A stretch of DNA of 64,000 bases from a virus: positions 19,914-83,913 of IMG/VR virus record IMGVR_UViG_3300019880_000001; one strand, given 5' to 3'. The stretch's first letter is position 1. Every line of letters begins with the position of its first letter. Positions 1-64,000 of this stretch are shown here, piece after piece. A model generated the notes under the pieces. That model was not told the DNA's origin. It made no database searches and saw only the letters and a program-made list of their open reading frames with translations. The position numbers were made by a program, and so were the translations under genes.

Positions 1-272
1 CGTTCGTCGCTGAGTTCGCCCTCGAACCTCTCTCGTTGCTTGTCGAGCTTGTCACCGAGGCTTGCGGTTACAGCTTCTTTGGAGGCTTGCAGCGCTTCGT
101 ACTGCTTCTTCTGTTCTTCGATGCGAGCCTCGAGCGCGCCGACTAGCTTCGCGTCTTTCCCGCGCATCATGCCCCACACCGCGCCGACGCCGGCGACCGC
201 CATCGTGAGCAAGTATGGCCCTATTCCATGGGTCAGGTCTTGCGCCACGTTCGGTGGAGGCGTGTCGATCAC
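1..272 (-). CDS. Membrane-anchored coiled-coil protein, 3' end beyond window
   Basis: Open reading frame that runs off the left edge of the window; about 90 codons are visible. It starts with GTG at 272, whose GTGA overlaps the stop of the upstream gene, so it is translationally coupled. Residues 18-35 form one hydrophobic, Gly/Ala-rich membrane segment, followed by a charged helix rich in Glu, Lys and Gln that looks like a coiled coil. Last visible gene of the leftmost minus-strand operon. A small membrane protein with a cytoplasmic or virion-interior coiled coil; function unknown. Confidence 0.7.
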   Translation of the reverse strand, partial: MIDTPPPNVAQDLTHGIGPYLLTMAVAGVGAVWGMMRGKDAKLVGALEARIEEQKKQYEALQASKEAVTASLGDKLDKQRERFEGELSDE

Positions 273-742
273 TCCGGTTCAGGCTCCGGTAACGTTGCTG
301 GGGGGATGGCTGGAGCGCTGATCCCAAGGTGCTGCTCGATCATGGCGAGCCTGATGCTTAGCGCTTGCTGCTCTGTCGAAAGCTTGTGCGAGCGGTTCCG
401 AAGCTGACGAAGCCACTTGGCGTGTTCGTCGCCGCGTTTCGCCTCGTCACGAATCAGTTTGGCGTGCTCGTCTCCACGTTGTGTTTCTCGTTGGTAGTGC
501 TCCGCGATCATGCTTCTGATGTCGTGCACCGCCAACAAGATGCGCTCGTCTCGCTTGTCGATCTGTCCGATCAAGTCCTGACGAAAGTGACCGAAAACTT
601 CGAGTACGTCTTCCACGCTGGGGGATTTGATCGGTTGGGTCTTCCCGAAACTTTCGGGAGCAGGAACTCCGGCCTCAGTTGTGCGCTCCCACGGCGGCGG
701 AACCATCTCTTCGATCGAGTCGGGGACGTGTTCGTCGCTCAT
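269..742 (-). CDS. Small charged, probably coiled-coil protein
   Basis: 157 residues. ATG at 742 overlaps the upstream stop as ATGA; the downstream gene starts on its own stop codon. The N-terminal third is acidic and Pro-rich; the middle has heptad-like, Arg/Glu/Asp-rich stretches with a near-repeat (QRGDEHAKLIRDEA, then KRGDEHAKWLRQL); the C-terminus is Pro/Glu-rich. No membrane segment. No family recognised. It sits between a membrane protein and a membrane-anchored coiled-coil protein and could bridge them. Confidence 0.7.
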   Translation of the reverse strand: MSDEHVPDSIEEMVPPPWERTTEAGVPAPESFGKTQPIKSPSVEDVLEVFGHFRQDLIGQIDKRDERILLAVHDIRSMIAEHYQRETQRGDEHAKLIRDEAKRGDEHAKWLRQLRNRSHKLSTEQQALSIRLAMIEQHLGISAPAIPPATLPEPEPE

Positions 743-1575
743 GTGTGGCTCGGCTCGATCTGCTGCTTGCGGGGTACGTAATAGACGATGAGCGCGCCAA
801 CAACCAGCGCGGCCGTGCCTGCGGCGGCGATCCCAGCCCAGTGGAGCGTTTTGGGTAACCCCTTCGCGGTTTCGGTGAGCCCTACGGTAGTGGCTTCTAC
901 CATATCGTGTACTTCTCCGAGCAGCTCGCCTGCGGAGTAGCCGATGAGTTCGATGACACCCTTCGTGGAGATGTAGGACCCCTCGATGCGCGCGCGGATC
1001 TCCTGTTGGAGGCTGAACGATGGCACGTCCGGGAGATGCAACGGGATGTTCCAGAGCTTCGAGAGCGCGATCAGCTCTTGCGTGTAGGGGCCGCCGACGC
1101 GCATGACGACGTCTTGGTGCCACTTGAGCATCGACGACGCGCCGGCAAGGAGATCGGCGCTCGACTTGTCCTTCCAGGCATTCCACTGCGTCAGGATGCC
1201 GCCCGGGTCCGTGTTGCTCGTACGAATGCGCGCGAGCGACAACGAGGAGCAAAACTCCTGGTTCGCGCTCGGGGGGATCTGAGCTTTGGTGAAGATGCCC
1301 GGCGGACACTGTTTCGTGTCCGGTAGGCTCTCGAGGAGGTCGGCCAAGTTCCGCCAGAGCGCGAGCTGCGCTCCGATGTACGGGTCCCACTCTTGCCGGT
1401 ACGCGAGCAAATCTCCGACGTCGCCGACCCCGACGCCACTCAGCCCCGAGTTGAGCGACGGATCGAGCGCGATGACGCGACGGCCGCCGTAGTAGATCCC
1501 CTCTGGTCGGATGATGGGGCACTCTCCGAGCCCCAACACCGGACGGCCACCGAAGGAAACGGTTTCGTTGATCAT
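739..1575 (-). CDS. Tag-A membrane protein (GRPVLGLGE N-terminus, C-terminal membrane segment)
   Basis: 278 residues. ATG at 1575 overlaps the upstream stop (ATGA). Residues 9-18 carry GGRPVLGLGE, one of four copies of a short N-terminal motif in this window. A largely helical, Trp-containing body follows, then one strong membrane segment near residues 247-268 and a short basic tail ending at the C-terminus. No enzyme motif seen. The shared tag with two upstream neighbours and a protein at 25342 suggests a common docking or targeting function in the particle; that is inference. Confidence 0.75.
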   Translation of the reverse strand: MINETVSFGGRPVLGLGECPIIRPEGIYYGGRRVIALDPSLNSGLSGVGVGDVGDLLAYRQEWDPYIGAQLALWRNLADLLESLPDTKQCPPGIFTKAQIPPSANQEFCSSLSLARIRTSNTDPGGILTQWNAWKDKSSADLLAGASSMLKWHQDVVMRVGGPYTQELIALSKLWNIPLHLPDVPSFSLQQEIRARIEGSYISTKGVIELIGYSAGELLGEVHDMVEATTVGLTETAKGLPKTLHWAGIAAAGTAALVVGALIVYYVPRKQQIEPSHT

Positions 1576-1754
1576 CGTTTTTTCTTCTTTCGAACCTTGT
1601 GCGCGACCTCTTCGATGGCCCATCCGGCTGCCGCGCTCACAACGCTCGATGCGATCAACATCGGCCACGGTGACGCCGTCTTCGTGGTCGGCGGTGAAGG
1701 ATCGGAGCTTTCACCGAAACCGACTACGGGATGGCCGCCGTAGTGGACGATCAT
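1572..1754 (-). CDS. Tag-A small membrane protein, 60 aa
   Basis: 60 residues; ATG at 1754 overlaps the upstream stop by ATGA. Begins MIVHYGGHPVVGFGES, a clear copy of the tag-A motif, then a Ser/Pro linker, one membrane segment around residues 30-50 and a polybasic end (VRKKKKR). Layout tag, membrane segment, basic tail is that expected of a peptide with its tail facing nucleic acid or the cytoplasm. Confidence 0.75.
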   Translation of the reverse strand: MIVHYGGHPVVGFGESSDPSPPTTKTASPWPMLIASSVVSAAAGWAIEEVAHKVRKKKKR

Positions 1755-2467
1755 GACTTGTCTCGCGCCCACGCCTTGAACATCATGAGCACACCCATCT
1801 CTGGGATGCCTGCGGTTGGTATTTCGGCCACGGACGTCAACGGTGCGGTTACGGGCGCGTCGACCATGTAGCGGTACGCACCAGGACCGAGATCATCGTC
1901 TTCTGGCCAGTTGGGTGGAAGCAAAGATCCTGGCGGGTACGCGACGGCGTTCAGCTCCGGCTTCGTCGCTGCCGCCGCCTCGAACATGCGACTGCCTTGG
2001 GCGATGAACTCCGGCGGGAGCGGTATGCCGCTCATCCCTGCGACTGCGACGGCGATCCGTTGTCCGGCTTTGACGGTGCTGTTCGCTTGGACTGGCTTCC
2101 ACCCCGACGCCGCCGGCGACGGTGCCGGTGTCGGCACTGGTGTTATCGGTACGGGTGACGGAGAGACTGTCGCCGCCGGCGTCGTCGATGTGGGGTTGGC
2201 TGCGCGCTCTTTCTTCGCAGCGGTGTTGACGATGTGCATGCCGACAGCGGCTCCGGCTATTACGCCCCCGAAGCCGCCTACGATCGCGCCGGCAGCCGTT
2301 CCGACGCCCGCTTTGATCATTTGCCCGACAACGGTTCCGCCGATCACACCCACGACGAGTCCGACAGCCGGCGCGACGATTATCCCCTCGAGCAGCGCCT
2401 TCTCTCCTTCTTCGTCGCCGAAACCGACAACCGACACACCGTTGAGAGAAATTCGTTCGTGCATCAT
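1751..2467 (-). CDS. Tag-A membrane protein with glycine-zipper hairpin and Pro-rich linker
   Basis: 238 residues; ATG at 2467 overlaps the upstream stop (ATGA). Residues 8-18 contain the tag-A motif (NGVSVVGFGDE). Residues 26-80 are two Gly/Ala/Val membrane helices with repeated GxxxG spacing (glycine zipper). A Pro/Thr/Ser linker at about 95-120 leads to a 115-residue soluble domain with no recognised fold. Glycine-zipper hairpins are common in bacterial outer-membrane and viral membrane proteins. Function unknown. Confidence 0.75.
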   Translation of the reverse strand: MMHERISLNGVSVVGFGDEEGEKALLEGIIVAPAVGLVVGVIGGTVVGQMIKAGVGTAAGAIVGGFGGVIAGAAVGMHIVNTAAKKERAANPTSTTPAATVSPSPVPITPVPTPAPSPAASGWKPVQANSTVKAGQRIAVAVAGMSGIPLPPEFIAQGSRMFEAAAATKPELNAVAYPPGSLLPPNWPEDDDLGPGAYRYMVDAPVTAPLTSVAEIPTAGIPEMGVLMMFKAWARDKS

Positions 2468-2883
2468 GACGCGCGTCTCCAGTGAACCAATGTGGCAGTG
2501 GTCCCTACGGCGAGGCTGATCACCGTGAGGACACCGATCGTGCGGTCCAAACCCGAGCCGGACGGCGGAGCGATACCAGCCCCCTCCGACGTCCCGCCCG
2601 GGAGGTAGATGCCTGCGCTTCGGAAGCAACCCTGCACGAAGTCATTCTTCTCGTCGCGGCCCCAAGCGCGCGGCTCGACACGAATGAGCGTCGTGACGCC
2701 GGGGAGCGGGTAGCTCTCGGTCGCTCCGAGCGGCACGGAAGGATCGGCGACGATGGCTTTCGCGCGCTGCGCTAGAGCGTCCGGAATCGGACCGTCTGCG
2801 TCAGACCACGTGCGCCACCCATCCGGGGTCGGTACGACCGGACACTGAGCTGCAAGCTGGGATCCGGCGCCGAATTGGGCCAT
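2464..2883 (-). CDS. Small protein with C-terminal membrane anchor
   Basis: 139 residues, first gene of the leftmost minus-strand operon. ATG at 2883. A soluble N-terminal domain of about 110 residues containing several Trp and Pro residues is followed by a single membrane helix (residues 113-134) and a short basic end (HWRRAS). Tail-anchored layout. No family recognised. Confidence 0.75.
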   Translation of the reverse strand: MAQFGAGSQLAAQCPVVPTPDGWRTWSDADGPIPDALAQRAKAIVADPSVPLGATESYPLPGVTTLIRVEPRAWGRDEKNDFVQGCFRSAGIYLPGGTSEGAGIAPPSGSGLDRTIGVLTVISLAVGTTATLVHWRRAS

Positions 2884-2908
2884 CCCAGGTTAGAGTACGC
2901 GCAACGCC

Positions 2909-2938
2909 TTGACACGTCTACTCGCAGGGGCGTAAGTA
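2909..2938 (+). promoter_or_regulatory. Possible promoter for the 2967 operon
   Basis: TTGACA at 2909-2914 is a perfect -35 match; the best -10 at 18 bp is TAAGTA (2933-2938), which is weak. It lies in the 83-bp gap between divergent genes, upstream of a ribbon-helix-helix regulator. A minus-strand promoter for the 2883 operon must also lie here, but I see no convincing match. Confidence 0.3.
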
Positions 2939-2966
2939 TACCCAAGGGTAAACGACGGCGAAACGG

Positions 2967-3170
2967 ATGGTAACCCCTGTGAAGATTCCGACGAAAACCA
3001 GATTCGTAGGACTCAAATTTACCCCCGAGCAGCACCGCGAAATAGCGGAACGTGCTGGTCATTCTGGGATTCACTTGAGCGCTTGGATGCGATCGATTTT
3101 AGTCCAGGCTGCCAACCAGAAGCCACGCAAGGGGTATCTTCGTATTCGCGAGCCAGACGGAGCGACCTGA
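2967..3170 (+). CDS. Ribbon-helix-helix DNA-binding protein
   Basis: 67 residues. After a short basic arm the sequence TRFVGLKFTPEQHREIAERA and a following helix with LSAWMRSIL match the beta-strand, helix, turn, helix pattern of ribbon-helix-helix proteins (Arc/CopG/MobC type), where the strand residues read DNA as a dimer. Likely a transcription regulator of its own divergent region or operon; a relaxosome accessory role as in MobC is an alternative, but no relaxase is seen. Confidence 0.6.
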   Translation: MVTPVKIPTKTRFVGLKFTPEQHREIAERAGHSGIHLSAWMRSILVQAANQKPRKGYLRIREPDGAT

Positions 3171-3761
3171 ATGGATCCTCGCAAACTGATGGGTTTCCAA
3201 GTTCCTGGGGACCAGAAGGTGCCCATTCCGGTCCGTGACTGGAATGGGATGAAGCTCGCGCTGTGGCGCAGCAAGACGGCGTGGGAGATCGCGGCGCGAG
3301 AGGCCGCTACGATCTTGAACCAGTGCGCGCACGCGGACGGCTGCGAAGCCGTGCGGGACGAGACGAGGCCGTGCCGGTCAGACGTCTACGCAAGGGACCC
3401 TCAGGGTCCCGACGAGACGGATGAGGCGTACGCGCAGCGTCCCGGTGTTCTCGTCCAAAGCGGGTGCCCCGATCGTGAGCGCCGGATGAGCGCGCTCGTC
3501 ATCCTCAACGCCGCGCGCATGTTCGCGCCGGTCGACGTCCGGCGTCCTTCCAGCGAACCGTACTTCGCCCCGAGCCGCGAATACTTCAGTGAAGTGCTCG
3601 CAGAGCTTAGTGCCGCACAGATCGAGCTAGAGGCCCTCCGCGAAGCGCTGCGCGCAGCAGACGTGCCGGTACCCTCACCGCCCGAGCTCGCGCCGTCTAC
3701 TCTCACCGAACGCGCACCGCCCCCACAACTACCGCCCGCACCACTCGAGGAGTCACAGTGA
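3171..3761 (+). CDS. Unknown protein with Pro-rich C-terminus
   Basis: 196 residues. ATG directly follows the upstream stop. A mixed N-terminal domain of about 120 residues with four Cys is followed by a helix (SEVLAELSAAQIELEALR) and a Pro/Ala/Glu-rich tail from about residue 165. No membrane segment or known motif. Co-transcribed with the GroES-like and RadC-like genes. Confidence 0.7.
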   Translation: MDPRKLMGFQVPGDQKVPIPVRDWNGMKLALWRSKTAWEIAAREAATILNQCAHADGCEAVRDETRPCRSDVYARDPQGPDETDEAYAQRPGVLVQSGCPDRERRMSALVILNAARMFAPVDVRRPSSEPYFAPSREYFSEVLAELSAAQIELEALREALRAADVPVPSPPELAPSTLTERAPPPQLPPAPLEESQ

Positions 3762-4129
3762 AATTCGTACCCAGGCGCAACCAAGTCATCGGCCGTGTGG
3801 TCATCAGACGAACCCTGACGTCGATCGTTTTGGTCGACGAGTCGAAGGTCACGAAGTTCATCTTGATCGACGCGGTCGGCGAGGAAGCCGCCGCGAACGG
3901 AGTCAAGGTCGGTGACGTGATCGTGCCGTTGACGATCAACAACATCATGCTCAACAACGGCTTCCGGCCTGTGCTCGACGAGAAGAACATCGCGTTCTTC
4001 GTGACGGACATCGCGCCGGGCGAGCTCATGGTTCAGACGGACAGCGGCAGCAAGTACGTCCCACTCGATGCGGAGGACGCGGCGCAATCTCTCGGCGCGC
4101 CCAGTGTCGACCAAGAAGAGGCAGCTTGA
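3758..4129 (+). CDS. GroES-like (chaperonin-10 fold) protein
   Basis: 123 residues, GTG start overlapping the upstream stop as GTGA. Residues 8-95 follow the GroES barrel pattern: an opening strand VIGRVVIRR, a SIVL strand, the hallmark VKVGDVIV, and a closing strand near LMVQTDSG. The usual GGIVL mobile loop is replaced, and the C-terminal 20 residues are extra. GroES homologues cap GroEL; viral versions (such as T4 gp31) help fold capsid proteins. No GroEL is present in the window, so it would have to work with the host chaperonin. Call made by eye from pattern only. Confidence 0.5.
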   Translation: MKFVPRRNQVIGRVVIRRTLTSIVLVDESKVTKFILIDAVGEEAAANGVKVGDVIVPLTINNIMLNNGFRPVLDEKNIAFFVTDIAPGELMVQTDSGSKYVPLDAEDAAQSLGAPSVDQEEAA

Positions 4130-4803
4130 CGTACGGCGCTCGTGACATCATTCGGCGTCAACGCGCCGATTGCGCGTGCGAGACACCCGCACGCGCACCC
4201 GCTCGTGCGTTCGTTCGCGAAAGCGGCGGACGGATCGTACGTCCGCGCGCGTTCATGCGCGCAGAGGTCTTCGAGCGCGCCAAGACTCACCGGCCGCGCG
4301 ACGCCGAGCCGATCGTGCTCGCAGGCAAGCCCGGCTCGAAGTGTCGGCCGTTCCTCAAGGTCGAGAAGGACGCCGAGAAGTTCGCAGCGTGCAACGCGCT
4401 CGCCGACGAGCTCGGGCCCCTCAACGAGCCCGAGAAGATGTACCAGATCATCGAAGACGCCATCGGAGATGAGGTCAACGAAGTCTTCGGCGTTCTGATG
4501 CTCGACATCCACTTGCGTTTCAAGGGTCTCGCCGAGACCGGGCGCGGAGAGCCGTCGAGCGTGATGGCGCCTTTGAAGCCGACGCTTCAGATGGCGCTCA
4601 TCTCCGGTGCAGATTCGATCGTGTTGTGGCACGTGCACCCCTCCGGGATCGAAGCCGAGCCCAGCGACGCGGACAAGGAAACCACAGAAGCGTTCGCCGA
4701 AGCGTGCGAGGCCATCGACCTGCCGCTACTGGATCACTTGATCATCGGCGGTGACATTCGGAACCGTAGCTACTTCAGTTTCGCAGAGGACGGCTTACTA
4801 TGA
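4126..4803 (+). CDS. RadC-like JAMM/MPN domain protein
   Basis: 225 residues if the TTG at 4126 (TTGA overlap with upstream stop) is used; an ATG at 4255 would give 182. The C-terminal half contains HVHPSG followed by PSDADKETTEAF, which is the metal-binding HxHPSG...PSxxD signature of RadC/JAB proteins, then LLDHLIIGG and YFSFAEDG as in RadC. The family keeps a zinc-protease fold; its biochemical role in RadC proteins is unsettled, and phage and mobile-element copies are common. The low-complexity Arg/Ala-rich first 45 residues may not be translated. Confidence 0.7.
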   Translation: MTYGARDIIRRQRADCACETPARAPARAFVRESGGRIVRPRAFMRAEVFERAKTHRPRDAEPIVLAGKPGSKCRPFLKVEKDAEKFAACNALADELGPLNEPEKMYQIIEDAIGDEVNEVFGVLMLDIHLRFKGLAETGRGEPSSVMAPLKPTLQMALISGADSIVLWHVHPSGIEAEPSDADKETTEAFAEACEAIDLPLLDHLIIGGDIRNRSYFSFAEDGLL

Positions 4804-5210
4804 ACGCGCCCGCCAACAATCAGAGGCGCTTGCCGGCGCCGAACCCGAACTCACCCGTGCTCACTCGGATGATTTCCGATCCGTTCTTCAACGAGCAGCC
4901 CGAAGCGATCACCTGGACGCTCTATGCAGATCACCCGCTCGCGACGGGCATGAAGGTGGTACGGATGTTCGTCAATCACGACGGTGTCGAAGTGTATTCG
5001 GCGCCCGCAGATCCGTCGAGACCATGCCTGCGCAACATCATTCCGATCTCGAAGGTGCGTCTCACCGAAGAATCGATGCCGTTCACCCTCTTCGCCGAAG
5101 AGCTGACCGACGCCGAAACAGAAGAAGACGATGACGACGACGACGAAGATGATCCGGAACCGGAGCCCGGTGAGAGCTCAACGGTCACGTCGGGTACCAC
5201 GTCGTCTTGA
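4800..5210 (+). CDS. Unknown protein with acidic tail
   Basis: 136 residues, ATGA overlap with the RadC-like gene. The N-terminal 100 residues look globular (TWTLYADHPLATGMKVV, then a strand-rich stretch); residues 105-125 are almost all Asp/Glu. Acidic tails are frequent in nucleic-acid mimics and in proteins that partner basic ones, of which this window has several. No family recognised. Confidence 0.7.
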   Translation: MNAPANNQRRLPAPNPNSPVLTRMISDPFFNEQPEAITWTLYADHPLATGMKVVRMFVNHDGVEVYSAPADPSRPCLRNIIPISKVRLTEESMPFTLFAEELTDAETEEDDDDDDEDDPEPEPGESSTVTSGTTSS

Positions 5211-5227
5211 AAGCAGGACTTGTCAGA

Positions 5228-6847
5228 ATGTCTCGCGGCAGTAGAAAACGCGAGCAGGACGCAAGCGAGCGCCACTCGGGTGCAGCCGGCATACCCGCTC
5301 AAGAAGACGAAGCCGACATCTTGGAAGAGGTGGGCGGCGAACGCGACGAAGGCGGAGAGCTCATGGTAGACGAGGCGTCTGTCGTGGCCGTAGGCGCGGT
5401 CGACGCCGACAGCGTGCGCACCAATCGGCGCATGGACGCTGTCGTGAAGAAGAAGCGTGGAGGCGAGAAGCACGTCACGTTCAACACCGACGACTTGCTC
5501 ACCATGTACGAGAGCTTGATCAAGGTGTGGGCTCCGAACACGCTCGACATCAGTGTCAGGCGCATGACCGGCTCCGCAGTCACGCGGGTGATCACCAGCC
5601 GTCCTCGATCTGGGGTGGAGCTCTACGAAGCGATCAGGGCCATGCACGGCCTGTGCGAGGAGTCCGAGTACGAGGTCAAGTTCCTCGACACCAACCGCAA
5701 AATGTATCGCGGCACCGGCCGAATCACGATGCCGGACACGCGCGTTACATCGCCGCAAGGACAATCGCCCATGTACCCGCCGAACGGTGCGCCTCTAGGA
5801 TACCCTCCGCCGCAAACGTACCCGCCTCAGCAGGTGCCTCAAGCGGCCCCCGTAGGCGCTCCGCCCGGATCTGATCCGATGGCGATGATGCACCAGATGT
5901 TTCAACTGTTCCAACAGATGCAAGCGTCGGTGCAACCGCAGTCGCCGTTCCAAGCACCGCAAATGCCGGCAACCGCGCCGGTGTCTTCACCGCAAGTCGG
6001 ACCCATGGATCCGATGGCGATGATGAATCAGATGTTTCAGATGTTCCAGCAAATGCAGGGGCAGCAACCCGTGCACGCAGCTCCTCAGCCCGTAGCGGCG
6101 CCGGCGCCTGCTCCGTCGCCGCCAGGAGGGATCGATCAGTTGGCGATGCTGGAGCGGTGCTTCGAGCTCTTCCAGAAAATGCAGCCACCGCCGGCGCCGG
6201 TTAGCCGTGGGCCGTTCCAGCGCGACCCACGGGCTCCTTACTACCCGCAAGGAGAACGGGCGGGTGGCCCAGAGCGTACCGGCGCACCGCAGCAACACCA
6301 ACCGCCCCAGCGCCCTCCGTCGATGGTCGAGCAGTTCCGCGAATCGATCGGCATCGTGCGTACAGCACGGAGCATGCTCGACGAAATGGAAGGGCTGATG
6401 CCCGGAAGCTCCCAAGAGGCACCTACGGTGTCGGGCTTGGGCGACGACGATGAGGATAGCCCGATCAAGATCATCGACACCGGCGCCGGAAAGATCGTCG
6501 TCAACAAGCACGACGGCGGCATGCGCCTCTGGGAATCCGGCTTCGCGAACCTGCCCGACATCCTCAAGTGGGGTGGCGAGCAGATCCAGAAGATCAACAA
6601 GACGAACTCCGAGCGCCAACTGCAACAGCAGCAGCCACGACAGCAACTCCCGCCCGGCTACGTCGAGGTGCACCCCGGATACCGCCCACCGCCCGGGTAC
6701 GTGGCGGTCGCAGTCGATCAAGAGCAACCGCAGCAAGAGGAGAGGCTTCCTCCGCCGCCCACGAACTTGCCTCCGCCGATCCATTCGTCGCCATCGAGGG
6801 AAGCGTGGGGCGAGCCAGTGATCACCGATCAAGTCGAGAACGAGTAG
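5228..6847 (+). CDS. Pro/Gln-rich protein with three MFQ-FQQMQ helical repeats
   Basis: 539 residues from ATG 5228 (AGGA nine bases upstream); a TTG at 5207 overlapping the upstream stop is possible. Residues 75-175 look globular with alternating strands and helices. Three near-identical amphipathic segments follow (PMAMMHQMFQLFQQMQ, PMAMMNQMFQMFQQMQ, QLAMLERCFELFQKMQ), separated by Pro/Gln/Ala linkers of about 35-50 residues. A further helical part and a Pro-rich end follow. The repeated Met/Phe faces suggest repeated binding of one partner, perhaps a scaffold or an assembly protein. No family recognised. Confidence 0.75.
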   Translation: MSRGSRKREQDASERHSGAAGIPAQEDEADILEEVGGERDEGGELMVDEASVVAVGAVDADSVRTNRRMDAVVKKKRGGEKHVTFNTDDLLTMYESLIKVWAPNTLDISVRRMTGSAVTRVITSRPRSGVELYEAIRAMHGLCEESEYEVKFLDTNRKMYRGTGRITMPDTRVTSPQGQSPMYPPNGAPLGYPPPQTYPPQQVPQAAPVGAPPGSDPMAMMHQMFQLFQQMQASVQPQSPFQAPQMPATAPVSSPQVGPMDPMAMMNQMFQMFQQMQGQQPVHAAPQPVAAPAPAPSPPGGIDQLAMLERCFELFQKMQPPPAPVSRGPFQRDPRAPYYPQGERAGGPERTGAPQQHQPPQRPPSMVEQFRESIGIVRTARSMLDEMEGLMPGSSQEAPTVSGLGDDDEDSPIKIIDTGAGKIVVNKHDGGMRLWESGFANLPDILKWGGEQIQKINKTNSERQLQQQQPRQQLPPGYVEVHPGYRPPPGYVAVAVDQEQPQQEERLPPPPTNLPPPIHSSPSREAWGEPVITDQVENE

Positions 6848-6855
6848 AGGCCGTC

Positions 6856-7038
6856 GTGCGATACCGCATCATGATGGGCATCACGGTAGAAGCCGGCGGC
6901 GAACGCCAAGCCTACGATCAAGCCAAGAAGCTAGAGGAGCTCCTCAAGGGACCCCTGGTGAAAATGGCGGTCATGGGCGAAGGAATTCAACTTTCCGGCG
7001 ACGGGCGTCCGGTCGTACATCACCCGCAACGCGAATAG
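6856..7038 (+). CDS. Small unknown protein, 60 aa
   Basis: 60 residues from GTG 6856, chosen because AGAGG lies five bases upstream; ATGs at 6871 and 6874 lack a ribosome site. Pattern is strand, helix (AYDQAKKLEELLKGP), strand and a GDGRPVV end. Last gene of the operon before a new promoter-like region. Function unknown. Confidence 0.55.
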   Translation: MRYRIMMGITVEAGGERQAYDQAKKLEELLKGPLVKMAVMGEGIQLSGDGRPVVHHPQRE

Positions 7039-7075
7039 TCGAGCCGAAAAAGCAGACATTGACAACTCGTCTGGA

Positions 7076-7101
7076 CTAGTCCCCGGCGACGCGCGTACCC
7101 T
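7076..7101 (+). promoter_or_regulatory. Candidate short-leader promoter (CTAG-N16-TACCCT)
   Basis: TACCCT at 7096-7101 fits the TAnnnT -10 form and lies six bases before ATG 7108, implying a leaderless or nearly leaderless transcript. CTAG occurs 16 bp upstream (7076-7079). The same CTAG-N16-TACCCT-N6-ATG arrangement recurs before the gene at 37779. A TTGACA at 7059-7064 is too far away to pair with it. Confidence 0.4.
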
Positions 7102-7107
7102 TTGGGG

Positions 7108-8334
7108 ATGCGGGAGTACGTAGTTCAGGCCGGCGACAGTCCCGCGAGCATCGCCGCGAAAGACGAGATGGCCGGTTGCCCCAAGTGTGCGATCGATCTC
7201 GTCCGCGCGAATCCCCACAAGAAACCTGTCGTTCACCCGAACGGATTCGCCTCGTTCGAGAGCTTGAGGGCCGGTGAGAAGCTCAGGTTGCCCGAGAAGT
7301 GGTTCAACGGCGATTTGGAGTCTAGACCGCGCGCTTACTTCGCAGCGCTCCCCCACTACGATGGGGTGACCCCCGGCGTCGGCGCACCCAACGTGCTCAA
7401 CGATTACGCCGCGCTCGACGCCGCCGCTGCGAGAGTAGGATCTCTCGCCGCTCTCGGTGATCGAGAGTTCGCTGCCGCCGTCAACAGCGCCGCTGACGCT
7501 GTGGATGCGTCCGTTCGAGAGATAGGCGAAGCGGAAACCGTACCTACCGTCTACGCCGCCCCGTACGCGAGAGATGTGCGCGCAGCGACAGCTCAGGCGA
7601 GGCAGTACAACAACATGGTGCTCGACTCGGCTATCGCCGCCGGCGACACACAAGAGGCGTTCCAAGCACGTACCGAAATCTTGAAGAAGCTCTCGGGCGC
7701 GCTCGGGTCGGCACGCCTCGCGTTGCAATCGTTCTACGGAGACGCCGGGGCGGGCGGCGCCGAGCGACCGGCACCGCCACCGCCTGTACCTGAGATACAA
7801 GTGGATATCGGTCCGGCGACGATCGATCCGAAGCCGGTACCGCCGGCCACCGTCGTCACTTCGGCGCAAGCCGCAGCAGCCGCCATGAGCGCGGACGCCA
7901 ACTACTGCGCGTCGGTTTCTCGGCCTGGGAGCGCAGTCAATTCGGCCGTTCATGCGTTCAAAACGGCTTGGAACTCCTCGAATCCGAGCTCGCCGGTGCC
8001 CATCAACACCAGCACCTACGAGCAGGCAACGGCCGATGCGATCAGGCTCGCGATCGGAGCCGCTCCTACCGCGTGCGGCGCCGGCGCGGCGACTGCGGTC
8101 CCGTCCCCCGCCGCGCCTCCTCTAGTAGTGCCGCCACAGCCGCAAGCGGCGCGTGGGATCGGCTTTGCCGGCATCCTGGGGCTTGGGTTGCTCGGCGCCG
8201 GCGCTGTCGGCGGCGCGATCTACTACGCCACCAAAGCGAAGCCCTCTACTCGTCGTCGTGTGCGCCGAGTAAGCCCACGACGACGATCTGGACAACGCGA
8301 CACCATTGGCCCCTGGAAGAAGGATCCGTCGTGA
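7108..8334 (+). CDS. LysM-domain membrane protein with polybasic tail
   Basis: 408 residues from ATG 7108 (a TTG lies two codons earlier). Residues 1-62 resemble a LysM peptidoglycan-binding domain (YVVQAGDSPASIAAK, closing with GEKLRLPEKW). A helical domain and Pro-rich linker follow. Residues about 250-325 form a module with NYC, VNSAVHAFKTAWN, NPSSPVPI and CGAGAA that is clearly paralogous to one in the 15742 protein. One membrane helix (about 353-375) precedes an Arg-rich tail (RRRVRRVSPRRR). Probably a virion membrane protein with the wall-binding part outside and the basic tail on the DNA side; topology is inferred. Confidence 0.7.
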   Translation: MREYVVQAGDSPASIAAKDEMAGCPKCAIDLVRANPHKKPVVHPNGFASFESLRAGEKLRLPEKWFNGDLESRPRAYFAALPHYDGVTPGVGAPNVLNDYAALDAAAARVGSLAALGDREFAAAVNSAADAVDASVREIGEAETVPTVYAAPYARDVRAATAQARQYNNMVLDSAIAAGDTQEAFQARTEILKKLSGALGSARLALQSFYGDAGAGGAERPAPPPPVPEIQVDIGPATIDPKPVPPATVVTSAQAAAAAMSADANYCASVSRPGSAVNSAVHAFKTAWNSSNPSSPVPINTSTYEQATADAIRLAIGAAPTACGAGAATAVPSPAAPPLVVPPQPQAARGIGFAGILGLGLLGAGAVGGAIYYATKAKPSTRRRVRRVSPRRRSGQRDTIGPWKKDPS

Positions 8335-8987
8335 TCGATAAGCCTGTAGTGGGCGTGCAGACTGACGCGAGACCGCACCCGGCTGGAGGAAAAGGAGCTC
8401 GGCTCTCGTTGAACGAGGTCGCCGAGCGCGCGTGGAAAGCGCGGATGAGCCCGCGCCTCCGAGCGTGGGTCACGCAGGTGCTCGACAAGGCCGGCGTGTC
8501 GACCGGCGGGCGCCGTCAGAAGGCACAGGCAGTACTGGATGCCTTCCGAAAAAAGGTGCCGTACATCGCCGATCCTGTGATGGGGGAGTTCATGGCGACG
8601 CCGGAGCAGTCGCTTTGCTTGGACGAAGGTGGACTCTGTTTCGTGGGCGGTGATTGCGACGACCACTCGATCGGTCTCGCCGCCGCGATGATGTCGATCG
8701 GCATCCCCGCCATGATCATCGGCGCGAGCTACAGAGATCCGATCGATGTTCCGACGCACGTGTTCATGGCGTTCCAGGACGACTTCAAGGACTGGGTGCG
8801 CATGGACGGTACGACGAAGCAGGCGGTGGGCCGCGTGTCTCCGAGCCGAAAAGAGTTCTGGGTCGAGCCCGGAGCCACGGCGAAGGATAGTGGCGAAGGC
8901 GACTTCGTGGGCATGAGCGGAGCGTCGTCAGGAATGCTCGCGGCGCCGGTATCTCTGTCCGATCTGCGCTACCCGGGCATACGTTAG
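8331..8987 (+). CDS. Transglutaminase-like protein
   Basis: 218 residues; GTG start with GTGA overlap. The stretch GGDCDDHSIGLAAAMM is the Cys-containing helix of transglutaminase-like cysteine proteases, followed by the expected His (VPTHVFMAF) and Asp (VRMDGTT), giving an intact Cys-His-Asp triad. The family contains proteases, peptidases and peptide cross-linking enzymes. Its coupling to a LysM protein suggests a role at the cell wall or in particle maturation; substrate unknown. Confidence 0.65.
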   Translation: MIDKPVVGVQTDARPHPAGGKGARLSLNEVAERAWKARMSPRLRAWVTQVLDKAGVSTGGRRQKAQAVLDAFRKKVPYIADPVMGEFMATPEQSLCLDEGGLCFVGGDCDDHSIGLAAAMMSIGIPAMIIGASYRDPIDVPTHVFMAFQDDFKDWVRMDGTTKQAVGRVSPSRKEFWVEPGATAKDSGEGDFVGMSGASSGMLAAPVSLSDLRYPGIR

Positions 8988-9417
8988 TAAAACGCGCGTA
9001 TCCCGATCGTTTAACACGCGCAGATTATTTTCAATCGCGCACTCGCGTTGATCCGACGCCGATCTCCGGATCGACGCACACACGCAACCGTTCGTTCCTG
9101 TTGGCGTTTTATCCTTACGTGCGATCGGCGCACGAAGAGAGATCGCCTCTGTAACCACGACCGCAGTTCACCGCAATGCGTGTATTGCTGGACGCTTTGA
9201 TCTCGTGTTGCGATTCTTATGGACGAACCGTGACATGGGTCTTTACGACGATCGACTGTCTCAGCTCAGCGAACCGCGGCGTAGCCGACGTCTCGCTCAG
9301 CGACGTCCCCCATTGTCACAACCCACGCGGCGCAACCCGATGTTGCGCTCAAGCCCCGCGCCGATAGCTGAAGCGCGCCGGCCGTCGGCCGTTGCACGCG
9401 AATCCAAGGAAGAGAAG
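8988..9417 (+). other. 430-bp region without a convincing gene
   Basis: No frame looks coding until the ATG at 9418, although the plus frame of the next gene is open back to 9205. The stretch is relatively AT-rich near 9030 and contains a weak 6-bp hairpin (GATCCG at about 9049, CGGATC at about 9068). It must contain the promoter and leader of the basic protein gene, but no clear -35/-10 pair stands out. Confidence 0.4.
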
Positions 9418-10728
9418 ATGGCAAAAGCACGCAAGCGCCGCTCGAAGAAGAAGACCGCAGCACCCAAGCGTCGTCGTCGGCGCGTGCGTGCGGTCGCAGC
9501 CCCGCGTCGTCGGCGCGCCAAGAAGAAGGCAGCCGTGACTCGTCGGCGTCGTCGGCGAACCGTGCGCGTGGAAGCCAAGAGGTCTCGTCGGCGTCGTCGT
9601 GCGGCTCCCGCAGCGGCCCCGCGTCGTCGTCGGCGTCGTCGGGTGCATGCGTGGAAGGGCAACTCCGCCGGCCATGCAACGGCCGCTCGCAAGGGCCATC
9701 GGCGTCGGAAGGCACGGAAGGGCGCGAAGCGCGGTCGTCGTCGGAGTCGCAAGACTCGCGAGACCATGTACGCGGCGGCCCCGAAGCGTCGTCGTCGTTC
9801 GCGGCGGTCGTCTCACGTCATGGAGGCGAGTCGCCCTCGTCGACGTCGGCACAGCATGCACGCCTCGCGCGGCGGCATGGGCATCGGTGGGATCCTCCTC
9901 GCGACCGGGTCGGCAGGTTTCGGTTTCGTGCTGGCCGACGGTGTCGATCGATACCTAGCCACGTACTGCCCGACCGACGCGACCAAGCCGACGGACAAGT
10001 TCACGTCGGACGGTGCTGGGACTCTCGCGAACGTGCTCAACATCGCCTCGATGCCGAGCTGGAAGCGAATCGCGGCGGGTGTCGGTGTGGCAGCGGTTCC
10101 CGCTGTCGGATCGATGTTCGTCAAGAACCAGTACGGAAAGGGCGCGCTCGAAGGTCTCGCACTCGGTGCAGGCATCTCGGCGTTCAAGACGTTCTGGAAC
10201 ACCGTCCTCATGCCGATGATGGTCGGCAAGGACACGTCGGTACCGGCGCTCCAGAAGAGCTACATCGCGCGGCTCTACCCGTCCGAGGTCGCTGCTTCGA
10301 TCAACAGAGCACAGAAGCCGGCTGCTTCTGGCGCGCTGTCCGGTGCTCCGGATGTGGGCCCGTTCGCCCTCTCCGGCGACTCGCCGTACCCCGACGCGGG
10401 GCAGGCGCTTCGAAACGCCACGGGAGTTCATGGCGACTCGCCCTATCCGGATGCCGCTCAGGCACTTAGGACGGGCGTGAGCGATGACAGCCCGTACGCG
10501 GACGCGGCGCAGGCTCTTCGGCGACAGGCCGGCATGGGTGCCGGCCCCACTCCGACGGGTGGTCCGGACTCTTCGTGGAACCCGGGACCTCCCGCGGGTT
10601 TCGGTCCCGGACCTCAGGCGCGTCCTCACAAGGACTGTGGCTGCGTCGGTGACGAGAATCCGTTTCTCGGAATCGTCGGTGGCGCTCCTCTAGAGGAACC
10701 GCTGTTCGCTACGGGTACCCCCTCGTAA
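9418..10728 (+). CDS. Extremely Arg/Lys-rich membrane protein, candidate DNA-condensing virion protein
   Basis: 436 residues. ATG 9418 has a strong ribosome site (AAGGAAGAG) just upstream. The first 155 or so residues are more than half Arg and Lys in blocks like RRRRRRR with Ala/Pro spacers, resembling protamine or histone-H1 tails. Then come a membrane-like segment (GIGGILLATGSAGFGFVLA), a second hydrophobic region and a third (GLALGAGISAFKTFW). The C-terminal part has three copies of DSPYxDAxQALR and a Gly/Pro-rich end. The layout suggests a membrane protein whose basic arm packs DNA. It directly precedes the capsid candidate. No family recognised. Confidence 0.7.
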   Translation: MAKARKRRSKKKTAAPKRRRRRVRAVAAPRRRRAKKKAAVTRRRRRRTVRVEAKRSRRRRRAAPAAAPRRRRRRRVHAWKGNSAGHATAARKGHRRRKARKGAKRGRRRSRKTRETMYAAAPKRRRRSRRSSHVMEASRPRRRRHSMHASRGGMGIGGILLATGSAGFGFVLADGVDRYLATYCPTDATKPTDKFTSDGAGTLANVLNIASMPSWKRIAAGVGVAAVPAVGSMFVKNQYGKGALEGLALGAGISAFKTFWNTVLMPMMVGKDTSVPALQKSYIARLYPSEVAASINRAQKPAASGALSGAPDVGPFALSGDSPYPDAGQALRNATGVHGDSPYPDAAQALRTGVSDDSPYADAAQALRRQAGMGAGPTPTGGPDSSWNPGPPAGFGPGPQARPHKDCGCVGDENPFLGIVGGAPLEEPLFATGTPS

Positions 10729-10730
10729 GA

Positions 10731-10789
10731 GACACCTCGCGAAACACCCCCGCCCCGGTAGGCCGAAAGAGCCCCGGGGTTGAGGTGTC
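10731..10789 (+). other. Strong two-part stem-loop before the capsid candidate gene
   Basis: Outer arms ACACCTC (10732-10738) and GAGGTGT (10782-10788) enclose inner arms CCCCGG (10753-10758) and CCGGGG (10774-10779). No T-run follows, so it is not a typical intrinsic terminator. It could pause polymerase, protect the 3' end of the upstream mRNA, or modulate entry into the highly expressed gene at 10866. Confidence 0.5.
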
Positions 10790-10865
10790 GAAGGGCCCTG
10801 AGTAGCCCCTAAGACAACCGCTCGCGTCGGCCCAGGAAACGGCGAGCATCAGGAGAAGAGAAGTC

Positions 10866-12182
10866 ATGTCCAAGAGCATCGTCGGTAGGCCCATGAAGAA
10901 GTTCGGTCAGGATCAGGAGCGCCCGAAGCGCGTTCCGTTCGGTCTCGGCGTCCCCGCAACGGACGGTACGCTGGCGGCCGATGCCGCTCAGAAGTGCCTT
11001 CGGTGCTCCTTCGGCAACATCCCCGTGATCGAGGAGGTCGTCTGGACGATCCCGCTCCCCCTCACGTCCGAGGAGGCGCTCTCGACGCTCGGTGACACGG
11101 TGAACCTGCTCTCGGGCAGCTCCAGCGTGCCTGGCGTTGCGTCGATCGACTCGACGTTCCTCATCAACGGCATTCTCCAGACGGACATTCTGGCGCAGGG
11201 CATCGGCGTCCACGTGTTCTGCGAGCCGATGAGCTTCTCGACCATCGGCAACTCTTTCGTTGCGCCGGCGACGACGGTCAACCCGCCCCCCTCGCCCGAC
11301 GTGTTCACCACGAACGATCTGACGAACCGTGCGATGAGCACGTCCGTCACGGCGACTGGCGACAACTTCGGCCCGGCCGTGTTCGAGTTCGGTGCCGACG
11401 TCTGGCGCGCAGGCTGGAACTTCATCAACGCCTACCAGTTTCAGTGGAAGACCTCGCAGCGCGAGCTCGTCCTCAATGAGCTGGCGGCCGACGTGTCGTA
11501 CTTCGGGTCCTTCGCGGATGCCGAGGCGAGCGGCACGAGCGAAGTGGCCATCATCGAGTTCGTCGCCGCGGTCAACGCGACGTACCGCTCGAAGGGCTCG
11601 TCAACGATCTTCCTGCCGGTCAACTTCCGTCGGGTCGGTTCCGTCAACAGCACGAGCGCGACCAACAACGTTGGCGTGTTCCACCCGACGCGCGACTTCG
11701 ATCTCGCGCCGGTCACCTGGGGCGGTCTCCGATGGCAGGGGTACGGCTGCAAAGGCCAGATGTACCGCCCGATCGAGAGCCCGTGCTTCCTCGAGCGCGG
11801 TATCCCCATCGGGATGCTCTTCGTCGTGCAGGACGCCGTGCACCAGGCGCTCATGCTCCAGGCCGTCACGCTCAACAACGAGCCCTTCGGCGTGAACGTC
11901 AGCGTCGACGAGAACCTCGTCGATGCAACGGCGCCCACCGCGGCGTCCGGCGTTCCCACCGCAGGCGCCATCGTCGTCGGCGGCGCGAACACCATGCTGG
12001 AGCAGACGCTCGACGCGACCCCCGTGCTCGTTCCGCAGCAAGTCAACACCTCCCGCCAGATCTTCAAGGGCGGCATCCTGAAGCTCGCGATCAAGATCAA
12101 GGGCTGGGAAATGCCCGGTGGCTGGAAGGCGTACTGCCAGTCCAACCTGCCCCAGATCATGACGGGATCTGCGTCGGTCTGA
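10866..12182 (+). CDS. Candidate major virion protein, 438 aa
   Basis: 438 residues. ATG 10866 is preceded by AGGAG-type ribosome site (CAGGAGAAGAG). Apart from a short basic N-terminus the sequence is almost all short beta strands separated by Asn/Ser/Thr/Gly/Pro turns, with no enzyme motif, membrane segment or coiled coil. It has its own leader with a stem-loop and is followed by a strong terminator, as expected for an abundant structural protein. Size and strand pattern would suit a double-jelly-roll or other capsid fold, but I recognise no family signature; a spike or tail-like protein cannot be excluded. Confidence 0.55.
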   Translation: MSKSIVGRPMKKFGQDQERPKRVPFGLGVPATDGTLAADAAQKCLRCSFGNIPVIEEVVWTIPLPLTSEEALSTLGDTVNLLSGSSSVPGVASIDSTFLINGILQTDILAQGIGVHVFCEPMSFSTIGNSFVAPATTVNPPPSPDVFTTNDLTNRAMSTSVTATGDNFGPAVFEFGADVWRAGWNFINAYQFQWKTSQRELVLNELAADVSYFGSFADAEASGTSEVAIIEFVAAVNATYRSKGSSTIFLPVNFRRVGSVNSTSATNNVGVFHPTRDFDLAPVTWGGLRWQGYGCKGQMYRPIESPCFLERGIPIGMLFVVQDAVHQALMLQAVTLNNEPFGVNVSVDENLVDATAPTAASGVPTAGAIVVGGANTMLEQTLDATPVLVPQQVNTSRQIFKGGILKLAIKIKGWEMPGGWKAYCQSNLPQIMTGSASV

Positions 12183-12199
12183 ACAACGGACCGAGTACG

Positions 12200-12250
12200 A
12201 CGTTATGCGGGCGGACGTGGGGTCTCTCGCGTCCGCCCGTAACGTTTTTA
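12200..12250 (+). terminator. Intrinsic terminator
   Basis: A 10-bp GC stem (CGGGCGGACG / CGTCCGCCCG) extended by ACGTTA/TAACGT past a 2-nt bulge, loop of about a dozen bases, followed directly by TTTTT at 12245-12249. It ends the transcript of the 438-aa virion protein candidate. Confidence 0.85.
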
Positions 12251-12260
12251 GGCCCAAGAA

Positions 12261-12860
12261 ATGACGCAGGACGCGCTTCAACTCAGACGAGATCGTGATC
12301 GCAAATATGCGAGCGAGAAGCGCGCTTCTATGTCGAAGTTGGACAAGAAGGCGTACCTAGCCAAAGAGCGAGAACGGGGTCGCCGTCGTTATTTGGACCC
12401 CGATAAGAAGTCCGGGCGAGTGCGCACGAAAAAGAGAATCGAACAACGGAAGCTCGCAGAGGGGATCTGCGTGTCTTGTACGGAGCTAGCCACGTGCGCG
12501 CGGTTCTGCTTCTACCACTGGCTGGTGAACATCGGCGGCAAGTACGGGTTGAGGGTCAAAAACGGAGGGGTCGAGACTTTGAAAGCGCTTTGGGGCGAGC
12601 AAAACGGCCTGTGCGCGCTCACCGGAGAACTACTAGTTCCGGGGCAAAATGCTTCCGTCGATCACATTCTTCCTCGCTGCCGTAACGGCCGTAACGAAAA
12701 AAGCAATCTCCAGTGGGTGACAAAAGAGGTCAACTACTTCAAGCGCACACGAACCAGCTCGGAGCTTGTTAGAATGTCCTTGAAAGTCGCTCATCACGCC
12801 GAACGTGACGTCAGATCGAACGTCCTTCAGTTCAAGAAGACGTCAGAAGGAAAGGGTTGA
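12261..12860 (+). CDS. HNH endonuclease, probably free-standing homing type
   Basis: 199 residues. The N-terminal 70 residues are strongly basic. CVSC and CxxxxH pairs near residues 72-90 may bind zinc. The core has LCALTGELLVPG, VDHILPRCRNG, NLQWVTKEVN, matching the two-Cys-lacking HNH nuclease layout (DH, N, N) seen in phage homing and IHF-like HNH proteins. Codon use is visibly AT-richer than its neighbours, a sign of separate origin. It interrupts the virion gene cluster between two structural candidates, the typical location of a phage homing endonuclease. Confidence 0.8.
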   Translation: MTQDALQLRRDRDRKYASEKRASMSKLDKKAYLAKERERGRRRYLDPDKKSGRVRTKKRIEQRKLAEGICVSCTELATCARFCFYHWLVNIGGKYGLRVKNGGVETLKALWGEQNGLCALTGELLVPGQNASVDHILPRCRNGRNEKSNLQWVTKEVNYFKRTRTSSELVRMSLKVAHHAERDVRSNVLQFKKTSEGKG

Positions 12861-12865
12861 GTCAC

Positions 12866-13471
12866 ATGCAGCCGCACGACCACCAAATTCGCAATCTTGC
12901 TTTGTACGCTCCGAAGATCGCCTTCGGGATGATGGCCGGCGTCCCCCGCGTGCCGTTCATCGCAGACATTCCGATCCAGTTCTCCTCGTCGACGGTCAAC
13001 GCGCCGCCGGTCGTTCAGAACTTCCAGAACAACCTGACGCAAGACACGGTCATCGAGCGGATTGCGTACAACCTCGGTCAGCCGAACAGCTTCCCCGGGA
13101 GCCCGTTCCAGTCGACGTACTTCAACCAGCTCAAGCAGAGCGGGCAGATCGGCGTCGGCGTGCAAATGGCCGTGTACGGCGGTCCCAAGTACAACGTCAA
13201 CGACACCTTCACCGATCTCGGCACCCTCGCAGACGTGTTCGCGGTGACGTGGCCCAACGGGTGGCCGCTCCAGAAGCAGAGCAACGTGAAGGTGAGCGCA
13301 ATCCTCACGCAGACGCCGGTGAGCGTACCGTTCAACATCACCATGACGTTCCTCGGGTGGCAGTTCCTCTCGAAGGAGCTCGACGATCTTTCAGACGAGG
13401 AAGCGCGCGCGCGGTTGCGCAAGCTCGGCGTCGAAACTCCCGACCTGAAGATTCTGCTGTCCAACGGCTGA
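12866..13471 (+). CDS. Candidate capsid-type (jelly-roll-like) virion protein, 201 aa
   Basis: 201 residues from ATG 12866 with AAGGAAAGGG upstream; a TTG at 12857 overlapping the HNH stop is possible. Strand-rich: IADIPIQFSSSTVN, TVIERIAYNL, GQIGVGVQMAVYGG, NVKVSAILTQTP, FNITMTFLGWQFL, with an acidic helical end. The pattern resembles small jelly-roll virion proteins. Together with the 296-aa neighbour the pair has sizes like the small and large major capsid proteins of viruses with two single-jelly-roll proteins; that comparison is inference. Confidence 0.5.
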   Translation: MQPHDHQIRNLALYAPKIAFGMMAGVPRVPFIADIPIQFSSSTVNAPPVVQNFQNNLTQDTVIERIAYNLGQPNSFPGSPFQSTYFNQLKQSGQIGVGVQMAVYGGPKYNVNDTFTDLGTLADVFAVTWPNGWPLQKQSNVKVSAILTQTPVSVPFNITMTFLGWQFLSKELDDLSDEEARARLRKLGVETPDLKILLSNG

Positions 13472-13472
13472 A

Positions 13473-14363
13473 ATGAACGAGCGCATCGACAACGTGATTC
13501 GATTGCAGGCACGCCCAGACGGCGTGGCGCCATCGATCCGTTCGATCCTCCACAACGGCCGAAACGAGATCGTCACCAACGGCCCGAACTCGGAGTTCGG
13601 GTTCATCGGAAGCGATCCGTACAACACGAACGCCTACACCGGCCTCGTCGTTCCGGCGGTACCCAGTGGGACGATCGGAAACGCGCGCTACCTCTTCGTG
13701 CTCGCGCGTCAGAGTTTCAGCACTGGAGAGCAGAGCTCGGAACACCGCGGCGTGCGCCTCGTCGGAATTCGGCAGTACGCCGAGCTCATCGCGCGTCTTC
13801 CGGCTCGTGTCGCGCCGCTTGCCGCCAGCGGCCCTCCCGCCGGCAGCACCGTCACGTTCCGCAAGGAGATCACGAGCCCGCTCTGGCACCCGCAGGACGG
13901 CAACATCTCCTGGCACGTGATGATCATCAACAAGGTGCAGCGCGATACGCGCAACCCCGCCAACACGGACGGGATCATCTACCAGGACGCGTTATCGCCC
14001 GCGCTCATCTACCAGACTTTGGCGCCGTACACGCCTCCGAACGGCGGACGCCCGTGGGGCACTCCGCTCGGCGCGAGCCTCGGCAACATCCACGAGCTTC
14101 GATACCCCTGGCGCACCGAACGGAGCGAGCGCGTGCTCGACATTCCGATTCCGGTGCCGTGCGACGTCGTGCTCTTCGCGAGCGTTCGTCAAAACGACCC
14201 GACACTCAACCCGGTCTTCACCGAGGCGACTGTTGTCACGAGGCAGTTCGCCGCGTTGTCTCCCGAAGACCAGTTCATCGCCGCGTACCCCGCGTCTGCT
14301 CAATACGGCGCCATCGCCGGCTCGCTCGTGTTCGATCAGAACCTCGGAGCGTGCGTCCCATGA
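13473..14363 (+). CDS. Candidate virion structural protein, 296 aa
   Basis: 296 residues, beginning two bases after the upstream stop. Strand-rich with many Asn/Pro/Gly turns; includes NARYLFVLARQSF, TVTFRKEITSPLWHP and RVLDIPIPVPCDVVLFA, the last resembling the closing strands of a jelly roll. No membrane segment or enzyme motif. Overlaps the following membrane peptide gene by ATGA, linking capsid candidates and membrane proteins in one operon. Confidence 0.5.
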   Translation: MNERIDNVIRLQARPDGVAPSIRSILHNGRNEIVTNGPNSEFGFIGSDPYNTNAYTGLVVPAVPSGTIGNARYLFVLARQSFSTGEQSSEHRGVRLVGIRQYAELIARLPARVAPLAASGPPAGSTVTFRKEITSPLWHPQDGNISWHVMIINKVQRDTRNPANTDGIIYQDALSPALIYQTLAPYTPPNGGRPWGTPLGASLGNIHELRYPWRTERSERVLDIPIPVPCDVVLFASVRQNDPTLNPVFTEATVVTRQFAALSPEDQFIAAYPASAQYGAIAGSLVFDQNLGACVP

Positions 14364-14587
14364 TCAACGGAGGCGCGTACGTACTCTCGAGCGCGATCGG
14401 AGGCTTGGTCTCTGGCGCTATCGGTGCGTCCGTCGCCGAGTCTTCTGATTCGCATCCGGTGCTCAAGGGAGCTCTCGTTGTTGCGGCTCTCGATGCGCTT
14501 CTGGCGACCGCCATCTACGCTGCCATCTCGCAGCCCATACTCCCGCAAGCCGGCGTGAGTGGACTGCACAACCCGAGGTTCCCGTGA
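14360..14587 (+). CDS. Glycine-zipper membrane peptide 1 (ends NPRFP)
   Basis: 75 residues, ATGA overlap. Two membrane helices rich in Gly/Ala (residues 5-27 and 36-58) around a short polar loop, ending HNPRFP. First of three tandem genes with the same layout and similar last residues. Likely an abundant small component of a membrane; a holin-like role is possible but three tandem copies favour a structural role. Confidence 0.75.
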   Translation: MINGGAYVLSSAIGGLVSGAIGASVAESSDSHPVLKGALVVAALDALLATAIYAAISQPILPQAGVSGLHNPRFP

Positions 14588-14817
14588 GCCGCGCCGGAGC
14601 TGCGTTCGGAAGTGCAGTCGGGCTCGCGCTCGGCGGCGCGTTTGGTGGGTACACCGTCCTCAGCCTCAAGCAAGGACGCGTTACCGACAAGACACTGTTC
14701 GACGGCGCCGTTGTAGGCGCTTTCGTCGGGACCATCATCGGTGCCGCACTCGGCGCCGGACCCAAAGAGCCAGCTCAGGTCGGAACGGGACACCCTCTTA
14801 CTCCGAGGTTCCCATGA
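14584..14817 (+). CDS. Glycine-zipper membrane peptide 2 (ends TPRFP)
   Basis: 77 residues, GTG start in a GTGA overlap. Two Gly/Ala-rich membrane helices (about 4-26 and 38-60) with GxxxG spacing, separated by a charged loop, and the C-terminus LTPRFP. Paralogous in layout to its neighbours at 14360 and 14814, with little residue identity outside the glycines and the end motif. Confidence 0.75.
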   Translation: MSRAGAAFGSAVGLALGGAFGGYTVLSLKQGRVTDKTLFDGAVVGAFVGTIIGAALGAGPKEPAQVGTGHPLTPRFP

Positions 14818-15032
14818 ACCGCACGGGAGCCGCTTTGCTCGGTCTCGCAATAGGAGGCGTCATCGGTGAAATCGCCGGGCGCTCCCTCGAGAAAGGGCAC
14901 GGAGAGGATGCCGAGCTCGAAGGCGCCCTTGGCGGCGGTGTGCTCGGTGCGGCGCTCGGTTCCGTTCTCTTCGCCACTGTGGCATCTCCTCCGCAACAGC
15001 AGACGCATGTCTCGCAGGCAGGGTTTCCATGA
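14814..15032 (+). CDS. Glycine-zipper membrane peptide 3 (ends QAGFP)
   Basis: 72 residues, ATGA overlap. Two Gly-rich hydrophobic helices (about 5-23 and 34-57) separated by an acidic/basic loop; ends SQAGFP, a variant of the neighbours' PRFP ends. Third member of the tandem set. Confidence 0.75.
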   Translation: MNRTGAALLGLAIGGVIGEIAGRSLEKGHGEDAELEGALGGGVLGAALGSVLFATVASPPQQQTHVSQAGFP

Positions 15033-15742
15033 CAACGCCGGCGCAAGCGTACGGGCATCCGACTCTCGACGACGTCCCCGTTTCCGGACCGACCGATCCG
15101 GGGATCCTCAAAGCGGACTGCTGGTTCGCTCAACACGTTTTACCGACACCGCAACAGGCCGCGTGCGTCGACTGTAAAGGACCAATTCCAATGTGGGCAA
15201 AAACCTCGGGCGTGGGTGAGCAGATTTCGTTCGGCGGAGCGCGCGCTCGCGGCTTCTCGCTCGCCGCACCAGGCGACCCGGACGCTTGGGTTCAACTCAC
15301 GCCGGCGCAGCAGACGTGGGTCGTGAACTCGATCCGAACGCTCGACTCGAAGATCCGAGAGCAGACGCACACCACGTGCCCTGGCATGCAGACGCCGAGC
15401 ATCACGGGCATGGCGGGGTGTTTTCAGAACTGGTTCAACGGCGCGCACCTCGGGCTGACGAACCGCGCCGGCGCCCCCGTCGTGCTCCGCACCGACGGCG
15501 TCTTCGATCAGGACACGCTCGACGCGCTTCGCACCGTCACTTCGCTCGACGCGAAGAACTACCCCACCCCGTTCCCGGGTACGGAAGCGGCGGGCATCGC
15601 CCCCGCATCCAAGAAGCTTTCCACCGGCGCCATGGTCGGTATCGCCGCTGCTGGCGCGACCGTTCTCGGTGGGATCGCCTACGTCGCCATGCACGGCAAG
15701 AGCAAACGCAAGGGTCGTCGGACTCGAAGGAGCAAGCGGTAA
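15029..15742 (+). CDS. Membrane protein with peptidoglycan-binding-like domain and basic tail
   Basis: 237 residues, ATGA overlap. Contains several Cys (ADCWF, CVDC, TTCPGM, GCFQNW). Residues 88-180 resemble a peptidoglycan-binding fold, ending VLRTDGVFDQDTLDALRTV, like the closing motif of PG_binding_1 domains. A membrane helix (about 198-220) precedes a polybasic tail (KSKRKGRRTRRSKR). Same topology as the 7108 and 15742 proteins: wall-binding part, membrane, basic tail. Confidence 0.65.
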   Translation: MTTPAQAYGHPTLDDVPVSGPTDPGILKADCWFAQHVLPTPQQAACVDCKGPIPMWAKTSGVGEQISFGGARARGFSLAAPGDPDAWVQLTPAQQTWVVNSIRTLDSKIREQTHTTCPGMQTPSITGMAGCFQNWFNGAHLGLTNRAGAPVVLRTDGVFDQDTLDALRTVTSLDAKNYPTPFPGTEAAGIAPASKKLSTGAMVGIAAAGATVLGGIAYVAMHGKSKRKGRRTRRSKR

Positions 15743-17220
15743 TGTCGTTCTACAGAGTCACGCCGGGGGAGTCCCCGGCCATGATCGCACGCAAGCTCGG
15801 CACGTCGGTGTCGGCCCTCATCGGCGCCAACGGCCACAAGCCGACAACGGTCGTCGCCGGCAAGCGCACGTTCCAAGCGCTGCGCTTCAACGAGCTCTTG
15901 CACAAGCCTCGTGCAGGCGTCGGAGCGCTCGGTGAGCCCGGCACGCTCGGAGTCACGCCGGCGGATCCGGCAGCTCCGCACGCGCTGATCGCGCAAGGAA
16001 GCAGCGGCTCGGACGTCGCGCTCTGGCAGAAGATCATCGGCGTCACGGCCGATGGTTCGTTCGGATCGGGAACTGCCGCAGCAACCAAGTCGTGGCAGAC
16101 CGCTCACGGGCTCAACCCAGACGGCGTCGTCGGCCCCAACACGTGGGCGAAAGCGCTCGGCAACGCCTCGAGCGCACCGGTGCCTGCTCCCGTCGCATCC
16201 GGCGCGAGCCTCGCAATGGCGGCCGGCGCCGCGTACTCGGCTCTGAACCTGGATCCGAACTACTGCACGAACGTCGCTCGCGCAGGCACTCCGGTGAACA
16301 CGGCCGTCCACAACTTCAAGGCAGCGTGGAACGCCGCCAACCCGAGCCGCGCAGTGCCCATCGGCACCGGCAAGTACGAGCCAGTCGTGGCTTCTGCGCT
16401 CTCGTCGGCGCTCGGCGGAGTGACCGTACCTGCCGGTTGCGGCGCCGGGGCGGCGCAGCCTGCCCCCGCGGCCCCCTCGACGCCGGCGGCTCCGGTCCCC
16501 ATGCCGGAACCGACCGTCACCCCCGCCCCCACACCGGCTCCGACGGCCTCGAGCGCCTACAGCGGCGCACAGATCGCCGCTGCCACGGCGATGAACTCGG
16601 CGCTCTCAGCGCACGGCTACAAGCAGGCCGATCAAGGGCTGTACGCGGCGTTCCAGCGCTCGATGGGGATCACGGCCGACGGGTACCCCGGAACCGGCAC
16701 GATGGGGAAGCTCAAGGCGGTGCTCGCCTCCGCCGGCATCCCCATGGCCGCGGTACCCGTGTACCCGTGGCGCGCGGGCGCCTACGATGGCGTGAACGCT
16801 CCCACGCAGAGCTCGTGGTCGGGAGCGTCCGCAACGCCCGCGCCCCCCGCCGTCGCTCCGCCCCCGCCTCCCTCGAGCGGCGGTATCGCCCCTCCCCCTC
16901 CGGCACCTTCTGGCGGCGGCACGGCCCCTGCGGCTTCTGCCCCCGCAGCAGGAGGAAGCACGGCTCCCGTGCCCGTTGCCGCCGGCGGCGGCGCCATCGT
17001 GTCTCCCGCGGCGCCTGCATCGAAGAAGTTGAGCACCGGCGCGATCGTGGTCGGCGCGATCGGCGCGGCGGCACTCGTCGGGCTGATCGCCATGGCGGCG
17101 ACCGGTAAGAAGGGGCACCGCGGAGCTCGAGGCGCGCGAGGGCCGTCTCGTCGCAGCAAGCACAAGAAGCCCGCGCATCACGCGCACAAGCCGAAGCGCA
17201 AGAGGAAGTCGAAGCGGTAA
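15742..17220 (+). CDS. LysM plus peptidoglycan-binding membrane protein with basic tail
   Basis: 492 residues; ATG overlaps the upstream TAA (TAATG). Domains: LysM at 1-50 (YRVTPGESPAMIARKLG); PG_binding_1-like at about 85-145 (GSDVALWQKIIGVTADGSFG, then NPDGVVGPNTW); the NYC/CGAGAA module shared with the 7108 protein at about 165-235; a second PG-binding-like part at 270-330; a long Pro/Ala linker; one membrane helix near 435-457; and a 35-residue Lys/Arg/His tail. Likely a wall-penetrating virion membrane protein contacting DNA with its tail; this is inference. Confidence 0.7.
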   Translation: MSFYRVTPGESPAMIARKLGTSVSALIGANGHKPTTVVAGKRTFQALRFNELLHKPRAGVGALGEPGTLGVTPADPAAPHALIAQGSSGSDVALWQKIIGVTADGSFGSGTAAATKSWQTAHGLNPDGVVGPNTWAKALGNASSAPVPAPVASGASLAMAAGAAYSALNLDPNYCTNVARAGTPVNTAVHNFKAAWNAANPSRAVPIGTGKYEPVVASALSSALGGVTVPAGCGAGAAQPAPAAPSTPAAPVPMPEPTVTPAPTPAPTASSAYSGAQIAAATAMNSALSAHGYKQADQGLYAAFQRSMGITADGYPGTGTMGKLKAVLASAGIPMAAVPVYPWRAGAYDGVNAPTQSSWSGASATPAPPAVAPPPPPSSGGIAPPPPAPSGGGTAPAASAPAAGGSTAPVPVAAGGGAIVSPAAPASKKLSTGAIVVGAIGAAALVGLIAMAATGKKGHRGARGARGPSRRSKHKKPAHHAHKPKRKRKSKR

Positions 17221-17226
17221 TCCCCC

Positions 17227-17475
17227 ATGCGAGTCGTGATCGACAACGCGGCGCTCAGGAGGAACCGTTCCTGTAAGGGCGCCTACACCAACCGGGAATG
17301 GGATCCTGCATTGCAGGCGCTCGTGTTCCCGAATTGGGAAGAGTCGGTCAAAGAGCTGCTGTCGACTCCGAAGGGGCTCGCTCGTCTCGAATGGTACGTC
17401 CGGCACAATCTCGTGCCGATGACGATGTCTGAATTCATCGCGGCGAAAGCCGCACGTGGAGGCTCCAGTGAGTGA
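17227..17475 (+). CDS. Small unknown protein, 82 aa
   Basis: 82 residues. Starts seven bases after the upstream stop. Mixed helix/strand composition with several Trp and Arg, no membrane segment or motif. The downstream gene starts inside its last codons. Function unknown. Confidence 0.65.
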   Translation: MRVVIDNAALRRNRSCKGAYTNREWDPALQALVFPNWEESVKELLSTPKGLARLEWYVRHNLVPMTMSEFIAAKAARGGSSE

Positions 17476-17974
17476 GTTCGTCGGACGTACAGGATCGATG
17501 CGTGTTTACTCGTACCCGGAAACTCGACGCAGCGGCAGCGATCCGCTGACGGCGTTCGCGCGGAACTTCGCGACGGGCACGAAGGGCAGCAATACGGTCG
17601 GGCCTGACGGCCTGGATATCGTGTGGAACGCGATCGACGTCGGAGTCGATCCTGACAACGACGTCCCGATCACTCCAAAAGCCACCGGGCAGTTGCTCAT
17701 CACCGGCGTCATCACGCTCACCAACGGAACCGGCGCGCCGATAGACGCCGTCGTTACGGTGCATCTCGACGGTGTCGCCGCCGGACCGTCTTTCGCTACG
17801 ATGACGATCCCCGCAGGCGCTACGGCCGCCATTCCTTTCATGGCAGAGACCGAAGTCATCTCGCCGCTCAACGAGGAGCACTTGATCCAAGTTTTCGTCG
17901 ACGGCGACGGTTTGACCACCGTATCCGACGGCTCGGTGATCAACGTTCAAGAGGTCGTACTCTCGACCGGTTGA
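17468..17974 (+). CDS. Beta-rich virion-like protein, 168 aa
   Basis: 168 residues from GTG 17468, chosen for the GGAGG a few bases upstream. The N-terminus SEFVGRTGSMRVYSYPETR looks like a degenerate form of the [11 protein letters not shown] tag of later proteins. The rest is an Ig-like or beta-sandwich pattern (QLLITGVITLTNGTG, VVTVHLDGV, ATMTIPAGATA). First gene of the spike block, so probably an exposed virion protein. Confidence 0.65.
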   Translation: MSEFVGRTGSMRVYSYPETRRSGSDPLTAFARNFATGTKGSNTVGPDGLDIVWNAIDVGVDPDNDVPITPKATGQLLITGVITLTNGTGAPIDAVVTVHLDGVAAGPSFATMTIPAGATAAIPFMAETEVISPLNEEHLIQVFVDGDGLTTVSDGSVINVQEVVLSTG

Positions 17975-17985
17975 AGGAGACGCGC

Positions 17986-18168
17986 ATGCCCAAGCTGATT
18001 CACCAGGAGACGATGTGCTGCGGGTACAAGAAGTGCCCGGAGCTCAAGATCTTCGAAGACGGCTCCGTCGAACTCAGCGACAACGACGAGGAGATCGGTT
18101 CGGTCGGAACCCTCAAGCTTCGTCCCGAAGTGATGTCTCGCCTCGTCGAGATCTACTCGAAAATCTGA
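17986..18168 (+). CDS. Small Cys-containing protein, 60 aa
   Basis: 60 residues from ATG 17986 (AAGGAG upstream). Contains MCCGYKKCPELKIFEDGSVE, a short Cys cluster that might bind a metal, followed by an acidic stretch. Sits between spike-like genes; function unknown. Confidence 0.6.
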   Translation: MPKLIHQETMCCGYKKCPELKIFEDGSVELSDNDEEIGSVGTLKLRPEVMSRLVEIYSKI

Positions 18169-18171
18169 ACC

Positions 18172-19347
18172 ATGACCCGCATCATCGGTAGGGGCAGGTA
18201 CGCCACGAGCGTATACCCGAGCAGTCCAAGCGGCGGCTCGGGCGCTGGCGGCGAAGTACTGCCCTTCTCGAATTTGCGCTACCTCGATCCGGCAACGACA
18301 CACGCGGCGCCGCACACGGGATCGGTCAGTAACCCGTGCGTGACGGTCGCCGAGATCGCCGCGCTGACCCCCGGGTTCATGGTGATCCAGGTCGCCGGAA
18401 GCCCAACGGACGACCCGGCGCTGATCCCCGCCGGAACGTTGTGCGGCATCACGGGAATGCCGCAGGTCGGTTTCTTCTTTCCGTCGATGACGCTCGAAGC
18501 GAGCGCGAATGTTTCGATGCGTGACGTGTACTTCGTCAACATCGGCGAGCAAGAGGGCGGCGGAGCGGCGCAGCTCAATGTCGTGCTCGCCCTCGACCCG
18601 TCGGAATCGACCTCGTTCGCGAATCAGATTCGCCAGATAGATCTCCCGAACTCTCAGGTCTCGCTGACTCGTTGCAACGTCTACTCGTCGACTAGCGCGA
18701 CGTTCTTGACGCTCTACCAGTGTCGTATTTCGAATCTCGGTGGAAACCCCGCGCCTGACATCACGATGAACAACGGCGGGTTTTTCTACGCCGAAGGCAC
18801 CGTGTTCAGTTCTTCTGTGCCGTCCACCATCACGCTCGACACGAGCGGAGGACGATTCGTCGAATGCACGTTCACCGGAGCCGTGACGATCGACAATGCG
18901 ACTGGGATCGCGACGTTCGATCAAATTTCGTTGGATAGCCTCAACGCGGCGGGGGGTACTATCACTACTCCCGAGAACCTGGCTCTGTCTCCGGCGTCGT
19001 TGATCGTTCCTATGATCGGAACGCAGACCGTCGCGGCCAGCGCCGTTCTCACGATCGGAGCTAACGCTTCTGCCGTACCTCAGTACGCATCCAAAGCGAC
19101 CGCATTCATCCCGCAGGCCGCCGCCGTCGGAGAGTCATTGGCGATCACGCTCGTCATCGCGGGAGGCGCCGTGATCGGGTCAGTGACCGTAGACGATACG
19201 ACTCCCGCCGGCGCCGTAGACATTCCGCTCATAACGCCGAAAGTTCCGATTCCGTCGGCCGGGGTGCTCCTTGCCGATCTCAACTACACGGCCGGAGGCG
19301 GCCCAACGCCACTTGCCGCAACCGTTGTCCGCGTCGATTTGATTTGA
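18172..19347 (+). CDS. Tag-B spike-like protein, beta-helix type
   Basis: 391 residues. Starts with [16 protein letters not shown], the tag-B motif, then a Gly/Ser hinge (about 17-29). The body is made of repetitive short strands with Asn/Thr/Ser turns and inward-looking hydrophobics (for example VSMRDVYFVNIGEQ, VSLTRCNVYSS), consistent with a right-handed beta-helix as in viral spikes and adhesins. The end (SLAITLVIAGG...VVRVDLI) looks like a separate beta domain. Likely a receptor-binding protein anchored through its N-terminus. Confidence 0.7.
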   Translation: MTRIIGRGRYATSVYPSSPSGGSGAGGEVLPFSNLRYLDPATTHAAPHTGSVSNPCVTVAEIAALTPGFMVIQVAGSPTDDPALIPAGTLCGITGMPQVGFFFPSMTLEASANVSMRDVYFVNIGEQEGGGAAQLNVVLALDPSESTSFANQIRQIDLPNSQVSLTRCNVYSSTSATFLTLYQCRISNLGGNPAPDITMNNGGFFYAEGTVFSSSVPSTITLDTSGGRFVECTFTGAVTIDNATGIATFDQISLDSLNAAGGTITTPENLALSPASLIVPMIGTQTVAASAVLTIGANASAVPQYASKATAFIPQAAAVGESLAITLVIAGGAVIGSVTVDDTTPAGAVDIPLITPKVPIPSAGVLLADLNYTAGGGPTPLAATVVRVDLI

Positions 19348-19360
19348 AAGAGGTATTCCA

Positions 19361-20590
19361 ATGAGCCGAGTCATAGGTCGAGGTCGCTACGCCACCGAAA
19401 CGTACCCGTCAGGCCCCGGAGGCGGAGGCGGCGCCGGCGGCGCGAGCGTTCCGTTCGCTCGGCAGCGTTTCATCGACGGGGATACGGCGCAGACCGGATT
19501 GAACGGATCGGCCGCGGAACCGTACGAGACCATCGAGCAGTTCATGACTGCGCGGGACAACACCATCTCGGCGGCTGATTCTGCGGCGAACTTCGTCGGG
19601 TGGCTCATGCCGGCGCTCGCCGGGTACGTGGAAGACGTTGCATTCCGCGCTCGGTGCTCGACGGAGCTCCGAGCCGATTCCATGTCGGTGCCTGGTACCG
19701 GCGGCGTGACCATCGACGGTGATATTTCGTGGACCAACACGTCAGGTACCGCGGCGGCGCCGGCGGCCATTGCTTCGCTTCACAACATCAACGTGACGGG
19801 CACCATTACGGTGACCGACAACGCCGAGTCTCCCGAATTGCTATTCTCCATCAGCGGAGACGAAGAGCCTGGAGGATCCTCTGCGGTCATAGGCGGGTTC
19901 GATTCCAGCACGACCACGACGTTGGCGTCGATATCGCTCAACAACGCGCAGTGCACCGGCGATCTCACCGCAGGGGTCGCGGCCGACAGCGCTGTGGTGA
20001 TCCTCACAGGCGGATCTATAATTACCGGAGACATCACCGCAAAAGCACTTCAATGCAACAACGCGGTCATCGACGGAGCCGTTACGGTAAACGCGGCTGG
20101 ATTTGCGATTTTCCGCGCTTCTGCTTTCGCAGGGGCATGTGCGCTCACGGCTGCCACCTCATCGTTCGATGGGGACTCCTGGCTTAGCTTCTTGGCAAAC
20201 GGCGGAACTCGTGTTGCAGGAACGACTGTGCTCGTCACAGGAGGCGCCAGTACCGCTCTCGTAGAAGGTGCGGCTCTGACAGGCGCGTCTACGAACGTGT
20301 CTCTGAACGGCACGGGAGCAACGGCTGGTTTCACTGGCGCTAACTCCGGCAACCACTACACGACGTCGAACGGGACCCCGACCACCGTCACACTCAAAAC
20401 CGGCGGCGGAGAGTTGGTGGGCGACACGATGCTCATCACGAAGACGGATCTCGGCGCGAACGTTGTAGCGGTCAAGAACAACGCCGGAGCGCAGATCGCA
20501 TCGATCCCAACGCTCGCCAAAGGGTTCGTGCTCGCACGATTCAATGGCTCCGACTGGGTCTTCGTGTCGGGAGGTTCGATGCTGGCATGA
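19361..20590 (+). CDS. Tag-B spike-like protein, beta-helix type
   Basis: 409 residues. Starts [16 protein letters not shown], then a Gly-rich hinge (GPGGGGGAGGA). Body of repeated short strands (GGVTIDGDISW, TGTITVTDNAE, GAVTVNAAGFAIF) typical of a parallel beta-helix. C-terminal part includes TTVTLKTGGGELVGDTMLI, reminiscent of tail-fibre end domains. Paralogous in plan to the 18172 and 25572 proteins. Probably a receptor-binding spike. Confidence 0.7.
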   Translation: MSRVIGRGRYATETYPSGPGGGGGAGGASVPFARQRFIDGDTAQTGLNGSAAEPYETIEQFMTARDNTISAADSAANFVGWLMPALAGYVEDVAFRARCSTELRADSMSVPGTGGVTIDGDISWTNTSGTAAAPAAIASLHNINVTGTITVTDNAESPELLFSISGDEEPGGSSAVIGGFDSSTTTTLASISLNNAQCTGDLTAGVAADSAVVILTGGSIITGDITAKALQCNNAVIDGAVTVNAAGFAIFRASAFAGACALTAATSSFDGDSWLSFLANGGTRVAGTTVLVTGGASTALVEGAALTGASTNVSLNGTGATAGFTGANSGNHYTTSNGTPTTVTLKTGGGELVGDTMLITKTDLGANVVAVKNNAGAQIASIPTLAKGFVLARFNGSDWVFVSGGSMLA

Positions 20591-20922
20591 GCGGATTCCT
20601 GCTCATCTCAGCGCTCGTCGGCGCAACTCTTCTCGTCGTACGCAGCACCCTCTTTGATCCGATTCGTCGGATTTGGCCCGCGCTCTTGCGATGCTCCCAG
20701 TGTTTCGGCACGTGGGTAGGCATCGCCGCGAGCGCGAGTGGCGTCGTGCCGGTAGGGCACGGGCGGATTCTTGACGCGCTCATCGTCGGAGCGGCGACAA
20801 GCTTCTTGTCGCTGCTAGCCGATGCTGTACTCTTGTATTTGCTCGGCGATCCGAGCGAGGAGCCCGAATCCCATGCGCCGAAAACTGACGACTCTGAAAG
20901 CAAAGATGGGGCACAGCCATAA
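20587..20922 (+). CDS. Small membrane protein with CxxC, DUF1360-like
   Basis: 111 residues, ATGA overlap. Two or three membrane segments with the motif RCSQCFGTWVGIA, resembling small phage DUF1360 membrane proteins that carry C-x2-C next to a Trp/Gly. Acidic soluble C-terminus. Function of the family is unknown. Confidence 0.5.
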   Translation: MSGFLLISALVGATLLVVRSTLFDPIRRIWPALLRCSQCFGTWVGIAASASGVVPVGHGRILDALIVGAATSFLSLLADAVLLYLLGDPSEEPESHAPKTDDSESKDGAQP

Positions 20923-21106
20923 CGGTTGCGCTCGCGCGCTCGCGGACATCTCGCTCTACCGAGAGCACCGAAACAACCACAACGTGCACGCCAACGTCGG
21001 CGGTGCGGTTTCGCCTCACTACGACACTGGTTTTAGCGGATGGTCGAACGCCTCTCGCCCGAGAGACAGCGCCATCTCTTTGCGATCCGTTACGGCACTC
21101 AGCTAG
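20873..21106 (+). CDS. Small His/Asn-rich protein
   Basis: 77 residues from ATG 20873, overlapping the upstream gene by 50 bases; an internal ATG at 20906 would give 66. Third-position GC is high and fits coding. Contains GHSHNGCARAL and EHRNNHNVHANVGG. No known motif. Medium confidence because the overlap is longer than usual here. Confidence 0.5.
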   Translation: MRRKLTTLKAKMGHSHNGCARALADISLYREHRNNHNVHANVGGAVSPHYDTGFSGWSNASRPRDSAISLRSVTALS

Positions 21107-21122
21107 TTCGATCGGAGTAAGC

Positions 21123-21150
21123 CGAAAAATATTCAGTCGGCGATTTTTCG
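21123..21150 (+). repeat. 8-bp AT-rich inverted repeat before the collagen-like gene
   Basis: CGAAAAAT (21123-21130) and ATTTTTCG (21143-21150) form a perfect stem with a 12-nt loop, 18 bases before ATG 21169. The downstream arm supplies five T, so it might act as a weak terminator for the 20873 gene or as an operator. Confidence 0.45.
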
Positions 21151-21168
21151 TCGAATCGAAAGCCTGAA

Positions 21169-22289
<1,121 letters not shown>

Positions 22290-22293
<4 letters not shown>

Positions 22294-23021
22294 GCACCGC
22301 GGGCAACGGAAACAACACCAAGTACCTTCAAGACAACGCGAACCTAGGCACTTTCAACGGCGCGTGCTCGGTGTGTTTTTGGGTATGCCCCTCCGGCAAC
22401 ACATTCGGCCCCGGCACGGACGGGTTCGTCACCGTTCTCGATCTCGGCGTGAACGGCGGCGGCGGCAACTTCGACTGGCAATTCTACTTTGACATTTCTC
22501 CGAACAACCTCACGCTGCACTACACGAACTACACAAGCGGGACGCCGACCGTCGATCAAGTAGTAGGCACACTCAGCGCGACAGTGATGTCCTTCGTCGC
22601 ACTGACACACGACCCGGCTGCCGCCGGTGGCACCACGAAATTGTACCTAGGAACCGGACCAGGATCCGCCTTGTCGTTGGTTGCTACGCTTACCGGCGAT
22701 GTGTGGACCGGCACCATGGGGAACCTCACGCTCTTCAACTGGTTCGGAGACACCGAACCGCTGAACGGCGAAATGACGGGCTGGCGCCAATGGTCCGTAG
22801 TGCTCACGCAGACGGAGCTCGAGAACGAGTACTCCTCGATCAAACCGAAGAGCCGAATATCGAATCTCGTACGGTTCTACCCGTGGCTCAACGAGCCGCA
22901 GGACAACATCGACCAGTCGGGGAGCGGCTTCAACATGACGAAGACGGGCACGCTCGCCACCGCACGCCGTATGCCGTCGGTCCCGTGGGGTTCGCCTCCG
23001 GTCGCGATGGGCTACGGTTAA
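22290..23021 (+). CDS. Concanavalin/LamG-like jelly-roll lectin protein
   Basis: 243 residues; ATGA overlap with the fibre gene. Pattern fits a LamG-like sandwich: [107 protein letters not shown]. Such domains bind carbohydrate. Likely an accessory receptor-binding protein. Converges by 4 bp with the minus-strand glycosyltransferase. Confidence 0.65.
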
Positions 23022-24097
23022 CGCGTTATCCCCGCGTACCAACTCGGACTAGAGATCATGTCGAAATATTGCTCGTACAGCGGGGCCACGTTGCCCATCG
23101 TGTAGATCTGAGCGTTCTCTAGACACCGCTCAGGAGATATTTGATCTACGTGCATCGCGGCGTTCAAGAACTGCTTGAAGCTCCGACATCGAAATCCGGT
23201 GATTCCGTGCGCGACCGTTTCTGGGAACGCACCCCAATCGCTTGTGATGACCGGGGTTCCGGAAAAACCAGCCTCGACAACGACACCGCCGAACGGCTCG
23301 AGGTAGTGTGTTGGCACGAAGAGAGCCTTGGCACCCGCTAGCAGCTCGCGCCGCTTCGCGACGTCTGCGATGCCGGCGTACTCGACGTGATCGTCTTTTG
23401 ACGGTTTCTCACCGGGGGCACCGGCGATGACGAGTTTCGCCCCGAGCTCGCGCGTGACGTCGACGGCGATCTGATACCCCTTTTGGTGCGTCATTCGCCC
23501 TAAAAACAGAAAGTAGTCGCTCTTCTTCGCGCGAAACTCGAAATCGCCGGGGTCGAAGTAGTTGGGGACGACCGCGTCGTACCAAATACCGGTGCGCTGC
23601 GCTTGAAGACCGTACACGTGATGCATCCAAGCGTACGACTCGAAGCACCGTCGTTGCGTAAACACACCCTCGTAGCCCACACCGAACTCGACGGCGGCGG
23701 TACCGTTCAAAGCGTGCGCGATACTCTCTTGCCCGCGTCCCATGATCAAACAGAGAAATTCGTCTGGACGCCCGACGATGCGTTTCCGAGCTCGCCGGAC
23801 GGCCTTGTTATTCCAAAGATTGACGTGATGTCCGCTCAACGGAGCGGCGTGCCAGATCTTCTTCTCGTACCACTCTTGGCCGCCGAAGAGCCTGTCCTGA
23901 TCTTCTACCGAGAACACCTCGACGTGTTCCGTCAGCTCGCCGAGATCGTCCGAGCCCTCGTTACCGTAGTGGATCACTTCGTGGCCACGCTCACTCATCA
24001 TTTTGCAGAAACGCTGCACTTTGCCGGTGTACGCACATAGACCGTACTTCTTGTTCGACACGGTGTGCGCGAGAGCAAAAACGTGCAGCCTGGCCAT
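23018..24097 (-). CDS. GT4-type glycosyltransferase
   Basis: 359 residues; ATG overlaps the upstream stop (TGATG). C-terminal GT-B domain has YFLFLGRMTHQKGYQIAVDV and LVIAGAPGE, then HYLEPFGGVVVEAGFSGTPV with the EPFG...E retaining donor-binding motif and WGAFPETV. N-terminal Rossmann half is more divergent. Transfers a sugar from an activated donor; may decorate virion glycoproteins or the host surface. Paired with a methyltransferase in an antisense two-gene operon placed among spike genes. Confidence 0.8.
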   Translation of the reverse strand: MARLHVFALAHTVSNKKYGLCAYTGKVQRFCKMMSERGHEVIHYGNEGSDDLGELTEHVEVFSVEDQDRLFGGQEWYEKKIWHAAPLSGHHVNLWNNKAVRRARKRIVGRPDEFLCLIMGRGQESIAHALNGTAAVEFGVGYEGVFTQRRCFESYAWMHHVYGLQAQRTGIWYDAVVPNYFDPGDFEFRAKKSDYFLFLGRMTHQKGYQIAVDVTRELGAKLVIAGAPGEKPSKDDHVEYAGIADVAKRRELLAGAKALFVPTHYLEPFGGVVVEAGFSGTPVITSDWGAFPETVAHGITGFRCRSFKQFLNAAMHVDQISPERCLENAQIYTMGNVAPLYEQYFDMISSPSWYAGITR

Positions 24098-24714
24098 CAG
24101 AGAACCCCCCGCACGGCACTGTATGCACGCCCAAAGCACCCGTCATGCGAGAGCACGGTGACGTCGCCCCCGGACCAGTTCTCGTTGCTCCCCTCGTCCA
24201 GCCACTCGTCCAAGCTAGACGCGGTGAGCATATGTGGGTGGCCGTCGTGAGGCGGAAGATCAATCCACTCGAAGATGCGAACTCGTCGCCCGAGCGTCAT
24301 CGCGTTTCGAATGATCAGCTTCGGGTCTTCGACGTGCTGGAGGCAATTGTAGATCCACACCTCATCGAAAGGCTTGTGCCCCCCATCGAGAACGTTCTGG
24401 AAACGCTCGATCACGGTCTCGCCTGGGTCGTGCAGAGCCTCGATACCGGTCATGGCGTACCGCAAGTAGACCCACGCCGGATACTGCAACGGGTCGGTCA
24501 CGACACGCCTCTTGGCCCCTCGAGTCTTCAAGAGCATCGAGGCGGGCCCCGCGCCGATGTCCAAGATGTGAGAGTGCTCCGGTACCACGAAATCCCAGTG
24601 CTGGCGCTTGATCCCCATGAGAGAAGCGTACACGTAGTGCTTGCGCTCCTCGTAGAAGGTGTTGCTGCAATCCCCCCAAAAAGCCGCCTCAAAGTCCTGC
24701 GCCGGGTTTCCCAT
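24097..24714 (-). CDS. Class I SAM-dependent methyltransferase
   Basis: 205 residues. Motif I ILDIGAGPASMLL binds S-adenosylmethionine; VVTDPLQYP fits the acidic second strand; DEVWIYNCLQHVEDPK fits motif IV/post-motif of small-molecule or sugar methyltransferases. Coupled to the glycosyltransferase, so glycan methylation is the best guess. A TATACG -10-like box lies 11 bases upstream of the ATG on the minus strand. Confidence 0.75.
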   Translation of the reverse strand: MGNPAQDFEAAFWGDCSNTFYEERKHYVYASLMGIKRQHWDFVVPEHSHILDIGAGPASMLLKTRGAKRRVVTDPLQYPAWVYLRYAMTGIEALHDPGETVIERFQNVLDGGHKPFDEVWIYNCLQHVEDPKLIIRNAMTLGRRVRIFEWIDLPPHDGHPHMLTASSLDEWLDEGSNENWSGGDVTVLSHDGCFGRAYSAVRGVL

Positions 24715-24790
24715 TGTTTTACGTTCGTATACTCCACGATCGCCGAACGAGTGTCCAGATCAGGTGTCGTGGTACCCTTCCGGACGAGCC

Positions 24791-25345
24791 ATGGCGCGTC
24801 GAATCCCCTGGAAAGCCATTGCGATAGGCGGTGCCGTCGCTGGGGGTGTCAGCGCTATTGTACTTGCCAGCCGCAAAAAGCTTCCCTCGTCTTTGCCGGC
24901 CCGGCGCGTGGCGCTCATCGGAGACTCGTACGCGGTAGGGCTCGGGCCGGAGCTCCAAAAGCTCCTCCCCGACTTCAAATATGAGGGGCACGTTGGGAAC
25001 ACCACTGCGGCGTGGGCTGCGCACAGCGCAAGCTGCGGCACGTGCGGCGACTGGCTCACGACGTTCAAGCCCGACGTCGTGCTCGTGTCTCTCGGAGTCA
25101 ACGACGGCGTCTCGCCGAACCGAAAGAACTACAACGACATCGTGAGCGCGCTGCACGGCATCGGTGCTCGAGTTGTTTGGATCGAACCTCCGGCAGGTGT
25201 CATCATCCCGGCGATACGCGCCGCTATCACCTCGCTCGGCGTGACGACGGTGCCTCCCACTCAAACACCTCTCGCCGGCGACGGACTGCATCCGCAAAGC
25301 TACGGACCGTGGGCTCAAGAAGTCTTCCAGGCGGTGCGCCAATGA
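24791..25345 (+). CDS. Membrane-anchored SGNH hydrolase
   Basis: 184 residues from ATG 24791. N-terminal membrane anchor (residues 8-26) and basic loop, then SGNH blocks: VALIGDSYAVG (block I Ser), VVLVSLGVND (block III), and DGLHPQSYG (block V Asp-x-x-His). The usual Gly of block II is near GHVGNTT. Catalytic Ser/Asp/His all present. Esterase or lipase/acyl-hydrolase on peptidoglycan, glycan or lipid. A TACCCT box lies 12 bases before the ATG. Confidence 0.75.
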   Translation: MARRIPWKAIAIGGAVAGGVSAIVLASRKKLPSSLPARRVALIGDSYAVGLGPELQKLLPDFKYEGHVGNTTAAWAAHSASCGTCGDWLTTFKPDVVLVSLGVNDGVSPNRKNYNDIVSALHGIGARVVWIEPPAGVIIPAIRAAITSLGVTTVPPTQTPLAGDGLHPQSYGPWAQEVFQAVRQ

Positions 25346-25575
25346 TGCTCAACGGACGCCCGACGATCGGGTTCGGAGACGAGCACACCGTCCCGCCGCT
25401 AGAGCTCCGTACGGCCTACACCGTGAAGGGGCTCGGCATCGGCGCCGGGGGACTCATCGGTTACCTCACCTTCGGGCCCTTGGGGATGGTTCTCCTTGGA
25501 GGCGCCGGCTGGTACGTGGGCAACCGCGTCGCCGTCAACGCCGAGAAGAAATTCGTAGAAGGACAACACACATGA
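25342..25575 (+). CDS. Tag-A small membrane protein
   Basis: 77 residues, ATGA overlap. Begins MMLNGRPTIGFGDEHT, the fourth copy of the tag-A motif and the only one away from the left end. Then two Gly-rich hydrophobic segments (residues 30-62) and a short charged end. Shares its layout with the 1572 and 1751 proteins. Confidence 0.7.
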   Translation: MMLNGRPTIGFGDEHTVPPLELRTAYTVKGLGIGAGGLIGYLTFGPLGMVLLGGAGWYVGNRVAVNAEKKFVEGQHT

Positions 25576-27392
25576 GGATCATCGGCAGAGGACGTTACGT
25601 CTACGGAACGTACCCAACGACAAGCGCGTCGGCAACGAGCGGGCCCCCCAGCGGCCCCGCCGGCGGAGACCTGGGGGCTACGTACCCAGACCCAACCGTC
25701 GTGGCGCTCGAGGAAACGAGCACGCCGGCGAGGCTCGCGATCGGCGCAATCCCAGACGGCGAATTGCTCATGCGTTCGGGGCTGGCGGTCATCGGCGCAG
25801 GCGCCGCCATGGGAGCCGCCATCACAGTGCGTCGGATCAGCGACAGCAACCTTGGCGGCACGAAGCTGGTCGACATAGCGACCACCAGCCTACGCGACGG
25901 CACGATCTCGTGGGTCTACAGCGTCGGAGCCCTCTTTCAGCTCGTGAAAGCGCCGAGCGCGGCACTTCTCGCGGCGGTCGACGGGATCACCGTCGTCGCG
26001 TCTACCGCAACCGCAGGATCCGTGTGGGTACGTCTCGAGGCCACGGCAAACCAGCGGTTTGGGGTCGAGCCGCCGCTCTTCATCGATCCTTCCGCCGGCA
26101 GCGACGACAACGACGGACTCCTCGTCGGAAACCCACTCAAGAGCGCCGACGAATGGTCCCGCCGAACCAACGGCGTCACCATGCTCGCGTCTTTCACGGT
26201 CACCTGCGCCGCCGGCGACGTCGGTAGCTTCTTCGGCAAACAATACTTCGACAACCGCAGCACAGCGGTCACGATCAGCATCGTCGGCACGAAGAGCCTC
26301 AGCGCTACCATGACGGTCTCTTCGATCACGCCGGAGAACAGCGCACCCGGAGTACAACAAGAATTCTGGATGGTAAAAACCGGAGGTCCGGTGCTCACCG
26401 GCGCGGAGCGACTTCGGATACTTACGAGTTCTATTCCGGCGAACGTCGGAGCCACAGGATGCGTGCGGGGGTTCGAGGGAAGCGATCCGACGCATCCGTA
26501 TACCTCCACGTGGAGCAACGGCGCGACCTCACTGGCAAACCTCTTCCCCGCTGCGGGCGACACGTTCGCGGTCGAGACACTGCTCACCACGTTCCGCGCG
26601 GACGACATGGACACGCGCAACATCGGCCAAGGTTGCATCCTGTCGTTCATCGACATGGTTCATCCGGCGACCACCAGCGTACCTGGCATCTCCCCAAGCT
26701 CCAACAACGCGCGCGTTACCCCGTCGGGGGACCACCTGTTCATCTCGTGCATCTTCGGCACCACAGGGGGCGGGATCGTTCGTATCGACAACGATCAGCT
26801 CTGGTTCCGCGGATGCGAGTTCAAGTCGCAAGTCCATTTCGTTGGCGGCGGCCCCTCAGGAATCGTGGCCTATCAATGCACGTTCCGTGTAGGCGCGGTC
26901 ATAAATTGTTCGTTCTCTCAAACAGGATGCGTATTCGAAGGTGTCACCTCGACCGCCACTTTCTGGTCCAACACCGGAGACGCCCTGTTCTCGCGCATCA
27001 CAGGCACCGCGTTCGGGGTGGGAGGCGTGTTTGCAACTGTCCTAGGCAGAGTTTGGACGCCGCTCGCCGGAGCTCGCAGCGCGGTGACGATTGGAATCAG
27101 CGTCTCCACCGGCGGTACCCTGAACTCCCAAACGTTCGCGCAGATCAACGATAGTATTTCAGCATCAACGGGCGCCATAGTCATGAACGGGATCGTCGTA
27201 CACGGGTACACCGTCGATCCGAACGCGAATTCTCGCGTGCAGTCGGTCAACACCACGATAGGTGCGCTGATCTACATTCACGACATCGCTGGAGATCCGG
27301 TGAACCCACCCGTGTCGGGGTGCTTCCAATACTCAGTCGCCGGGCAAATGCGTCTGATGAATCCCGCCGGGGTTGTCACACCACTCAACTGA
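25572..27392 (+). CDS. Tag-B large beta-helix spike protein
   Basis: 606 residues, the longest structural candidate. Starts MRIIGRGRYVYGTYP, a slightly diverged tag-B, then a short domain (GGDLGATYPDPTVV, a motif also common at phage fibre N-termini), then FIDPSAGSDDNDGL, typical of pectate-lyase-like repeats, and a long beta-helix with strand repeats to about residue 480. The C-terminal part (NTTIGALIYIHDIA...FQYSVAGQMRL) is a separate beta domain. Possible glycan depolymerase spike. Confidence 0.75.
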   Translation: MRIIGRGRYVYGTYPTTSASATSGPPSGPAGGDLGATYPDPTVVALEETSTPARLAIGAIPDGELLMRSGLAVIGAGAAMGAAITVRRISDSNLGGTKLVDIATTSLRDGTISWVYSVGALFQLVKAPSAALLAAVDGITVVASTATAGSVWVRLEATANQRFGVEPPLFIDPSAGSDDNDGLLVGNPLKSADEWSRRTNGVTMLASFTVTCAAGDVGSFFGKQYFDNRSTAVTISIVGTKSLSATMTVSSITPENSAPGVQQEFWMVKTGGPVLTGAERLRILTSSIPANVGATGCVRGFEGSDPTHPYTSTWSNGATSLANLFPAAGDTFAVETLLTTFRADDMDTRNIGQGCILSFIDMVHPATTSVPGISPSSNNARVTPSGDHLFISCIFGTTGGGIVRIDNDQLWFRGCEFKSQVHFVGGGPSGIVAYQCTFRVGAVINCSFSQTGCVFEGVTSTATFWSNTGDALFSRITGTAFGVGGVFATVLGRVWTPLAGARSAVTIGISVSTGGTLNSQTFAQINDSISASTGAIVMNGIVVHGYTVDPNANSRVQSVNTTIGALIYIHDIAGDPVNPPVSGCFQYSVAGQMRLMNPAGVVTPLN

Positions 27393-27395
27393 AAA

Positions 27396-28100
27396 ATGCA
27401 GATCGAAACCTCACTGCTCGCGCTCCCTGGAATCGGCACCGTCACGCCGACGTTCCTGTGCTCGCTCGTGGGCATGGCCGTGCGCCACGGTTGGGATCCG
27501 AACGGCATCGCGCTCGTCATCAGCGAAGAGAGCCTCTTCAACCCCTCCGCGAAGAACCCCCACAGCTCGGCCAGCGGCCTGATCCAGTTCATCGATTCGA
27601 CGGCAGCGTCCCTCGGGACTACGACCGCCCAGATCCGCGCCATGAGTGCCGAAGAGCAACTCCCGCTCGTGGAACGCTTCTTCCAGACGAGCCTCAACGG
27701 GAAAATCCCCGCTCGCATCGAAGACTATTTTCTCTCGGTGCTCGGGCGCCCCGATCTCATCGGGAAACCAGACGACACGCCGGTCTTCGTCAGAGGTTCG
27801 GGCGGCTACGCCGGCAACCCACAGATCGACATCGGCGGGGACGGCGTCATCACGGTCGGCGACACGCGCGCGTACATGCAGCGAGTGCTCCAACGGGCGA
27901 AAGGCACGGTCGGCACTTACCCCGCGATCTGTTACGAGAACGTCACGGCGCCTTCGACGCGAAGCAACGGCACGCTTGCTGCTTTTGCGCTCGGTACGAT
28001 CATGGCCGCTGTGGGGTACGGCACCTACAAGGTGTTGAGCGCGTTGAGCCCGAGACCAGAATCCACGGCTCTACCGCCGCCGGCTTTCAGGCGCACATGA
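27396..28100 (+). CDS. Lytic transglycosylase-like protein with C-terminal membrane helix
   Basis: 234 residues. HGWDPNGIALVISEESLFNP gives the catalytic Glu context of SLT/lysozyme-like transglycosylases, followed by SASGLIQFIDSTAASLG, matching the GLMQ-type motif II, and VERFFQ. It cleaves the beta-1,4 glycan of peptidoglycan. A membrane helix at about 197-215 anchors it. Expected role is wall penetration at entry. Confidence 0.8.
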   Translation: MQIETSLLALPGIGTVTPTFLCSLVGMAVRHGWDPNGIALVISEESLFNPSAKNPHSSASGLIQFIDSTAASLGTTTAQIRAMSAEEQLPLVERFFQTSLNGKIPARIEDYFLSVLGRPDLIGKPDDTPVFVRGSGGYAGNPQIDIGGDGVITVGDTRAYMQRVLQRAKGTVGTYPAICYENVTAPSTRSNGTLAAFALGTIMAAVGYGTYKVLSALSPRPESTALPPPAFRRT

Positions 28101-28546
28101 CGAACAAGACGCTCCTCTGGCTCTCGGCAGGCGGAGCCGCCGCGGGGGCCGCCATCCTCCTCTGGAAAAGGACGGGAGTGGATGTACCCACAACTCCGTC
28201 CATTCCTGTGGCAGCGCCCGGCGAGGCCACGAAAGTCACGCTCGCGGTACCCGCAGGTTGGCGTCGCGTCACCGGATCCGAAGTGTCCGCGCTCCCCGAG
28301 CTCGCATCGCAAGCGAACTCGCTCATGAACACGCCGGGTTTCACGTCGATGCGGTACGGAACGCTCGCCCCGTTCGTAGCTTCCGATGGCAACACGTACG
28401 CGACGTGGATCGAACAGCACTACCATGAGCCGGGTGGCTCTACGAAGCTGTGGGGGCTACACCATGGGGTGACGGTACTAGCCCAAGCGAGCGCGCCCTC
28501 GGTTCTCGCCGACGAGTGGCCCGGCGTCAGACGTGGAAGCACATGA
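28097..28546 (+). CDS. Membrane-anchored protein, 149 aa
   Basis: 149 residues; ATGA overlap. One N-terminal membrane helix (residues 5-23) with the rest presumably outside. Soluble part includes VTLAVPAGWRRVTGSEVSAL and YATWIEQHYHEPGG. No motif recognised. Lies between two probable wall-degrading enzymes. Confidence 0.65.
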   Translation: MTNKTLLWLSAGGAAAGAAILLWKRTGVDVPTTPSIPVAAPGEATKVTLAVPAGWRRVTGSEVSALPELASQANSLMNTPGFTSMRYGTLAPFVASDGNTYATWIEQHYHEPGGSTKLWGLHHGVTVLAQASAPSVLADEWPGVRRGST

Positions 28547-29127
28547 TCCTCCGCCCCAATATTCTCACCAAGCACACTTCGTTCGAGGTACTGCGCGCCT
28601 ACAGCATCGCGCACGTTCGCGTGTTCACAACGCCCATCACCGGCACGCTCGCCGAGATGCTCACCGCGTGGAGTGCGTTCGAGACCTGGTTTTGGAAACT
28701 CTGTCACGACGACAATCTCACGAACATGCGCGGCACGTGGCGAGGCAACGGTACGACGTTCAAAGCGAGCGAGATCGACGCGCACGGCAAGGAGATCTTC
28801 TTGCCCCCGAGCGCGACGAACGTCTTTCGCGCCTACACGGACTCCCCCGGAGTGCCGGCAATAGTCGCCTCCGCTGAGGACAACATCCGTTTCGTCGGTA
28901 CGGCGAGCAACCCCAGCGTGCGCCCGAATCGTTACCAAGAAGCGTGGGATGCGGCCCAGCGAGGCGACGTCGAAGGCTTCGTGATGGGGCTCGCGGAACC
29001 GAAGCTCCCCGGCGTCGAACACGTGCCCGGCTTCTTCACCGCGAACCCGCGCGTGTACCTAGCGGGGGTGCAGCATTGCCTCGACACGCTCAGGCCCGAC
29101 TTCGATACGTACGAAAGAGCACCGTGA
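28543..29127 (+). CDS. Possible glucosaminidase (GH73/FlgJ-like)
   Basis: 194 residues, ATGA overlap. AWSAFETWFWKL then NLTNMRGTW resembles the catalytic Glu helix and NNxxxIKG segment of GH73 enzymes; FRAYTDSPGVPAIVAS matches their FR.Y.s stretch; GFFTANPRVYLAGV resembles the closing GYATDPxYA motif. If correct it hydrolyses peptidoglycan. The match is partial and by eye. Coupled to a transglycosylase operon, which supports the idea. Confidence 0.45.
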   Translation: MILRPNILTKHTSFEVLRAYSIAHVRVFTTPITGTLAEMLTAWSAFETWFWKLCHDDNLTNMRGTWRGNGTTFKASEIDAHGKEIFLPPSATNVFRAYTDSPGVPAIVASAEDNIRFVGTASNPSVRPNRYQEAWDAAQRGDVEGFVMGLAEPKLPGVEHVPGFFTANPRVYLAGVQHCLDTLRPDFDTYERAP

Positions 29128-29330
29128 TCGCGCGATTGATCTGCTTGCTCCTCGGGCATTCACTCGATGAGCTCGCGGTGCTCGAGGGAGCCCAACCCCC
29201 TATCTACGTGACGCACGGCAGGTGCGCTCGGTGCAAGACGCCCGTCATCACGGTGCGTGATCTTCGCGACGAAAAAGACCAGCAAGCGGACGTCGATACG
29301 GTCGACGAGCGCTCAGACCGGTTGAAGTAG
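29124..29330 (+). CDS. Small protein with one Cys pair
   Basis: 68 residues, GTGA overlap. Hydrophobic start and CARCKTPV in the middle. Only one CxxC, so zinc binding would need a dimer or other ligands (the HG before it may help). Converges with and overlaps the minus-strand spike gene by 18 bases. Confidence 0.55.
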   Translation: MIARLICLLLGHSLDELAVLEGAQPPIYVTHGRCARCKTPVITVRDLRDEKDQQADVDTVDERSDRLK

Positions 29331-29873
29331 GCTCGTGAGCGGCTGAACGAGCCCGGCGCCGCTGAGACGTCTGCACTGTAGGGCGTTCGGCGCCGGAAGA
29401 TCGTTCACCAAGTCGGCTTGGCTGAGGTAGGTCAACCGCACTACCGGAACGGACGGCAGTGCCACAGAGAATACGGTAGCCGCGCTGAAAACCTCAGCGG
29501 CGCCTGCGGGGTTGCTGTTGAAAACACACGAGACCGGCGGTCCGGAGCCGCCGTCAATGTAGTTCCAAGTTGTGCCGCCGTCCAAACTCACTTCGACACG
29601 TATTACGAGATTGATCGAGCCTGCTTGTGAGCTCGCTATCGTGAACACGAGAGCTCCGTCTAGAACATCGTCCGCTTCCCAGTCGGTGAACGTGATGACG
29701 ACGTTTCCGCCCACACCCGGCACCGGTGTGAAGTCGCCCACCGGATCCAAGTTGCCTGAAGCGGTGTAGGCCGTTCCGTACTGCAACAGCAACGGGTCAC
29801 TGCCGCCTGCCGCAGCGGGCTTCTCTGGGTACGTTTCGGTCGCGTACCGGCCTCTGCCCATGAGCCTGCTCAT
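29313..29873 (-). CDS. Tag-B beta-rich spike-like protein, 186 aa
   Basis: 186 residues on the opposite strand to the other tag-B genes. Starts [16 protein letters not shown] with a short Ala/Gly hinge. The body is a single beta-sandwich pattern (GNVVITFTDWEADD, ALVFTIASSQAGSINLVIRV, GTTWNYIDGG). Alone in its transcript. Probably another exposed protein using the same docking site. Confidence 0.7.
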   Translation of the reverse strand: MSRLMGRGRYATETYPEKPAAAGGSDPLLLQYGTAYTASGNLDPVGDFTPVPGVGGNVVITFTDWEADDVLDGALVFTIASSQAGSINLVIRVEVSLDGGTTWNYIDGGSGPPVSCVFNSNPAGAAEVFSAATVFSVALPSVPVVRLTYLSQADLVNDLPAPNALQCRRLSGAGLVQPLTSLLQPV

Positions 29874-29881
29874 GGGTACCG

Positions 29882-29974
29882 AGTGTATCAGAGCCGTCGG
29901 GCATTCCGCAAAAACCAGCAGAATTCACGTACTTACTCGATCGTTTCCGAGCGCGTTGTTGGGTCTGATAGGCT
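29882..29974. promoter_or_regulatory. Mirror-image divergent promoters
   Basis: Both genes flanking this gap are preceded by the same block in opposite orientation: TCTGATAnnCTCnnnACCC then ATGA, 18 of 23 positions identical. The TAnnnT boxes (TACACT, minus, 29882-29887; TAGGCT, plus, 29969-29974) each lie exactly eight bases before the ATG. Weak -35 elements (TTGCGG, TTCCGA) are 18 bp further. Leaders would be almost absent. Confidence 0.5.
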
Positions 29975-29982
29975 CTTGACCC

Positions 29983-31332
29983 ATGACCCTGTCCTATGCG
30001 CCGTACCCGCAGGCAGTAGCCGGATCACTCGGAGACGTGGGGCTCGGCGTGTTGACGTACCCGTCGTGGATCCCGCAGACCTGCAAAAACTGTAGCGACT
30101 CCACGCTGGCGCGTTGGAAGGCCCAGATAGCTTTCGCGATGGGCTGGTACGACATTTTTCGCAACCTAGAGAAGTTTCCGACCCCCGCTCAAGCGGAACG
30201 TTTCAAACGGTTCGGTACGTACGGGAAACCCGAGTTCGCCATGGACCCGAACAACGCGTTCTGGGCTTCAACTCCTGAGCGCGTCGCAGACCACGCAGAC
30301 ATCGTGAGGCAAGCTCTGCGTCACGGCTCTTTTCACTCGAGCACGTCGTTCGATCCCGGCGGGGCTATCAAGAGCGCCATCAACACGGTCACGCACATCC
30401 CCGTCATGTCGTTGGTGAACCCCATCGACGCCGTCGTGCACAAGATCGTCGGGGACAAGGTGTACTACGCCGTCGCGAAAGCCATCGGTGGCGACAAGGT
30501 CGAAGCCGCATTGAAAGCCGGCAACCATTCGCTCTCCGATCTCTCGAAAGGATCGACGCGCGCCGAGCTCATAAATCAAGGTGTAGCGGTCGCCAAGACG
30601 GCGGTTCAGGAGAAACTCACCCCCGATCAGGTGAAGGCGGTGCTCGATTCGTTGCCTCCGGAGACCGCTCAGGCGGCTCGAGACGCACTCGCCGGCAAGA
30701 ACCCCGCGAGCGCGCCGGCGGCCCCCGCAGCCGCCCCCGCGCCGGCTCAACTACGGACGCTCGACCCGCCCAAGCGGCCCGCGGCGGCGCCTGCGCCCGC
30801 TCCCTTGAAGACGCTCGACCCCCCGAAGAGGCCAGCAGCCGCAGCGGCACCGGCCCCTTTGAAGACGCTCGATCCTCCCAAGAAGGCGCCGGTGGCTCCG
30901 GCGAAGACGGTTTCGGCAACCGTGGTCGCGCCTGCCGCGCCGGGCGCTTTCGTGTACGCCCCCTACCCGAAAAACGGCGCTCTCGGGGCGCCTCCGCCGC
31001 ACGGAGGGCACGGACACGGCGGGGGAGGTCATCACGGGGGAGGCCACGGAGGAGGGCACGTACACCCCTTCGCTCGAGGCGGCGGCGGAGGCCGAGGGTG
31101 GCGCGGCGGTCCGTGGGACTACGAGGTCATCACGACGGTCGAGACCTGCCGCACGTGGGGCGATCCGATCGACATGATGCCGGTGGAGATGTTGACCGCG
31201 GTGCGGACGGTGCTCGGCACCTCCGGCGGACGCCCGACGACCATTCGCGGGCCAGACGGTGTTCTTTACCTGATCGCGATCGAAGGCAAAGCCGTTACGG
31301 CTCGGCCGTGCATCGCTGTCGCCGCAAGCTAG
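29983..31332 (+). CDS. Pro/Ala repeat and His/Gly-rich protein, 449 aa
   Basis: 449 residues. N-terminal 235 residues are helical and globular, beginning SYAPYP. Then three copies of APLKTLDPPKRPAAA-like units (about 250-305), a second YAPYP, a run of Gly/His (about 340-375) and a 65-residue C-terminal domain with VLGTSGGRPTTIRGPDGVLY. No membrane segment. His-rich stretches may bind metal. Probably a structural or packaging-associated protein; no family recognised. Confidence 0.7.
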   Translation: MTLSYAPYPQAVAGSLGDVGLGVLTYPSWIPQTCKNCSDSTLARWKAQIAFAMGWYDIFRNLEKFPTPAQAERFKRFGTYGKPEFAMDPNNAFWASTPERVADHADIVRQALRHGSFHSSTSFDPGGAIKSAINTVTHIPVMSLVNPIDAVVHKIVGDKVYYAVAKAIGGDKVEAALKAGNHSLSDLSKGSTRAELINQGVAVAKTAVQEKLTPDQVKAVLDSLPPETAQAARDALAGKNPASAPAAPAAAPAPAQLRTLDPPKRPAAAPAPAPLKTLDPPKRPAAAAAPAPLKTLDPPKKAPVAPAKTVSATVVAPAAPGAFVYAPYPKNGALGAPPPHGGHGHGGGGHHGGGHGGGHVHPFARGGGGGRGWRGGPWDYEVITTVETCRTWGDPIDMMPVEMLTAVRTVLGTSGGRPTTIRGPDGVLYLIAIEGKAVTARPCIAVAAS

Positions 31333-31360
31333 TCGCCGACACGAAAGAAGAAAGAAGCAT

Positions 31361-31954
31361 ATGAAGAAGTGGTTCTCGTTTGTCGCATTTGCCCTCGCCA
31401 TCGTGGCTATTTCCTCGATCGCAACCGCGGACGGACCCCCGTTCACGATCACGACATTCCACTCCTTCGCGACGCTCACGCCGACCAGTGTGACGCCGAC
31501 TGTATGCAAACACTCGGATGGTACGTACACGAACGTACACATTTTGAGTCAGGGGCCGATCACTTCAAACGATCAGCGAATGGTCGGAACGTTTCACGGC
31601 GATGCGATGATCTTGACGAACGCTCAGGGAATCGGCGTGTCACGAGATAAGTGGACCATCACCGACACGGCCACCGGTGCCGTCAAAGTAACGGGGGTGG
31701 CGCAGGCTCTCGACGCGGACGCAACAGGCCCGATCCACTCGGTGGTCACCGCGCGTTTTTCAGACGGCAGTTTCATGTCGACCATGGCCGTCGTTAGATT
31801 GCCTCCTCCCGGCGTTCCAGGCGCGATCACTGTGGAGTACGGCGGCGCTGTACCGTCCGATCCCGGACGCGGTGTCGTGATCAGTCGAGACTGCGGCGGG
31901 TACTTCGAAGCTGACGCGCGTGGGTACAAGATTCGCGGCGCCGGCGGCGATTGA
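31361..31954 (+). CDS. Exported protein with signal peptide, 197 aa
   Basis: 197 residues. AAGAAAGAAG ribosome site. MKKWFSFVAFALAIVAISS...ATA is a standard signal peptide with cleavage expected near residue 23. The mature part is beta-rich and contains two Cys that could pair. Exported to the periplasm or beyond. Possibly superinfection exclusion or host-surface change; function unknown. Confidence 0.7.
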   Translation: MKKWFSFVAFALAIVAISSIATADGPPFTITTFHSFATLTPTSVTPTVCKHSDGTYTNVHILSQGPITSNDQRMVGTFHGDAMILTNAQGIGVSRDKWTITDTATGAVKVTGVAQALDADATGPIHSVVTARFSDGSFMSTMAVVRLPPPGVPGAITVEYGGAVPSDPGRGVVISRDCGGYFEADARGYKIRGAGGD

Positions 31955-31964
31955 ATCGACTCCA

Positions 31965-32411
31965 ATGGCCCAAAAAACAGATCTTCCAGGCTGGTTCCCG
32001 TTCGCCGTCGTGGCCTCATTCCTCGTGATGGTCGGCGCCGGCATGAAATCGGGCTGGAAGATCTCCGGCAACGAGCCCCCGCCCCCTCCCCCTCCGATAC
32101 CACCGGGAACGCCGCAAGTGAAGCAGGCGGGCGCTCTGCAAGACTGGGGGCTCGGTTCGTCGGGCAGGTGGTTCTTCTGGTACGTGCTCCCCGTCGGAGC
32201 GACCGCGTACGGTGCGAAGGGCCCCGAGTACCTGACCGATCAAGGCGCGTTTCAGCTCGAGTTCGACACGCGCTCCGCATCGCTCGGAGTGCAGCTCTAC
32301 CGTTACGTGTGGATTCCAGCGCTAGGAGTATGGGTCTACGACTCGCGCAACGAGCCTTCGCTCCTAGCATCGCGTGAAATACGCGATCAGCAGGGCGCCG
32401 TAGTCGGATAA
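31965..32411 (+). CDS. Membrane-anchored protein with poly-Pro linker
   Basis: 148 residues from ATG 31965. N-terminal membrane helix (about 10-27), a run of Pro (residues 40-50) and a globular C-terminal domain rich in Tyr/Trp (RWFFWYVLPVGATAYGAKG, YRYVWIPALGVWVY). No motif recognised. Confidence 0.65.
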   Translation: MAQKTDLPGWFPFAVVASFLVMVGAGMKSGWKISGNEPPPPPPPIPPGTPQVKQAGALQDWGLGSSGRWFFWYVLPVGATAYGAKGPEYLTDQGAFQLEFDTRSASLGVQLYRYVWIPALGVWVYDSRNEPSLLASREIRDQQGAVVG

Positions 32412-32462
32412 CGGGGCAATTCGCCTCGCCCTCTCAGGCCGGAGCGAGGCTACGCTTCGAAG

Positions 32463-32675
32463 ATGCTCGCACTCCTTTTCAGCCTGCTCGTGCTCGCCAT
32501 TCTGATTTGGGGTGGCGATCGACTGCTCGCGCTCGCGCCAGGTTCTCCGAAGCTCATAGCGGCAATCCGCATCATCGCGATCGTGTGTGTTGCGCTCTAC
32601 GTGCTCTCGCTGATCGCCGGCTTCTTCGGCGTAGCGGTGCCTCTGTTTCCTACCGTCGTCCGTAGTCGGCATTGA
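32463..32675 (+). CDS. Small two-helix membrane protein
   Basis: 70 residues, two membrane helices (2-20 and 33-56) with a short loop between, resembling Thivi_2564-type small membrane proteins often encoded by phages near lysis genes. A holin-like role is possible; not demonstrated. Confidence 0.6.
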   Translation: MLALLFSLLVLAILIWGGDRLLALAPGSPKLIAAIRIIAIVCVALYVLSLIAGFFGVAVPLFPTVVRSRH

Positions 32676-32772
32676 GCGATCCCGCCGCGAGTACGGACAA
32701 CGTCATCAGCATGCCTCGGGCTCGGCGGAAGCGAGCGACGGGGTCGTAGCGCGACCAGAACTTGGGGTGCAT
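32650..32772 (-). CDS. Possible 40-aa membrane peptide
   Basis: Open frame of 40 codons starting just after the stop of the lipoprotein gene (TGA-A-ATG). Sequence has a basic front (FWSRYDPVARFRRARG) and a short hydrophobic stretch (MLMTLSVLAAGSL). Its end overlaps the convergent 32463 gene by 26 bases. It fills an otherwise empty gap, but evidence is slim. Confidence 0.3.
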   Translation of the reverse strand: MHPKFWSRYDPVARFRRARGMLMTLSVLAAGSLNADYGRR

Positions 32773-32773
32773 T

Positions 32774-33019
32774 TCACCGGCAGGCTTGACGCTCTTCGAG
32801 CCAGCGAAGCGTAGCCGCGTCTGCGTCGGGGCAATCCTCAGCGTTGCCGGCCTGCACGCATGCGAGGACGGCGGGGATGACCTGAGACGTCATCTCGGCG
32901 CGCTGGAGCTCGACCTGCGCTGCGGAACAGTGCCCGATGCCAAAGCGGGGCGGGGGCGTTCCTTTGGAGCAAGCCGAAATCGCGAGAGCCCAAATACCGA
33001 TGCCGATCAGGTGTTTCAT
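32774..33019 (-). CDS. Small lipoprotein
   Basis: 81 residues from ATG 33019, preceded by AAGGAAG. Signal peptide with lipobox LAISAC, so Cys at about residue 18 would be lipidated. Mature part has four more Cys and a helical region. Phage-encoded small lipoproteins often act in superinfection exclusion or spanin function; no specific match here. Confidence 0.7.
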   Translation of the reverse strand: MKHLIGIGIWALAISACSKGTPPPRFGIGHCSAAQVELQRAEMTSQVIPAVLACVQAGNAEDCPDADAATLRWLEERQACR

Positions 33020-33045
33020 GTTCTTCCTTTTTACCACGGATGCTC

Positions 33046-33405
33046 TCACCGTTCCCACGGCAACTTGACCTTCGCAGCTCGCGCGCGTTGTTCCGCCTGA
33101 CGTTCGGGCGAAAGATTCGAGAACAGGTTCGCCGGCTTCTCGTCAGGCGCCCCGCGCTTTCGAAGATCAGCCAGATGCCAAATCTCTGCTATCTTGTCGC
33201 GTTGCGCTTGCGAAAAAACGGGAGGGGAGATGTCGTCCATGCTCGCGATGAATCGACGCTCCCACCCAGAGAAGTGAGTGCCGCCGCGTTCAGGCGAGAC
33301 GTTCGCGAGCACCACTAGATCTTCGAGTTGCTTCAGAGCGGCCGTGTCGTTGCGGAGCTCGAGGATGGTAGGGCAGTCTTCGGTTGTCGGTTTTCGCTTG
33401 TTCAC
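33046..33405 (-). CDS. Unknown soluble protein, 119 aa
   Basis: 119 residues, GTG start with GTGA overlap. Helical, charged, no membrane segment. Contains HFSGWERRFIASM and FSQAQRDKIAEIWHLADLR, which reads like a helical pair. Last of a run of small genes downstream of the HerA-like ATPase. Confidence 0.65.
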   Translation of the reverse strand: MNKRKPTTEDCPTILELRNDTAALKQLEDLVVLANVSPERGGTHFSGWERRFIASMDDISPPVFSQAQRDKIAEIWHLADLRKRGAPDEKPANLFSNLSPERQAEQRARAAKVKLPWER

Positions 33406-33686
33406 GAAGCCTCCTTCTTGAAGTGATCCTCGCAGATGTTGAGGAGATGATCCTTCTTTCCGTGTTGAATCACCTGTCTCGTCGCCATGTTCGGGCATGC
33501 ACGCCACCGTTTCGTACCATCCGAGTCGATGTGCGGTTTGTCGGGCGGATCGAGGCACAACTCGCAAAAGTTGATGTCCCACCAGCGGGATTCTCCTCGA
33601 TCTAGACGATCCTCGCATTTGTGACAGCCCCAGCTCGCACCGGCTTTGGCGTCGAGCCTACCGCACGCAGGACACCGCTCTGTCAC
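33402..33686 (-). CDS. Zinc-ribbon protein, 94 aa
   Basis: 94 residues, GTG start with GTGA overlap. Cys pairs CPAC, CHKC, CELC plus CPN and CEDH give enough ligands for two zinc sites. Likely nucleic-acid or protein binding. One of a dozen small Cys-rich proteins in this genome. Confidence 0.65.
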   Translation of the reverse strand: MTERCPACGRLDAKAGASWGCHKCEDRLDRGESRWWDINFCELCLDPPDKPHIDSDGTKRWRACPNMATRQVIQHGKKDHLLNICEDHFKKEAS

Positions 33687-33841
33687 GGCGGTGGGGCTAT
33701 CCTGATCGCAGCAGACCCATCTTTTCGGAGCTCCACGTCGCAGCGTACGACTTCGGTGAGCTCGATCATCCCACCGCGTTGAGCCCACACGATGAGGGCC
33801 TCTTTCACCTGCAATGGCGTCAGCAGTGCTGTTTTCTTCAT
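33683..33841 (-). CDS. Small protein, 52 aa
   Basis: 52 residues from ATG 33841. Helix LTPLQVKEALIVWAQRGG followed by strands ELTEVVRCDVELRKDGSAAI. Coupled to the zinc-ribbon gene by a GTGA overlap. No family recognised. Confidence 0.6.
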   Translation of the reverse strand: MKKTALLTPLQVKEALIVWAQRGGMIELTEVVRCDVELRKDGSAAIRIAPPP

Positions 33842-33866
33842 TTTTCGACTTTCGTTTCTTCGCGAG

Positions 33867-34070
33867 TCATCGCCGGTCCGTCGCCCCACTTCGGAAGCGT
33901 TGGATGAACCAATCGATCGACCATTGTGGTGGAAGAACCCCATCGTTCACTGCGGCAAGAATGTTCGCAGCGGCTTGTGCCGCGAACGGCGCCCACCCTA
34001 ATGCGATGCACTCCAACTCCGCGCGCTCTTCGGGCGTGATGATGTCGAGCCCGGTACCGCAGGGGATCAT
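33867..34070 (-). CDS. Small helical protein, 67 aa
   Basis: 67 residues; ATGA overlap with the HerA-like ATPase stop, so probably made together with it. Helical (TPEERAELECIALGWAPFAA), three Trp. No motif recognised. Confidence 0.65.
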   Translation of the reverse strand: MIPCGTGLDIITPEERAELECIALGWAPFAAQAAANILAAVNDGVLPPQWSIDWFIQRFRSGATDRR

Positions 34071-35815
34071 CCGAGCTCCTCGGGCAATCGAAGCTCTCCG
34101 CGCCCTTCGACCAGCTCCAGCGTTCGCATTCGAGACAGGTAGGTCGAGAACGTTCCACTGCGATGAGAGATACCCGCCGCTTCGCCGAGTTGTTCGTTCG
34201 TCAGGCTTCTTGGGTAGACTTCGGCGAGCGCCGCCAGCATTCGACTAGCCCCGCCGCCGAGCTCGTGAAGCCAATACCGCAACAACTCGCGGCCTTCCGG
34301 TAGCGGCTCGAAGTTTCCCAGTGCCTCGCGTCCAAGTGCCGTCAGCGAGCGCGTGTCTCCTTGATCGGCGATCCAACCCTCCGAGCGCCCGCGCGAGAGA
34401 TACGTTGAGAAAGTCCCTGAGCGTGACGAGAGCCCTGCTCGAACGCCGAGTTGACGGTTCGTCAGACCCGGCCGTTGAGCGAGAGCGATCATCATACGCC
34501 TCAGGCCGCCGCCAACGGTAGACGCACCGGAGTACGGTTTCGCTGCACTGCCGTTCGTTTTCGTCACGAGGTTCTTTGCGGCTTCGTGTTCCACGCGCGC
34601 AGTGACCGGCGGAGGTTGTGCCTTCGCGAGTTGACTGGAGTTTCTCGGCAACGCCCTACGGGCTTTGGCCTCGGCTGTTTTCACCAGCGCGTTCGCGCCG
34701 GAGATCGCACCGGACAAACTGCTCAACACCATACGGGCCTGGTCGAGCGCCGGCATGATAGCCACGATCGCCGCGACCGTTTCTGCGTCCGTAGTCGGAA
34801 CTTGAATGATCTTCGCGGGACCCGACGGGCCGGGCGATGGCGTCTTCTTCAGTGTTTTTTCGTACTCTACGATCTGTTTGCCCAACTCGATGATCCGCCT
34901 GCGAAGCTCCTTCGGGTCTTCGGCCTTCGCCCGCTCGACGACGTCGGCCATCGCCGCGGTGAGCCCCTTCAAGTCGATCGGCGTCAGCTTCTTTTGCTTG
35001 AATGCTTTCCCGCCGACCTTCGGCGTCGCCGACGTATCGAGCGTCTCGATCGGAAGGATGCGTACGATCTTCGAGATCTTGAGCCACTGCGGGCTCCACA
35101 CATACGGGGCTCCTACCTCGAGCGTCGGGAGGACGTCCGCCAGCTTTCCCTCGAACCCCTTGTCGCTCAACCAGTACTGGAGCGCTTTTCGTTCGTGAGG
35201 ACCGTTCATTTGAAATGCGAACACGCACTCGGCCTGGTTGAGCGCTTTCTTAGAGATCTCCTGAGGCCGCTGCGAGATGAAGCTGATCCCAACACCGTGC
35301 GGGCGCCCCTGCTTCGCGAGCCGTTGAAACTCGTGAAGCATTTGCTCTTCTCCGCGTTGGCAATTCTCTGGAACGAAATCTTGGCACTCCTCGAGCACCA
35401 GATGTACGGCGCCGGGCGCCGCCTTCTTTCGTTGGAAAAAGCGACGAGCGAAAGCCGTCGCGAACCGGGTGCGTTCGGCGTCGAGCATTTGGCTCACGTC
35501 GAGCACTACGCTGATGCCGCGATCGACGATCAAGTTGGCTACGAGCTCGCCAGCGGCGGGCTCTAGCGGAATGTCCCCGTGCAGGCCGCCGAACACTGGG
35601 ATCTTGAATGCCTTCGGACCGAGACGGAGGCCCGCCCATCCACCGGACCCGTCCAAGACCACGACCTGCGCCTTGGCACGCAGCATTTGCTCGACCATGC
35701 GCTTGCACCCGAACGTCTTCCCCGATCCGGTTCTGCCGAGGTACGCGAGCTTTTGCGTGACCGCATCGAGCGGAAGCGCGAGTGTACTGGAGATTCGAAG
35801 CGTGCTTGCTCTCAT
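34067..35815 (-). CDS. HerA/FtsK-superfamily ATPase with two C-terminal winged-helix repeats
   Basis: 582 residues from ATG 35815 (AAGGAG upstream). Walker A GRTGSGKT at 27-34, Walker B VHLVLEE at 137-143, and a HerA-type sensor/arginine region FISQRPQEISKKAL near 180. The middle is helical, and the end has two tandem winged-helix repeats each with SGTFSTYLSR. HerA/DUF87 ATPases pump or translocate DNA; relatives package DNA in tailless membrane viruses, while others act in repair or conjugation. No terminase is present, so it is the best packaging-motor candidate here. It is larger than typical viral packaging ATPases, which weakens the idea. Confidence 0.75.
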   Translation of the reverse strand: MRASTLRISSTLALPLDAVTQKLAYLGRTGSGKTFGCKRMVEQMLRAKAQVVVLDGSGGWAGLRLGPKAFKIPVFGGLHGDIPLEPAAGELVANLIVDRGISVVLDVSQMLDAERTRFATAFARRFFQRKKAAPGAVHLVLEECQDFVPENCQRGEEQMLHEFQRLAKQGRPHGVGISFISQRPQEISKKALNQAECVFAFQMNGPHERKALQYWLSDKGFEGKLADVLPTLEVGAPYVWSPQWLKISKIVRILPIETLDTSATPKVGGKAFKQKKLTPIDLKGLTAAMADVVERAKAEDPKELRRRIIELGKQIVEYEKTLKKTPSPGPSGPAKIIQVPTTDAETVAAIVAIMPALDQARMVLSSLSGAISGANALVKTAEAKARRALPRNSSQLAKAQPPPVTARVEHEAAKNLVTKTNGSAAKPYSGASTVGGGLRRMMIALAQRPGLTNRQLGVRAGLSSRSGTFSTYLSRGRSEGWIADQGDTRSLTALGREALGNFEPLPEGRELLRYWLHELGGGASRMLAALAEVYPRSLTNEQLGEAAGISHRSGTFSTYLSRMRTLELVEGRGELRLPEELG

Positions 35816-35826
35816 CAACGACTCCT

Positions 35827-36045
35827 TCACGTCACAGGTTCTTCGCGCGTGCGATCCACGACCCATCGCACATCGGCTACGCTGACGCCGGCGAGCGCGA
35901 TCAGCGACGGTGAGTAGAGATCGCCACCGACGAGCTGCCAGATCCGACGCTCTTGGTAGAGCACCGTGCCGTACTGCGAATGCTCGCCGGTATCCCAACC
36001 CTTCGCGAAGAAGAGCCGCATGGCCCACTTGAACGCGGTGCTCAC
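35827..36045 (-). CDS. Small protein, 72 aa
   Basis: 72 residues, GTGA overlap. Several Trp/Tyr residues (KWAMRLFFAKGW, YQERRIWQLV) and a mixed fold. No membrane segment strong enough to call. Sits directly upstream of the ATPase. Confidence 0.6.
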   Translation of the reverse strand: MSTAFKWAMRLFFAKGWDTGEHSQYGTVLYQERRIWQLVGGDLYSPSLIALAGVSVADVRWVVDRTREEPVT

Positions 36046-36209
36046 CGGGAAGCCTCGAGCATGTACCAGATCAACTGGACGCTGCCGACAGCACCGGACT
36101 TCGTCGAGAATTCAATGTACGGCGCGCCGTTAGCTCCCGCCACGACGTAGGCGACGATGACACCGTCGTCTTGCAGGCGCTTCAGGATTCGTTCGAAGAT
36201 CTCAATCAT
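36042..36209 (-). CDS. Small protein, 55 aa
   Basis: 55 residues; start overlaps the upstream gene by eight bases. Helix (IEIFERILKRLQDDG) then strands (IVAYVVAGANGAPYIEFSTK). Compact alpha/beta miniprotein of unknown role. Confidence 0.6.
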   Translation of the reverse strand: MIEIFERILKRLQDDGVIVAYVVAGANGAPYIEFSTKSGAVGSVQLIWYMLEASR

Positions 36210-36489
36210 CGTCGAGCTCCGGTTCGTAGAAGATCTTCGTGACGGGACACTTCGCTGCGCGCGCGCGAGCCTTGTGGAATTGAACGCCACACTTCTTCGA
36301 CGTCGCCTCCTTAGGCGCGCAAGGTTGCCCCGGAAGCGCGAGACACGTCTTGCACGAGTAGGACATCACGCGAACGACGTACTGCGCGAAAGTCTCCTTG
36401 TTCTTGTCGAGCCTCCGCTTCATTTCTTGCGAGGGTTCGAACGTCACTGCACGTTCGACGCAGCGGAGGAAGACGGAAGTGTCGTTCAT
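36202..36489 (-). CDS. Small zinc-finger-like protein
   Basis: 95 residues, ATGA overlap with the integrase gene. SCKTCLALPGQPC...KKCGVQFHKARARAA matches a phage zinc-finger layout: CxxC, PGxPC, then G..HxxR. Probably a DNA-binding accessory factor; coupling to the integrase makes an excisionase or directionality role conceivable but unproven. Confidence 0.6.
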   Translation of the reverse strand: MNDTSVFLRCVERAVTFEPSQEMKRRLDKNKETFAQYVVRVMSYSCKTCLALPGQPCAPKEATSKKCGVQFHKARARAAKCPVTKIFYEPELDDD

Positions 36490-37556
36490 CGTTTCGGCCC
36501 CCGAGCAATAGCCTCGTCGATCAGCCCGCGCGCAGCAGACTCTTCGATGAGGCCGGCACGGCGGATGTACCCGCGCATTTGTTTCACCGACTGGTGCCCC
36601 GTCGCTTCCATGATGTCTGCCTCGGGGCGCCCCATCCTGTGCGCTGTGGAGATGAACCCGCTGCGCAGCGAGTGGCCTCCAAAGTCGGCCGGATCGAGCC
36701 CGAGCCGTTTCACGTAGTGCTGCACGCGTTTCGCGACACCTTCGGGGGCGAGGCCGGCTTCCGAGACCTTTCCGGTGTTGATGTCAACCCCCCTGAACAT
36801 TGGCCCCGTTTCGATCTTCGAAAGGTCGAGCCAACGCCGTAGAGCGCGCACGGCGCAGTACCGCTCGTCGGCGGCGGGCGTCAGCGCAACGACGAGCCCC
36901 TTGCCGGTCTGATCGGCCTTGCTGCGGGGGATGCGCCACCGAATGCCCCCCTCGACGTCCTCGAAGTGCTCGACGCGCGCGGCGGTGATCTCGCTCCGCC
37001 GCCGACCGCCGCCCTGCCAACCGACGAGTAGCATCGCGCGATCTCTAACGCCGCGAAGGTCGTCGCTTATCAAGTCGCACACCCGAAGCAGCAACGCCTC
37101 TCCGTGTGCGCCTAGATCGCGCTTCTGCTTTTTCGGCGCGGTTCCCTTCGTTCGCGCCAGCGTGTCACGTGTCGACTCGATAAGTGGGTGCTTCCAGATA
37201 CTTGCGTGCCCGGCTTTCTGATTGCTCCGGCAGATCGCTGCGAGGGCACGCATCAACGCACTGTGGCCGAGCGGCCCCTTCACCTTGCCGCTCGGTACGT
37301 CCTCGGGGGAACGCCCACGCTCGGCGAGCTCTTGCAGGTAGATCCGAACGACGCGGGGCTCGGCCGGCGTCGGGCGAAGGCCGTGGCGAGCGCACCAGGA
37401 GGCAAAGCAGGCCAGATCGAGCTCGTAGGCTCTCCTGGTGTTCGCGGGGACCGCGGCATCGGCCGCCTCCTCCGCTCGCGCGTCGAGCGCGAGAAGCTCG
37501 CTTTGCGCTTCTGTGAGCTCGTGCTCGGTAGTTTTGGTTATCTGGTTATCAGCCAC
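36486..37556 (-). CDS. Tyrosine recombinase / integrase
   Basis: 356 residues. SAM-like N-terminal core-binding domain (NTRRAYELDLACFASWCARH) and a full catalytic set: Arg in GGGRRRSEI, Lys in PRSKADQTGKG, HxxR as GGHSLRSG, then TGHQS and the nucleophile in MRGYIRR. All active residues appear intact. It can integrate or resolve the element at an attachment site, which makes a provirus or plasmid lifestyle likely. Divergent from the 37779 gene across a 222-bp region with an 11-bp inverted repeat. Confidence 0.85.
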   Translation of the reverse strand: MADNQITKTTEHELTEAQSELLALDARAEEAADAAVPANTRRAYELDLACFASWCARHGLRPTPAEPRVVRIYLQELAERGRSPEDVPSGKVKGPLGHSALMRALAAICRSNQKAGHASIWKHPLIESTRDTLARTKGTAPKKQKRDLGAHGEALLLRVCDLISDDLRGVRDRAMLLVGWQGGGRRRSEITAARVEHFEDVEGGIRWRIPRSKADQTGKGLVVALTPAADERYCAVRALRRWLDLSKIETGPMFRGVDINTGKVSEAGLAPEGVAKRVQHYVKRLGLDPADFGGHSLRSGFISTAHRMGRPEADIMEATGHQSVKQMRGYIRRAGLIEESAARGLIDEAIARGPKR

Positions 37557-37563
37557 GCGAAGC

Positions 37564-37597
37564 CCCGTACGTGAGAACCAGGCTTATCACGTACGGG
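37564..37597. repeat. 11-bp perfect inverted repeat upstream of the integrase
   Basis: CCCGTACGTGA (37564-37574) and TCACGTACGGG (37587-37597) separated by 12 nt, starting eight bases upstream of the integrase start codon. Either an operator or recombinase-binding arms of an attachment or resolution site. The 12-nt spacer is longer than the 6-8 bp core of simple tyrosine-recombinase sites. Confidence 0.6.
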
Positions 37598-37746
37598 TTT
37601 CGGACGTCCAGCGTCCTCCAAATCGGGCCCATACAGGCCGATTACACACGCGCGTCGCGCAGGGACCCCGGTTCTTCACACGGCCCGGACATGGCGTTTA
37701 CGTGGCGTCGACACGGTGTTTTACACGGACCGTCCGGTGTCACCCC

Positions 37747-37772
37747 CTAGGACACGTCCCCCGGTGTACCCT
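37747..37772 (+). promoter_or_regulatory. Candidate short-leader promoter (CTAG-N16-TACCCT)
   Basis: TACCCT at 37767-37772 lies six bases before ATG 37779, with CTAG exactly 16 bp upstream at 37747-37750, the same arrangement as before the gene at 7108. The GTGTACCCTCTGGGC context also resembles that of 7108. The rest of the 222-bp gap has ACACGG repeated at 37678, 37711 and 37723. Confidence 0.4.
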
Positions 37773-37778
37773 CTGGGC

Positions 37779-39269
37779 ATGGCCGATCAGCTCGTGCTCG
37801 CGTGGACCGTCGACGTCACTAACACCACTCTCGGCCCCGCGGCGGCTGCGACAGCGCTCGGAGCGGTGCCTCTCTACCTGAACGCGACCACCGACCCGGT
37901 GCTCGGGCAAATGTTCGGCCTCACCGTCGCCAGCGACGTCGTCAGTACGCCCGGAGGGGCCATCGCGAAGCGCACGCTGACGCTAAACATGACGCACGCA
38001 CACACGCCGACTGCACCGCCCCCATTCCCGTGCAGCCCACGCACCACGACGCCGCCCGTACTCCCGTACCCGCTGCGCTCGACGAAGACGCTCCCCGGTT
38101 CGTTCTTCGTCACGCAGGGATCGACGGCCGTTCCGACGACGATGACGCAGCTTCCTTCGCTCTCCACCGGCGACAGCATCCAGTTTCTCTCTCAGCCAGG
38201 CGTCTTCTACACGGTCGCAGGCGGATCGACGGCGACTGCGATCAACATCACGGCGCCGTACACCGGCACGACAGGCAACACCGGCGCCTTCAAAGAAATC
38301 TCAGACCCCGTTTCGATCGCGGCGATCTATTCGACCTCGGATCTCGACACCGCCGGCGTCGCGACCGTCCCTGCAATCCCAGCGGGCTCTGGAGCCCGAA
38401 CGGTAGCCATCACGTACACGGACTCGACCGGAGCCACAGGCCGAGCCGCGACTGCTTCGCTCACCGGCAGACGCCCGGCCGCTATCGCGTTCACGAACGG
38501 GAACGGCATCATCAGCGCGATCGAAAACATCGCCATCGCAACCACCGGCGCGTTCCACAACAACATCGGCGAGATCACGATCGTCGAACTCTCGAGCGCG
38601 CTCCCCGCAATCCCCGCGAACGCAACGCCCGGCACCGGTGTCGGCGCGGGGCAAGGGGATCGCACGTTCTTCGTGCTCACCGACGAGGCGCAGATGCTCA
38701 TCACGCGCTCGCTCGCGTACTTGCCTCCGAGCTACTTTGCGCTCGCACAGCAAGGGGCGAGCAACCCGCAACGTCGGGGCGACTTCATCGTCACGACGGG
38801 CTCGAAGAACGTACCCACGACGATCGATCAGACGGACGCGCTAGGTGTCAGCGCCGTCATTCGATTCGCCTCTCAGCCGGACAAGGACTACACGGTCGCG
38901 CAAGTAACCGCGAAGATCGTGACGCTCACCGAAGAGTACACGGGCATCGACGACAACTTCACGGGCCCCAAGAACGTCGGAACGAACAGCAACAACGGGA
39001 CGATGGGCAACATTGGGACCGAGGTCATCAACAAGAAGACCGGCGCGATCCTTATCACCCCGTCAGCGGCGGCAGAACCGACGCACGATCAACTCGCGGG
39101 GCTGATGGCACAGTTCGTCCAAACCGCGACCGCCGCGCCCCCGTTGAACCCGCCGCTCACCCCCTCGACGATCCCAGCGCCCACATTCTTGAGCGGGCTC
39201 TTCACGCGCCAGCTCCAGCTCGCGATTGCCGGAGTGCCGGTCGTACCCCAAACGATCACGTTCCTCTAA
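37779..39269 (+). CDS. Large beta-rich protein with internal duplication, 496 aa
   Basis: 496 residues in a transcript of its own. Strand-rich with Thr/Ala/Gly turns and no membrane segment. Two segments align: GSFFVTQGSTAVPTTMTQ...SQPGVFYTVA (about 107-150) and GDFIVTTGSKNVPTTIDQ...SQPDKDYTVA (about 330-372), both followed by a TAPYTG / TEEYTG strand. This indicates a duplicated domain. Most likely an abundant virion or exposed structural protein; it could itself be a capsid protein. No family recognised. Confidence 0.65.
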   Translation: MADQLVLAWTVDVTNTTLGPAAAATALGAVPLYLNATTDPVLGQMFGLTVASDVVSTPGGAIAKRTLTLNMTHAHTPTAPPPFPCSPRTTTPPVLPYPLRSTKTLPGSFFVTQGSTAVPTTMTQLPSLSTGDSIQFLSQPGVFYTVAGGSTATAINITAPYTGTTGNTGAFKEISDPVSIAAIYSTSDLDTAGVATVPAIPAGSGARTVAITYTDSTGATGRAATASLTGRRPAAIAFTNGNGIISAIENIAIATTGAFHNNIGEITIVELSSALPAIPANATPGTGVGAGQGDRTFFVLTDEAQMLITRSLAYLPPSYFALAQQGASNPQRRGDFIVTTGSKNVPTTIDQTDALGVSAVIRFASQPDKDYTVAQVTAKIVTLTEEYTGIDDNFTGPKNVGTNSNNGTMGNIGTEVINKKTGAILITPSAAAEPTHDQLAGLMAQFVQTATAAPPLNPPLTPSTIPAPTFLSGLFTRQLQLAIAGVPVVPQTITFL

Positions 39270-39532
39270 ACGACTTCGAGCGCCCCGCCGACTCGTCGGA
39301 TCTGCACACGAAAGATCCGCTCTCCCCCGAGGACGGCCCAAGAAACATGGGGCTGCGCGTCCTTCTCTCCTTGCCGCCAAAGCTCGACGAGCCGTTTGGC
39401 GACCGCATGTTCCTGATCGACCGGTTCAGGAAGATCGCTCGAAGGGACGGGTTTACCGCTCGCGAGCGCATGCACCCGCGTCAGAAGCTTCGATGCGATG
39501 CGAAGAGGGTGGCCTTCTTTGATTGAAATCAC
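39266..39532 (-). CDS. Small protein, 88 aa
   Basis: 88 residues from GTG 39532, chosen for GGAGG eight bases upstream. Helical middle (HAVAKRLVELWRQGEKDA) and a strand end (ERIFRVQIRRVGG). Last gene of the long replication operon; its end overlaps the convergent 37779 gene by 4 bp. Confidence 0.6.
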   Translation of the reverse strand: MISIKEGHPLRIASKLLTRVHALASGKPVPSSDLPEPVDQEHAVAKRLVELWRQGEKDAQPHVSWAVLGGERIFRVQIRRVGGALEVV

Positions 39533-39546
39533 GGTTGTCGCCTCCA

Positions 39547-39732
39547 CTACGCTTTTAGCACACGCCGTCGGAGAGAAGCTCGGACTTGTGCGACGGCCTT
39601 TTCCATGCGGCGCATATCGACGTCGTCGTCGCACTCGTCCTCGAGCACCCCTAGGTCTACGTTGTGCTCGAGTTCGGCAAGAAGGCGCTCCCAGATCGCA
39701 CGGCGCGCATCGACGACTTTGCAGAACTTCAT
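39547..39732 (-). CDS. Small helical protein, 61 aa
   Basis: 61 residues, ATGA overlap. Highly helical and charged (ARRAIWERLLAELEHN), acidic centre, basic end. No motif. Confidence 0.6.
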   Translation of the reverse strand: MKFCKVVDARRAIWERLLAELEHNVDLGVLEDECDDDVDMRRMEKAVAQVRASLRRRVLKA

Positions 39733-39941
39733 AGCTCGCGCTTCGCGGTCCAGTAGATCTCGAGCTCCGCTCGGCACTTGTCACACCGCGGACCACCGGT
39801 GGATCTGTTAGAGCACTTTTTGCCGTGGGGGCACACGTGCTCTTCCAACTTACCGTCGTGAGTGCGCACGTCGCGTGTGAGGCAACGCATGCACTGACGA
39901 CGAGAGTCAGTTTTCGACGACTTTTTACGCGACACGGTCAC
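39729..39941 (-). CDS. Small zinc-binding protein, 70 aa
   Basis: 70 residues, GTGA overlap. CMRC, HVCPHGKKC and CDKC provide ligands for about one or two zinc ions. Basic N-terminus. Probably nucleic-acid binding. Confidence 0.6.
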   Translation of the reverse strand: MTVSRKKSSKTDSRRQCMRCLTRDVRTHDGKLEEHVCPHGKKCSNRSTGGPRCDKCRAELEIYWTAKREL

Positions 39942-40480
39942 CGAATGCCTCGAAGAAGCGAAGCCAGTTCTTCGCGTGCGCGCTTGCGTGTTTCTCCTTC
40001 CGCTCTCGGCGGCTCGCGTTCGATGATGCACGCTAGGTTCGGAGCGCAAACGGAAAGCATCGTGAGCTCTTCTTCGGTGAGCTCAGGCGGTCTGATCGGC
40101 GCCGTGAAAAACGGATCGTTCGGCGGCAGCGTGCGCTCCTCGTAAGGAATCCCCTCATTCGAGTACCGCGTCTCCGCGAACGCCATACCGTCAGAGATCC
40201 CAAGGTCCACGTAGAAAACGTGGTGCACCATCGTAGAAATGCCGTGAATGCGAGCACCATTTCTAAAGACCGGCTGCGTCACGTTCCGCCACGCAAGCCC
40301 CGCCTCGATACCAAGTGTGCGTTCGATAGGATCATTGTCGTCGAGCGCGTCGGTGAGCATTCGATGCGAAGCATATGGGCTCTCGCCCCGGTTGATGCAA
40401 TCTCGGATGCAGCTCCGGAGGTAGCGCTTGTTGCGCTCGACGTCGCCCTTGAACGGACTCTCGATAATGACGAGCTTCAT
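39938..40480 (-). CDS. Nucleoside-deoxyribosyltransferase-like / DUF4406-type protein
   Basis: 180 residues from ATG 40480 (GGGGG upstream). Starts MKLVIIESPFKGD with NKRYLRSCIRDCINRGESPYASH, a Rossmann-like opening with the P[FY].G and later GIEAGLAW, seen in the phage DUF4406/DUF7768 group related to nucleoside deoxyribosyltransferases. Adjacent to thyX, so a part in nucleotide metabolism is plausible. Catalytic Glu not clearly identified. Confidence 0.55.
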   Translation of the reverse strand: MKLVIIESPFKGDVERNKRYLRSCIRDCINRGESPYASHRMLTDALDDNDPIERTLGIEAGLAWRNVTQPVFRNGARIHGISTMVHHVFYVDLGISDGMAFAETRYSNEGIPYEERTLPPNDPFFTAPIRPPELTEEELTMLSVCAPNLACIIEREPPRAEGETRKRAREELASLLRGIR

Positions 40481-40482
40481 GT

Positions 40483-41388
40483 TCACGCCCCCCTGTAGAT
40501 GTCTTCGCCTGGAATCAGTTTTCGGTATTGAACCCACCCCTCAACGTTCCCGAGGAAGTGACGGTATCTCCCCGTCGACACGAACTCCGATTTGTCCCAC
40601 ACGAACTCCGGATGCCCGAAGAGCGCGAGCTCCCGCTGACTCATCGGACGGAGCGCGTGCTCTAGCGGCGACATGTGCCCGTTCGCGACGAGGCCATCGC
40701 AACGGGTCGCGGCTTTCTCCAAATCTGACTTCGACGATTGCCGTTCGTAGCTGACGGCGGCGCAACGACCGACCGAGACCTTCACGGGATCGATACCGTT
40801 TACGCGCATGTTATGCTCGGCCGCAAACGGCGGCTCGTCACCGACGCCGCGCACGTACGGCAAGTGCCAATCCCCGTAAGAGACAACCAGCGGAGCGCTA
40901 GCAAGGCGCACCTCGCGCGCCATGCCGGCGATCTTGTACATCTCGGGCTGGGCCATCTTGCTAACGCGAAGCGCATCCCAATTGTCCCACTCGGTCGCCG
41001 TGACGACCGCCGTGTGCCACGTGAATGGCTCCAGAATGCGGTTCGCGTGCTGCTTGTGAACTTCTAGCTTCGAGCAGAGCTCGGCGGTCATTGCCGACTG
41101 TTCCGCTATGTCCAACCACAGTTGGCGCGCCTCATCTTGCTCTAAAAGCTCTTCGGAGTGCTGCATACCGCTTTGGTTTTTGCCGAATGACTCGGGTACG
41201 AACGGGGTTTCCCGAACTTGCGCGATCCTCTTCGAGACGGGTATGGCCCGACTCGAAGCGCTGTTCCTCGAGAGCACGCGGTGCGTGTTGGCTTCCGCGA
41301 GAATGAACCGCGGGAACGTCCACTCCATGGACGTGACACGGTACCCGTCTGGGGAAATAGAATCTGCAAGAATTTTCGCGTCGTACAT
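40483..41388 (-). CDS. thyX: FAD-dependent thymidylate synthase, ThyX
   Basis: 301 residues. FILAEANTHRVLSRNSASSR contains the ThyX-type signature in the divergent phage form (HR-x2-SRN-x-SSR instead of RHRxxSxNExSxR). Later motifs WHTAVVTATEWDNW, MYKIAGMAREVR and CDGLVANGHMSPLEHAL with RFRHFLG-like YRHFLGNVEGW fit the family. Makes dTMP from dUMP using FADH2 and methylene-tetrahydrofolate. Works with the dCMP deaminase and MazG-like proteins of this operon. Confidence 0.85.
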   Translation of the reverse strand: MYDAKILADSISPDGYRVTSMEWTFPRFILAEANTHRVLSRNSASSRAIPVSKRIAQVRETPFVPESFGKNQSGMQHSEELLEQDEARQLWLDIAEQSAMTAELCSKLEVHKQHANRILEPFTWHTAVVTATEWDNWDALRVSKMAQPEMYKIAGMAREVRLASAPLVVSYGDWHLPYVRGVGDEPPFAAEHNMRVNGIDPVKVSVGRCAAVSYERQSSKSDLEKAATRCDGLVANGHMSPLEHALRPMSQRELALFGHPEFVWDKSEFVSTGRYRHFLGNVEGWVQYRKLIPGEDIYRGA

Positions 41389-41396
41389 TCTGTCTC

Positions 41397-41690
41397 CTAT
41401 CGATTGAATTCGCAGTCACAGAAACACCAGCCACTACAATCTACGTGAGCGCCTCGACCGCACGCGCCGCAAAGACGGCGTTTGCTCGCCGACGTCGAGA
41501 ACGCTCCCTCGAGCCCCACGCAACGACTGTGACAACCGAACTGGATCACGCCGTTGATCAGCAGCGAGTTGTGGTACCTGTACGGCGCGCCGGGCAGACA
41601 AGTTCCGCCTCTAGAGGGCCAAAAGTGATCGTACTTCGAGCAGCGCCACACGACGCTGTCGCACGAAGTGAAAACCACTCTGATCTTCAT
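41397..41690 (-). CDS. Cys-rich protein, 97 aa
   Basis: 97 residues, ATGA overlap. Nine or more Cys including CGACGRGAHVDCSGWCFCDC, arranged like a double zinc site. Contains a strand-rich N-terminal half. Codon use slightly AT-richer than neighbours. Function unknown. Confidence 0.6.
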   Translation of the reverse strand: MKIRVVFTSCDSVVWRCSKYDHFWPSRGGTCLPGAPYRYHNSLLINGVIQFGCHSRCVGLEGAFSTSASKRRLCGACGRGAHVDCSGWCFCDCEFNR

Positions 41691-42241
41691 TTGCTATCGC
41701 GCCCCATCGTCATGCGCGCCTCTTCGACGCGACGATCGAGCTCTTCTTCGCGCAGTTGAGCTTCGGTTTTCTCTTCGGGGCGCCGTTCGGGGTACGTGAA
41801 GATCGCGCCACGATTGTCGTCTTCGAACCGCCTACGCTGCTCTTCGTCCCACACTCGGCGAGCAGCCACCGCAGCGGCATTGGATCTGTCAAGCGCCGAT
41901 CGTCGTTCGTATTCCTTGTGCACGACGTACCACTCTTCGTTACCCAAAGGCGTACCTTCCGGATAATACAGCCACCCAACCGAAGCCTGACAATACGCGG
42001 GGCTCCCGTAATCCACACACCTACGATATCGTCTCCCCCCAAAAACAATCTCATCCCACCCGTCGAGGTGGAGTACCGACATCACGGCCGGGTCGACCTC
42101 CTTTTCTTCTTCCGGCGGCCCCTCAACTTCTAACCGATCGCCTACGGCCCCCTCCGCTGCGAACTTGAGCGCCCAGCGCGTCACCAACGTCCCACAGACG
42201 ATCAAGACGACCAGAACAGCAGCAACGATCGCGGCGGTCAT
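41687..42241 (-). CDS. Membrane-anchored charged protein, 184 aa
   Basis: 184 residues, ATGA overlap. N-terminal membrane helix (residues 3-21), then an acidic linker, a small domain (DEIVFGGRRYRRCVDYGSPAYC, two Cys) and a long charged C-terminal helix rich in Arg/Glu. No family recognised. Confidence 0.65.
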   Translation of the reverse strand: MTAAIVAAVLVVLIVCGTLVTRWALKFAAEGAVGDRLEVEGPPEEEKEVDPAVMSVLHLDGWDEIVFGGRRYRRCVDYGSPAYCQASVGWLYYPEGTPLGNEEWYVVHKEYERRSALDRSNAAAVAARRVWDEEQRRRFEDDNRGAIFTYPERRPEEKTEAQLREEELDRRVEEARMTMGRDSK

Positions 42242-42660
42242 CGAACCCTCACGAGCCACGCGCCACAGTCGAGAGTGAGGTTTTCCATATCGGCAGTCCC
42301 GTCGTCTCCGAGGAACGCGACGGTGCCGTCGGGCTCGAAGCTTGCGAACATTCTACGGTTGCGATTCTTCCCCGCTTCGCCTTTCTCGGTTTCCCAAAGC
42401 GCCTTGAACTTGGAGCAAGAGACACCTCGAGACTCGGCCCACTCGCGCGCGAGGAGATCGGCGCCGGGGGCTTCGCCTTCGGCGATCTCGCTCGGCCGAA
42501 GGAGATCGAGAGCCTCGAAGAGACGGGCTCGTTCGGCGGCCACTCGCAACCCGTCCTTTTCCTGGTTGGCCCCCTCGTTCGGGCGCCCGTACCATCGCCC
42601 ACCGCAAACGATGATGCGTTTGCCCTTCGGCGCCTGCTCGAGTTTCAATAAACCTTTCAT
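42238..42660 (-). CDS. SLOG-superfamily (DUF2493/YspA-like) protein
   Basis: 140 residues, ATGA overlap with the polymerase stop. KRIIVCGGRWYGRP opens a Rossmann-like fold; EIAEGEAPGADLLAREWAES is the GxxxGAD..A..WA motif of DUF2493; KALWETEKGEAGKNRNRRMF fits the closing region. SLOG proteins bind nucleotide or ADP-ribose-like ligands; phage copies are common with unclear role. Confidence 0.75.
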   Translation of the reverse strand: MKGLLKLEQAPKGKRIIVCGGRWYGRPNEGANQEKDGLRVAAERARLFEALDLLRPSEIAEGEAPGADLLAREWAESRGVSCSKFKALWETEKGEAGKNRNRRMFASFEPDGTVAFLGDDGTADMENLTLDCGAWLVRVR

Positions 42661-45287
42661 CCGAAATCGCTCCAGCGTTGGCCGATCTTGAGATCGATTG
42701 GCATGACGAACTTTCTCGCGCCGTCTTCGACACGCAACGAAGAACCGTACCCGTTCGCCGGAATGATCACCGGCTCCTCCCACGTCGTCTTGACGAGCGC
42801 GCTGACGTGTTCGACGTGACGCTCAGGTACCTCCAGGATCGCAGCGTCGTGAATCTGCGCAACAACGCAGGCGCCCCGGGGCAGTTGACTGGAAATGGAC
42901 GGGAGGCGTACGTTCATCAACGAGGCGATACCGCCCTGGATCGGTCGGTTCGCTACGTCGCTGATCCCGGCGTGCCACCCGAGCCACGAGATGCGCCCCG
43001 ACAGTGCGCACCGCATGTGCCCGACCTTGTCGACGATGCGCTTGTTCATCTCCACGTGCCTGAAGTAGACCGAGAACGTCTGCCTGAGCATGTCATGCAC
43101 GTACACGACGTCGCGCATCTCGACGGGAAGGCCCTTGCTGCGAACGAACCCGAAGATGGTCGCGGGCTCGGCCCAGTAGATGGCTCCGAAGATGCTGTTC
43201 TTCTCGACGTCCCGGAACGGCTTTCCGGCACCTTTGGGATCTTGTCGGATTAGCTCCGCCTCGCTGGGGAAGAGCTTCATCGCCGTTGTCGTGTGCACGT
43301 CACCGGACTCGCACGCCTCGATGAAGTTCGGGTCGCCGGAGAGGTAAGCCGCGAATCGGAGCTCTGCCTGAGAGAGATCGAAGTACACGAGCTTGCAGCC
43401 TGGCTTCGCGACGTAGAACTCGCGAACGCGCGTCTCGAGCACGATCGACTTGTCTTTCAAGTACTCAGCTCTAGGCGCCGATTGCAAACGACAGGAGTAA
43501 CGGCCGCTGCCTGCCCCGTAGCTTCGCCAGTTGACGTGCGTTCTCGCGACGGTCGGGTGCTTCTTCGAGGGCTTGTCGATGGTCTGCGTTTTCACGTAGA
43601 CGTAAGTGCCGTCGATCTTCGCAGCGCCGCGCCATTGCAACAGCAGGTCGGCGAAACGCCCCGCGCGCGTCGGGCTGCTCTTGAGCCGTTCGAGCGTGGT
43701 CTGACTCGTGGAGGGCAACCCCGACGAAGTCGGATCGGAAGCCGACATCGGCGCCCGGAGCGTCGTGAAGAGCGCTTTTCGGACCGCTGCGAGCTGCATC
43801 GGGTGAAAGTTCGGGCGCTTGAGTAGCGCGCGCATCTTCTCGAGAAGCACGACCTGCTTCTTCAAGATCTCTTCGTGCAACCAGGTACGCCGCTCGAGGT
43901 CGACGCCGATACCGTCGATGATCATGCCTCGGCAAAGACGCGCGTTCTCCTTGTCGACCGTGTAGACCGCAAGCTCGTCTGCGAGATCGCCCTTCATCCC
44001 CTTGCGTGTGCGCGCTTGAATTCGCGCGTCGGCAGCGTTGTACTTGCAAAGATCTTCGCCGCTCAACTTCTCGGGCGGGAGCCCCTTCTCGGTCGCGCCT
44101 CCGGTGCCTTGCTTGAACGTGACCTTCCACGGCCCGACATCGCAGAACAGGCTCGCCACGTGGGAGAGGCGTTGCGGCATATGGCTCGCGAACGTATGAT
44201 GTGCGATGAGCGTGTCCTCGAGCTTTTCTTCGATGGGCTCGAACGGCACGTCGTACCGATCGAGCACGATCTGGTCGAAGTTGTACCCGTTGTGCATCCC
44301 GACCGTACGCGCGCGCTTGAGAGCGGTGTTCAAGAGCGGAGCGAACGTCTTTCGCCACGGCCAGATGACGACCGTGTGATCACCGTCCGAGATACCGACG
44401 CAGAGGAGCCGATTGCGCAACGGATCGGCACCATCTTTCCCGCCCTCCGTGCTCGCACCGGTTTCGACGTCGACGTCGATGTCGGGCCCGAGCTTCTTGA
44501 GCTCCCGTCGAATGTCGTCACGCTTCGAGGCGACTACGTATGGGCCGTTGTCGAGCAGTTTCTTGTGCGTCAGCTTCCCGCGCACCCAACGGGCGATGCG
44601 ATCGAGGTCGATCTTCAAGACCGGCAGCCAGGTATCGCTCCGGAGCACGAACGCAGGATGTACGGTCGGCAGCACCGTCCTGCCGGCGAGCTTGCTTCGG
44701 CCCTCCGTGATCTGAGCTTTCAGCCAAAGCTCTTTCCACTTCGGCGCGCCGCGGGTCTTCGCCTTTTTCGCTTTGCTCCAGGCAGGCCCCGGGTCGAGCT
44801 CTCGAGCGGTCCAAACGAACCCCCTCGAGTTCATGATCGAGCGCACGCCGAGCACGCTCAGGGTGCTCGACCTGCCGAACGTGACGATGGGGACCTTGGA
44901 ATCGAACTCGGCGAGCTCACGGAGCAGACGAGGCGCGCAGCAAACGCTCGCCTCGTCGTTCTCGCGATCGATGTTCGATCGGCAGAGCGCACTGTTCGTG
45001 AGGTGCGCCGAGAGAATGTCGAGATCGACCTCACGGCAGAGCCCTTTGAGGAAAACGCCGGTCTGCCCGATGAACGGCGTTCCGAAGATCTCTTCTTTGC
45101 GCCCCGGAGCCTCGCCGACGAACACGACCTTCGTCGAGCGCGGCGATGCTTTCGGCGGGACGACAGTGTTGCCCTTCAACGGGCAAAGATCGCAGCGAGC
45201 GCCGGCTTTCACCGGATCGTACTCTTGCACGACGGGGAGAGCCTTCGCTGTCACGTTGTGCGCGCCGCTCTCGAAGTCATGGGGCAC
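42657..45287 (-). CDS. Uracil-DNA glycosylase / 3'-5' exonuclease / family A DNA polymerase fusion
   Basis: 876 residues; start is GTG 45287, inside the upstream gene's end. Residues 1-240 resemble a family 4 UDG: CDLC, VVFVGEAPGRKEE, PFIGQTGVFLKG, C-x14-C (iron-sulfur ligands) and TVHPAFVLR. Residues about 265-440 are a DEDD exonuclease (DVDVETG, MHNGYNFDQ, YNAADARI). The rest is a family A polymerase: motif A YFDLSQAELRF (635-645), motif B R-DVE-K-NSIFGAIYW (692-705, with Trp where Gly is usual) and motif C QIHDA (811-815, Ala for Glu). Replicative polymerase with built-in uracil recognition or a bound former UDG. Confidence 0.85.
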   Translation of the reverse strand: MPHDFESGAHNVTAKALPVVQEYDPVKAGARCDLCPLKGNTVVPPKASPRSTKVVFVGEAPGRKEEIFGTPFIGQTGVFLKGLCREVDLDILSAHLTNSALCRSNIDRENDEASVCCAPRLLRELAEFDSKVPIVTFGRSSTLSVLGVRSIMNSRGFVWTARELDPGPAWSKAKKAKTRGAPKWKELWLKAQITEGRSKLAGRTVLPTVHPAFVLRSDTWLPVLKIDLDRIARWVRGKLTHKKLLDNGPYVVASKRDDIRRELKKLGPDIDVDVETGASTEGGKDGADPLRNRLLCVGISDGDHTVVIWPWRKTFAPLLNTALKRARTVGMHNGYNFDQIVLDRYDVPFEPIEEKLEDTLIAHHTFASHMPQRLSHVASLFCDVGPWKVTFKQGTGGATEKGLPPEKLSGEDLCKYNAADARIQARTRKGMKGDLADELAVYTVDKENARLCRGMIIDGIGVDLERRTWLHEEILKKQVVLLEKMRALLKRPNFHPMQLAAVRKALFTTLRAPMSASDPTSSGLPSTSQTTLERLKSSPTRAGRFADLLLQWRGAAKIDGTYVYVKTQTIDKPSKKHPTVARTHVNWRSYGAGSGRYSCRLQSAPRAEYLKDKSIVLETRVREFYVAKPGCKLVYFDLSQAELRFAAYLSGDPNFIEACESGDVHTTTAMKLFPSEAELIRQDPKGAGKPFRDVEKNSIFGAIYWAEPATIFGFVRSKGLPVEMRDVVYVHDMLRQTFSVYFRHVEMNKRIVDKVGHMRCALSGRISWLGWHAGISDVANRPIQGGIASLMNVRLPSISSQLPRGACVVAQIHDAAILEVPERHVEHVSALVKTTWEEPVIIPANGYGSSLRVEDGARKFVMPIDLKIGQRWSDFG

Positions 45288-45441
45288 ACAAGCGGCAGAC
45301 CCACCGCCCTTCGATCTTCACCCACCCGACTGCTCTGCGGTGATTGGGTGGGTGCGCGAAACGCCTGAGCTTCTTGCACATCGGACATCTCTTTCGAAGT
45401 CCGTGCGTTCCGCGTTTGGGCCGAAGATTCTCTTCTGTCAC
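45277..45441 (-). CDS. Small zinc-ribbon protein, 54 aa
   Basis: 54 residues, GTG start with GTGA overlap. CPMCKKLRRF...VGWVKIEGRWVCRLC is a complete two-CxxC zinc ribbon. Lies between exonuclease and polymerase genes, so likely a replication accessory or DNA/RNA-binding protein. Confidence 0.65.
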   Translation of the reverse strand: MTEENLRPKRGTHGLRKRCPMCKKLRRFAHPPNHRRAVGWVKIEGRWVCRLCAP

Positions 45442-46097
45442 GGTGCGCCCGGCGCCTGACTCGACCGCCACGTGTTGAAGTTCGCCCACTGCTCCGCTTC
45501 GGCGCAACGCTGCCACGTGAGCGCGTATCCCAGATTCGCGTCGACGACGGCCGGCACCTCCGAGAACACGTGGTAGAGGAGCTTCCCCGTAGCCTCAGCG
45601 TCGACCTCCGCGTCGTGCGCGCCGCCCTTGAGCTTGATCCCACGCCGCTTGCACGCAGATTCGAGCGTGTGCCGCTGTTTGCCTTTCACGTACCGATCGA
45701 CCTGGCGCACTGCCACCAGCGGGTCGAGCCAGGGCCACGTCCAATCCTCGAACGCGCACGCCGGCACGAACCTCTGATCGAAGTGCGCGTTGTACGCCGC
45801 CGGCTGCGCCCCCAAGAGTAGCTTCTGCACCTCCTTGGACTTGACGACGACGTCGATAGCAGCCGCCTTCGCAACCATCTTGTCGGTAATCCCATGCACC
45901 GCCGTCGCCTCCGCCGGGATCTTGCGGTCGGGCCCCGGGTTCACGAGCGCCGAGAATTTACCGACAACTTTTCGCGCCTCGAAGCGTACGAACGCGACCT
46001 GCACGATCGCGTCGACGCCAGGAACAACCCCGGTCGTCTCCACATCGATGACAGTGATCGGAACTTCGCCCCACGGGCGGTTGAAGAGCGCGATCAT
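45438..46097 (-). CDS. DnaQ-like DEDDh 3'-5' exonuclease
   Basis: 219 residues from ATG 46097 (a TTG at 46103 overlapping the upstream stop is possible). Exo I VIDVETTG, Exo II YNAHFDQRF, Exo III AHDAEVDAEAT with the catalytic His. Classical DnaQ fold; degrades DNA 3'-5' for proofreading or processing. C-terminal 40 residues are an extension with several Trp. Second exonuclease besides the domain in the polymerase. Confidence 0.8.
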   Translation of the reverse strand: MIALFNRPWGEVPITVIDVETTGVVPGVDAIVQVAFVRFEARKVVGKFSALVNPGPDRKIPAEATAVHGITDKMVAKAAAIDVVVKSKEVQKLLLGAQPAAYNAHFDQRFVPACAFEDWTWPWLDPLVAVRQVDRYVKGKQRHTLESACKRRGIKLKGGAHDAEVDAEATGKLLYHVFSEVPAVVDANLGYALTWQRCAEAEQWANFNTWRSSQAPGAP

Positions 46098-46099
46098 TC

Positions 46100-46540
46100 T
46101 CAAGTGTTCCCGAGCGATGAGCTCGAGGTCATTTCGAGCTCTTGGATCGCGTTGTCGAGCGCGTCGAACATGCCGTCGAAGTTTCCGTCAAGGAGATAGA
46201 CCAGGAACTCGCCGAGCAACGAGTCTTCGTTTTCGCTTCGGATGACGCGCTTGGCGAGCGCACGCCACACGACGGCGGTCTTCGATTCCGGTTCGTCGTC
46301 GAGATCGTACAGATCGATTCGGTCTTCCTCGCGCTTGGTGTACCACCGCGCCGACTTGAGATCGCGGAGCGGCGTCTCGGTCGCTTTAAGGCCACAGCGC
46401 CAGACATACTTCACAGCGTTTCCGAAGTTCGTCGGTAGGTGCTCGATGAGCTCGATTGTCTCTATGCCGCTGGGCGACTGGTTGTAGTGGCGAGGATGTT
46501 CGACTCTCTCGTTCGGGTCTGCGCTCTGCGTTGTTGCCAT
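46100..46540 (-). CDS. DUF3310 protein (SaV-like, nucleotide-kinase-like)
   Basis: 146 residues. HPRHYNQSPSGIETIELIEH and NFGNAVKYVWRCGLK then LRDLKSARWYTKRE match DUF3310, a small phage family of unclear function, sometimes called SaV-like. C-terminal acidic extension of about 60 residues is unusual. In a nucleotide-metabolism neighbourhood. Confidence 0.75.
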   Translation of the reverse strand: MATTQSADPNERVEHPRHYNQSPSGIETIELIEHLPTNFGNAVKYVWRCGLKATETPLRDLKSARWYTKREEDRIDLYDLDDEPESKTAVVWRALAKRVIRSENEDSLLGEFLVYLLDGNFDGMFDALDNAIQELEMTSSSSLGNT

Positions 46541-46550
46541 CGTCGGGCTC

Positions 46551-46799
46551 CTACTCGGGATCTATTTGAGGGAGGTACGCTTTCAAAATCTCGGCTATTC
46601 GGCGTGCGAGATATTCCGTCGGGTTCGCCGGTACGCGCCCTCTCGGCAGGGTCTCTTCGTGGAGAATTCGCACGCGGTCTATGTCGATGCGTATCCTGTA
46701 CCCGGCATTGCAGCGAATGTTCGATACGCCTTCGGTTTTTGGGCTGATCTCTTCGAGCTCTCGGAACCCTTCGATCGACAAGTCGAGCCGGTGAGTCAC
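46551..46799 (-). CDS. Unknown protein, 82 aa
   Basis: 82 residues, GTGA overlap. Strand-rich start (HRLDLSIEGFRELEE), middle YRIRIDIDRVRILHEE and helical end (PTEYLARRIAEILKAYLP). No motif. Co-translated with MazG-like and deaminase genes. Confidence 0.6.
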   Translation of the reverse strand: MTHRLDLSIEGFRELEEISPKTEGVSNIRCNAGYRIRIDIDRVRILHEETLPRGRVPANPTEYLARRIAEILKAYLPQIDPE

Positions 46800-47152
46800 C
46801 TTGGCCTCCCCGACTGAGCGAACTTCTCTTGAGCCTCGATGGCGAGGTCGAGACACTCGAGCACGTCGAAACCCAAGTCGTCGACCCAGCGGATCGTCGA
46901 GAAGATGATGTTGCCGAACTCCTTCTTGAGTTCCTGTCGACGCTCTTTCCAAACAGCATCGACATGAGGCGCCGGCGCATCACGAGCCAGGCGTGCAATG
47001 TCGCCGACCCCGACCATCAACCGAATCACGATCTCTGGGAACGTGTGCCGCGTGTCGCCCCAGATCTGCCGCCCTTGAACGCGAAGGGCTGCGACGCCGG
47101 CGTGCACCGCCTCCCGTGTCCCCGCGTACATCCTCATGTCGACGCGCATCAT
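46796..47152 (-). CDS. MazG-like protein 1
   Basis: 118 residues, ATGA overlap. KKEFGNIIFSTIRWVDDLGF and DVLECLDLAIEAQEKF resemble the second half of the MazG/dUTPase-like helical domain (EExxD...ExxD), although the usual Asp is Asn here. If active it hydrolyses nucleoside triphosphates to monophosphates. Medium confidence since key acidic residues are incomplete. Confidence 0.5.
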   Translation of the reverse strand: MMRVDMRMYAGTREAVHAGVAALRVQGRQIWGDTRHTFPEIVIRLMVGVGDIARLARDAPAPHVDAVWKERRQELKKEFGNIIFSTIRWVDDLGFDVLECLDLAIEAQEKFAQSGRPR

Positions 47153-47613
47153 CGGTACTCCACCTTTCTCTCATGTCGAAGACGCTCGGCGATCTTCACC
47201 GCCTCTTCGATCGATCGGGCTATGACGCCAGCACCCGTGAGAAGCTCGACGCCGCTCGGGTCACGGTACGCCTCCCCGTAGGTCACGCAGGTGATCCCCA
47301 CGTTGATGATGCACTTCGCGCACATTCGGCACGGCGAGTGCGTGAGGTACATGTGCTTCTCTTTCGAGAAGTTGAAGTCGAGTTTGATGAGCGCGTTGAT
47401 CTCGGCGTGGATGAACCCGCTCTGTCCCGGCTCCGGAGACTCGTGCTCGTTCGGGCCGCCGGCGTAGTTCCCGTTGTAGCCGCCCGAGAGCATCTGCGTG
47501 TTGTCGGAAGAAACGACGATCGCGCCGACCTTGAGCCGGGGGTCGCAAGACCGAGCGGCGATCGTACGCGCGATGGCCATCCACGTTTCCGGCCAGGTCG
47601 GTCGATCATTCAT
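47149..47613 (-). CDS. dCMP deaminase
   Basis: 154 residues from ATG 47613, overlapping the upstream gene by eight bases. Zinc-deaminase signature GFIHAEINALIK (HAE) and SPCRMCAKCIINVGI (PCxxC) with DPRLKVGAIVVS substrate strand, as in phage dCMP deaminases. Converts dCMP to dUMP, the substrate of the ThyX in the same operon. Other deoxycytidylate-like substrates cannot be excluded. Confidence 0.85.
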   Translation of the reverse strand: MNDRPTWPETWMAIARTIAARSCDPRLKVGAIVVSSDNTQMLSGGYNGNYAGGPNEHESPEPGQSGFIHAEINALIKLDFNFSKEKHMYLTHSPCRMCAKCIINVGITCVTYGEAYRDPSGVELLTGAGVIARSIEEAVKIAERLRHERKVEYR

Positions 47614-47791
47614 CGTTTCCACTCCCGTCGTCAAACCCCTCGCACCTGCCGCAAGCACACCCGCCTTCGGTGTGCTTGCGTCGCTCGCACAAGCATCGTT
47701 CGCAGACGTCGCCGCCCGAAGGCGCAGCTCGCTCGTCTATTTCGACGAGATCGTCGTCTTCGAGCAGCGATCGTCTACGACGCGGGCTCAT
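47606..47791 (-). CDS. Small Cys-rich protein, 61 aa
   Basis: 61 residues, ATGA overlap. CERCLCERRKHTEGGCACGRC gives a compact zinc site; N-terminus basic then acidic. Such small phage zinc proteins are usually nucleic-acid or host-protein binders. Confidence 0.6.
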   Translation of the reverse strand: MSPRRRRSLLEDDDLVEIDERAAPSGGDVCERCLCERRKHTEGGCACGRCEGFDDGSGNDE

Positions 47792-48426
47792 CGCTTCGAC
47801 TTGCCGTTGCCGCCGTTGCTGTTCTTGTTCGAGGAGGTCTTCTTCTTGGCGCCACGAGCCGGTTCACGCGCCGGAGCTCTCTCGTCGCGATCCTCGTCCT
47901 CGTCCTCGTCGTCGTCGTCGCCGGCAGCGCTGAGGGTTCTGTTCGGATCCCGAAACATGAGCTCGGAGACGACCTCTCCGGTGTCCTTGCGGGCCTGAAG
48001 TTTGGTCCACGCCTTAAACTTCTTGCCCTCGAGCGCACGGATGAGCGGCTCGAGATCGGTCTCGGGGTCTTCGATCACCTTGGGGATGAGATCCAGATCG
48101 ACGTCGGCGGCCTCGCAAACCTCGCGGATGCGAAGCTTGGCCATACGCTCGCCGCGCGGGGTCTTGGCGCCGAACACCAGGAACGTACTGAGCTCGGTGC
48201 CGAGCGCTTTCTGGAACTGCTCGTCGTCCTCGTCCGTCTTGTCGAGGCGGATCGGAACGATGATCATCGGGAAGTGCTCCTCTCTGGTCGGCTGCACTTT
48301 GCACTTCCCGCGGGGGATCGACACATCCCACTCGCCCGCCGGCGCGTCGGGTGCGATCTCGTTCACGTCGAACTGGACGCGCTTGTATTCCAGTTTCTTG
48401 CCCTGATTCGTGTCTGTTCTGGCCAT
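47788..48426 (-). CDS. Probable single-stranded-DNA-binding protein
   Basis: 212 residues. Strand-rich 150-residue domain (WDVSIPRGKCKVQPT, FPMIIVPIRLDKTD, STFLVFG) resembling phage DUF669/OB-type SSBs, then an acidic stretch (DDDDEDEDEDRDE) and a Lys/Asn-rich end. An acidic tail is typical of SSBs. It sits next to a Sak4-like recombinase ATPase, the common phage SSB/Sak4 pairing. Family not certain. Confidence 0.5.
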   Translation of the reverse strand: MARTDTNQGKKLEYKRVQFDVNEIAPDAPAGEWDVSIPRGKCKVQPTREEHFPMIIVPIRLDKTDEDDEQFQKALGTELSTFLVFGAKTPRGERMAKLRIREVCEAADVDLDLIPKVIEDPETDLEPLIRALEGKKFKAWTKLQARKDTGEVVSELMFRDPNRTLSAAGDDDDEDEDEDRDERAPAREPARGAKKKTSSNKNSNGGNGKSKR

Positions 48427-48439
48427 GCTGATTTACTTT

Positions 48440-49219
48440 CTACTTTCGTTGCTGGTTCGGACGTTTGGTTTCGATCTTCGGAGAAGAGCCAGACTTGCTG
48501 ACCTTCTCGAATTCTTCGTGCAGCACACCGACGTCGGCCTCGAGCTCGTGTGTCCCTGGGAGATCCAGGCAGCTCGGTCCGTAGACACCGATCGGATTGA
48601 TGAAAAAGCTCCGCTTCGCCTTGTCCTTCGTACTCGGAGCCATGAAGACGATGTTGGCGAAGTTGCCGGGGATCTCTTTGCGCGCGGCGCCTCCGAACAG
48701 CGGAGCGACCCCTTGCCCGGTCTTTTCGGTCTGACCGTCGATGAGCCCCGTGCCGGTTTCGATGTAGTGGCTGACGACGTAGAAGTGCGCCTTGAAGTCA
48801 AACCCGCGCACTAGAATGTTGATCAGACGTTTCCGGTACTCGCGCCAGAACCGGCGACCGTCTGCTTCGCCCTTGTTGTTGCGCGTCTGATCTTCGAGTG
48901 CGACCTCTAGCCAACTCCCGTAGAGATTGAAGTCGTCCACAACGACCCACTTGTACGTGCCGTCTCTGCACCCTCGACGCGCTTCTTTCATCGCGTCTTC
49001 CATCTGCGTTTCGTCGCGGATGATGTCGTACTTGAACTTTTTCGATCTACGAGATGCGTCCAGCAGCCCTGTCGCCTTGCCGCAATTGAGCACGTAGCCC
49101 ATTCCAAACGCTTGAGCTGCGCTCGCTACGATCGACGTGGACTTCCCGATGTGAGGGTCCCCCAGAAAGAGGACGCGATCGTACGGCTCGCGCTCCAGCG
49201 CGGACGCATCCTGCGGCAT
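48440..49219 (-). CDS. Sak4/RecA-like P-loop ATPase
   Basis: 259 residues. Walker A LFLGDPHIGKST (GxxxxGKST with Pro-His), Walker B KWVVVDDFNL, and a later AHFYVVSHY sensor strand, as in the single-domain AAA_24/Sak4 recombinases of phages. Would promote strand annealing or loading with the SSB-like neighbour. First gene after a terminator and a possible promoter. Confidence 0.7.
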   Translation of the reverse strand: MPQDASALEREPYDRVLFLGDPHIGKSTSIVASAAQAFGMGYVLNCGKATGLLDASRRSKKFKYDIIRDETQMEDAMKEARRGCRDGTYKWVVVDDFNLYGSWLEVALEDQTRNNKGEADGRRFWREYRKRLINILVRGFDFKAHFYVVSHYIETGTGLIDGQTEKTGQGVAPLFGGAARKEIPGNFANIVFMAPSTKDKAKRSFFINPIGVYGPSCLDLPGTHELEADVGVLHEEFEKVSKSGSSPKIETKRPNQQRK

Positions 49220-49289
49220 ATGTCAGACGCTTTCTCTTGCCCGCTGTCACCTTCGAGCGGTGACCCTTCGACGTTGGGCAGGGATCAGC

Positions 49290-49318
49290 TTTTACCGAAC
49301 TGAAAACGAAAGTGCAAC
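49290..49318 (-). promoter_or_regulatory. Possible promoter for the 49219 operon
   Basis: On the minus strand TTGCAC (49318-49313) and TAAAAG (49295-49290) are 17 bp apart, just downstream of the terminator hairpin. A 6-bp hairpin (GTCACC/GGTGAC, 49247-49265) lies between it and the ATG and might act in the leader. Confidence 0.35.
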
Positions 49319-49330
49319 CCCCAAAAGGGA

Positions 49331-49360
49331 ACGGCAGCCCCCGTCGAAAGAGGCTGCCGT
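49331..49360 (-). terminator. Terminator-like hairpin, minus strand
   Basis: ACGGCAGCC (49331-49339) and GGCTGCCGT (49352-49360) form a perfect 9-bp stem with a 12-nt loop. Reading the minus strand it is followed by TCCCTTTT, a weak T-tract. It separates the 49530 gene from the 49219 gene. On the plus strand no T-run follows. Confidence 0.6.
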
Positions 49361-49379
49361 CGGGAGCGATTCGGGAGGA

Positions 49380-49469
49380 TCAGCTCTGAGGGGAAAGATA
49401 AAGCTTTCGGTGCGTGTTGTCCAGCGTGGCACCGAGCACCAGACGACCGACCGTCCAGTGATCGTGCAT
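49380..49469 (-). CDS. Possible 29-aa leader peptide
   Basis: Short frame from ATG 49469 with GCGGAAG upstream, good third-position GC and the sequence MHDHWTVGRLVLGATLDNTH. It ends 20 bases before the terminator hairpin, so it could be a small gene or a leader peptide. Nothing else convincing is seen in 49220-49529. Confidence 0.25.
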   Translation of the reverse strand: MHDHWTVGRLVLGATLDNTHRKLYLSPQS

Positions 49470-49529
49470 CTTCCGCAGAGAACACGGCCTTCGCGCTTCA
49501 ACGCCTCAGAACAGAAGATCGATTTTGCC

Positions 49530-50027
49530 TCACCTGAGCGCGCCGGTTTTGCCCGGCTGGCTCTCGTCGTAGTCAGCGGGCGGCGCTTCGAGCGCCTCGC
49601 GCTTCTCGTGCTGCCGGCGCCGACACCGATCGATGACTTCCGAATTTTGAATACGTTTGAGCTCCGCCTCGAACTCCAAATCGGCGTCGACCTTGAGTGC
49701 TGCGGCCATCGCGTACAAGGTCACCATAGTGCCCGCGATCTCTTGTGCGGGTCTCCCGGCAGGGCGGCCCATCACGTAGTCGACGAGCCGGTGAAGCGTC
49801 GCGGTGTCGGCGCCACACGCTTGAGCCAGCTCGAGAGCTTCTTCGGCGGTACGTAGAGAACGCTCCAGCGTGTCGTCGGCTTCCTTGTCGGTAAATACTT
49901 CTTTCACCCACCTGGTGATGCGATCTTGTTTGGAAAGCGCCTCGAGCGCAGCCTCGAAAAGCGCTAAATCGCCGAAAAGACCAGTCACACGGTGCCGTAG
50001 ACGCTGTTTCAATATCTCGACGATCAC
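49530..50027 (-). CDS. MazG-like protein 2
   Basis: 165 residues, GTG start with GTGA overlap. ITRWVKEVFTDKEADDTLE then RTAEEALELAQACG and EIAGTMVTLYAMAAALKVD follow the phage MazG-like pattern (W..E, EExxEL, E..D.). Predicted NTP pyrophosphohydrolase. C-terminal 45 residues are charged and unlike the family. Key residue EELxEL is well kept, better than in the copy at 46796. Confidence 0.65.
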   Translation of the reverse strand: MIVEILKQRLRHRVTGLFGDLALFEAALEALSKQDRITRWVKEVFTDKEADDTLERSLRTAEEALELAQACGADTATLHRLVDYVMGRPAGRPAQEIAGTMVTLYAMAAALKVDADLEFEAELKRIQNSEVIDRCRRRQHEKREALEAPPADYDESQPGKTGALR

Positions 50028-50314
50028 GCGAGCCCCACTTTCTGTTTTCCGAAGATGAGATCGTAGCCTTCCCTGTACGCGGGGGTCGCGACCTGCGCTG
50101 GCCCGGATTTGTAGACGCTGGTGAGCGTGTGCCACCCGTCTTCGCACGCTTCGTCCACGTGCGCGACCTCCGAGCCGGGAGAGAGCGGGGCGCCGTCGCG
50201 CATCGGCATGATCGCCACTTGCCTGACCTCACCGTCCGGAGACCGGCGTGCGGCCACGTGAACGCCGGGGGCGATCTCGGGTCCGAACGCGATCTTGTCG
50301 TTTTCGTCTTTCAT
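50024..50314 (-). CDS. Unknown protein, 96 aa
   Basis: 96 residues. Strand-rich (APGVHVAARRSPDGEVRQVA) with PAYREGYDLIFGKQKV at the end. Small phage proteins with such an end are often of unknown function. Coupled to the MazG-like gene. Confidence 0.65.
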   Translation of the reverse strand: MKDENDKIAFGPEIAPGVHVAARRSPDGEVRQVAIMPMRDGAPLSPGSEVAHVDEACEDGWHTLTSVYKSGPAQVATPAYREGYDLIFGKQKVGLA

Positions 50315-50329
50315 TGAGTGCCTTCCGCG

Positions 50330-50497
50330 CTAACTCGAGCGCAGCTCACGAATCAGAGCTGCCAGCTCGTGCCAATAGATGTTCTGTGGAGGCCGCTCCT
50401 TGAAGATCATCGCGAGCCTCGGGTACTTCGACCAAACGATCGTTTCCTTCAAGTGCCGCGCCGCTTCCGTCTTCGCCGCCTCCTCCGCGTCCTTCAT
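50330..50497 (-). CDS. Small protein overlapping the 50927 gene, 55 aa
   Basis: 55 residues from ATG 50497 with GGAGG just upstream. Helical, looks truly coding (HLKETIVWSKYPRLAMIFKE). It shares about 150 bases with the end of the 193-aa gene in another frame. Either overlapping genes or one gene split by a 1-nt shift; see findings. Confidence 0.5.
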   Translation of the reverse strand: MKDAEEAAKTEAARHLKETIVWSKYPRLAMIFKERPPQNIYWHELAALIRELRSS

Positions 50498-50927
50498 GCG
50501 CCTCCGGATTGTAGATTGCAAAGCGCCGTCGCTGCTGACGGTACGTCAGCGAACGGAAGCGCTCGTTGTCGCCGCGACACGCATCGTCGAGCGTGTCGAT
50601 ATTGTCGAGGAGCGCCCACAGCCCATCGCGTTGCTTGCGTAGCTCGTCGATCGTCTTCGTTGAATTCGCTTTCAGCGAAGGAGGCACCAACATCGAACGA
50701 CGCTTCAAGCAGTCGGAGATGTCGTCAGCCATCACTTCTATGCCGGCGTTGAAACCGTCTCGATAAGCCGCCTGAGTGGCTGCAATCCAAGAATCGGTCA
50801 GCCCCCTTCTCTTCAACTCGAACTCTTCGGTGATGCGAACGAACTCGCTCTTCATCGAAAGGCGTTCGGCCTCGAGCGCGCGGGCGACGGCGGCGTCGCG
50901 TTCTTCTTTCAGGTCTCGGTACCTCAT
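50346..50927 (-). CDS. Coiled-coil phage-type protein, C-terminal third doubtful
   Basis: 193 residues. Coiled-coil N-terminus (ALEAERLSMKSEFVRITEEF), then LLDNIDTLDDACRGDNERFR and YRQQRRRF, a style common in small phage accessory proteins. From about residue 145 the sequence becomes Gly/Glu-rich and looks like an out-of-frame reading, while the alternative frame (50330-50497) looks coding. The real C-terminus is therefore uncertain. Confidence 0.6.
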   Translation of the reverse strand: MRYRDLKEERDAAVARALEAERLSMKSEFVRITEEFELKRRGLTDSWIAATQAAYRDGFNAGIEVMADDISDCLKRRSMLVPPSLKANSTKTIDELRKQRDGLWALLDNIDTLDDACRGDNERFRSLTYRQQRRRFAIYNPEAHEGRGGGGEDGSGAALEGNDRLVEVPEARDDLQGAASTEHLLARAGSSDS

Positions 50928-52123
50928 TTTTGGGCCACCAACATCTCGCGCGTCGCTTCTCGGATAACACCTTTTTTCCGGAGCTGCATGAGCAACTTCT
51001 CGCCGGCGACTTTTCCGAGGGCCTCGATGACGCTCTTCTTCGAAAGTGTCTCGTAGGTCTGCTCTTGGATCTCGAGCACCTTTCCGTCTTTCGTCTCGAT
51101 GACCGATCCGAGACGCACGAGACGCTTCAACTCGGCAGAGCCGGCTTTCTCGAGCTCACGGAACCGCTTCAACATGTCGTAGAGCGCGCCGGCACGTACC
51201 TCGAGCATCCCCTCCGGCGGGGGCTCGGTCGGAAGCGCGCAGAGCGCGTTCGGGTCGACGGGCTCCAGCATGAGCTTGTTCGCGGCCTCGGTGAGCACCG
51301 CCGCGCTTTCGACGAGGAGGTACGCCGCAGCGGCAGGGCAACCGATACGCGCCGGGCAGCGCTTGCAGTACTCGTCGGGGCGAAGAAAGCCACCTCCGAT
51401 GCGATCGAACGCGGCGTGCAGCTCTTTTGCGTGAGCTCGCTGGTCTTCGATCTCGTACGGCTCCGCGTAGACGATAGGGAGCCCTTTCCGATCTGCATGG
51501 AAGATCCCGAGCTCGCCATGTAGCGACCCAGCAGCGAGCCCGAGCGTACGGAGCTGCGATACCGTCGAAGGTCGAGCGAACCGCGCGTTCTCGTCGTTCG
51601 CGATCCAACTTTCGAACAACCCCGTCTTGTGATCAATGACGACCCGCCGCTTTCGGTTGGCGTTGCGCGCGATGAGATCGACGGTACCCGGCAACTCATC
51701 GTCGGCGACAGCGTACACGTGGTCCTCATCGTGTGCCTCGATGGTGCGCGCCTTCCAGGTACCGTCCGATTTAGCACTCACCGCGTACGCCGTTTCAATC
51801 TCAGCGATCTCTAGCTTCTCGCGGGTGAGCCAGTTGCGGAGCACCTTCACGCTGCTCTTGACGTGTCCGGCGAGCTCCTCGCGCGCTTCCTTGACGTCGT
51901 AGCGCTTGGCGGCGCGGTCGATCTCCTTCGCGTAGGCACCGGCGCTCTTCTCGAGCGGCTTCTTCACGGGCGAGCGAAGGCACGCGGCGATTACCTGATG
52001 AAACGCCGATCCGTACCTCGCTGGTTCGCCGGGCTCATCGGGTTCGGCTACGAGCCCGGGGTCGAACGGGCGCGGGCACAGAAGAAGCAGTTCGGTTTTC
52101 GACGCGGACGGTTGAAGACCCAT
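50924..52123 (-). CDS. RecB/Cas4-like PD-(D/E)XK nuclease with Fe-S cluster motif
   Basis: 399 residues. GSAFHQVIAACL near the front (RecB-type His), LPGTVDLIARN and VVIDHKTG giving the D...DxK core, Q in TVSQLRTLG, and CKRCPARIGCP as C-terminal Cys ligands for a 4Fe-4S cluster. This is the phage DUF2800/Cas4-like exonuclease type. Probably makes 3' or 5' single strands for the Sak4/SSB recombination system. C-terminal 130 residues are helical and extra. Confidence 0.75.
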   Translation of the reverse strand: MGLQPSASKTELLLLCPRPFDPGLVAEPDEPGEPARYGSAFHQVIAACLRSPVKKPLEKSAGAYAKEIDRAAKRYDVKEAREELAGHVKSSVKVLRNWLTREKLEIAEIETAYAVSAKSDGTWKARTIEAHDEDHVYAVADDELPGTVDLIARNANRKRRVVIDHKTGLFESWIANDENARFARPSTVSQLRTLGLAAGSLHGELGIFHADRKGLPIVYAEPYEIEDQRAHAKELHAAFDRIGGGFLRPDEYCKRCPARIGCPAAAAYLLVESAAVLTEAANKLMLEPVDPNALCALPTEPPPEGMLEVRAGALYDMLKRFRELEKAGSAELKRLVRLGSVIETKDGKVLEIQEQTYETLSKKSVIEALGKVAGEKLLMQLRKKGVIREATREMLVAQK

Positions 52124-52124
52124 C

Positions 52125-52532
52125 TCACCCTACCTTTCGAGATTCGAGCGCGATGCAACGATGCTCTGGGGCCCGCGCGCCACACGTGACGCATTGCCCG
52201 ATCTTCTCTCGAAGCTCTCTCGAAAGCGGCGTTGTTCTAGGCTGTCGACGGTAACGCTCTCGGTTGGCAGTACGTTGACGTTCCAACTCATTGACCGTGA
52301 GCGCACGGTAGGGACGGTGCGGCAAGCAGGTGAAATTTTCTGGCGGAGCCCTGTCTGAAAATGGGCAGCGATGCTCCGAAGCCAACGAACCGCACAGCTC
52401 ACAGCGATAGACGGATCCGCCGTTCCCGCGTCGCACAGTGAACGAGTCTCGCTCGGCGTACGAACAAAAGTAGCTCGACTGTTGTTGGGCTTCGCCGAAC
52501 AGCTCGAGGATTCCGACTTGGAGATCGATCAA
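52125..52532 (-). CDS. Double zinc-finger protein
   Basis: 135 residues from TTG 52532, supported by AAGGAG seven bases upstream; a GTG further upstream is possible. CELCGSLASEHRC and CVTCGARAPEHRC are two related CxxCG...HRC zinc sites 80 residues apart with a basic Arg-rich region between. Likely nucleic-acid binding. Confidence 0.6.
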   Translation of the reverse strand: MIDLQVGILELFGEAQQQSSYFCSYAERDSFTVRRGNGGSVYRCELCGSLASEHRCPFSDRAPPENFTCLPHRPYRALTVNELERQRTANRERYRRQPRTTPLSRELREKIGQCVTCGARAPEHRCIALESRKVG

Positions 52533-52602
52533 TAAAGTGCTCCTTCGACGGCCACCGGACCTCCAACCCTCCAACCGAAATTCGAGACGAGGCACCCCCC
52601 AC

Positions 52603-53922
52603 TCATTTCCCAGTACCCTTCTGATCACTACCCCCACTAGGACCCCTATTTTTGGTTGGAGGTTTGGAGGTAGTAGAAGAGTGCTCTTTGGGAGCTTCGG
52701 CGGGAAAATAGCGGCGGACGTCGTCCGTGCCCCGCACAATCCTCGTCCAGCCGATTGCCCGGAGCGCCTTGCCGGCTAGGGCCTGCGCTGCCCGGTTCTG
52801 CTTGTCCTTGGTCACGTCCACGGCGTTGGTGAGCAGGTCGGTGATGGTTACCCCGCCCTTCCGATAGAGCGCCCGATTCATTGACAGGTACTCCTTGAAG
52901 TGAGTTTCCCACGGCTCGGGTTCTCGCCGCTCTTCAGCTTCGGCCGCCGCCGAAGCGAGCAGCTTCTCGTCCCGCATGTGCCACTTCTCGTTTTTTCTGT
53001 ACCGAGCGAACGCCTCCGCCCAAATCTGATCGCGCTCTTCACGTACGATCTTGAGATCGATCTTGCTGGCGATCAGAACAGGATTGAACCGCCTAGCGCC
53101 GGTCGTGTCATTCAAGTACCCGGCGCCGTTCGGGTTGACGGTTCCGGCGAATACGTTCTGCCTAGGGAAGTCGATCGTCGTTTTCCCATACGAGGGGCGG
53201 TAGCTGTCCTTCACCGACGAGATGAAAGCTTTGACTCGCGCAAGGTCGGCGCTGTTGAGAGCATCGAGCTCACTGAACTCGACGATCCACTTTCTTCTAA
53301 GCGCCTGGTAGCCGTCCTTGCCTCCAATGTTGAAGACCGTATCCAAAAACCAATCGTCGGATGCGAGGATGCGGAGGAAAGTAGACTTGTGAGCGCCTTG
53401 CGCTCCTTCGAGAATGAGTACCGTGTCGACCTGCACACCAGGCCGCATCACACGCGCGACAGCACCTAGGAAAAAGTTCTTGGTGACGGCTCGAGTGTAA
53501 AGTGTGTCAGGGGCCCCTCCGACACGAATGAGCAAGTCGTCAACGCGCGTTTTATTGTCCCACTTAGGAATCTCGTTCAAGTAGTCGCGCACCGGATGGA
53601 TCGACCACCTTTCCGAAACGAGCTGCACCGCCTCGTCGACGACGGACGAGTAGAAAGAACACTGGTACTCGTTCGAGAGCCACACGGCGGCACGCGCCGA
53701 ATCACTCTGCGTCCAGTCTCCGACGTCCTTGTTTTCGGGCGCCAGATCGTCGGACCATGGCGGCAACTTCTTCTTGACGATCACGCCGGCGAACGCATCG
53801 AACGCGATGACGTTGTGCCACTCCTTTCGGTGCGTGAGGATCGCGACGGCGTTCGCCAAACACGGCAAGTACATGCCCTGCTTGTTCTTGAGGAGACACG
53901 TATCCCAGCTCGCGGTAGGCAA
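52603..53922 (-). CDS. VapE-type (virulence-associated E) superfamily 3-like helicase
   Basis: 439 residues; start appears to be TTG 53922 with AAGAAGG seven bases upstream, next ATG is codon 17. Core shows Walker A EGAQGAHKST, Walker B WIVEFSELDAL, FISSVKDSYRPSYG, NVFAGTVNP and DTTGARRFNPV, the VapE pattern. VapE proteins are replicative helicases of phages and pathogenicity islands, normally fused or next to a primase. Here the primase is on the other strand at 56500. Divergent from the RHH gene across TTCGACG repeats. Confidence 0.8.
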   Translation of the reverse strand: MPTASWDTCLLKNKQGMYLPCLANAVAILTHRKEWHNVIAFDAFAGVIVKKKLPPWSDDLAPENKDVGDWTQSDSARAAVWLSNEYQCSFYSSVVDEAVQLVSERWSIHPVRDYLNEIPKWDNKTRVDDLLIRVGGAPDTLYTRAVTKNFFLGAVARVMRPGVQVDTVLILEGAQGAHKSTFLRILASDDWFLDTVFNIGGKDGYQALRRKWIVEFSELDALNSADLARVKAFISSVKDSYRPSYGKTTIDFPRQNVFAGTVNPNGAGYLNDTTGARRFNPVLIASKIDLKIVREERDQIWAEAFARYRKNEKWHMRDEKLLASAAAEAEERREPEPWETHFKEYLSMNRALYRKGGVTITDLLTNAVDVTKDKQNRAAQALAGKALRAIGWTRIVRGTDDVRRYFPAEAPKEHSSTTSKPPTKNRGPSGGSDQKGTGK

Positions 53923-53936
53923 TGGCGGGCCTTCTT

Positions 53937-53968
53937 TTCGACGGTTCGACGAGTTTTCAGTTTCGACG
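53937..53968. repeat. Three TTCGACG direct repeats, candidate operators
   Basis: TTCGACG at 53937, 53945 and 53962, i.e. 8 and 17 bp apart, immediately upstream of the minus-strand VapE gene and before the plus-strand RHH gene. Short direct repeats are the usual sites of ribbon-helix-helix dimers, and the adjacent gene encodes one. Confidence 0.5.
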
Positions 53969-54014
53969 GTGAGGGGCGATGCTAGCCTTCGAGGAGGCCG
54001 CCCGTCAAGGGGCC

Positions 54015-54043
54015 TTGTCGGACATCGTCGGTGAGACTAGATT
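54015..54043 (+). promoter_or_regulatory. Candidate short-leader promoter for the 54051 gene
   Basis: TTGTCG (54015-54020), 17 bp, TAGATT (54038-54043), then 7 bases to ATG 54051. Spacing is ideal and the leader would be almost absent, as at 7108, 29983 and 37779. Confidence 0.45.
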
Positions 54044-54050
54044 CGCCGTC

Positions 54051-54230
54051 ATGGAAACAAAAGTCGACGTGCGGCTGTCTCGCGAGTTGCGGAAAGCCCT
54101 CGAACGTGAGCGGTTGCGCATGAGCAAAGCGCTCGGCTCCGAGGTGAAGACGAGCTTCGTCGTACGCTCGCTTCTCGAGCGCGCTCTACGCCCCAAGCGT
54201 CGAACCTCCGCGATCGAGCGCGCAGCGTGA
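54051..54230 (+). CDS. Ribbon-helix-helix-like regulator, 59 aa
   Basis: 59 residues from ATG 54051, chosen because a promoter box lies directly before it; ATG 53979 would add 24 residues. ETKVDVRLSRELRKALERER then a helix with VKTSFVVRSLLERAL follow the RHH strand-helix-helix plan, with a basic end. Likely binds the nearby TTCGACG repeats and controls both directions. Confidence 0.55.
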   Translation: METKVDVRLSRELRKALERERLRMSKALGSEVKTSFVVRSLLERALRPKRRTSAIERAA

Positions 54231-54765
54231 GATCACCCAGGCTCACTTCGCTGTCGGAACTCTTCGACACGCCGAGCGGGGTGTTCAAGTGGTCCACCGA
54301 ACTCAACGTAGACGTCGAGAAACTATTCGGAGAAAAGAAGCGTCCGTCAACGAGACGCAGTCCCACCGCCGGCAACCGCGGGCAAGGAAGCAACTGGCTG
54401 AACCGCGCAACGAGATTGCGTATCTACGAACGAGACGGCTGGCGATGCGTGTGGTGCTGCTGTGAGGTCGAGCGTCCGACGCTCCCCGAAGACGGGATCC
54501 TCGTAGCTGGTGGCGCATTCGCCAAGCTTCGATCGATCACGTCGTCTCTCGCTCGCGCGGAGGCTCGAACCGCCCGAGTAACCTCATCACGTGCTGCGCA
54601 GAGTGCAACGCGAAACGAGGCCGCCTCAGTGTTCCGAAGTTCTCGAAAATGATCTGCGACGCGACCGGCGTGAACCACGACGGCTTCTACCTCTCACCGT
54701 CGAAAATAGTACGGCGTGTCCGCGCCGCGCAAAAACGAAAGCTACCTTCAAGGAGAACCAGTTGA
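54227..54765 (+). pseudogene. HNH endonuclease gene interrupted by a frameshift
   Basis: The frame from 54227 gives a normal HNH front (LRIYERDGWRCVWC), but stops at 54652 after low-complexity residues. A second frame, offset by two bases (i.e. -1), carries ASIDHVVSRSRGGSNRPSNL, then ITCCAECNAKRGRL and continues to a stop at 54763-54765 that overlaps the next ATG. Joined, the product is a standard 179-aa HNH nuclease with DH, N and CxxC motifs. The shift lies between about 54470 and 54525. Sequencing error, decay or programmed shift are all possible; no classical slippery site is seen. Confidence 0.75.
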
Positions 54766-54995
54766 TGCGCGATGAACTAGTCGGTCGTTTCGTGTTCGTC
54801 GGTACCAAACCGGGGACCGTCATGTCGGTCACACCAGGAACCCCGGCAACAGACAAGACGCCCGCAACGCCGGCGATGATCAAGGTGAAGCTGCACGACG
54901 TGCCGACCAAGATGCGCGACGGCAACGAGATCGTAGAAATAGAACGCGCGTCGTCCGCCTGGCGCTTGAAGTACCCAGGAGAGAAACGAGCATGA
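54765..54995 (+). CDS. Small beta-rich protein, 76 aa
   Basis: 76 residues, ATG 54765 with AAGGAG nine bases upstream. GRFVFVGTKPGTVMSVTPG and IKVKLHDVPTKM suggest a small barrel such as an SH3- or OB-like fold. Contains repeated Thr-Pro-Ala units. Function unknown. Confidence 0.6.
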   Translation: MRDELVGRFVFVGTKPGTVMSVTPGTPATDKTPATPAMIKVKLHDVPTKMRDGNEIVEIERASSAWRLKYPGEKRA

Positions 54996-55228
54996 AAGAT
55001 CACTGGATGGCCGTCGCAGGGATCATTTTGCTGTTCGTGATCGCCGAACTCCTTCGTCCCTACCGGCTCCGGGTAGAAGCCAGCGCTCGAAAGTGGGAGC
55101 GAGACAGGTACGAGAAGATGGCCCGACGAGAAGAAGAGAAGGCAGCTCTCGAAGAGAACCGCCCCCACCGTCACATCTACCTGGACACCGCCGCGTTCTA
55201 CCGGGACCTCGCGAAGAACGTACGATGA
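54992..55228 (+). CDS. Small membrane-anchored coiled-coil protein
   Basis: 78 residues, ATGA overlap. One N-terminal membrane helix (residues 6-22), then a basic/acidic helix (WERDRYEKMARREEEKAALE). Layout resembles inner-membrane spanin or small anchor peptides, but no partner is obvious. Confidence 0.65.
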   Translation: MKDHWMAVAGIILLFVIAELLRPYRLRVEASARKWERDRYEKMARREEEKAALEENRPHRHIYLDTAAFYRDLAKNVR

Positions 55229-55269
55229 CCGAAAAACTTTCACGTAACTAAAAAGTGAGGAATAGAAAA

Positions 55270-56424
55270 ATGAAACCCATCAAAATACTGTACATCGCGC
55301 TCATCGCGTCGTTGGTTGGATGCGCACCATCCGAAACCACCGACACGCTTACTGCCACAAGGAGCGCGCTCGAGACAGACGCCTCCCCACCGATCACGGT
55401 GTCCGTGTCGCCGAACGCGGCTACCGTTCAACTAGGGACTGACTTTCAATTTTCAGCTACCGTCACGAACGCACAAGACACTTCCGTTGTCTGGTCTATC
55501 TTGGAGAGCCCGGGGTGCGGGACGATTTCGTCATCCGGCTTGTACTCAGCTCCGACTAGCGCACGCAGCCCATGCCACGTCGTAGCTACGTCTAACCAAG
55601 ACCCGTCGAAGAGCGACTCGGCAGGTATCACGATGTCTTCGGGAAACGGGATGAGCTCGGGGTGCGGGCTCACCGGGATGCGAACCGGCACGTTCCACGT
55701 AGCCACGAGAGACGGTAACGCCGTTCGCCGTGATTTCATGGTCGTGGTTCCTGCGACGTACAACCCGACAGTCCCCCTCGATCTCACGTTCGTGTACCAC
55801 GGCTTGAACCAGAACGAAGCCATCGCTGCGAGCTGGGGCGTACAAGACACGCCGGGTGCCGCTAACGCGAGCATCTTCGTATTCCCGCAAGGGCGCCAAG
55901 TCGGCACCGACGGCATCGGTTGGGACGACTCCTGCGGCGGGCGCGACATGCCCTTCTTCGACCACATGATGTCGATCCTCGAGAGTAGCTACTGCATCAA
56001 CACCCAGAAAATATTCGCCGCCGGGTTCTCTTGGGGCTGCGATCAGACCGTAGCGCTCTCGTGCTGTCGCGGTGACGTCATTCGCGCGGTCGGAGCGGCG
56101 TCGTGCTCGTACGCCTTCAACGATCCGAGCGACTACACGACGTACATGAACCTCACGTGCCCCACCGCCACCGACGCGGCCTACCGCTTCACGCACGATT
56201 CAAACTCCGATGGCGCGTACACGCTCCAGCAGTTTCAATCTACGAGCGCGCTGATGCGATCCTTCAATTCGTGCGCGGCGACGGCCACACCGACGTCTCC
56301 GAGTCCGTGCGTGTCCTACGACACGTGCGCTCATCCAGTCGTCGAGTGCGCTTACCCCAGTCTCGGGCACCAGCTCCCGTCAGGCTGGGGCGCTGATACC
56401 TGGAACTTCTTCAACAGCCTCTAG
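55270..56424 (+). CDS. Secreted lipoprotein with Ig-like and esterase (PHB-depolymerase/LpqC-like) domains
   Basis: 384 residues from ATG 55270 (GAGGAA upstream). Lipobox LVGC at about residue 18. Residues 40-125 are a bacterial Ig-like domain (VSVSPNAATVQLGTDFQFSA, SSSGLYSAP). From 135 an alpha/beta hydrolase follows: LTFVYHGLNQNE oxyanion region, nucleophile GFSWG, Cys pairs and the end GHQLPSGWGADTW containing the likely catalytic His. Resembles secreted feruloyl/PHB esterases of myxobacteria. It looks like host-derived cargo in its own transcript with a strong terminator. Substrate unknown. Confidence 0.75.
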   Translation: MKPIKILYIALIASLVGCAPSETTDTLTATRSALETDASPPITVSVSPNAATVQLGTDFQFSATVTNAQDTSVVWSILESPGCGTISSSGLYSAPTSARSPCHVVATSNQDPSKSDSAGITMSSGNGMSSGCGLTGMRTGTFHVATRDGNAVRRDFMVVVPATYNPTVPLDLTFVYHGLNQNEAIAASWGVQDTPGAANASIFVFPQGRQVGTDGIGWDDSCGGRDMPFFDHMMSILESSYCINTQKIFAAGFSWGCDQTVALSCCRGDVIRAVGAASCSYAFNDPSDYTTYMNLTCPTATDAAYRFTHDSNSDGAYTLQQFQSTSALMRSFNSCAATATPTSPSPCVSYDTCAHPVVECAYPSLGHQLPSGWGADTWNFFNSL

Positions 56425-56431
56425 CAGACAC

Positions 56432-56469
56432 GAACGGCGCGAGCAGGTGTCGTTCTGCTCGCGCCGTTC
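56432..56469 (+). terminator. Strong 15-bp hairpin terminator
   Basis: GAACGGCGCGAGCAG (56432-56446) and its exact complement CTGCTCGCGCCGTTC (56455-56469) with an 8-nt loop, beginning seven bases after the esterase stop. Followed by only a short T stretch. Symmetric, so it could also stop antisense transcripts. Confidence 0.75.
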
Positions 56470-56499
56470 TCCGACCCGAAGGAGAAAAGGGAAACCACG

Positions 56500-57660
56500 T
56501 TGACAGCGTCTTCAACACTCTCGGTGACTCTCTGGCGTTCGTTCTCACGAGGCCGACGCGAGGAGAGAACCTGGAGCTCGTTCATCGACACGTTCGTTCG
56601 AGAGCCCGAGGTCGTGCGCGACAAGCGGAAGGTCGCCGGCTTCTCGCTCGCGTCCTTCCTCGAGAACCGGCGGTCTCTACCTCGAGTCGAGCGGGTCCAC
56701 GCGCTCATTCTCGACTTCGACGAGGGTGACACGACGGTGCGTCAGGCTGAGACGCTACTGCCCGGCGTGCACGGCGTGACGTACACGACGTTCAGACACA
56801 CGATCGAATATCCGAAGCTGCGGGTCATCTTTCCGTTCGACAGGCCCGTCGACGCGGACGAGTACGCGCGGATCTGGACTTGGGTCGCCGACAAGATCAC
56901 GAAGACGAAACGGATCCTCGACGAGTCGACGAGGGACGCGAGCCGATTCTGGTACCTGCCGAGCCACCCACCGGGGGCGACGTACGAGTGGAAAGAGATC
57001 GGCGGGAAAGCGCTCGATGTGGCGCGGGCGTTGAAGGAATCGAAATCCCCCCACTTCCGTTCTTTCCTGGTGAAATCTGCCAAGGCGCCCGCGAAACCCA
57101 AGGGAAAAGAACGGGTTGTGTGTGATCCTTCTGATCAGACTTTCTTTGGACGTGCGTTCGAACGCGCCAACATGTCCTTTGGTCTTCTCGATAATGGCGC
57201 TCTAGCTGTCGCTTGTCCGTGGTCCACGCAACACACCGGCGGCGTAGACGGGGATTCATCGACGGTAGTTTTTCCGGCGACGACTGCCGCAGGCTGGGGT
57301 CATTTTCATTGCTCTCACGCACATTGTGTTGAACGAACGACGTTCGATCTCCTCGACGTCTTGCCCCCCAAAGCGCTTGAAGAGGCTCGGCGAGAACACG
57401 GTTCGGGTTTGGTTCGCGCAAAGATTCGAGCCGGCTTTACGCAACACTTCGAAGCGAAGGTGGGCTTCGATGCACTCGATCGTTTCGTTCTTCGATGTTA
57501 CCCGAACGGCAACGGGGCCCCTCTCGTTTGGACTGTGAAGATTGGAAGCCGAGCGCATGTTGAGGGGCTCGATGCCCAGCCTCTTGTGGCTCTTCGTGGG
57601 CGCATGGTCGATCTTGCGTTACGGGGACGTGAGATCACTTGGGGGCGTTTCGCATGTTGA
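56500..57660 (+). CDS. Archaeo-eukaryotic-type primase with zinc-binding end
   Basis: 386 residues; start appears to be TTG 56500 with AGGGA eight bases upstream. ALILDFDEGDTTV carries the DxD of AEP primases; YTTFRHTIEYPKLRVIFPFD with the His and RxxFP strand, and DASRFWYLPSHPPGA match the phage primase/RepB-like family. The C-terminal part has CPWSTQHTGG...STVVFPA...GHFHCSHAHC, the typical primase-linked zinc motif. Partner of the VapE helicase. Third-position codon use becomes more T-rich toward the end and in the next gene. Confidence 0.75.
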   Translation: MTASSTLSVTLWRSFSRGRREERTWSSFIDTFVREPEVVRDKRKVAGFSLASFLENRRSLPRVERVHALILDFDEGDTTVRQAETLLPGVHGVTYTTFRHTIEYPKLRVIFPFDRPVDADEYARIWTWVADKITKTKRILDESTRDASRFWYLPSHPPGATYEWKEIGGKALDVARALKESKSPHFRSFLVKSAKAPAKPKGKERVVCDPSDQTFFGRAFERANMSFGLLDNGALAVACPWSTQHTGGVDGDSSTVVFPATTAAGWGHFHCSHAHCVERTTFDLLDVLPPKALEEARREHGSGLVRAKIRAGFTQHFEAKVGFDALDRFVLRCYPNGNGAPLVWTVKIGSRAHVEGLDAQPLVALRGRMVDLALRGREITWGRFAC

Positions 57661-58178
57661 AAAAACGGGTGTGTCGTTACTGTCAAAAAGAGTTCGCACC
57701 GTCTAGCGATTCGACCGTGTACTGTTCTGTCGAATGTGCGCAAGACTCTGTGACGTCGGATGAACGGCGTGCGGCAGAACGTGTTTTCGCTCGACGTATT
57801 GCGAGAAGCATAGCGCGGTATCGAGAATGCATTCGACACGCACGGAGACGGCGAGCACGTAGCTTCGAACCGGTAGTCGAACGGGTGAGGTGCAGATCTC
57901 ACCTTCCGGAAAGTTGTCCGGTCTGTTGCCGCCCTTGGCGAAAGTTTTTGTACAAAACGCGCGGCGGGTTGTGGCGTTGTTTTGTCCGCTACCACTACGA
58001 TACCCCATTCGGAGACGATTTGATCAAGGCTAAATTGGCGGGCACGGCCACGTGGATTTACACGTGTAGAAGTTGTAATCAGCTTGAGAAAACGATTCGG
58101 CGAAGATCACCGGAGCGTTGGCCTTACGGGATTCCGCCTTTGGAGCTGAGTCGAATGTTGGAGCAATTTTCAAAGTGA
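57654..58178 (+). CDS. Multi-zinc-finger protein, 174 aa
   Basis: 174 residues; start overlaps the primase end by seven bases. CRYCQKEFAPSSDSTVYCSVEC is a FCS/HNH-like zinc finger, then a basic helical linker, CPVCCRPW and CRSCN. Codon use is visibly more AT-rich than neighbours, suggesting acquisition. Could be a divergent HNH or a DNA-binding protein; no catalytic His is clear. Confidence 0.6.
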   Translation: MLKKRVCRYCQKEFAPSSDSTVYCSVECAQDSVTSDERRAAERVFARRIARSIARYRECIRHARRRRARSFEPVVERVRCRSHLPESCPVCCRPWRKFLYKTRGGLWRCFVRYHYDTPFGDDLIKAKLAGTATWIYTCRSCNQLEKTIRRRSPERWPYGIPPLELSRMLEQFSK

Positions 58179-58513
58179 ACCATCTCCTCGCCGAAGCCGA
58201 AGAGCCGATCCGTCAGGCGCTCGAACGTCTCATCGAAAAAGGCGAAGAGCGGCACCCGTTCGTTGTCGTCGACAAGGTCGGTCGTCGTTCCGTATTCGTC
58301 CAGTTCGCTCGAACGCGCGGCACGCTTCATTTCGACGTGCCGGCTCTCAGGATCTCGCTCGAGGAGGTGACACCCGAGACGGGCGCCGCGCGAGCCGTCG
58401 AAGAGTTGACCGTGCTCGGCGTCTTGCCTGACGAGCGGGTTCTCATCCACGAAGAGGAAGACGAAGCTCCGTGGAAGGGCGACGTCGTACTGAAGAGGCC
58501 CCGATTCGCATGA
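58175..58513 (+). CDS. Unknown protein, 112 aa
   Basis: 112 residues, GTGA overlap. Helix (EPIRQALERLIEKGEE) then strands (PFVVVDKVGRRSVFVQFA, GTLHFDVPALRISLE). Acidic overall. No motif recognised. Confidence 0.65.
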   Translation: MNHLLAEAEEPIRQALERLIEKGEERHPFVVVDKVGRRSVFVQFARTRGTLHFDVPALRISLEEVTPETGAARAVEELTVLGVLPDERVLIHEEEDEAPWKGDVVLKRPRFA

Positions 58514-58725
58514 GACCTCCGCTCATGCAGATCATGCTCGGGCGCTCGGGAGCCGTCATCCCGATGAACCCGAACGCCGAGCAGATCGACTTGGCGTGGG
58601 CCTGTCTTCGCCATCTTCGGACGGGAGAACCTCTTTCGTTCGAATCCAGATTGGATCTTCTGGCGTTCGCCGAAGCTGAACGCGACTACTCGCGCCGGCG
58701 GGAAGAAGGTGTTGACAACGGTTAA
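58510..58725 (+). CDS. Unknown protein, 71 aa
   Basis: 71 residues, ATGA overlap. Helical (QIDLAWACLRHLRTGEP, SRLDLLAFAEAERDY). No motif recognised. Confidence 0.6.
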   Translation: MRPPLMQIMLGRSGAVIPMNPNAEQIDLAWACLRHLRTGEPLSFESRLDLLAFAEAERDYSRRREEGVDNG

Positions 58726-58741
58726 CGGAGGTTGTACCTCC
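58712..58741 (+). promoter_or_regulatory. TTGACA and SD-like hairpin before the 58750 gene
   Basis: TTGACA at 58712-58717 is a perfect -35, with TACCTC 17 bp later (58735-58740) as a poor -10. GGAGGT (58727-58732) pairs with ACCTCC (58736-58741) around a 3-nt loop, so a ribosome-binding-like sequence is hidden in a hairpin. Confidence 0.3.
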
Positions 58742-58749
58742 AAAAGGCG

Positions 58750-59004
58750 ATGGCTACGAAAGACGAGAAGACGAAAGACATGTGGGTCGGCTGGACGCGC
58801 GATGCGCTGGCCGTGTACGAGGAGCCTGACGACGAAGACGTCGACGTGGTCGACGACATGGCAGCTTTCGCCTCCGAATACGCCGACGCGATGCTCGAGG
58901 AGTTCGCGCACAGGTTCGAGAGCGGCACCGCCAGAAAACGTCGCAAAGGCAAGCGTCGTCGTAGGGCCGCCGACGATGACGACGATGATGACGACGACGA
59001 CTGA
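58750..59004 (+). CDS. Acidic protein with basic then poly-Asp end, 84 aa
   Basis: 84 residues from ATG 58750. Acidic helical body, a basic cluster (RKRRKGKRRRRAA) and a C-terminal run of ten Asp. The charge alternation suggests binding to a basic partner or nucleic acid. Function unknown. Confidence 0.6.
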   Translation: MATKDEKTKDMWVGWTRDALAVYEEPDDEDVDVVDDMAAFASEYADAMLEEFAHRFESGTARKRRKGKRRRRAADDDDDDDDDD

Positions 59005-59164
59005 AACGTCCGGGGGCGGGCTCCTCGGAACCCTCGTCCTGCTTGTTCTGGTCGGTATCCCGACGGCCTACGCGGTCGGGCTCTGGTGGATAGTGTTCGG
59101 TCGCGTAGAAACGCGATCCAATCAGACGGATGAAGACGTCGCGGTCACACGCGAGAAAGAATGA
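58988..59164 (+). CDS. Small membrane protein, 58 aa
   Basis: 58 residues from ATG 58988, overlapping the poly-Asp end of the upstream gene; ATG 58976 is an alternative. One membrane helix (about 12-34: LLGTLVLLVLVGIP...WWIVFG) and a charged tail. Function unknown. Confidence 0.6.
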   Translation: MTTTTETSGGGLLGTLVLLVLVGIPTAYAVGLWWIVFGRVETRSNQTDEDVAVTREKE

Positions 59165-59167
59165 GCC

Positions 59168-59311
59168 ATGGCCTCCAAGAAGAAAAAGAAGAAGCCCGCG
59201 AAGAAGAAGGCGAAGGTCGCCAAGGGCTCCGCGAAGAAGAAGTGCACCGTGTGCCGCAAGCCCGGCCACAACGCGCGCAGTCATCGATCGGGTGCCGAGA
59301 ATCCGCTGTGA
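59168..59311 (+). CDS. Lys-rich zinc-knuckle peptide, 47 aa
   Basis: 47 residues. Lys/Ala-rich first half (SKKKKKKPAKKKAKVAKG), then CTVCRKPGHNARSH, spaced like a CCHC zinc knuckle with His in place of the last Cys. Its stop overlaps the next start (GTGA) and it follows the upstream gene by three bases, so it fits the operon. Single-strand nucleic-acid binding is likely. Confidence 0.6.
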   Translation: MASKKKKKKPAKKKAKVAKGSAKKKCTVCRKPGHNARSHRSGAENPL

Positions 59312-59610
59312 GCGTGTTCATCGGCGACGTGAAGGGGCCGCGCCACAACAGTCCGCGTAAGGCGGCAGATGTGTGGTGCAGCCCCGGGCAGGTCGAGCTT
59401 AACGTGTGGATCGACGATCCTCGCCCTCCGGATCCGTCCGGTGTCGTTGCCGCAGCTCTCTCGAAGACTTTGGACCCGATCGCTGCGCGGAACCTCGCCG
59501 CGCTTCTCGTGCGCGCGTCTGAAGAGGCCGAGCGCATGGCCCCTCGAAGAGAGCGCGAGATGCAAGCCGACAGAGACACCGTGCTCGGCAGAACGGATAT
59601 CGCACGATGA
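59308..59610 (+). CDS. Unknown protein, 100 aa
   Basis: 100 residues, GTGA overlap. Strand-rich first half (VELNVWIDDPRPPDP) then a helix (RNLAALLVRASEEAERM) and an Arg/Glu-rich end. No motif recognised. Confidence 0.65.
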   Translation: MSVFIGDVKGPRHNSPRKAADVWCSPGQVELNVWIDDPRPPDPSGVVAAALSKTLDPIAARNLAALLVRASEEAERMAPRREREMQADRDTVLGRTDIAR

Positions 59611-59891
59611 GCATGAGCAGACGTCAGAAGGTCAAAGACCTCATCAAACTCGCTCTCGACGGTGACAATAACGACAACGAGCGGATGGCCGCAGCGCTGC
59701 GCGCCGTGAAGATTATCGACAAGTACGATCTTCTTTCGAGCCCCCTCGATGGGTTGCTCAGTAGCGACAACGAGACCGTCCAGGCGGCGACCGACATCTT
59801 CTCTCGAATCACAGACCCGAGCCTCGTGCGCAGCGTGAGGAAGATCGCGGATCAAGTCGGTCGCGCTCGGCAGCGTCGTCGGAGTCGTTGA
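59607..59891 (+). CDS. DUF2786-like small protein
   Basis: 94 residues, ATGA overlap. KVKDLIKLALDGDNNDNERM and AALRAVKIIDKYDLL resemble the helical DUF2786 domain found in phage and plasmid proteins, followed by two further helices and a basic end. Function of the domain is unknown. Confidence 0.5.
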   Translation: MSMSRRQKVKDLIKLALDGDNNDNERMAAALRAVKIIDKYDLLSSPLDGLLSSDNETVQAATDIFSRITDPSLVRSVRKIADQVGRARQRRRSR

Positions 59892-59894
59892 TCA

Positions 59895-59987
59895 GTGGAG
59901 CTCTGGCTCGCGCTTCCGATCGCAATCCCATTCGCCTTGCTGTTCTTTCGTCTTTGGCGGCGTCGATCTACTCGCGCTCGACGATAA
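59895..59987 (+). CDS. Possible 30-aa membrane peptide
   Basis: GTG 59895 to TAA 59987: a short hydrophobic helix (WLALPIAIPFALLFFRLW) with an Arg-rich end. Follows the upstream stop by three bases and overlaps the convergent gene by 20 bases. Composition is what a small toxin-like or anchor peptide would show; evidence is limited. Confidence 0.4.
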   Translation: MELWLALPIAIPFALLFFRLWRRRSTRARR

Positions 59988-60228
59988 CGGACGACACGCG
60001 CAGCGCTTCGGCGTAGGCACGCTCGGGGAACGGGAGGCCGTCGCCTGGGAGATCGACTACCGAATCGAACGGATCGCCGTAGGTACCTTCGCAGCAAAGA
60101 CGCGGGACGGTTTCTCCAGGAGGGATGACCAAAGCGACTCCCGCCGGACCGTCGTACGCATCGTTGGTCTCGCGCAGCATCTCGCGGATCTCCGTGAGCG
60201 TGAGAAAGTCACCGCCGGTTTTCTTCAC
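59968..60228 (-). CDS. Unknown protein, 86 aa
   Basis: 86 residues, GTGA overlap. Helical front (LTLTEIREMLRETNDAYDG), strand (VALVIPPGETVPRL), two adjacent Cys, and an end YAEALRVSSVIVERE. Last gene of the right-hand minus operon. Confidence 0.6.
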   Translation of the reverse strand: MKKTGGDFLTLTEIREMLRETNDAYDGPAGVALVIPPGETVPRLCCEGTYGDPFDSVVDLPGDGLPFPERAYAEALRVSSVIVERE

Positions 60229-60470
60229 GGCTTCAAGCTCTCTTTTTTCTTCGGGGGAGGGGTGTGGATCACGGCTCCGAACGTGTACTCGGTGACCGTC
60301 GCGTCGACGTTCTTGGCCCAAGCGACGATGCCCTCGAGCGGTTCTTTTCGGATGAAGCTGTGCTCACCACTCAACCAGATCACGAACCAGATCTTGGGCG
60401 GGAGTCCGGGGGCGGCTGTTCCCCCGGAGGGAGTCATGCGTGGGGTGGGTGGTTTCGGGGGCGTGTTCAT
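60225..60470 (-). CDS. Unknown protein, 81 aa
   Basis: 81 residues, ATGA overlap with the lipoprotein gene. Pro-rich start, then KIWFVIWLSGEHSFIRKEPL and a strand/helix mix (YTFGAVIHTPPPKKK). No motif recognised. Confidence 0.6.
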   Translation of the reverse strand: MNTPPKPPTPRMTPSGGTAAPGLPPKIWFVIWLSGEHSFIRKEPLEGIVAWAKNVDATVTEYTFGAVIHTPPPKKKESLKP

Positions 60471-61087
60471 CGGATTCCTACGTCATCGATCAAAAGGGTC
60501 ACGGGCCCCGAAGCGTTCAACGCGAACCCGAAGATCTGAACGTCTTTCGGAGCGAAGCCGGGCGTTGACGGAGCATCGAAGCTGAACTCGAAGCACGTCC
60601 AGTCTCCCGGCGTGATCGTGACTTCCCGATCGGCTCCGTAGTCATCTCCGTTCGATACGTAAGCGAGCACGTTGAGGGGGCCTCCCGCCTCGAGCTTGAG
60701 CCATACCGAGCCCGTGCGCCCGCGCATGTCGCCCTGGGGGGTCGGGAGCACGAGCCACCCGTGGGGCGCGTCTGGGGTCTCGAATCGAACCGAGCCGCCG
60801 GCGGAGTGCCCCTCTGGGCTCCAGGCCGCTGTTTCGAGGTAGGGCGGCCGGTACTCCCACTGCTCGAGACCCTGATCGAAGCCCCAGTGCTGCACAACGG
60901 GTTCTCCGGAGCAGCCGAGCGCCGGCCCGACGGGTGCGGCTTCGACGAGGAGCGCCCCGCCGTCCGGCGCAGCCGTCTGTACGACGGCTCCGTCGGGCGC
61001 GTTGAGCTCGGCCTCGAGCCCCATAGGGTAGTACCCGACGCGCCCACAACCGAGGGCGAGAAGGGCCAGGAGGCTCGCGCGTGGCAT
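60467..61087 (-). CDS. Lipoprotein with carbohydrate-binding-like beta sandwich
   Basis: 206 residues from ATG 61087 (AGGAG upstream). Short signal MPRASLLALLALGC with the Cys as likely lipid site. The domain from about 65 has WGFDQGLEQWEY, GSVRFETPDAPHGWLVLP, VWLKLEAGGPLNVLAYV, TCFEFSFDAPS and a closing VTLLIDDVGI, the layout of CBM4/9 galactose-binding-like modules. Exported and surface-bound; may bind glycans. Could modify the host surface against other phages. Confidence 0.65.
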   Translation of the reverse strand: MPRASLLALLALGCGRVGYYPMGLEAELNAPDGAVVQTAAPDGGALLVEAAPVGPALGCSGEPVVQHWGFDQGLEQWEYRPPYLETAAWSPEGHSAGGSVRFETPDAPHGWLVLPTPQGDMRGRTGSVWLKLEAGGPLNVLAYVSNGDDYGADREVTITPGDWTCFEFSFDAPSTPGFAPKDVQIFGFALNASGPVTLLIDDVGIR

Positions 61088-61092
61088 GTCGT

Positions 61093-61380
61093 TCAATTTT
61101 CTCCTACCGGTTCGCATCGATCGACGAACCACCCGCAGGTGCATCGATAGTTGAACCGCTTGCCGGCGATCTCGGTAGGGCCCGCCTGACGGCGGTCGAG
61201 TGTTCGTGTGAGCACATGCCGGGCACTCGGCGAGCCGTCTCTTTTTGGGCAAATGCCGGCGTCTATTTTCGCGTCCTCAGCCTTCATGTCACGAATAGCG
61301 CTGTCAGCTTCGGCTTCGGACACCCCGCCGGCGAGCAGACCGGCTCGGTAGTTGTCGTACTTGTCTCCGCGGAAGGTCAT
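61093..61380 (-). CDS. Unknown protein, 95 aa, Cys-containing end
   Basis: 95 residues, ATGA overlap. Helical front (AEADSAIRDMKAEDAK), then ICPKRDGSPSARHVL and YRCTCGWFVDRC at the end: possible zinc site. Function unknown. Confidence 0.6.
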   Translation of the reverse strand: MTFRGDKYDNYRAGLLAGGVSEAEADSAIRDMKAEDAKIDAGICPKRDGSPSARHVLTRTLDRRQAGPTEIAGKRFNYRCTCGWFVDRCEPVGEN

Positions 61381-61523
61381 AGTTTCTTCTTCGCTGCTGC
61401 GAGCTCCGCTTCGAGTTCGGCAACGCGCGCCTTCAACGTCGCCACTTCGGTACGTAGATTCGTGATCTCGCGGGCGCGGCGCTCGAGGAGCGGGGTTGTA
61501 GTTTGGCGGCTAGAACTTTTCAT
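61377..61523 (-). CDS. 48-aa coiled-coil peptide
   Basis: 48 residues. Leu/Val heptads through EITNLRTEVATLKARVAELE and a Lys-rich end, a leucine-zipper-like coiled coil. ATGA overlaps on both sides place it firmly in the operon. Probably an oligomerising accessory peptide. Confidence 0.6.
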   Translation of the reverse strand: MKSSSRQTTTPLLERRAREITNLRTEVATLKARVAELEAELAAAKKKL

Positions 61524-61702
61524 CGTTTCCTCTTTTCGGCGCGTTCCGCGCCTTGTGTGACGAATAGGCGAATCACTTCGGAGCGGGTGATGGGGCTCAT
61601 GCCCGCTTGAGACAACTTCTCGGCGATCTTGTCGACGCGCTTCAAGAGTGTCTCGGGGAGACGGATTGCCGTCTGGATCTGCTGTTCTTGTTTTTCGGCC
61701 AC
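61520..61702 (-). CDS. Ribbon-helix-helix regulator, 60 aa
   Basis: 60 residues from GTG 61702 (AAGGAG upstream). QIQTAIRLPETLLKRVDKIA with the following SPITRSEVIRLFVTQG is a classic RHH strand, helix, turn, helix. DNA-binding repressor; possible target is the promoter region at 63439-63543 or its own operon. Confidence 0.7.
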   Translation of the reverse strand: MAEKQEQQIQTAIRLPETLLKRVDKIAEKLSQAGMSPITRSEVIRLFVTQGAERAEKRKR

Positions 61703-61707
61703 GGGTT

Positions 61708-62184
61708 TCAACTCTCCTTGCGATTCGAGATTCTCGTTTGGGCTTCGTCGCATGCGCGTTTCAAAACTTCCAGAGCGAACCCCTCGCGCTTGAGCTGATT
61801 GAGCGTGTGAACGATCCGATCCGACGCCTCTTTCACGTCTGGAGGTATGACGGGCGTCTTCGTCTGAATGGCAGCGGGCCGGAGCTCGATGCGCTCGACG
61901 GCCTTCTTGTTGTCCCGGCGCCATTTTATGAGGCCAGCCGAGTGTTCGTGACGGAGCGCTTGCCGCTCGTCCCCGTCGTTTCGAGCGATCTGGGCTTTCG
62001 CCTCTTCGATCGCGATGTCGATGTCGGTCTGATTTACTTTCATGCCGGAGGTGGTCAGAATAGCCGCCACCCGTCCCCCAGGGAGCTTCGACTCGCACGC
62101 GCGGCAGAAGTGGATGGCCGCGGACGGCACCGGGTTCGCGCAATAGCGGCAGGTGGGGCGCGGGGCGGTGCTGGGGAGGCTCAC
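61708..62184 (-). CDS. Zinc-ribbon plus helical protein, 158 aa
   Basis: 158 residues, GTG start in a GTGA overlap. N-terminal zinc ribbon CRYCANPVPSAAIHFCRAC, then a strand (RVAAILTTSGMKVNQ) and a long helical region (IDIAIEEAKAQIARND ... VLKRACDEAQTRI). Possibly a regulator; not assigned. Confidence 0.6.
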   Translation of the reverse strand: MSLPSTAPRPTCRYCANPVPSAAIHFCRACESKLPGGRVAAILTTSGMKVNQTDIDIAIEEAKAQIARNDGDERQALRHEHSAGLIKWRRDNKKAVERIELRPAAIQTKTPVIPPDVKEASDRIVHTLNQLKREGFALEVLKRACDEAQTRISNRKES

Positions 62185-62636
62185 GGGTTGCCTCCGTTGA
62201 ACCGGATGATCGTCGCGGCTTGCCCGTAGACGTCTTGGACATCACCTCCGAAGAGCAGTTTCGGGCCTTCGGCGGTCCTGAGGACGATCTGAAACTTGCC
62301 CGTCGCGCTCATGCGGGTGTCGTACGAACACCCAGGGTTGTTTCGCATCCATCCCGTGAGCGTCTCCAGGCCGTCGGCGGCGGCTTTGGACATCGCGCGT
62401 TGGATGCGCTCCTCCGACGTCGGCAACGCCGTGATCATGAGCCCTCGCTTCTGGAGTTCACTGACGAACCTGAACGCGAGGTCGGTGAAAGTGTCCTCTG
62501 GATCCTCTTCGAGGGCGGTGCCCGCCGTTGCGGTAATCACGTCGCGGAGGCCGGCGGCGAGATCGCGCATTGTGCTGTCGAGGCGCCCGTTCTTGCGGGT
62601 GGGCTTGGCTTGATCGGTCGATTTATTGGTGTTCAT
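62181..62636 (-). CDS. Unknown protein, 151 aa
   Basis: 151 residues with AGGAG before the ATG. Helical front two thirds, then strands (KFQIVLRTAEGPKLLFGG) and a short helix. No motif recognised. Confidence 0.65.
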   Translation of the reverse strand: MNTNKSTDQAKPTRKNGRLDSTMRDLAAGLRDVITATAGTALEEDPEDTFTDLAFRFVSELQKRGLMITALPTSEERIQRAMSKAAADGLETLTGWMRNNPGCSYDTRMSATGKFQIVLRTAEGPKLLFGGDVQDVYGQAATIIRFNGGNP

Positions 62637-62645
62637 TTGAATCTC

Positions 62646-62858
62646 CTACGGAAGTTCCTTTTGGTACCCGCAACGCGGGCAATCGATCTGATTCGCGGTG
62701 ATCTTGTTTCGACGCGCTTCGGCGAGATCGGCTCGAACCGCGTCGAGTTCGGCTAGAATCTCGCTGGCGGGGCCCATAAGGGCCCAATCGATGTACGTAT
62801 CGATGAGCCGCCGCACCTCTGCTTCGCGCGCGATGGTCATTCGAGGGGCCGTTTTCAC
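62646..62858 (-). CDS. Small helical protein with Cys pair, 70 aa
   Basis: 70 residues, GTGA overlap with the rhomboid gene. Helical (EAEVRRLIDTYIDWALMG, ILAELDAVRADLAEARR), ending DCPRCGYQKELP, a half zinc ribbon. Possibly dimerises to bind zinc. Confidence 0.6.
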   Translation of the reverse strand: MKTAPRMTIAREAEVRRLIDTYIDWALMGPASEILAELDAVRADLAEARRNKITANQIDCPRCGYQKELP

Positions 62859-63424
62859 GTCGCCTCCAAGGCTTCGCTGTCGGTCGCCCGAAGAAGAACG
62901 ACGACGAGGAAGCCGACAATGAACCCGCCGATGTGGCAGCCGAAAGAGACGTTCCCGGAACCTCCCGTGAAGGCGTTCCAGATGTTGAGGCCGGCGAACG
63001 CGGCGACGAACCCGAGGAGGCGGGGGTAGAGCGCCCCGGCCACGGCGAGGACCCCGAAGATGGCCCCGGAGGCGCCCACGAGGGGGTCGGTCGAGCCGGG
63101 GGCGACGAGGACGTGCATGAGGCCCCCAAAGACGCCGGCAGCCAGGTAGAGGGCCAAGAAACGGAGGTGTCCGAGGCGCCCCTCCACGAGGGTCCCGAAA
63201 AGGGCCAAAAAGACCATGTTCCCGGCGATGTGGGTGAGAGCCCCCGGGTCGTGCAGAAAGAGGCTCGTGAGGAGGGGGCTGAGGATGCCCGTCGACATAA
63301 GAGCCTTCGGAACCAGGCCGTAGGTCTCGCAGGCCGACAGGCCGCCGGCGCCGAGCTCGAGGGAGTAGGCGACCAAGTTCGCGGCTACGAGGAGGAGCGT
63401 GAAAAGAGGGGCTCGGGGGCGCAT
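62855..63424 (-). CDS. Rhomboid-family intramembrane serine protease
   Basis: 189 residues from ATG 63424. About six membrane helices. Catalytic pair visible: GASGAIFG (nucleophile Ser in GxSG) and GCHIGGFIVG (His), with HIAGNMVFLALFG as the HxxxN segment and GGLMHVL. Cleaves membrane proteins within the lipid bilayer. Rare in viral genomes. Promoter TTGACG-N16-TATGTT lies 14 bases before the ATG. May process a virion membrane protein or host factor. Confidence 0.8.
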   Translation of the reverse strand: MRPRAPLFTLLLVAANLVAYSLELGAGGLSACETYGLVPKALMSTGILSPLLTSLFLHDPGALTHIAGNMVFLALFGTLVEGRLGHLRFLALYLAAGVFGGLMHVLVAPGSTDPLVGASGAIFGVLAVAGALYPRLLGFVAAFAGLNIWNAFTGGSGNVSFGCHIGGFIVGFLVVVLLRATDSEALEAT

Positions 63425-63438
63425 GTCGTGTTCTACGG

Positions 63439-63543
63439 AACATATCACGCCGGTATCCCCCGTCAAACGTTGGTTGACGTTCTTCCAACAGGGGTGGAAG
63501 ATAGGGATTCGATGGTTGACGGGGGATACCGGTGGGATACGTT
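63439..63543. promoter_or_regulatory. Mirror-symmetric divergent promoters with 17-bp inverted repeat
   Basis: TTGACGGGGGATACCGG occurs at 63516-63532 and inverted at 63450-63466, perfect over 17 bp. Each copy starts with a -35 (TTGACG) and has a -10 16 bp later: TATGTT on the minus strand (63444-63439) and TACGTT on the plus strand (63538-63543). Both -10 boxes are 14 bases before their ATG. The repeat covers the spacer and so probably includes an operator, giving matched control of both operons. Confidence 0.7.
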
Positions 63544-63557
63544 ACGTAGGACCCAGC

Positions 63558-63857
63558 ATGGCCCCCCAGAACGCCCCTCGCCCCACCATCATTGGGGTCG
63601 CTCCCCCGAAATCGGGAAGCGCCCCAGAACCTACCCGGAGCCTGACCCCTACGGGGCGCTACCGGTTGAAACTCGAGGGCGCTCCCGCGGCGCTCGACCG
63701 GAAGCTTCGCTCGACCGCCGACGAAGCCGGCAAGAGCTACGACCCCGATGCGCGTGCCATCGCGGCGGTGCTGGTGCGCCACTACGGCGACGAGGCAGAG
63801 GCGGTCCTCAAGCGGGCAGCTCAGTTTTTGGACGACGCGCGAAAGGGGAAACGATGA
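63558..63857 (+). CDS. Unknown protein, 99 aa
   Basis: 99 residues from ATG 63558. Pro-rich disordered start, then a helical domain (AALDRKLRSTADEAGKSY, RAIAAVLVRHYGDEAEAVL). Co-controlled with the rhomboid gene through the mirrored promoter. No motif recognised. Confidence 0.6.
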   Translation: MAPQNAPRPTIIGVAPPKSGSAPEPTRSLTPTGRYRLKLEGAPAALDRKLRSTADEAGKSYDPDARAIAAVLVRHYGDEAEAVLKRAAQFLDDARKGKR

Positions 63858-64000
63858 TCTCGTGGTTCTGCGCCCTCGCGATTCCCGCTGCTCTTTGGGG
63901 CCTCTACTACGTGATCGTCTGGCAGCCTCATTCGCACCAGATCGCCCAGAAGCTCACCAGGGCCCAGTACGAGCACGCCGAGTGGATCGCCCGGTGCCTC
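63854..64000 (+). CDS. Membrane-anchored protein, 3' end beyond window
   Basis: 49 codons visible, ATGA overlap. N-terminal membrane helix (residues 3-23: WFCALAIPAALWGLYYVIVW) then a charged helix. Continues past the right edge, so the operon and the element extend further. Confidence 0.65.
   Translation, partial: MISWFCALAIPAALWGLYYVIVWQPHSHQIAQKLTRAQYEHAEWIARCL

Follow-up and report, generated by a model that had tools for sequence, protein, structure and literature searches.

A common peptide opens five different proteins

What can a short peptide be doing at the start of five otherwise different proteins of one virus? Within the window (the whole stretch of viral DNA analysed here, 64,000 nt long) five proteins open with the tag [IVL][IM]GRGRY(A/V)xx(T/V)YP. 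It occupies 16 residues at 18172..18219 (+) on a 391-aa protein (18172-19347), at 19361..19408 (+) on a 409-aa protein (19361-20590), at 21169..21216 (+) on a 374-aa collagen-like fibre (21169-22293) and at 29826..29873 (-) on a 186-aa protein (29313-29873, minus strand); on a 606-aa protein (25572-27392) the tag, MRIIGRGRYVYGTYP, lies at 25572..25616 (+). An earlier note on this DNA had placed the tag at precisely these N-termini, which was borne out when a G[RK]x[RK]Y expression, run over all six frames of the window, returned exactly five matches, each at the N-terminus of an ORF. The prefix [IL][IM] given in that note suits most of the five, but the 19361 protein has V before 'IG', hence [IVL][IM]. 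The flexible Gly/Ser/Ala-type hinge proposed to follow the tag was also recovered: G, S, A, T or P make up 78% of the 12 residues after YP, against 41% across all window proteins.

The bodies behind the hinge differ. That of the first protein (18220..19347, +) has no family match, while that of the second (19409..20590, +) belongs to a conserved family present in at least 10 related viruses, where it recurs behind other tag versions. The third protein (21217..22293, +) shows a Gly-rich hinge, collagen repeats and a C-terminal head, and a match to Pfam PF01391 agrees with the collagen fibre claimed earlier. The fourth body (25617..27392, +) has neither a family nor a PDB match, and the fifth (29313..29825, -) has an orthologue in the related genome G001 that is likewise tagged. 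Across relatives, the tagged bodies include collagen, TNF/C1q-like heads, an ice-binding domain and others; among 46 tagged proteins, 11 carry the collagen family and 13 match tail-fibre PHROGs, and an NCBIfam scan of the 46 returned collagen adhesins and the ice-binding family. Judged from these family matches, the tagged bodies are fibre or head modules, which would bind host receptors. The two to three conserved basic residues of the tag could instead suggest an Arg-rich signal for internal capsid or nucleic-acid binding, the tagged proteins being packaged inside the particle. Collagen fibres, TNF/C1q heads and an ice-binding domain are, however, typical of surface display, and the conserved Y, E/T and YP would be superfluous for nucleic-acid binding, which makes this interpretation very improbable.

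The tag is conserved as protein across related viruses

The strict form of the tag was found on 48 ORFs in 16 non-redundant related virus genomes, with G1, G3, R4, Y10 and P11 invariant in 48/48, and it was N-terminal in 49/49 distinct occurrences. A single genome carries up to 5 strict tags, on different bodies, and BLAST sorted the strictly tagged bodies into about 20 clusters; the reuse of one tag on unrelated bodies, first noticed in the window, thus extends over the virus family. At the DNA level, the tag pattern gave 5 matches in the record and 57 matches in 22 of 35 records, in both cases against 0 in the reversed control. The matches in G031-G034 were discarded as chance, the contigs being unrelated. 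Wide occurrence of the motif in non-viral proteins would have told against the earlier note, and the outcome favours the note: an E/T-restricted pattern had 0 matches in about 85,000 prokaryote genomes.

Could the tag be a feature of the DNA, that is, a recombination site or the trace of recent duplication that shuffles bodies and is kept alike by gene conversion? The bodies are clearly shuffled; in G007, for example, one homologous body is placed behind a collagen insertion. The tags of the window, however, share only 22-29 of 39 nucleotides, and in pairwise comparison 2-8 of 8-12 shared residues differ in codon, as the earlier reading of synonymous differences had it. Between genomes, the synonymous codon identity of the tags is 0.43, near the codon-usage expectation, and for non-homologous bodies it rises only slightly within a genome (0.457 vs 0.426). 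Such synonymous divergence largely refutes an explanation at the DNA level, which we regard as barely credible. Codon choice that is near random across the virus family upholds the proposal that the tag is held by selection on the protein. Both protein-level selection and modular reuse of the tag on unrelated bodies are strongly supported over the virus family.

Most relatives without the strict form bear variants. Four genomes provisionally scored as untagged (G015, G017, G018 and G026) were reassigned, since the spike cluster bears tags or variants in each; two marker genes described below, for proteins of 60 and 111 aa, and not the vicinity of the capsid gene, served to locate it there. In G004, a 29-kb fragment, the marker genes of the cluster are present and a recognisable tag was not found.

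The variants bear on a further explanation, in which the tag directs processing or covalent attachment, being recognised during maturation by a virion protease or a transglutaminase-like enzyme. Candidates for such enzymes exist: a transglutaminase-like enzyme (8331-8987), a transglutaminase-core protein being conserved in 28/32 loci, and a RadC/JAB-type protein (4255-4803), of which a RadC-like JAB relative occurs in 19/29. Adenovirus protease cleaves at Phi-x-G-x-G sites, which [IV][IV]G[RK]G resembles. Moreover, the BclA leader, the nearest functional analogue of the tag, is cut beside its docking residues (PMC10470788). Against this, the invariant residues reach YP, well beyond the putative cut, many variants (GRRGYKSEAYP, TGRKSQEVYP, GIKNRSPLTY) have lost the second G, and the transglutaminase-like gene is also present in deep relatives, where the canonical tag was not found. 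A processing signal is therefore an unlikely, if not negligible, account of the tag.

A variant tag outside the modelled fold of the 17468 protein

A protein of 168 aa upstream of the five (17468-17974, +) had been described as starting with a degenerate relative of the tag. Its first residues, MSEFVGRTGSMRVYSYP (17468..17518, +), are a true variant, as its orthologues begin MGEFRIGRKYAQHTYPD or MSEFVGRTGS.RVYSYPE. In the AlphaFold2 model the variant tag is disordered (pLDDT 45-56 over the first 30 residues), and most of the body exceeds 90. The body (17558..17974, +) is modelled as a TNF/C1q-like beta jelly-roll head, recognised by Foldseek with E 2e-07; the closest solved structure is the C-terminal domain of BclA, with BxpB/ExsFA lower down. 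On the question of whether the tag is part of the protein folds, it lies outside the fold in this protein, the sole tagged protein with a good model; likewise, it is for this protein only that AlphaFold2 confirms a beta-sandwich head. As a universal socket for the tags the TNF/C1q-like protein was rejected, being missing from the tagged genomes G014, G015, G017, G018, G020, G023 and G026.

Candidate partners and the nature of the particle

Small conserved genes are interspersed among the tagged ones. A 60-aa protein (17986..18168, +) is found in 28/28 crown-group records and 0/5 deep relatives, and a 111-aa protein (20587..20922, +), for which two TM segments are predicted, has a matching distribution; both are candidate accessory proteins or partners. 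A conserved 77-aa protein (20873..21106, +) belongs to the same cluster. Further upstream, a universal four-gene core includes two virion proteins of 201 aa (12866..13471, +) and 296 aa (13473..14363, +), both candidate sockets, and its most conserved member, by which criterion it is taken as the putative major capsid protein (10866..12182, +). The AlphaFold2 model of the latter is poor (pLDDT 54); it gave no significant Foldseek match, and its PDB structure matches were set aside as meaningless at that pLDDT. The sequence had no PDB match, nor were relatives found in the 85k genomes or in phage records.

A HerA-type ATPase (34067..35815, -) matches PF01935 above cutoff (29.6 bits vs 23.2) and phrog_2666 (1e-20), and is likely the DNA packaging motor; phrog_2 terminase was not found in the record. 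This ATPase is not decisive for a tailless class, because a related HerA protein is present in a record annotated as tailed phage. From gene content, the virion would be tailless. The structural region encodes many proteins with one or two TM segments, as judged by hydropathy only, and the particle may contain a membrane. The tagged genomes apparently form an undescribed family of large, seemingly tailless viruses. A second N-terminal tag, NGRPVxGFGxG, marks several predicted membrane proteins.

Concerted change of the tag points to a probable common partner

In G016 four different proteins (167, 818, 551 and 464 aa) carry a private tag, GxKN[RK]SPxTY. By body similarity, the 167-aa and 818-aa proteins are orthologues of the 17468 and 19361 proteins, and elsewhere the orthologues of these two bear the GRGRY or GR tag; the 464-aa protein is collagen-like. 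The private version occurs in 0 of 11 other genomes, and the core-protein tree nests G016 inside the GRGRY group. Similarly, G018 and G026 have three fibres, each of which carries RGR[TR]. The argument from co-variation rests on these genomes, because similarity among strict tags is not generally raised within genomes (for non-homologous bodies 0.730 vs 0.734, permutation p 0.62). The re-keying of four proteins in G016 argues for one shared binding partner, giving indirect support to a common partner of the tags.

We propose, with good though not full confidence, that the tag serves as a docking peptide at the N-terminus, a short linear motif by which alternative fibres are mounted on one shared type of socket. 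The plug-in docking peptide suggested in the earlier note finds partial support. Within a virion, several fibre or head proteins of unrelated structure would each bear the tag, followed by a flexible Gly/Ser/Pro hinge, and the tag would anchor them N-terminally in sockets of a single kind on the particle's exterior. Bodies could then be swapped, lost or invented freely, the plug being kept by protein-level selection, and drift of the socket in a lineage would draw all plugs of that genome along, as in G016. The tag would thus bind a virion protein, and the socket, shared among fibres, would probably be a vertex or the base of a spike. More tentatively, and with the odds somewhat against it, N-terminal address peptides may sort virion proteins in general, IGRGRYARETYP fibres going to one external socket and NGRPVxGFGxG membrane proteins to another site, with plugs re-keyed together with their lock, as GxKN[RK]SPxTY would be in G016.

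If a 12-residue peptide mounts many unrelated fibres, this would explain how the parts for host recognition are exchanged without rebuilding the particle. The tag would also offer a sequence handle for surface proteins in viruses that have no annotated structural genes. The private version in G016 would be a natural lock-and-key experiment, in which the socket can be searched for by co-variation, and the second tag, found on predicted membrane proteins, suggests a broader address code in virion assembly.

Comparison with known attachment peptides

In adenovirus the N-terminal FNPVYPY tail of the fibre docks to the penton base, and in HAdV-40/41 two different fibres of one virus share the same base (PMC8156859). 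The likeness lies in a short conserved N-terminal peptide with a Tyr-Pro end, a flexible link and a variable shaft and head, the peptide being common to alternative fibres of one virus (here up to 5 per genome). The tag consensus, however, is not FNPVYPY, the unrelated bodies in one genome of the tagged viruses can number five or more, and no penton base was recognised in them. In K1E, K1-5, SP6 and Klebsiella phages, secondary receptor-binding proteins carry conserved N-terminal peptides of 7 or 11 residues (PMC6872550), so that one very short attachment peptide is common to receptor-binding proteins that otherwise differ, comparable to the tag here. In the K1-5/KP32 system, in contrast, the virions are tailed and the anchor protein has a T4gp10-like domain, whereas the tagged record lacks phrog_2 terminase and has a HerA-type protein as its sole packaging-like ATPase; no anchor receptor-binding protein was noticed in it in the general searches.

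PRD1/PR772 spike P5 is held N-terminally at the vertex in the P31 penton and has a collagen-like stalk (PMC6750898). N-terminal anchoring and stalk are alike, but P5 relies on an entire penton domain, about 120 residues long, in place of a 12-residue tag. A HerA/FtsK-type packaging ATPase is shared with Varidnaviria-like tailless dsDNA viruses, which does not decide the class. In the Bacillus exosporium, the BclA leader (F-Anchor) is an N-terminal peptide that docks in the trimer cleft of ExsF/BxpB (PMC11952670, PMC10470788). There too the peptide is followed by collagen and a TNF/C1q-like head, and BclA and, further down, BxpB/ExsFA are the best PDB matches of the 17468 head; the setting, however, is a spore and not a virus, and the motif differs, the exosporium leader (TIGR03720) having no match among the NCBIfam results for the 46 tagged proteins. 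In function, then, the tag would be comparable to the FNPVYPY tail of adenovirus, the conserved peptides of K1-5/SP6 and the exosporium leader of BclA, but it belongs to none of these systems.

The virus and its gene content

The 83,913-bp IMG/VR virus record from which the window was taken (positions 19914-83913) has a direct overlap of about 124 bp between its two ends (the start of L007, a record handle, and the end of the window; read by eye), thus the genome is likely to be nearly complete, and either circular or terminally redundant. A four-protein core (290, 438, 201, and 296 AAs; 9856-14363) is present in essentially all 32 related loci, its 438-AA member being a putative major capsid protein. 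None of the record's proteins matched the tailed-phage terminase phrog_2; a HerA-type ATPase (34067-35815) has a Pfam HerA domain and matches phrog_2666, “packaging”. The structural region encodes numerous short proteins with one or two transmembrane segments. Membrane-anchored lytic proteins include a LysM and peptidoglycan-binding protein (15742-17220), an SLT transglycosylase (27396-28100), and an SGNH hydrolase (24791-25345). A family A DNA polymerase (polA) is fused to a uracil-DNA-glycosylase (UDG) superfamily domain (42657-45287, minus strand). A tyrosine-type integrase is encoded at 36486-37556 (minus strand), yet a search of 85,000 genomes gave no prophage relative of the capsid protein. 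Since neither those genomes nor annotated phages yielded any relative, the virus family appears to be undescribed.

An N-terminal tag conserved at the protein level

The earlier note had placed a GRGRY tag at the start of the proteins at 18172, 19361, 21169, 25572 (plus strand), and 29873 (minus strand); a six-frame scan reproduced all five, each opening an ORF. The tag DNA pattern matched five times in the record and never when the record was read backwards. Residues common to the tags frequently use different codons and the 39-nt cores agree at only 22-29 bases, which bears out the proposal that the similarity is maintained at the protein level.

A capsid-protein search gathered 29 related contigs, and nearly all of the 26 stretches returned by a degenerate tag DNA search of the whole viral collection fell within them. 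The exceptions were G031-G034, dismissed as chance matches, and one additional contig, G030, which bears orthologous tagged genes and whose available sequence includes no capsid gene. Over 35 records the pattern gave 57 matches (in 22 records; control, 0). The 48 tagged ORFs extracted from 16 non-redundant genomes yielded the consensus M-[ST]-x-[IV]-[IV]-G-[RK]-G-R-Y-A-[RT]-E-[TVA]-Y-P, with G1, G3, R4, Y10, and P11 invariant. Distinct tag occurrences are N-terminal in 49 of 49 cases (GTG/TTG starts allowed), and the following 12 residues are 78% G/S/A/T/P vs a background of 41%. Without their N-termini, the bodies form about 20 BLAST clusters, the largest held together by collagen repeats. 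An ice-binding-like domain (PF11999, E 4.6e-45, alignment A2) is present in one of the relatives' tagged proteins. A search of about 85,000 prokaryote genomes with an E/T-restricted pattern gave no matches, and neither did a 20-residue tag query against phage or plasmid records by tblastn, which is weak at such short length.

The spike cluster includes small proteins of 60 AAs (17986-18168) and 111 AAs (20587-20922) and a third one (20873-21106). The first two are present in 28/28 crown-group records and in neither the five deep relatives (G027, G028, G035-G037) nor three unrelated controls. Some relatives had been read as untagged, a reading rejected once the spike cluster was located elsewhere in their genomes: tags or variants adjoin these marker genes in G015, G017, G018, and G026. 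The fragment G004 has the marker genes and no visible tag, and the deep relative G027, lacking the markers, has a single tag-like start, GRHGRFEAYP. Glycosyltransferase- and methyltransferase-like genes (23018-24714, minus strand) form a minus-strand insertion within the spike cluster with no counterpart found near the capsid gene of relatives; they possibly glycosylate the collagen fibre.

Tag variants and concerted change

The 168-AA protein at 17468 had been described as starting with a degenerate relative of the tag. Its family members open with MGEFRIGRKYAQHTYPD or MSEFVGRTGS.RVYSYPE, which makes this start a true variant; others are GRRGYKSEAYP, TGRKSQEVYP, GRRGRYHGETYP, GRNRTARETYP, and AGYRGSRETYP. 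In G016, GxKN[RK]SPxTY starts four proteins (the 17468 and 19361 orthologues, a collagen fibre, and a fourth) with codons differing among the copies, and it is missing from 11 other genomes. The core-protein tree places G016 among GRGRY genomes with moderate local support (0.75). RGR[TR] is found on 3/3 fibres of G018/G026. Tags on bodies that are unrelated would be expected to change in concert if they shared one binding partner. A general test, confined to strict tags, found no within-genome excess of tag similarity, thus the argument depends on few genomes.

A second tag, NGxPxxGFG[DE] (family form [RN]GRPVxGFGxG), begins different window proteins, mostly predicted membrane proteins (25342-25575, plus strand; 1751-2467, 1572-1754, and 739-1575, minus strand). 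The relatives add about 30 further occurrences, spread over about 14 of them, and L159, L160, and L161 have up to 4-5 per genome. The tag's rate is 3.6e-4 per residue within the first 25 residues vs 8.5e-6 internally. The putative capsid protein (10866-12182) has a conserved N-terminal arm, RVPFGLGxP, similar to this tag.

The tag as a probable docking peptide

In the AlphaFold2 model of the 17468 protein (15 sequences; mean pLDDT 84), residues 1-30, including the tag, have pLDDT values of 45-56 vs >90 over most of the body. The tag is thus predicted to lie outside the fold, at least in this protein; the alternative, a tag that belongs to a different fold in each protein, does not hold here. 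Foldseek matched the model to TNF/C1q-like trimer proteins (the BclA C-terminal domain best, BxpB/ExsFA lower) and to viral collagen or C1q fibre proteins. Several tagged genomes lack the 17468 protein, which is therefore excluded as a universal socket.

The proposal of a plug-in docking peptide is likely to be correct and is the best-supported reading, with a putative partner and a putative site. The tag would be the plug, followed by a hinge and an exchangeable body. The candidates for the socket are two universal proteins, of 201 and 296 AAs, and two co-distributed ones, of 60 and 111 AAs; the data favour none of them, and we infer a location at the vertex.

Docking peptides have precedents in the adenovirus fibre tail (PMC8156859), the short peptides of K1-5/SP6/Klebsiella phages (PMC6872550), and the exosporium leader (BclA, F-Anchor), which docks between ExsF trimer subunits (PMC11952670, PMC10470788). 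All three operate as proposed here for the tag. Where membership could be tested, the tag falls outside these groups: its motif differs, none of 46 tagged proteins matched the exosporium leader, and, unlike in K1-5/SP6/Klebsiella phages, a tail terminase was not found in the window virus. Docking devices of this kind are already known. New here are the peptide, the family of viruses that carries it, the range of bodies, and the version re-keyed in nature, with a private tag on several proteins of one genome.
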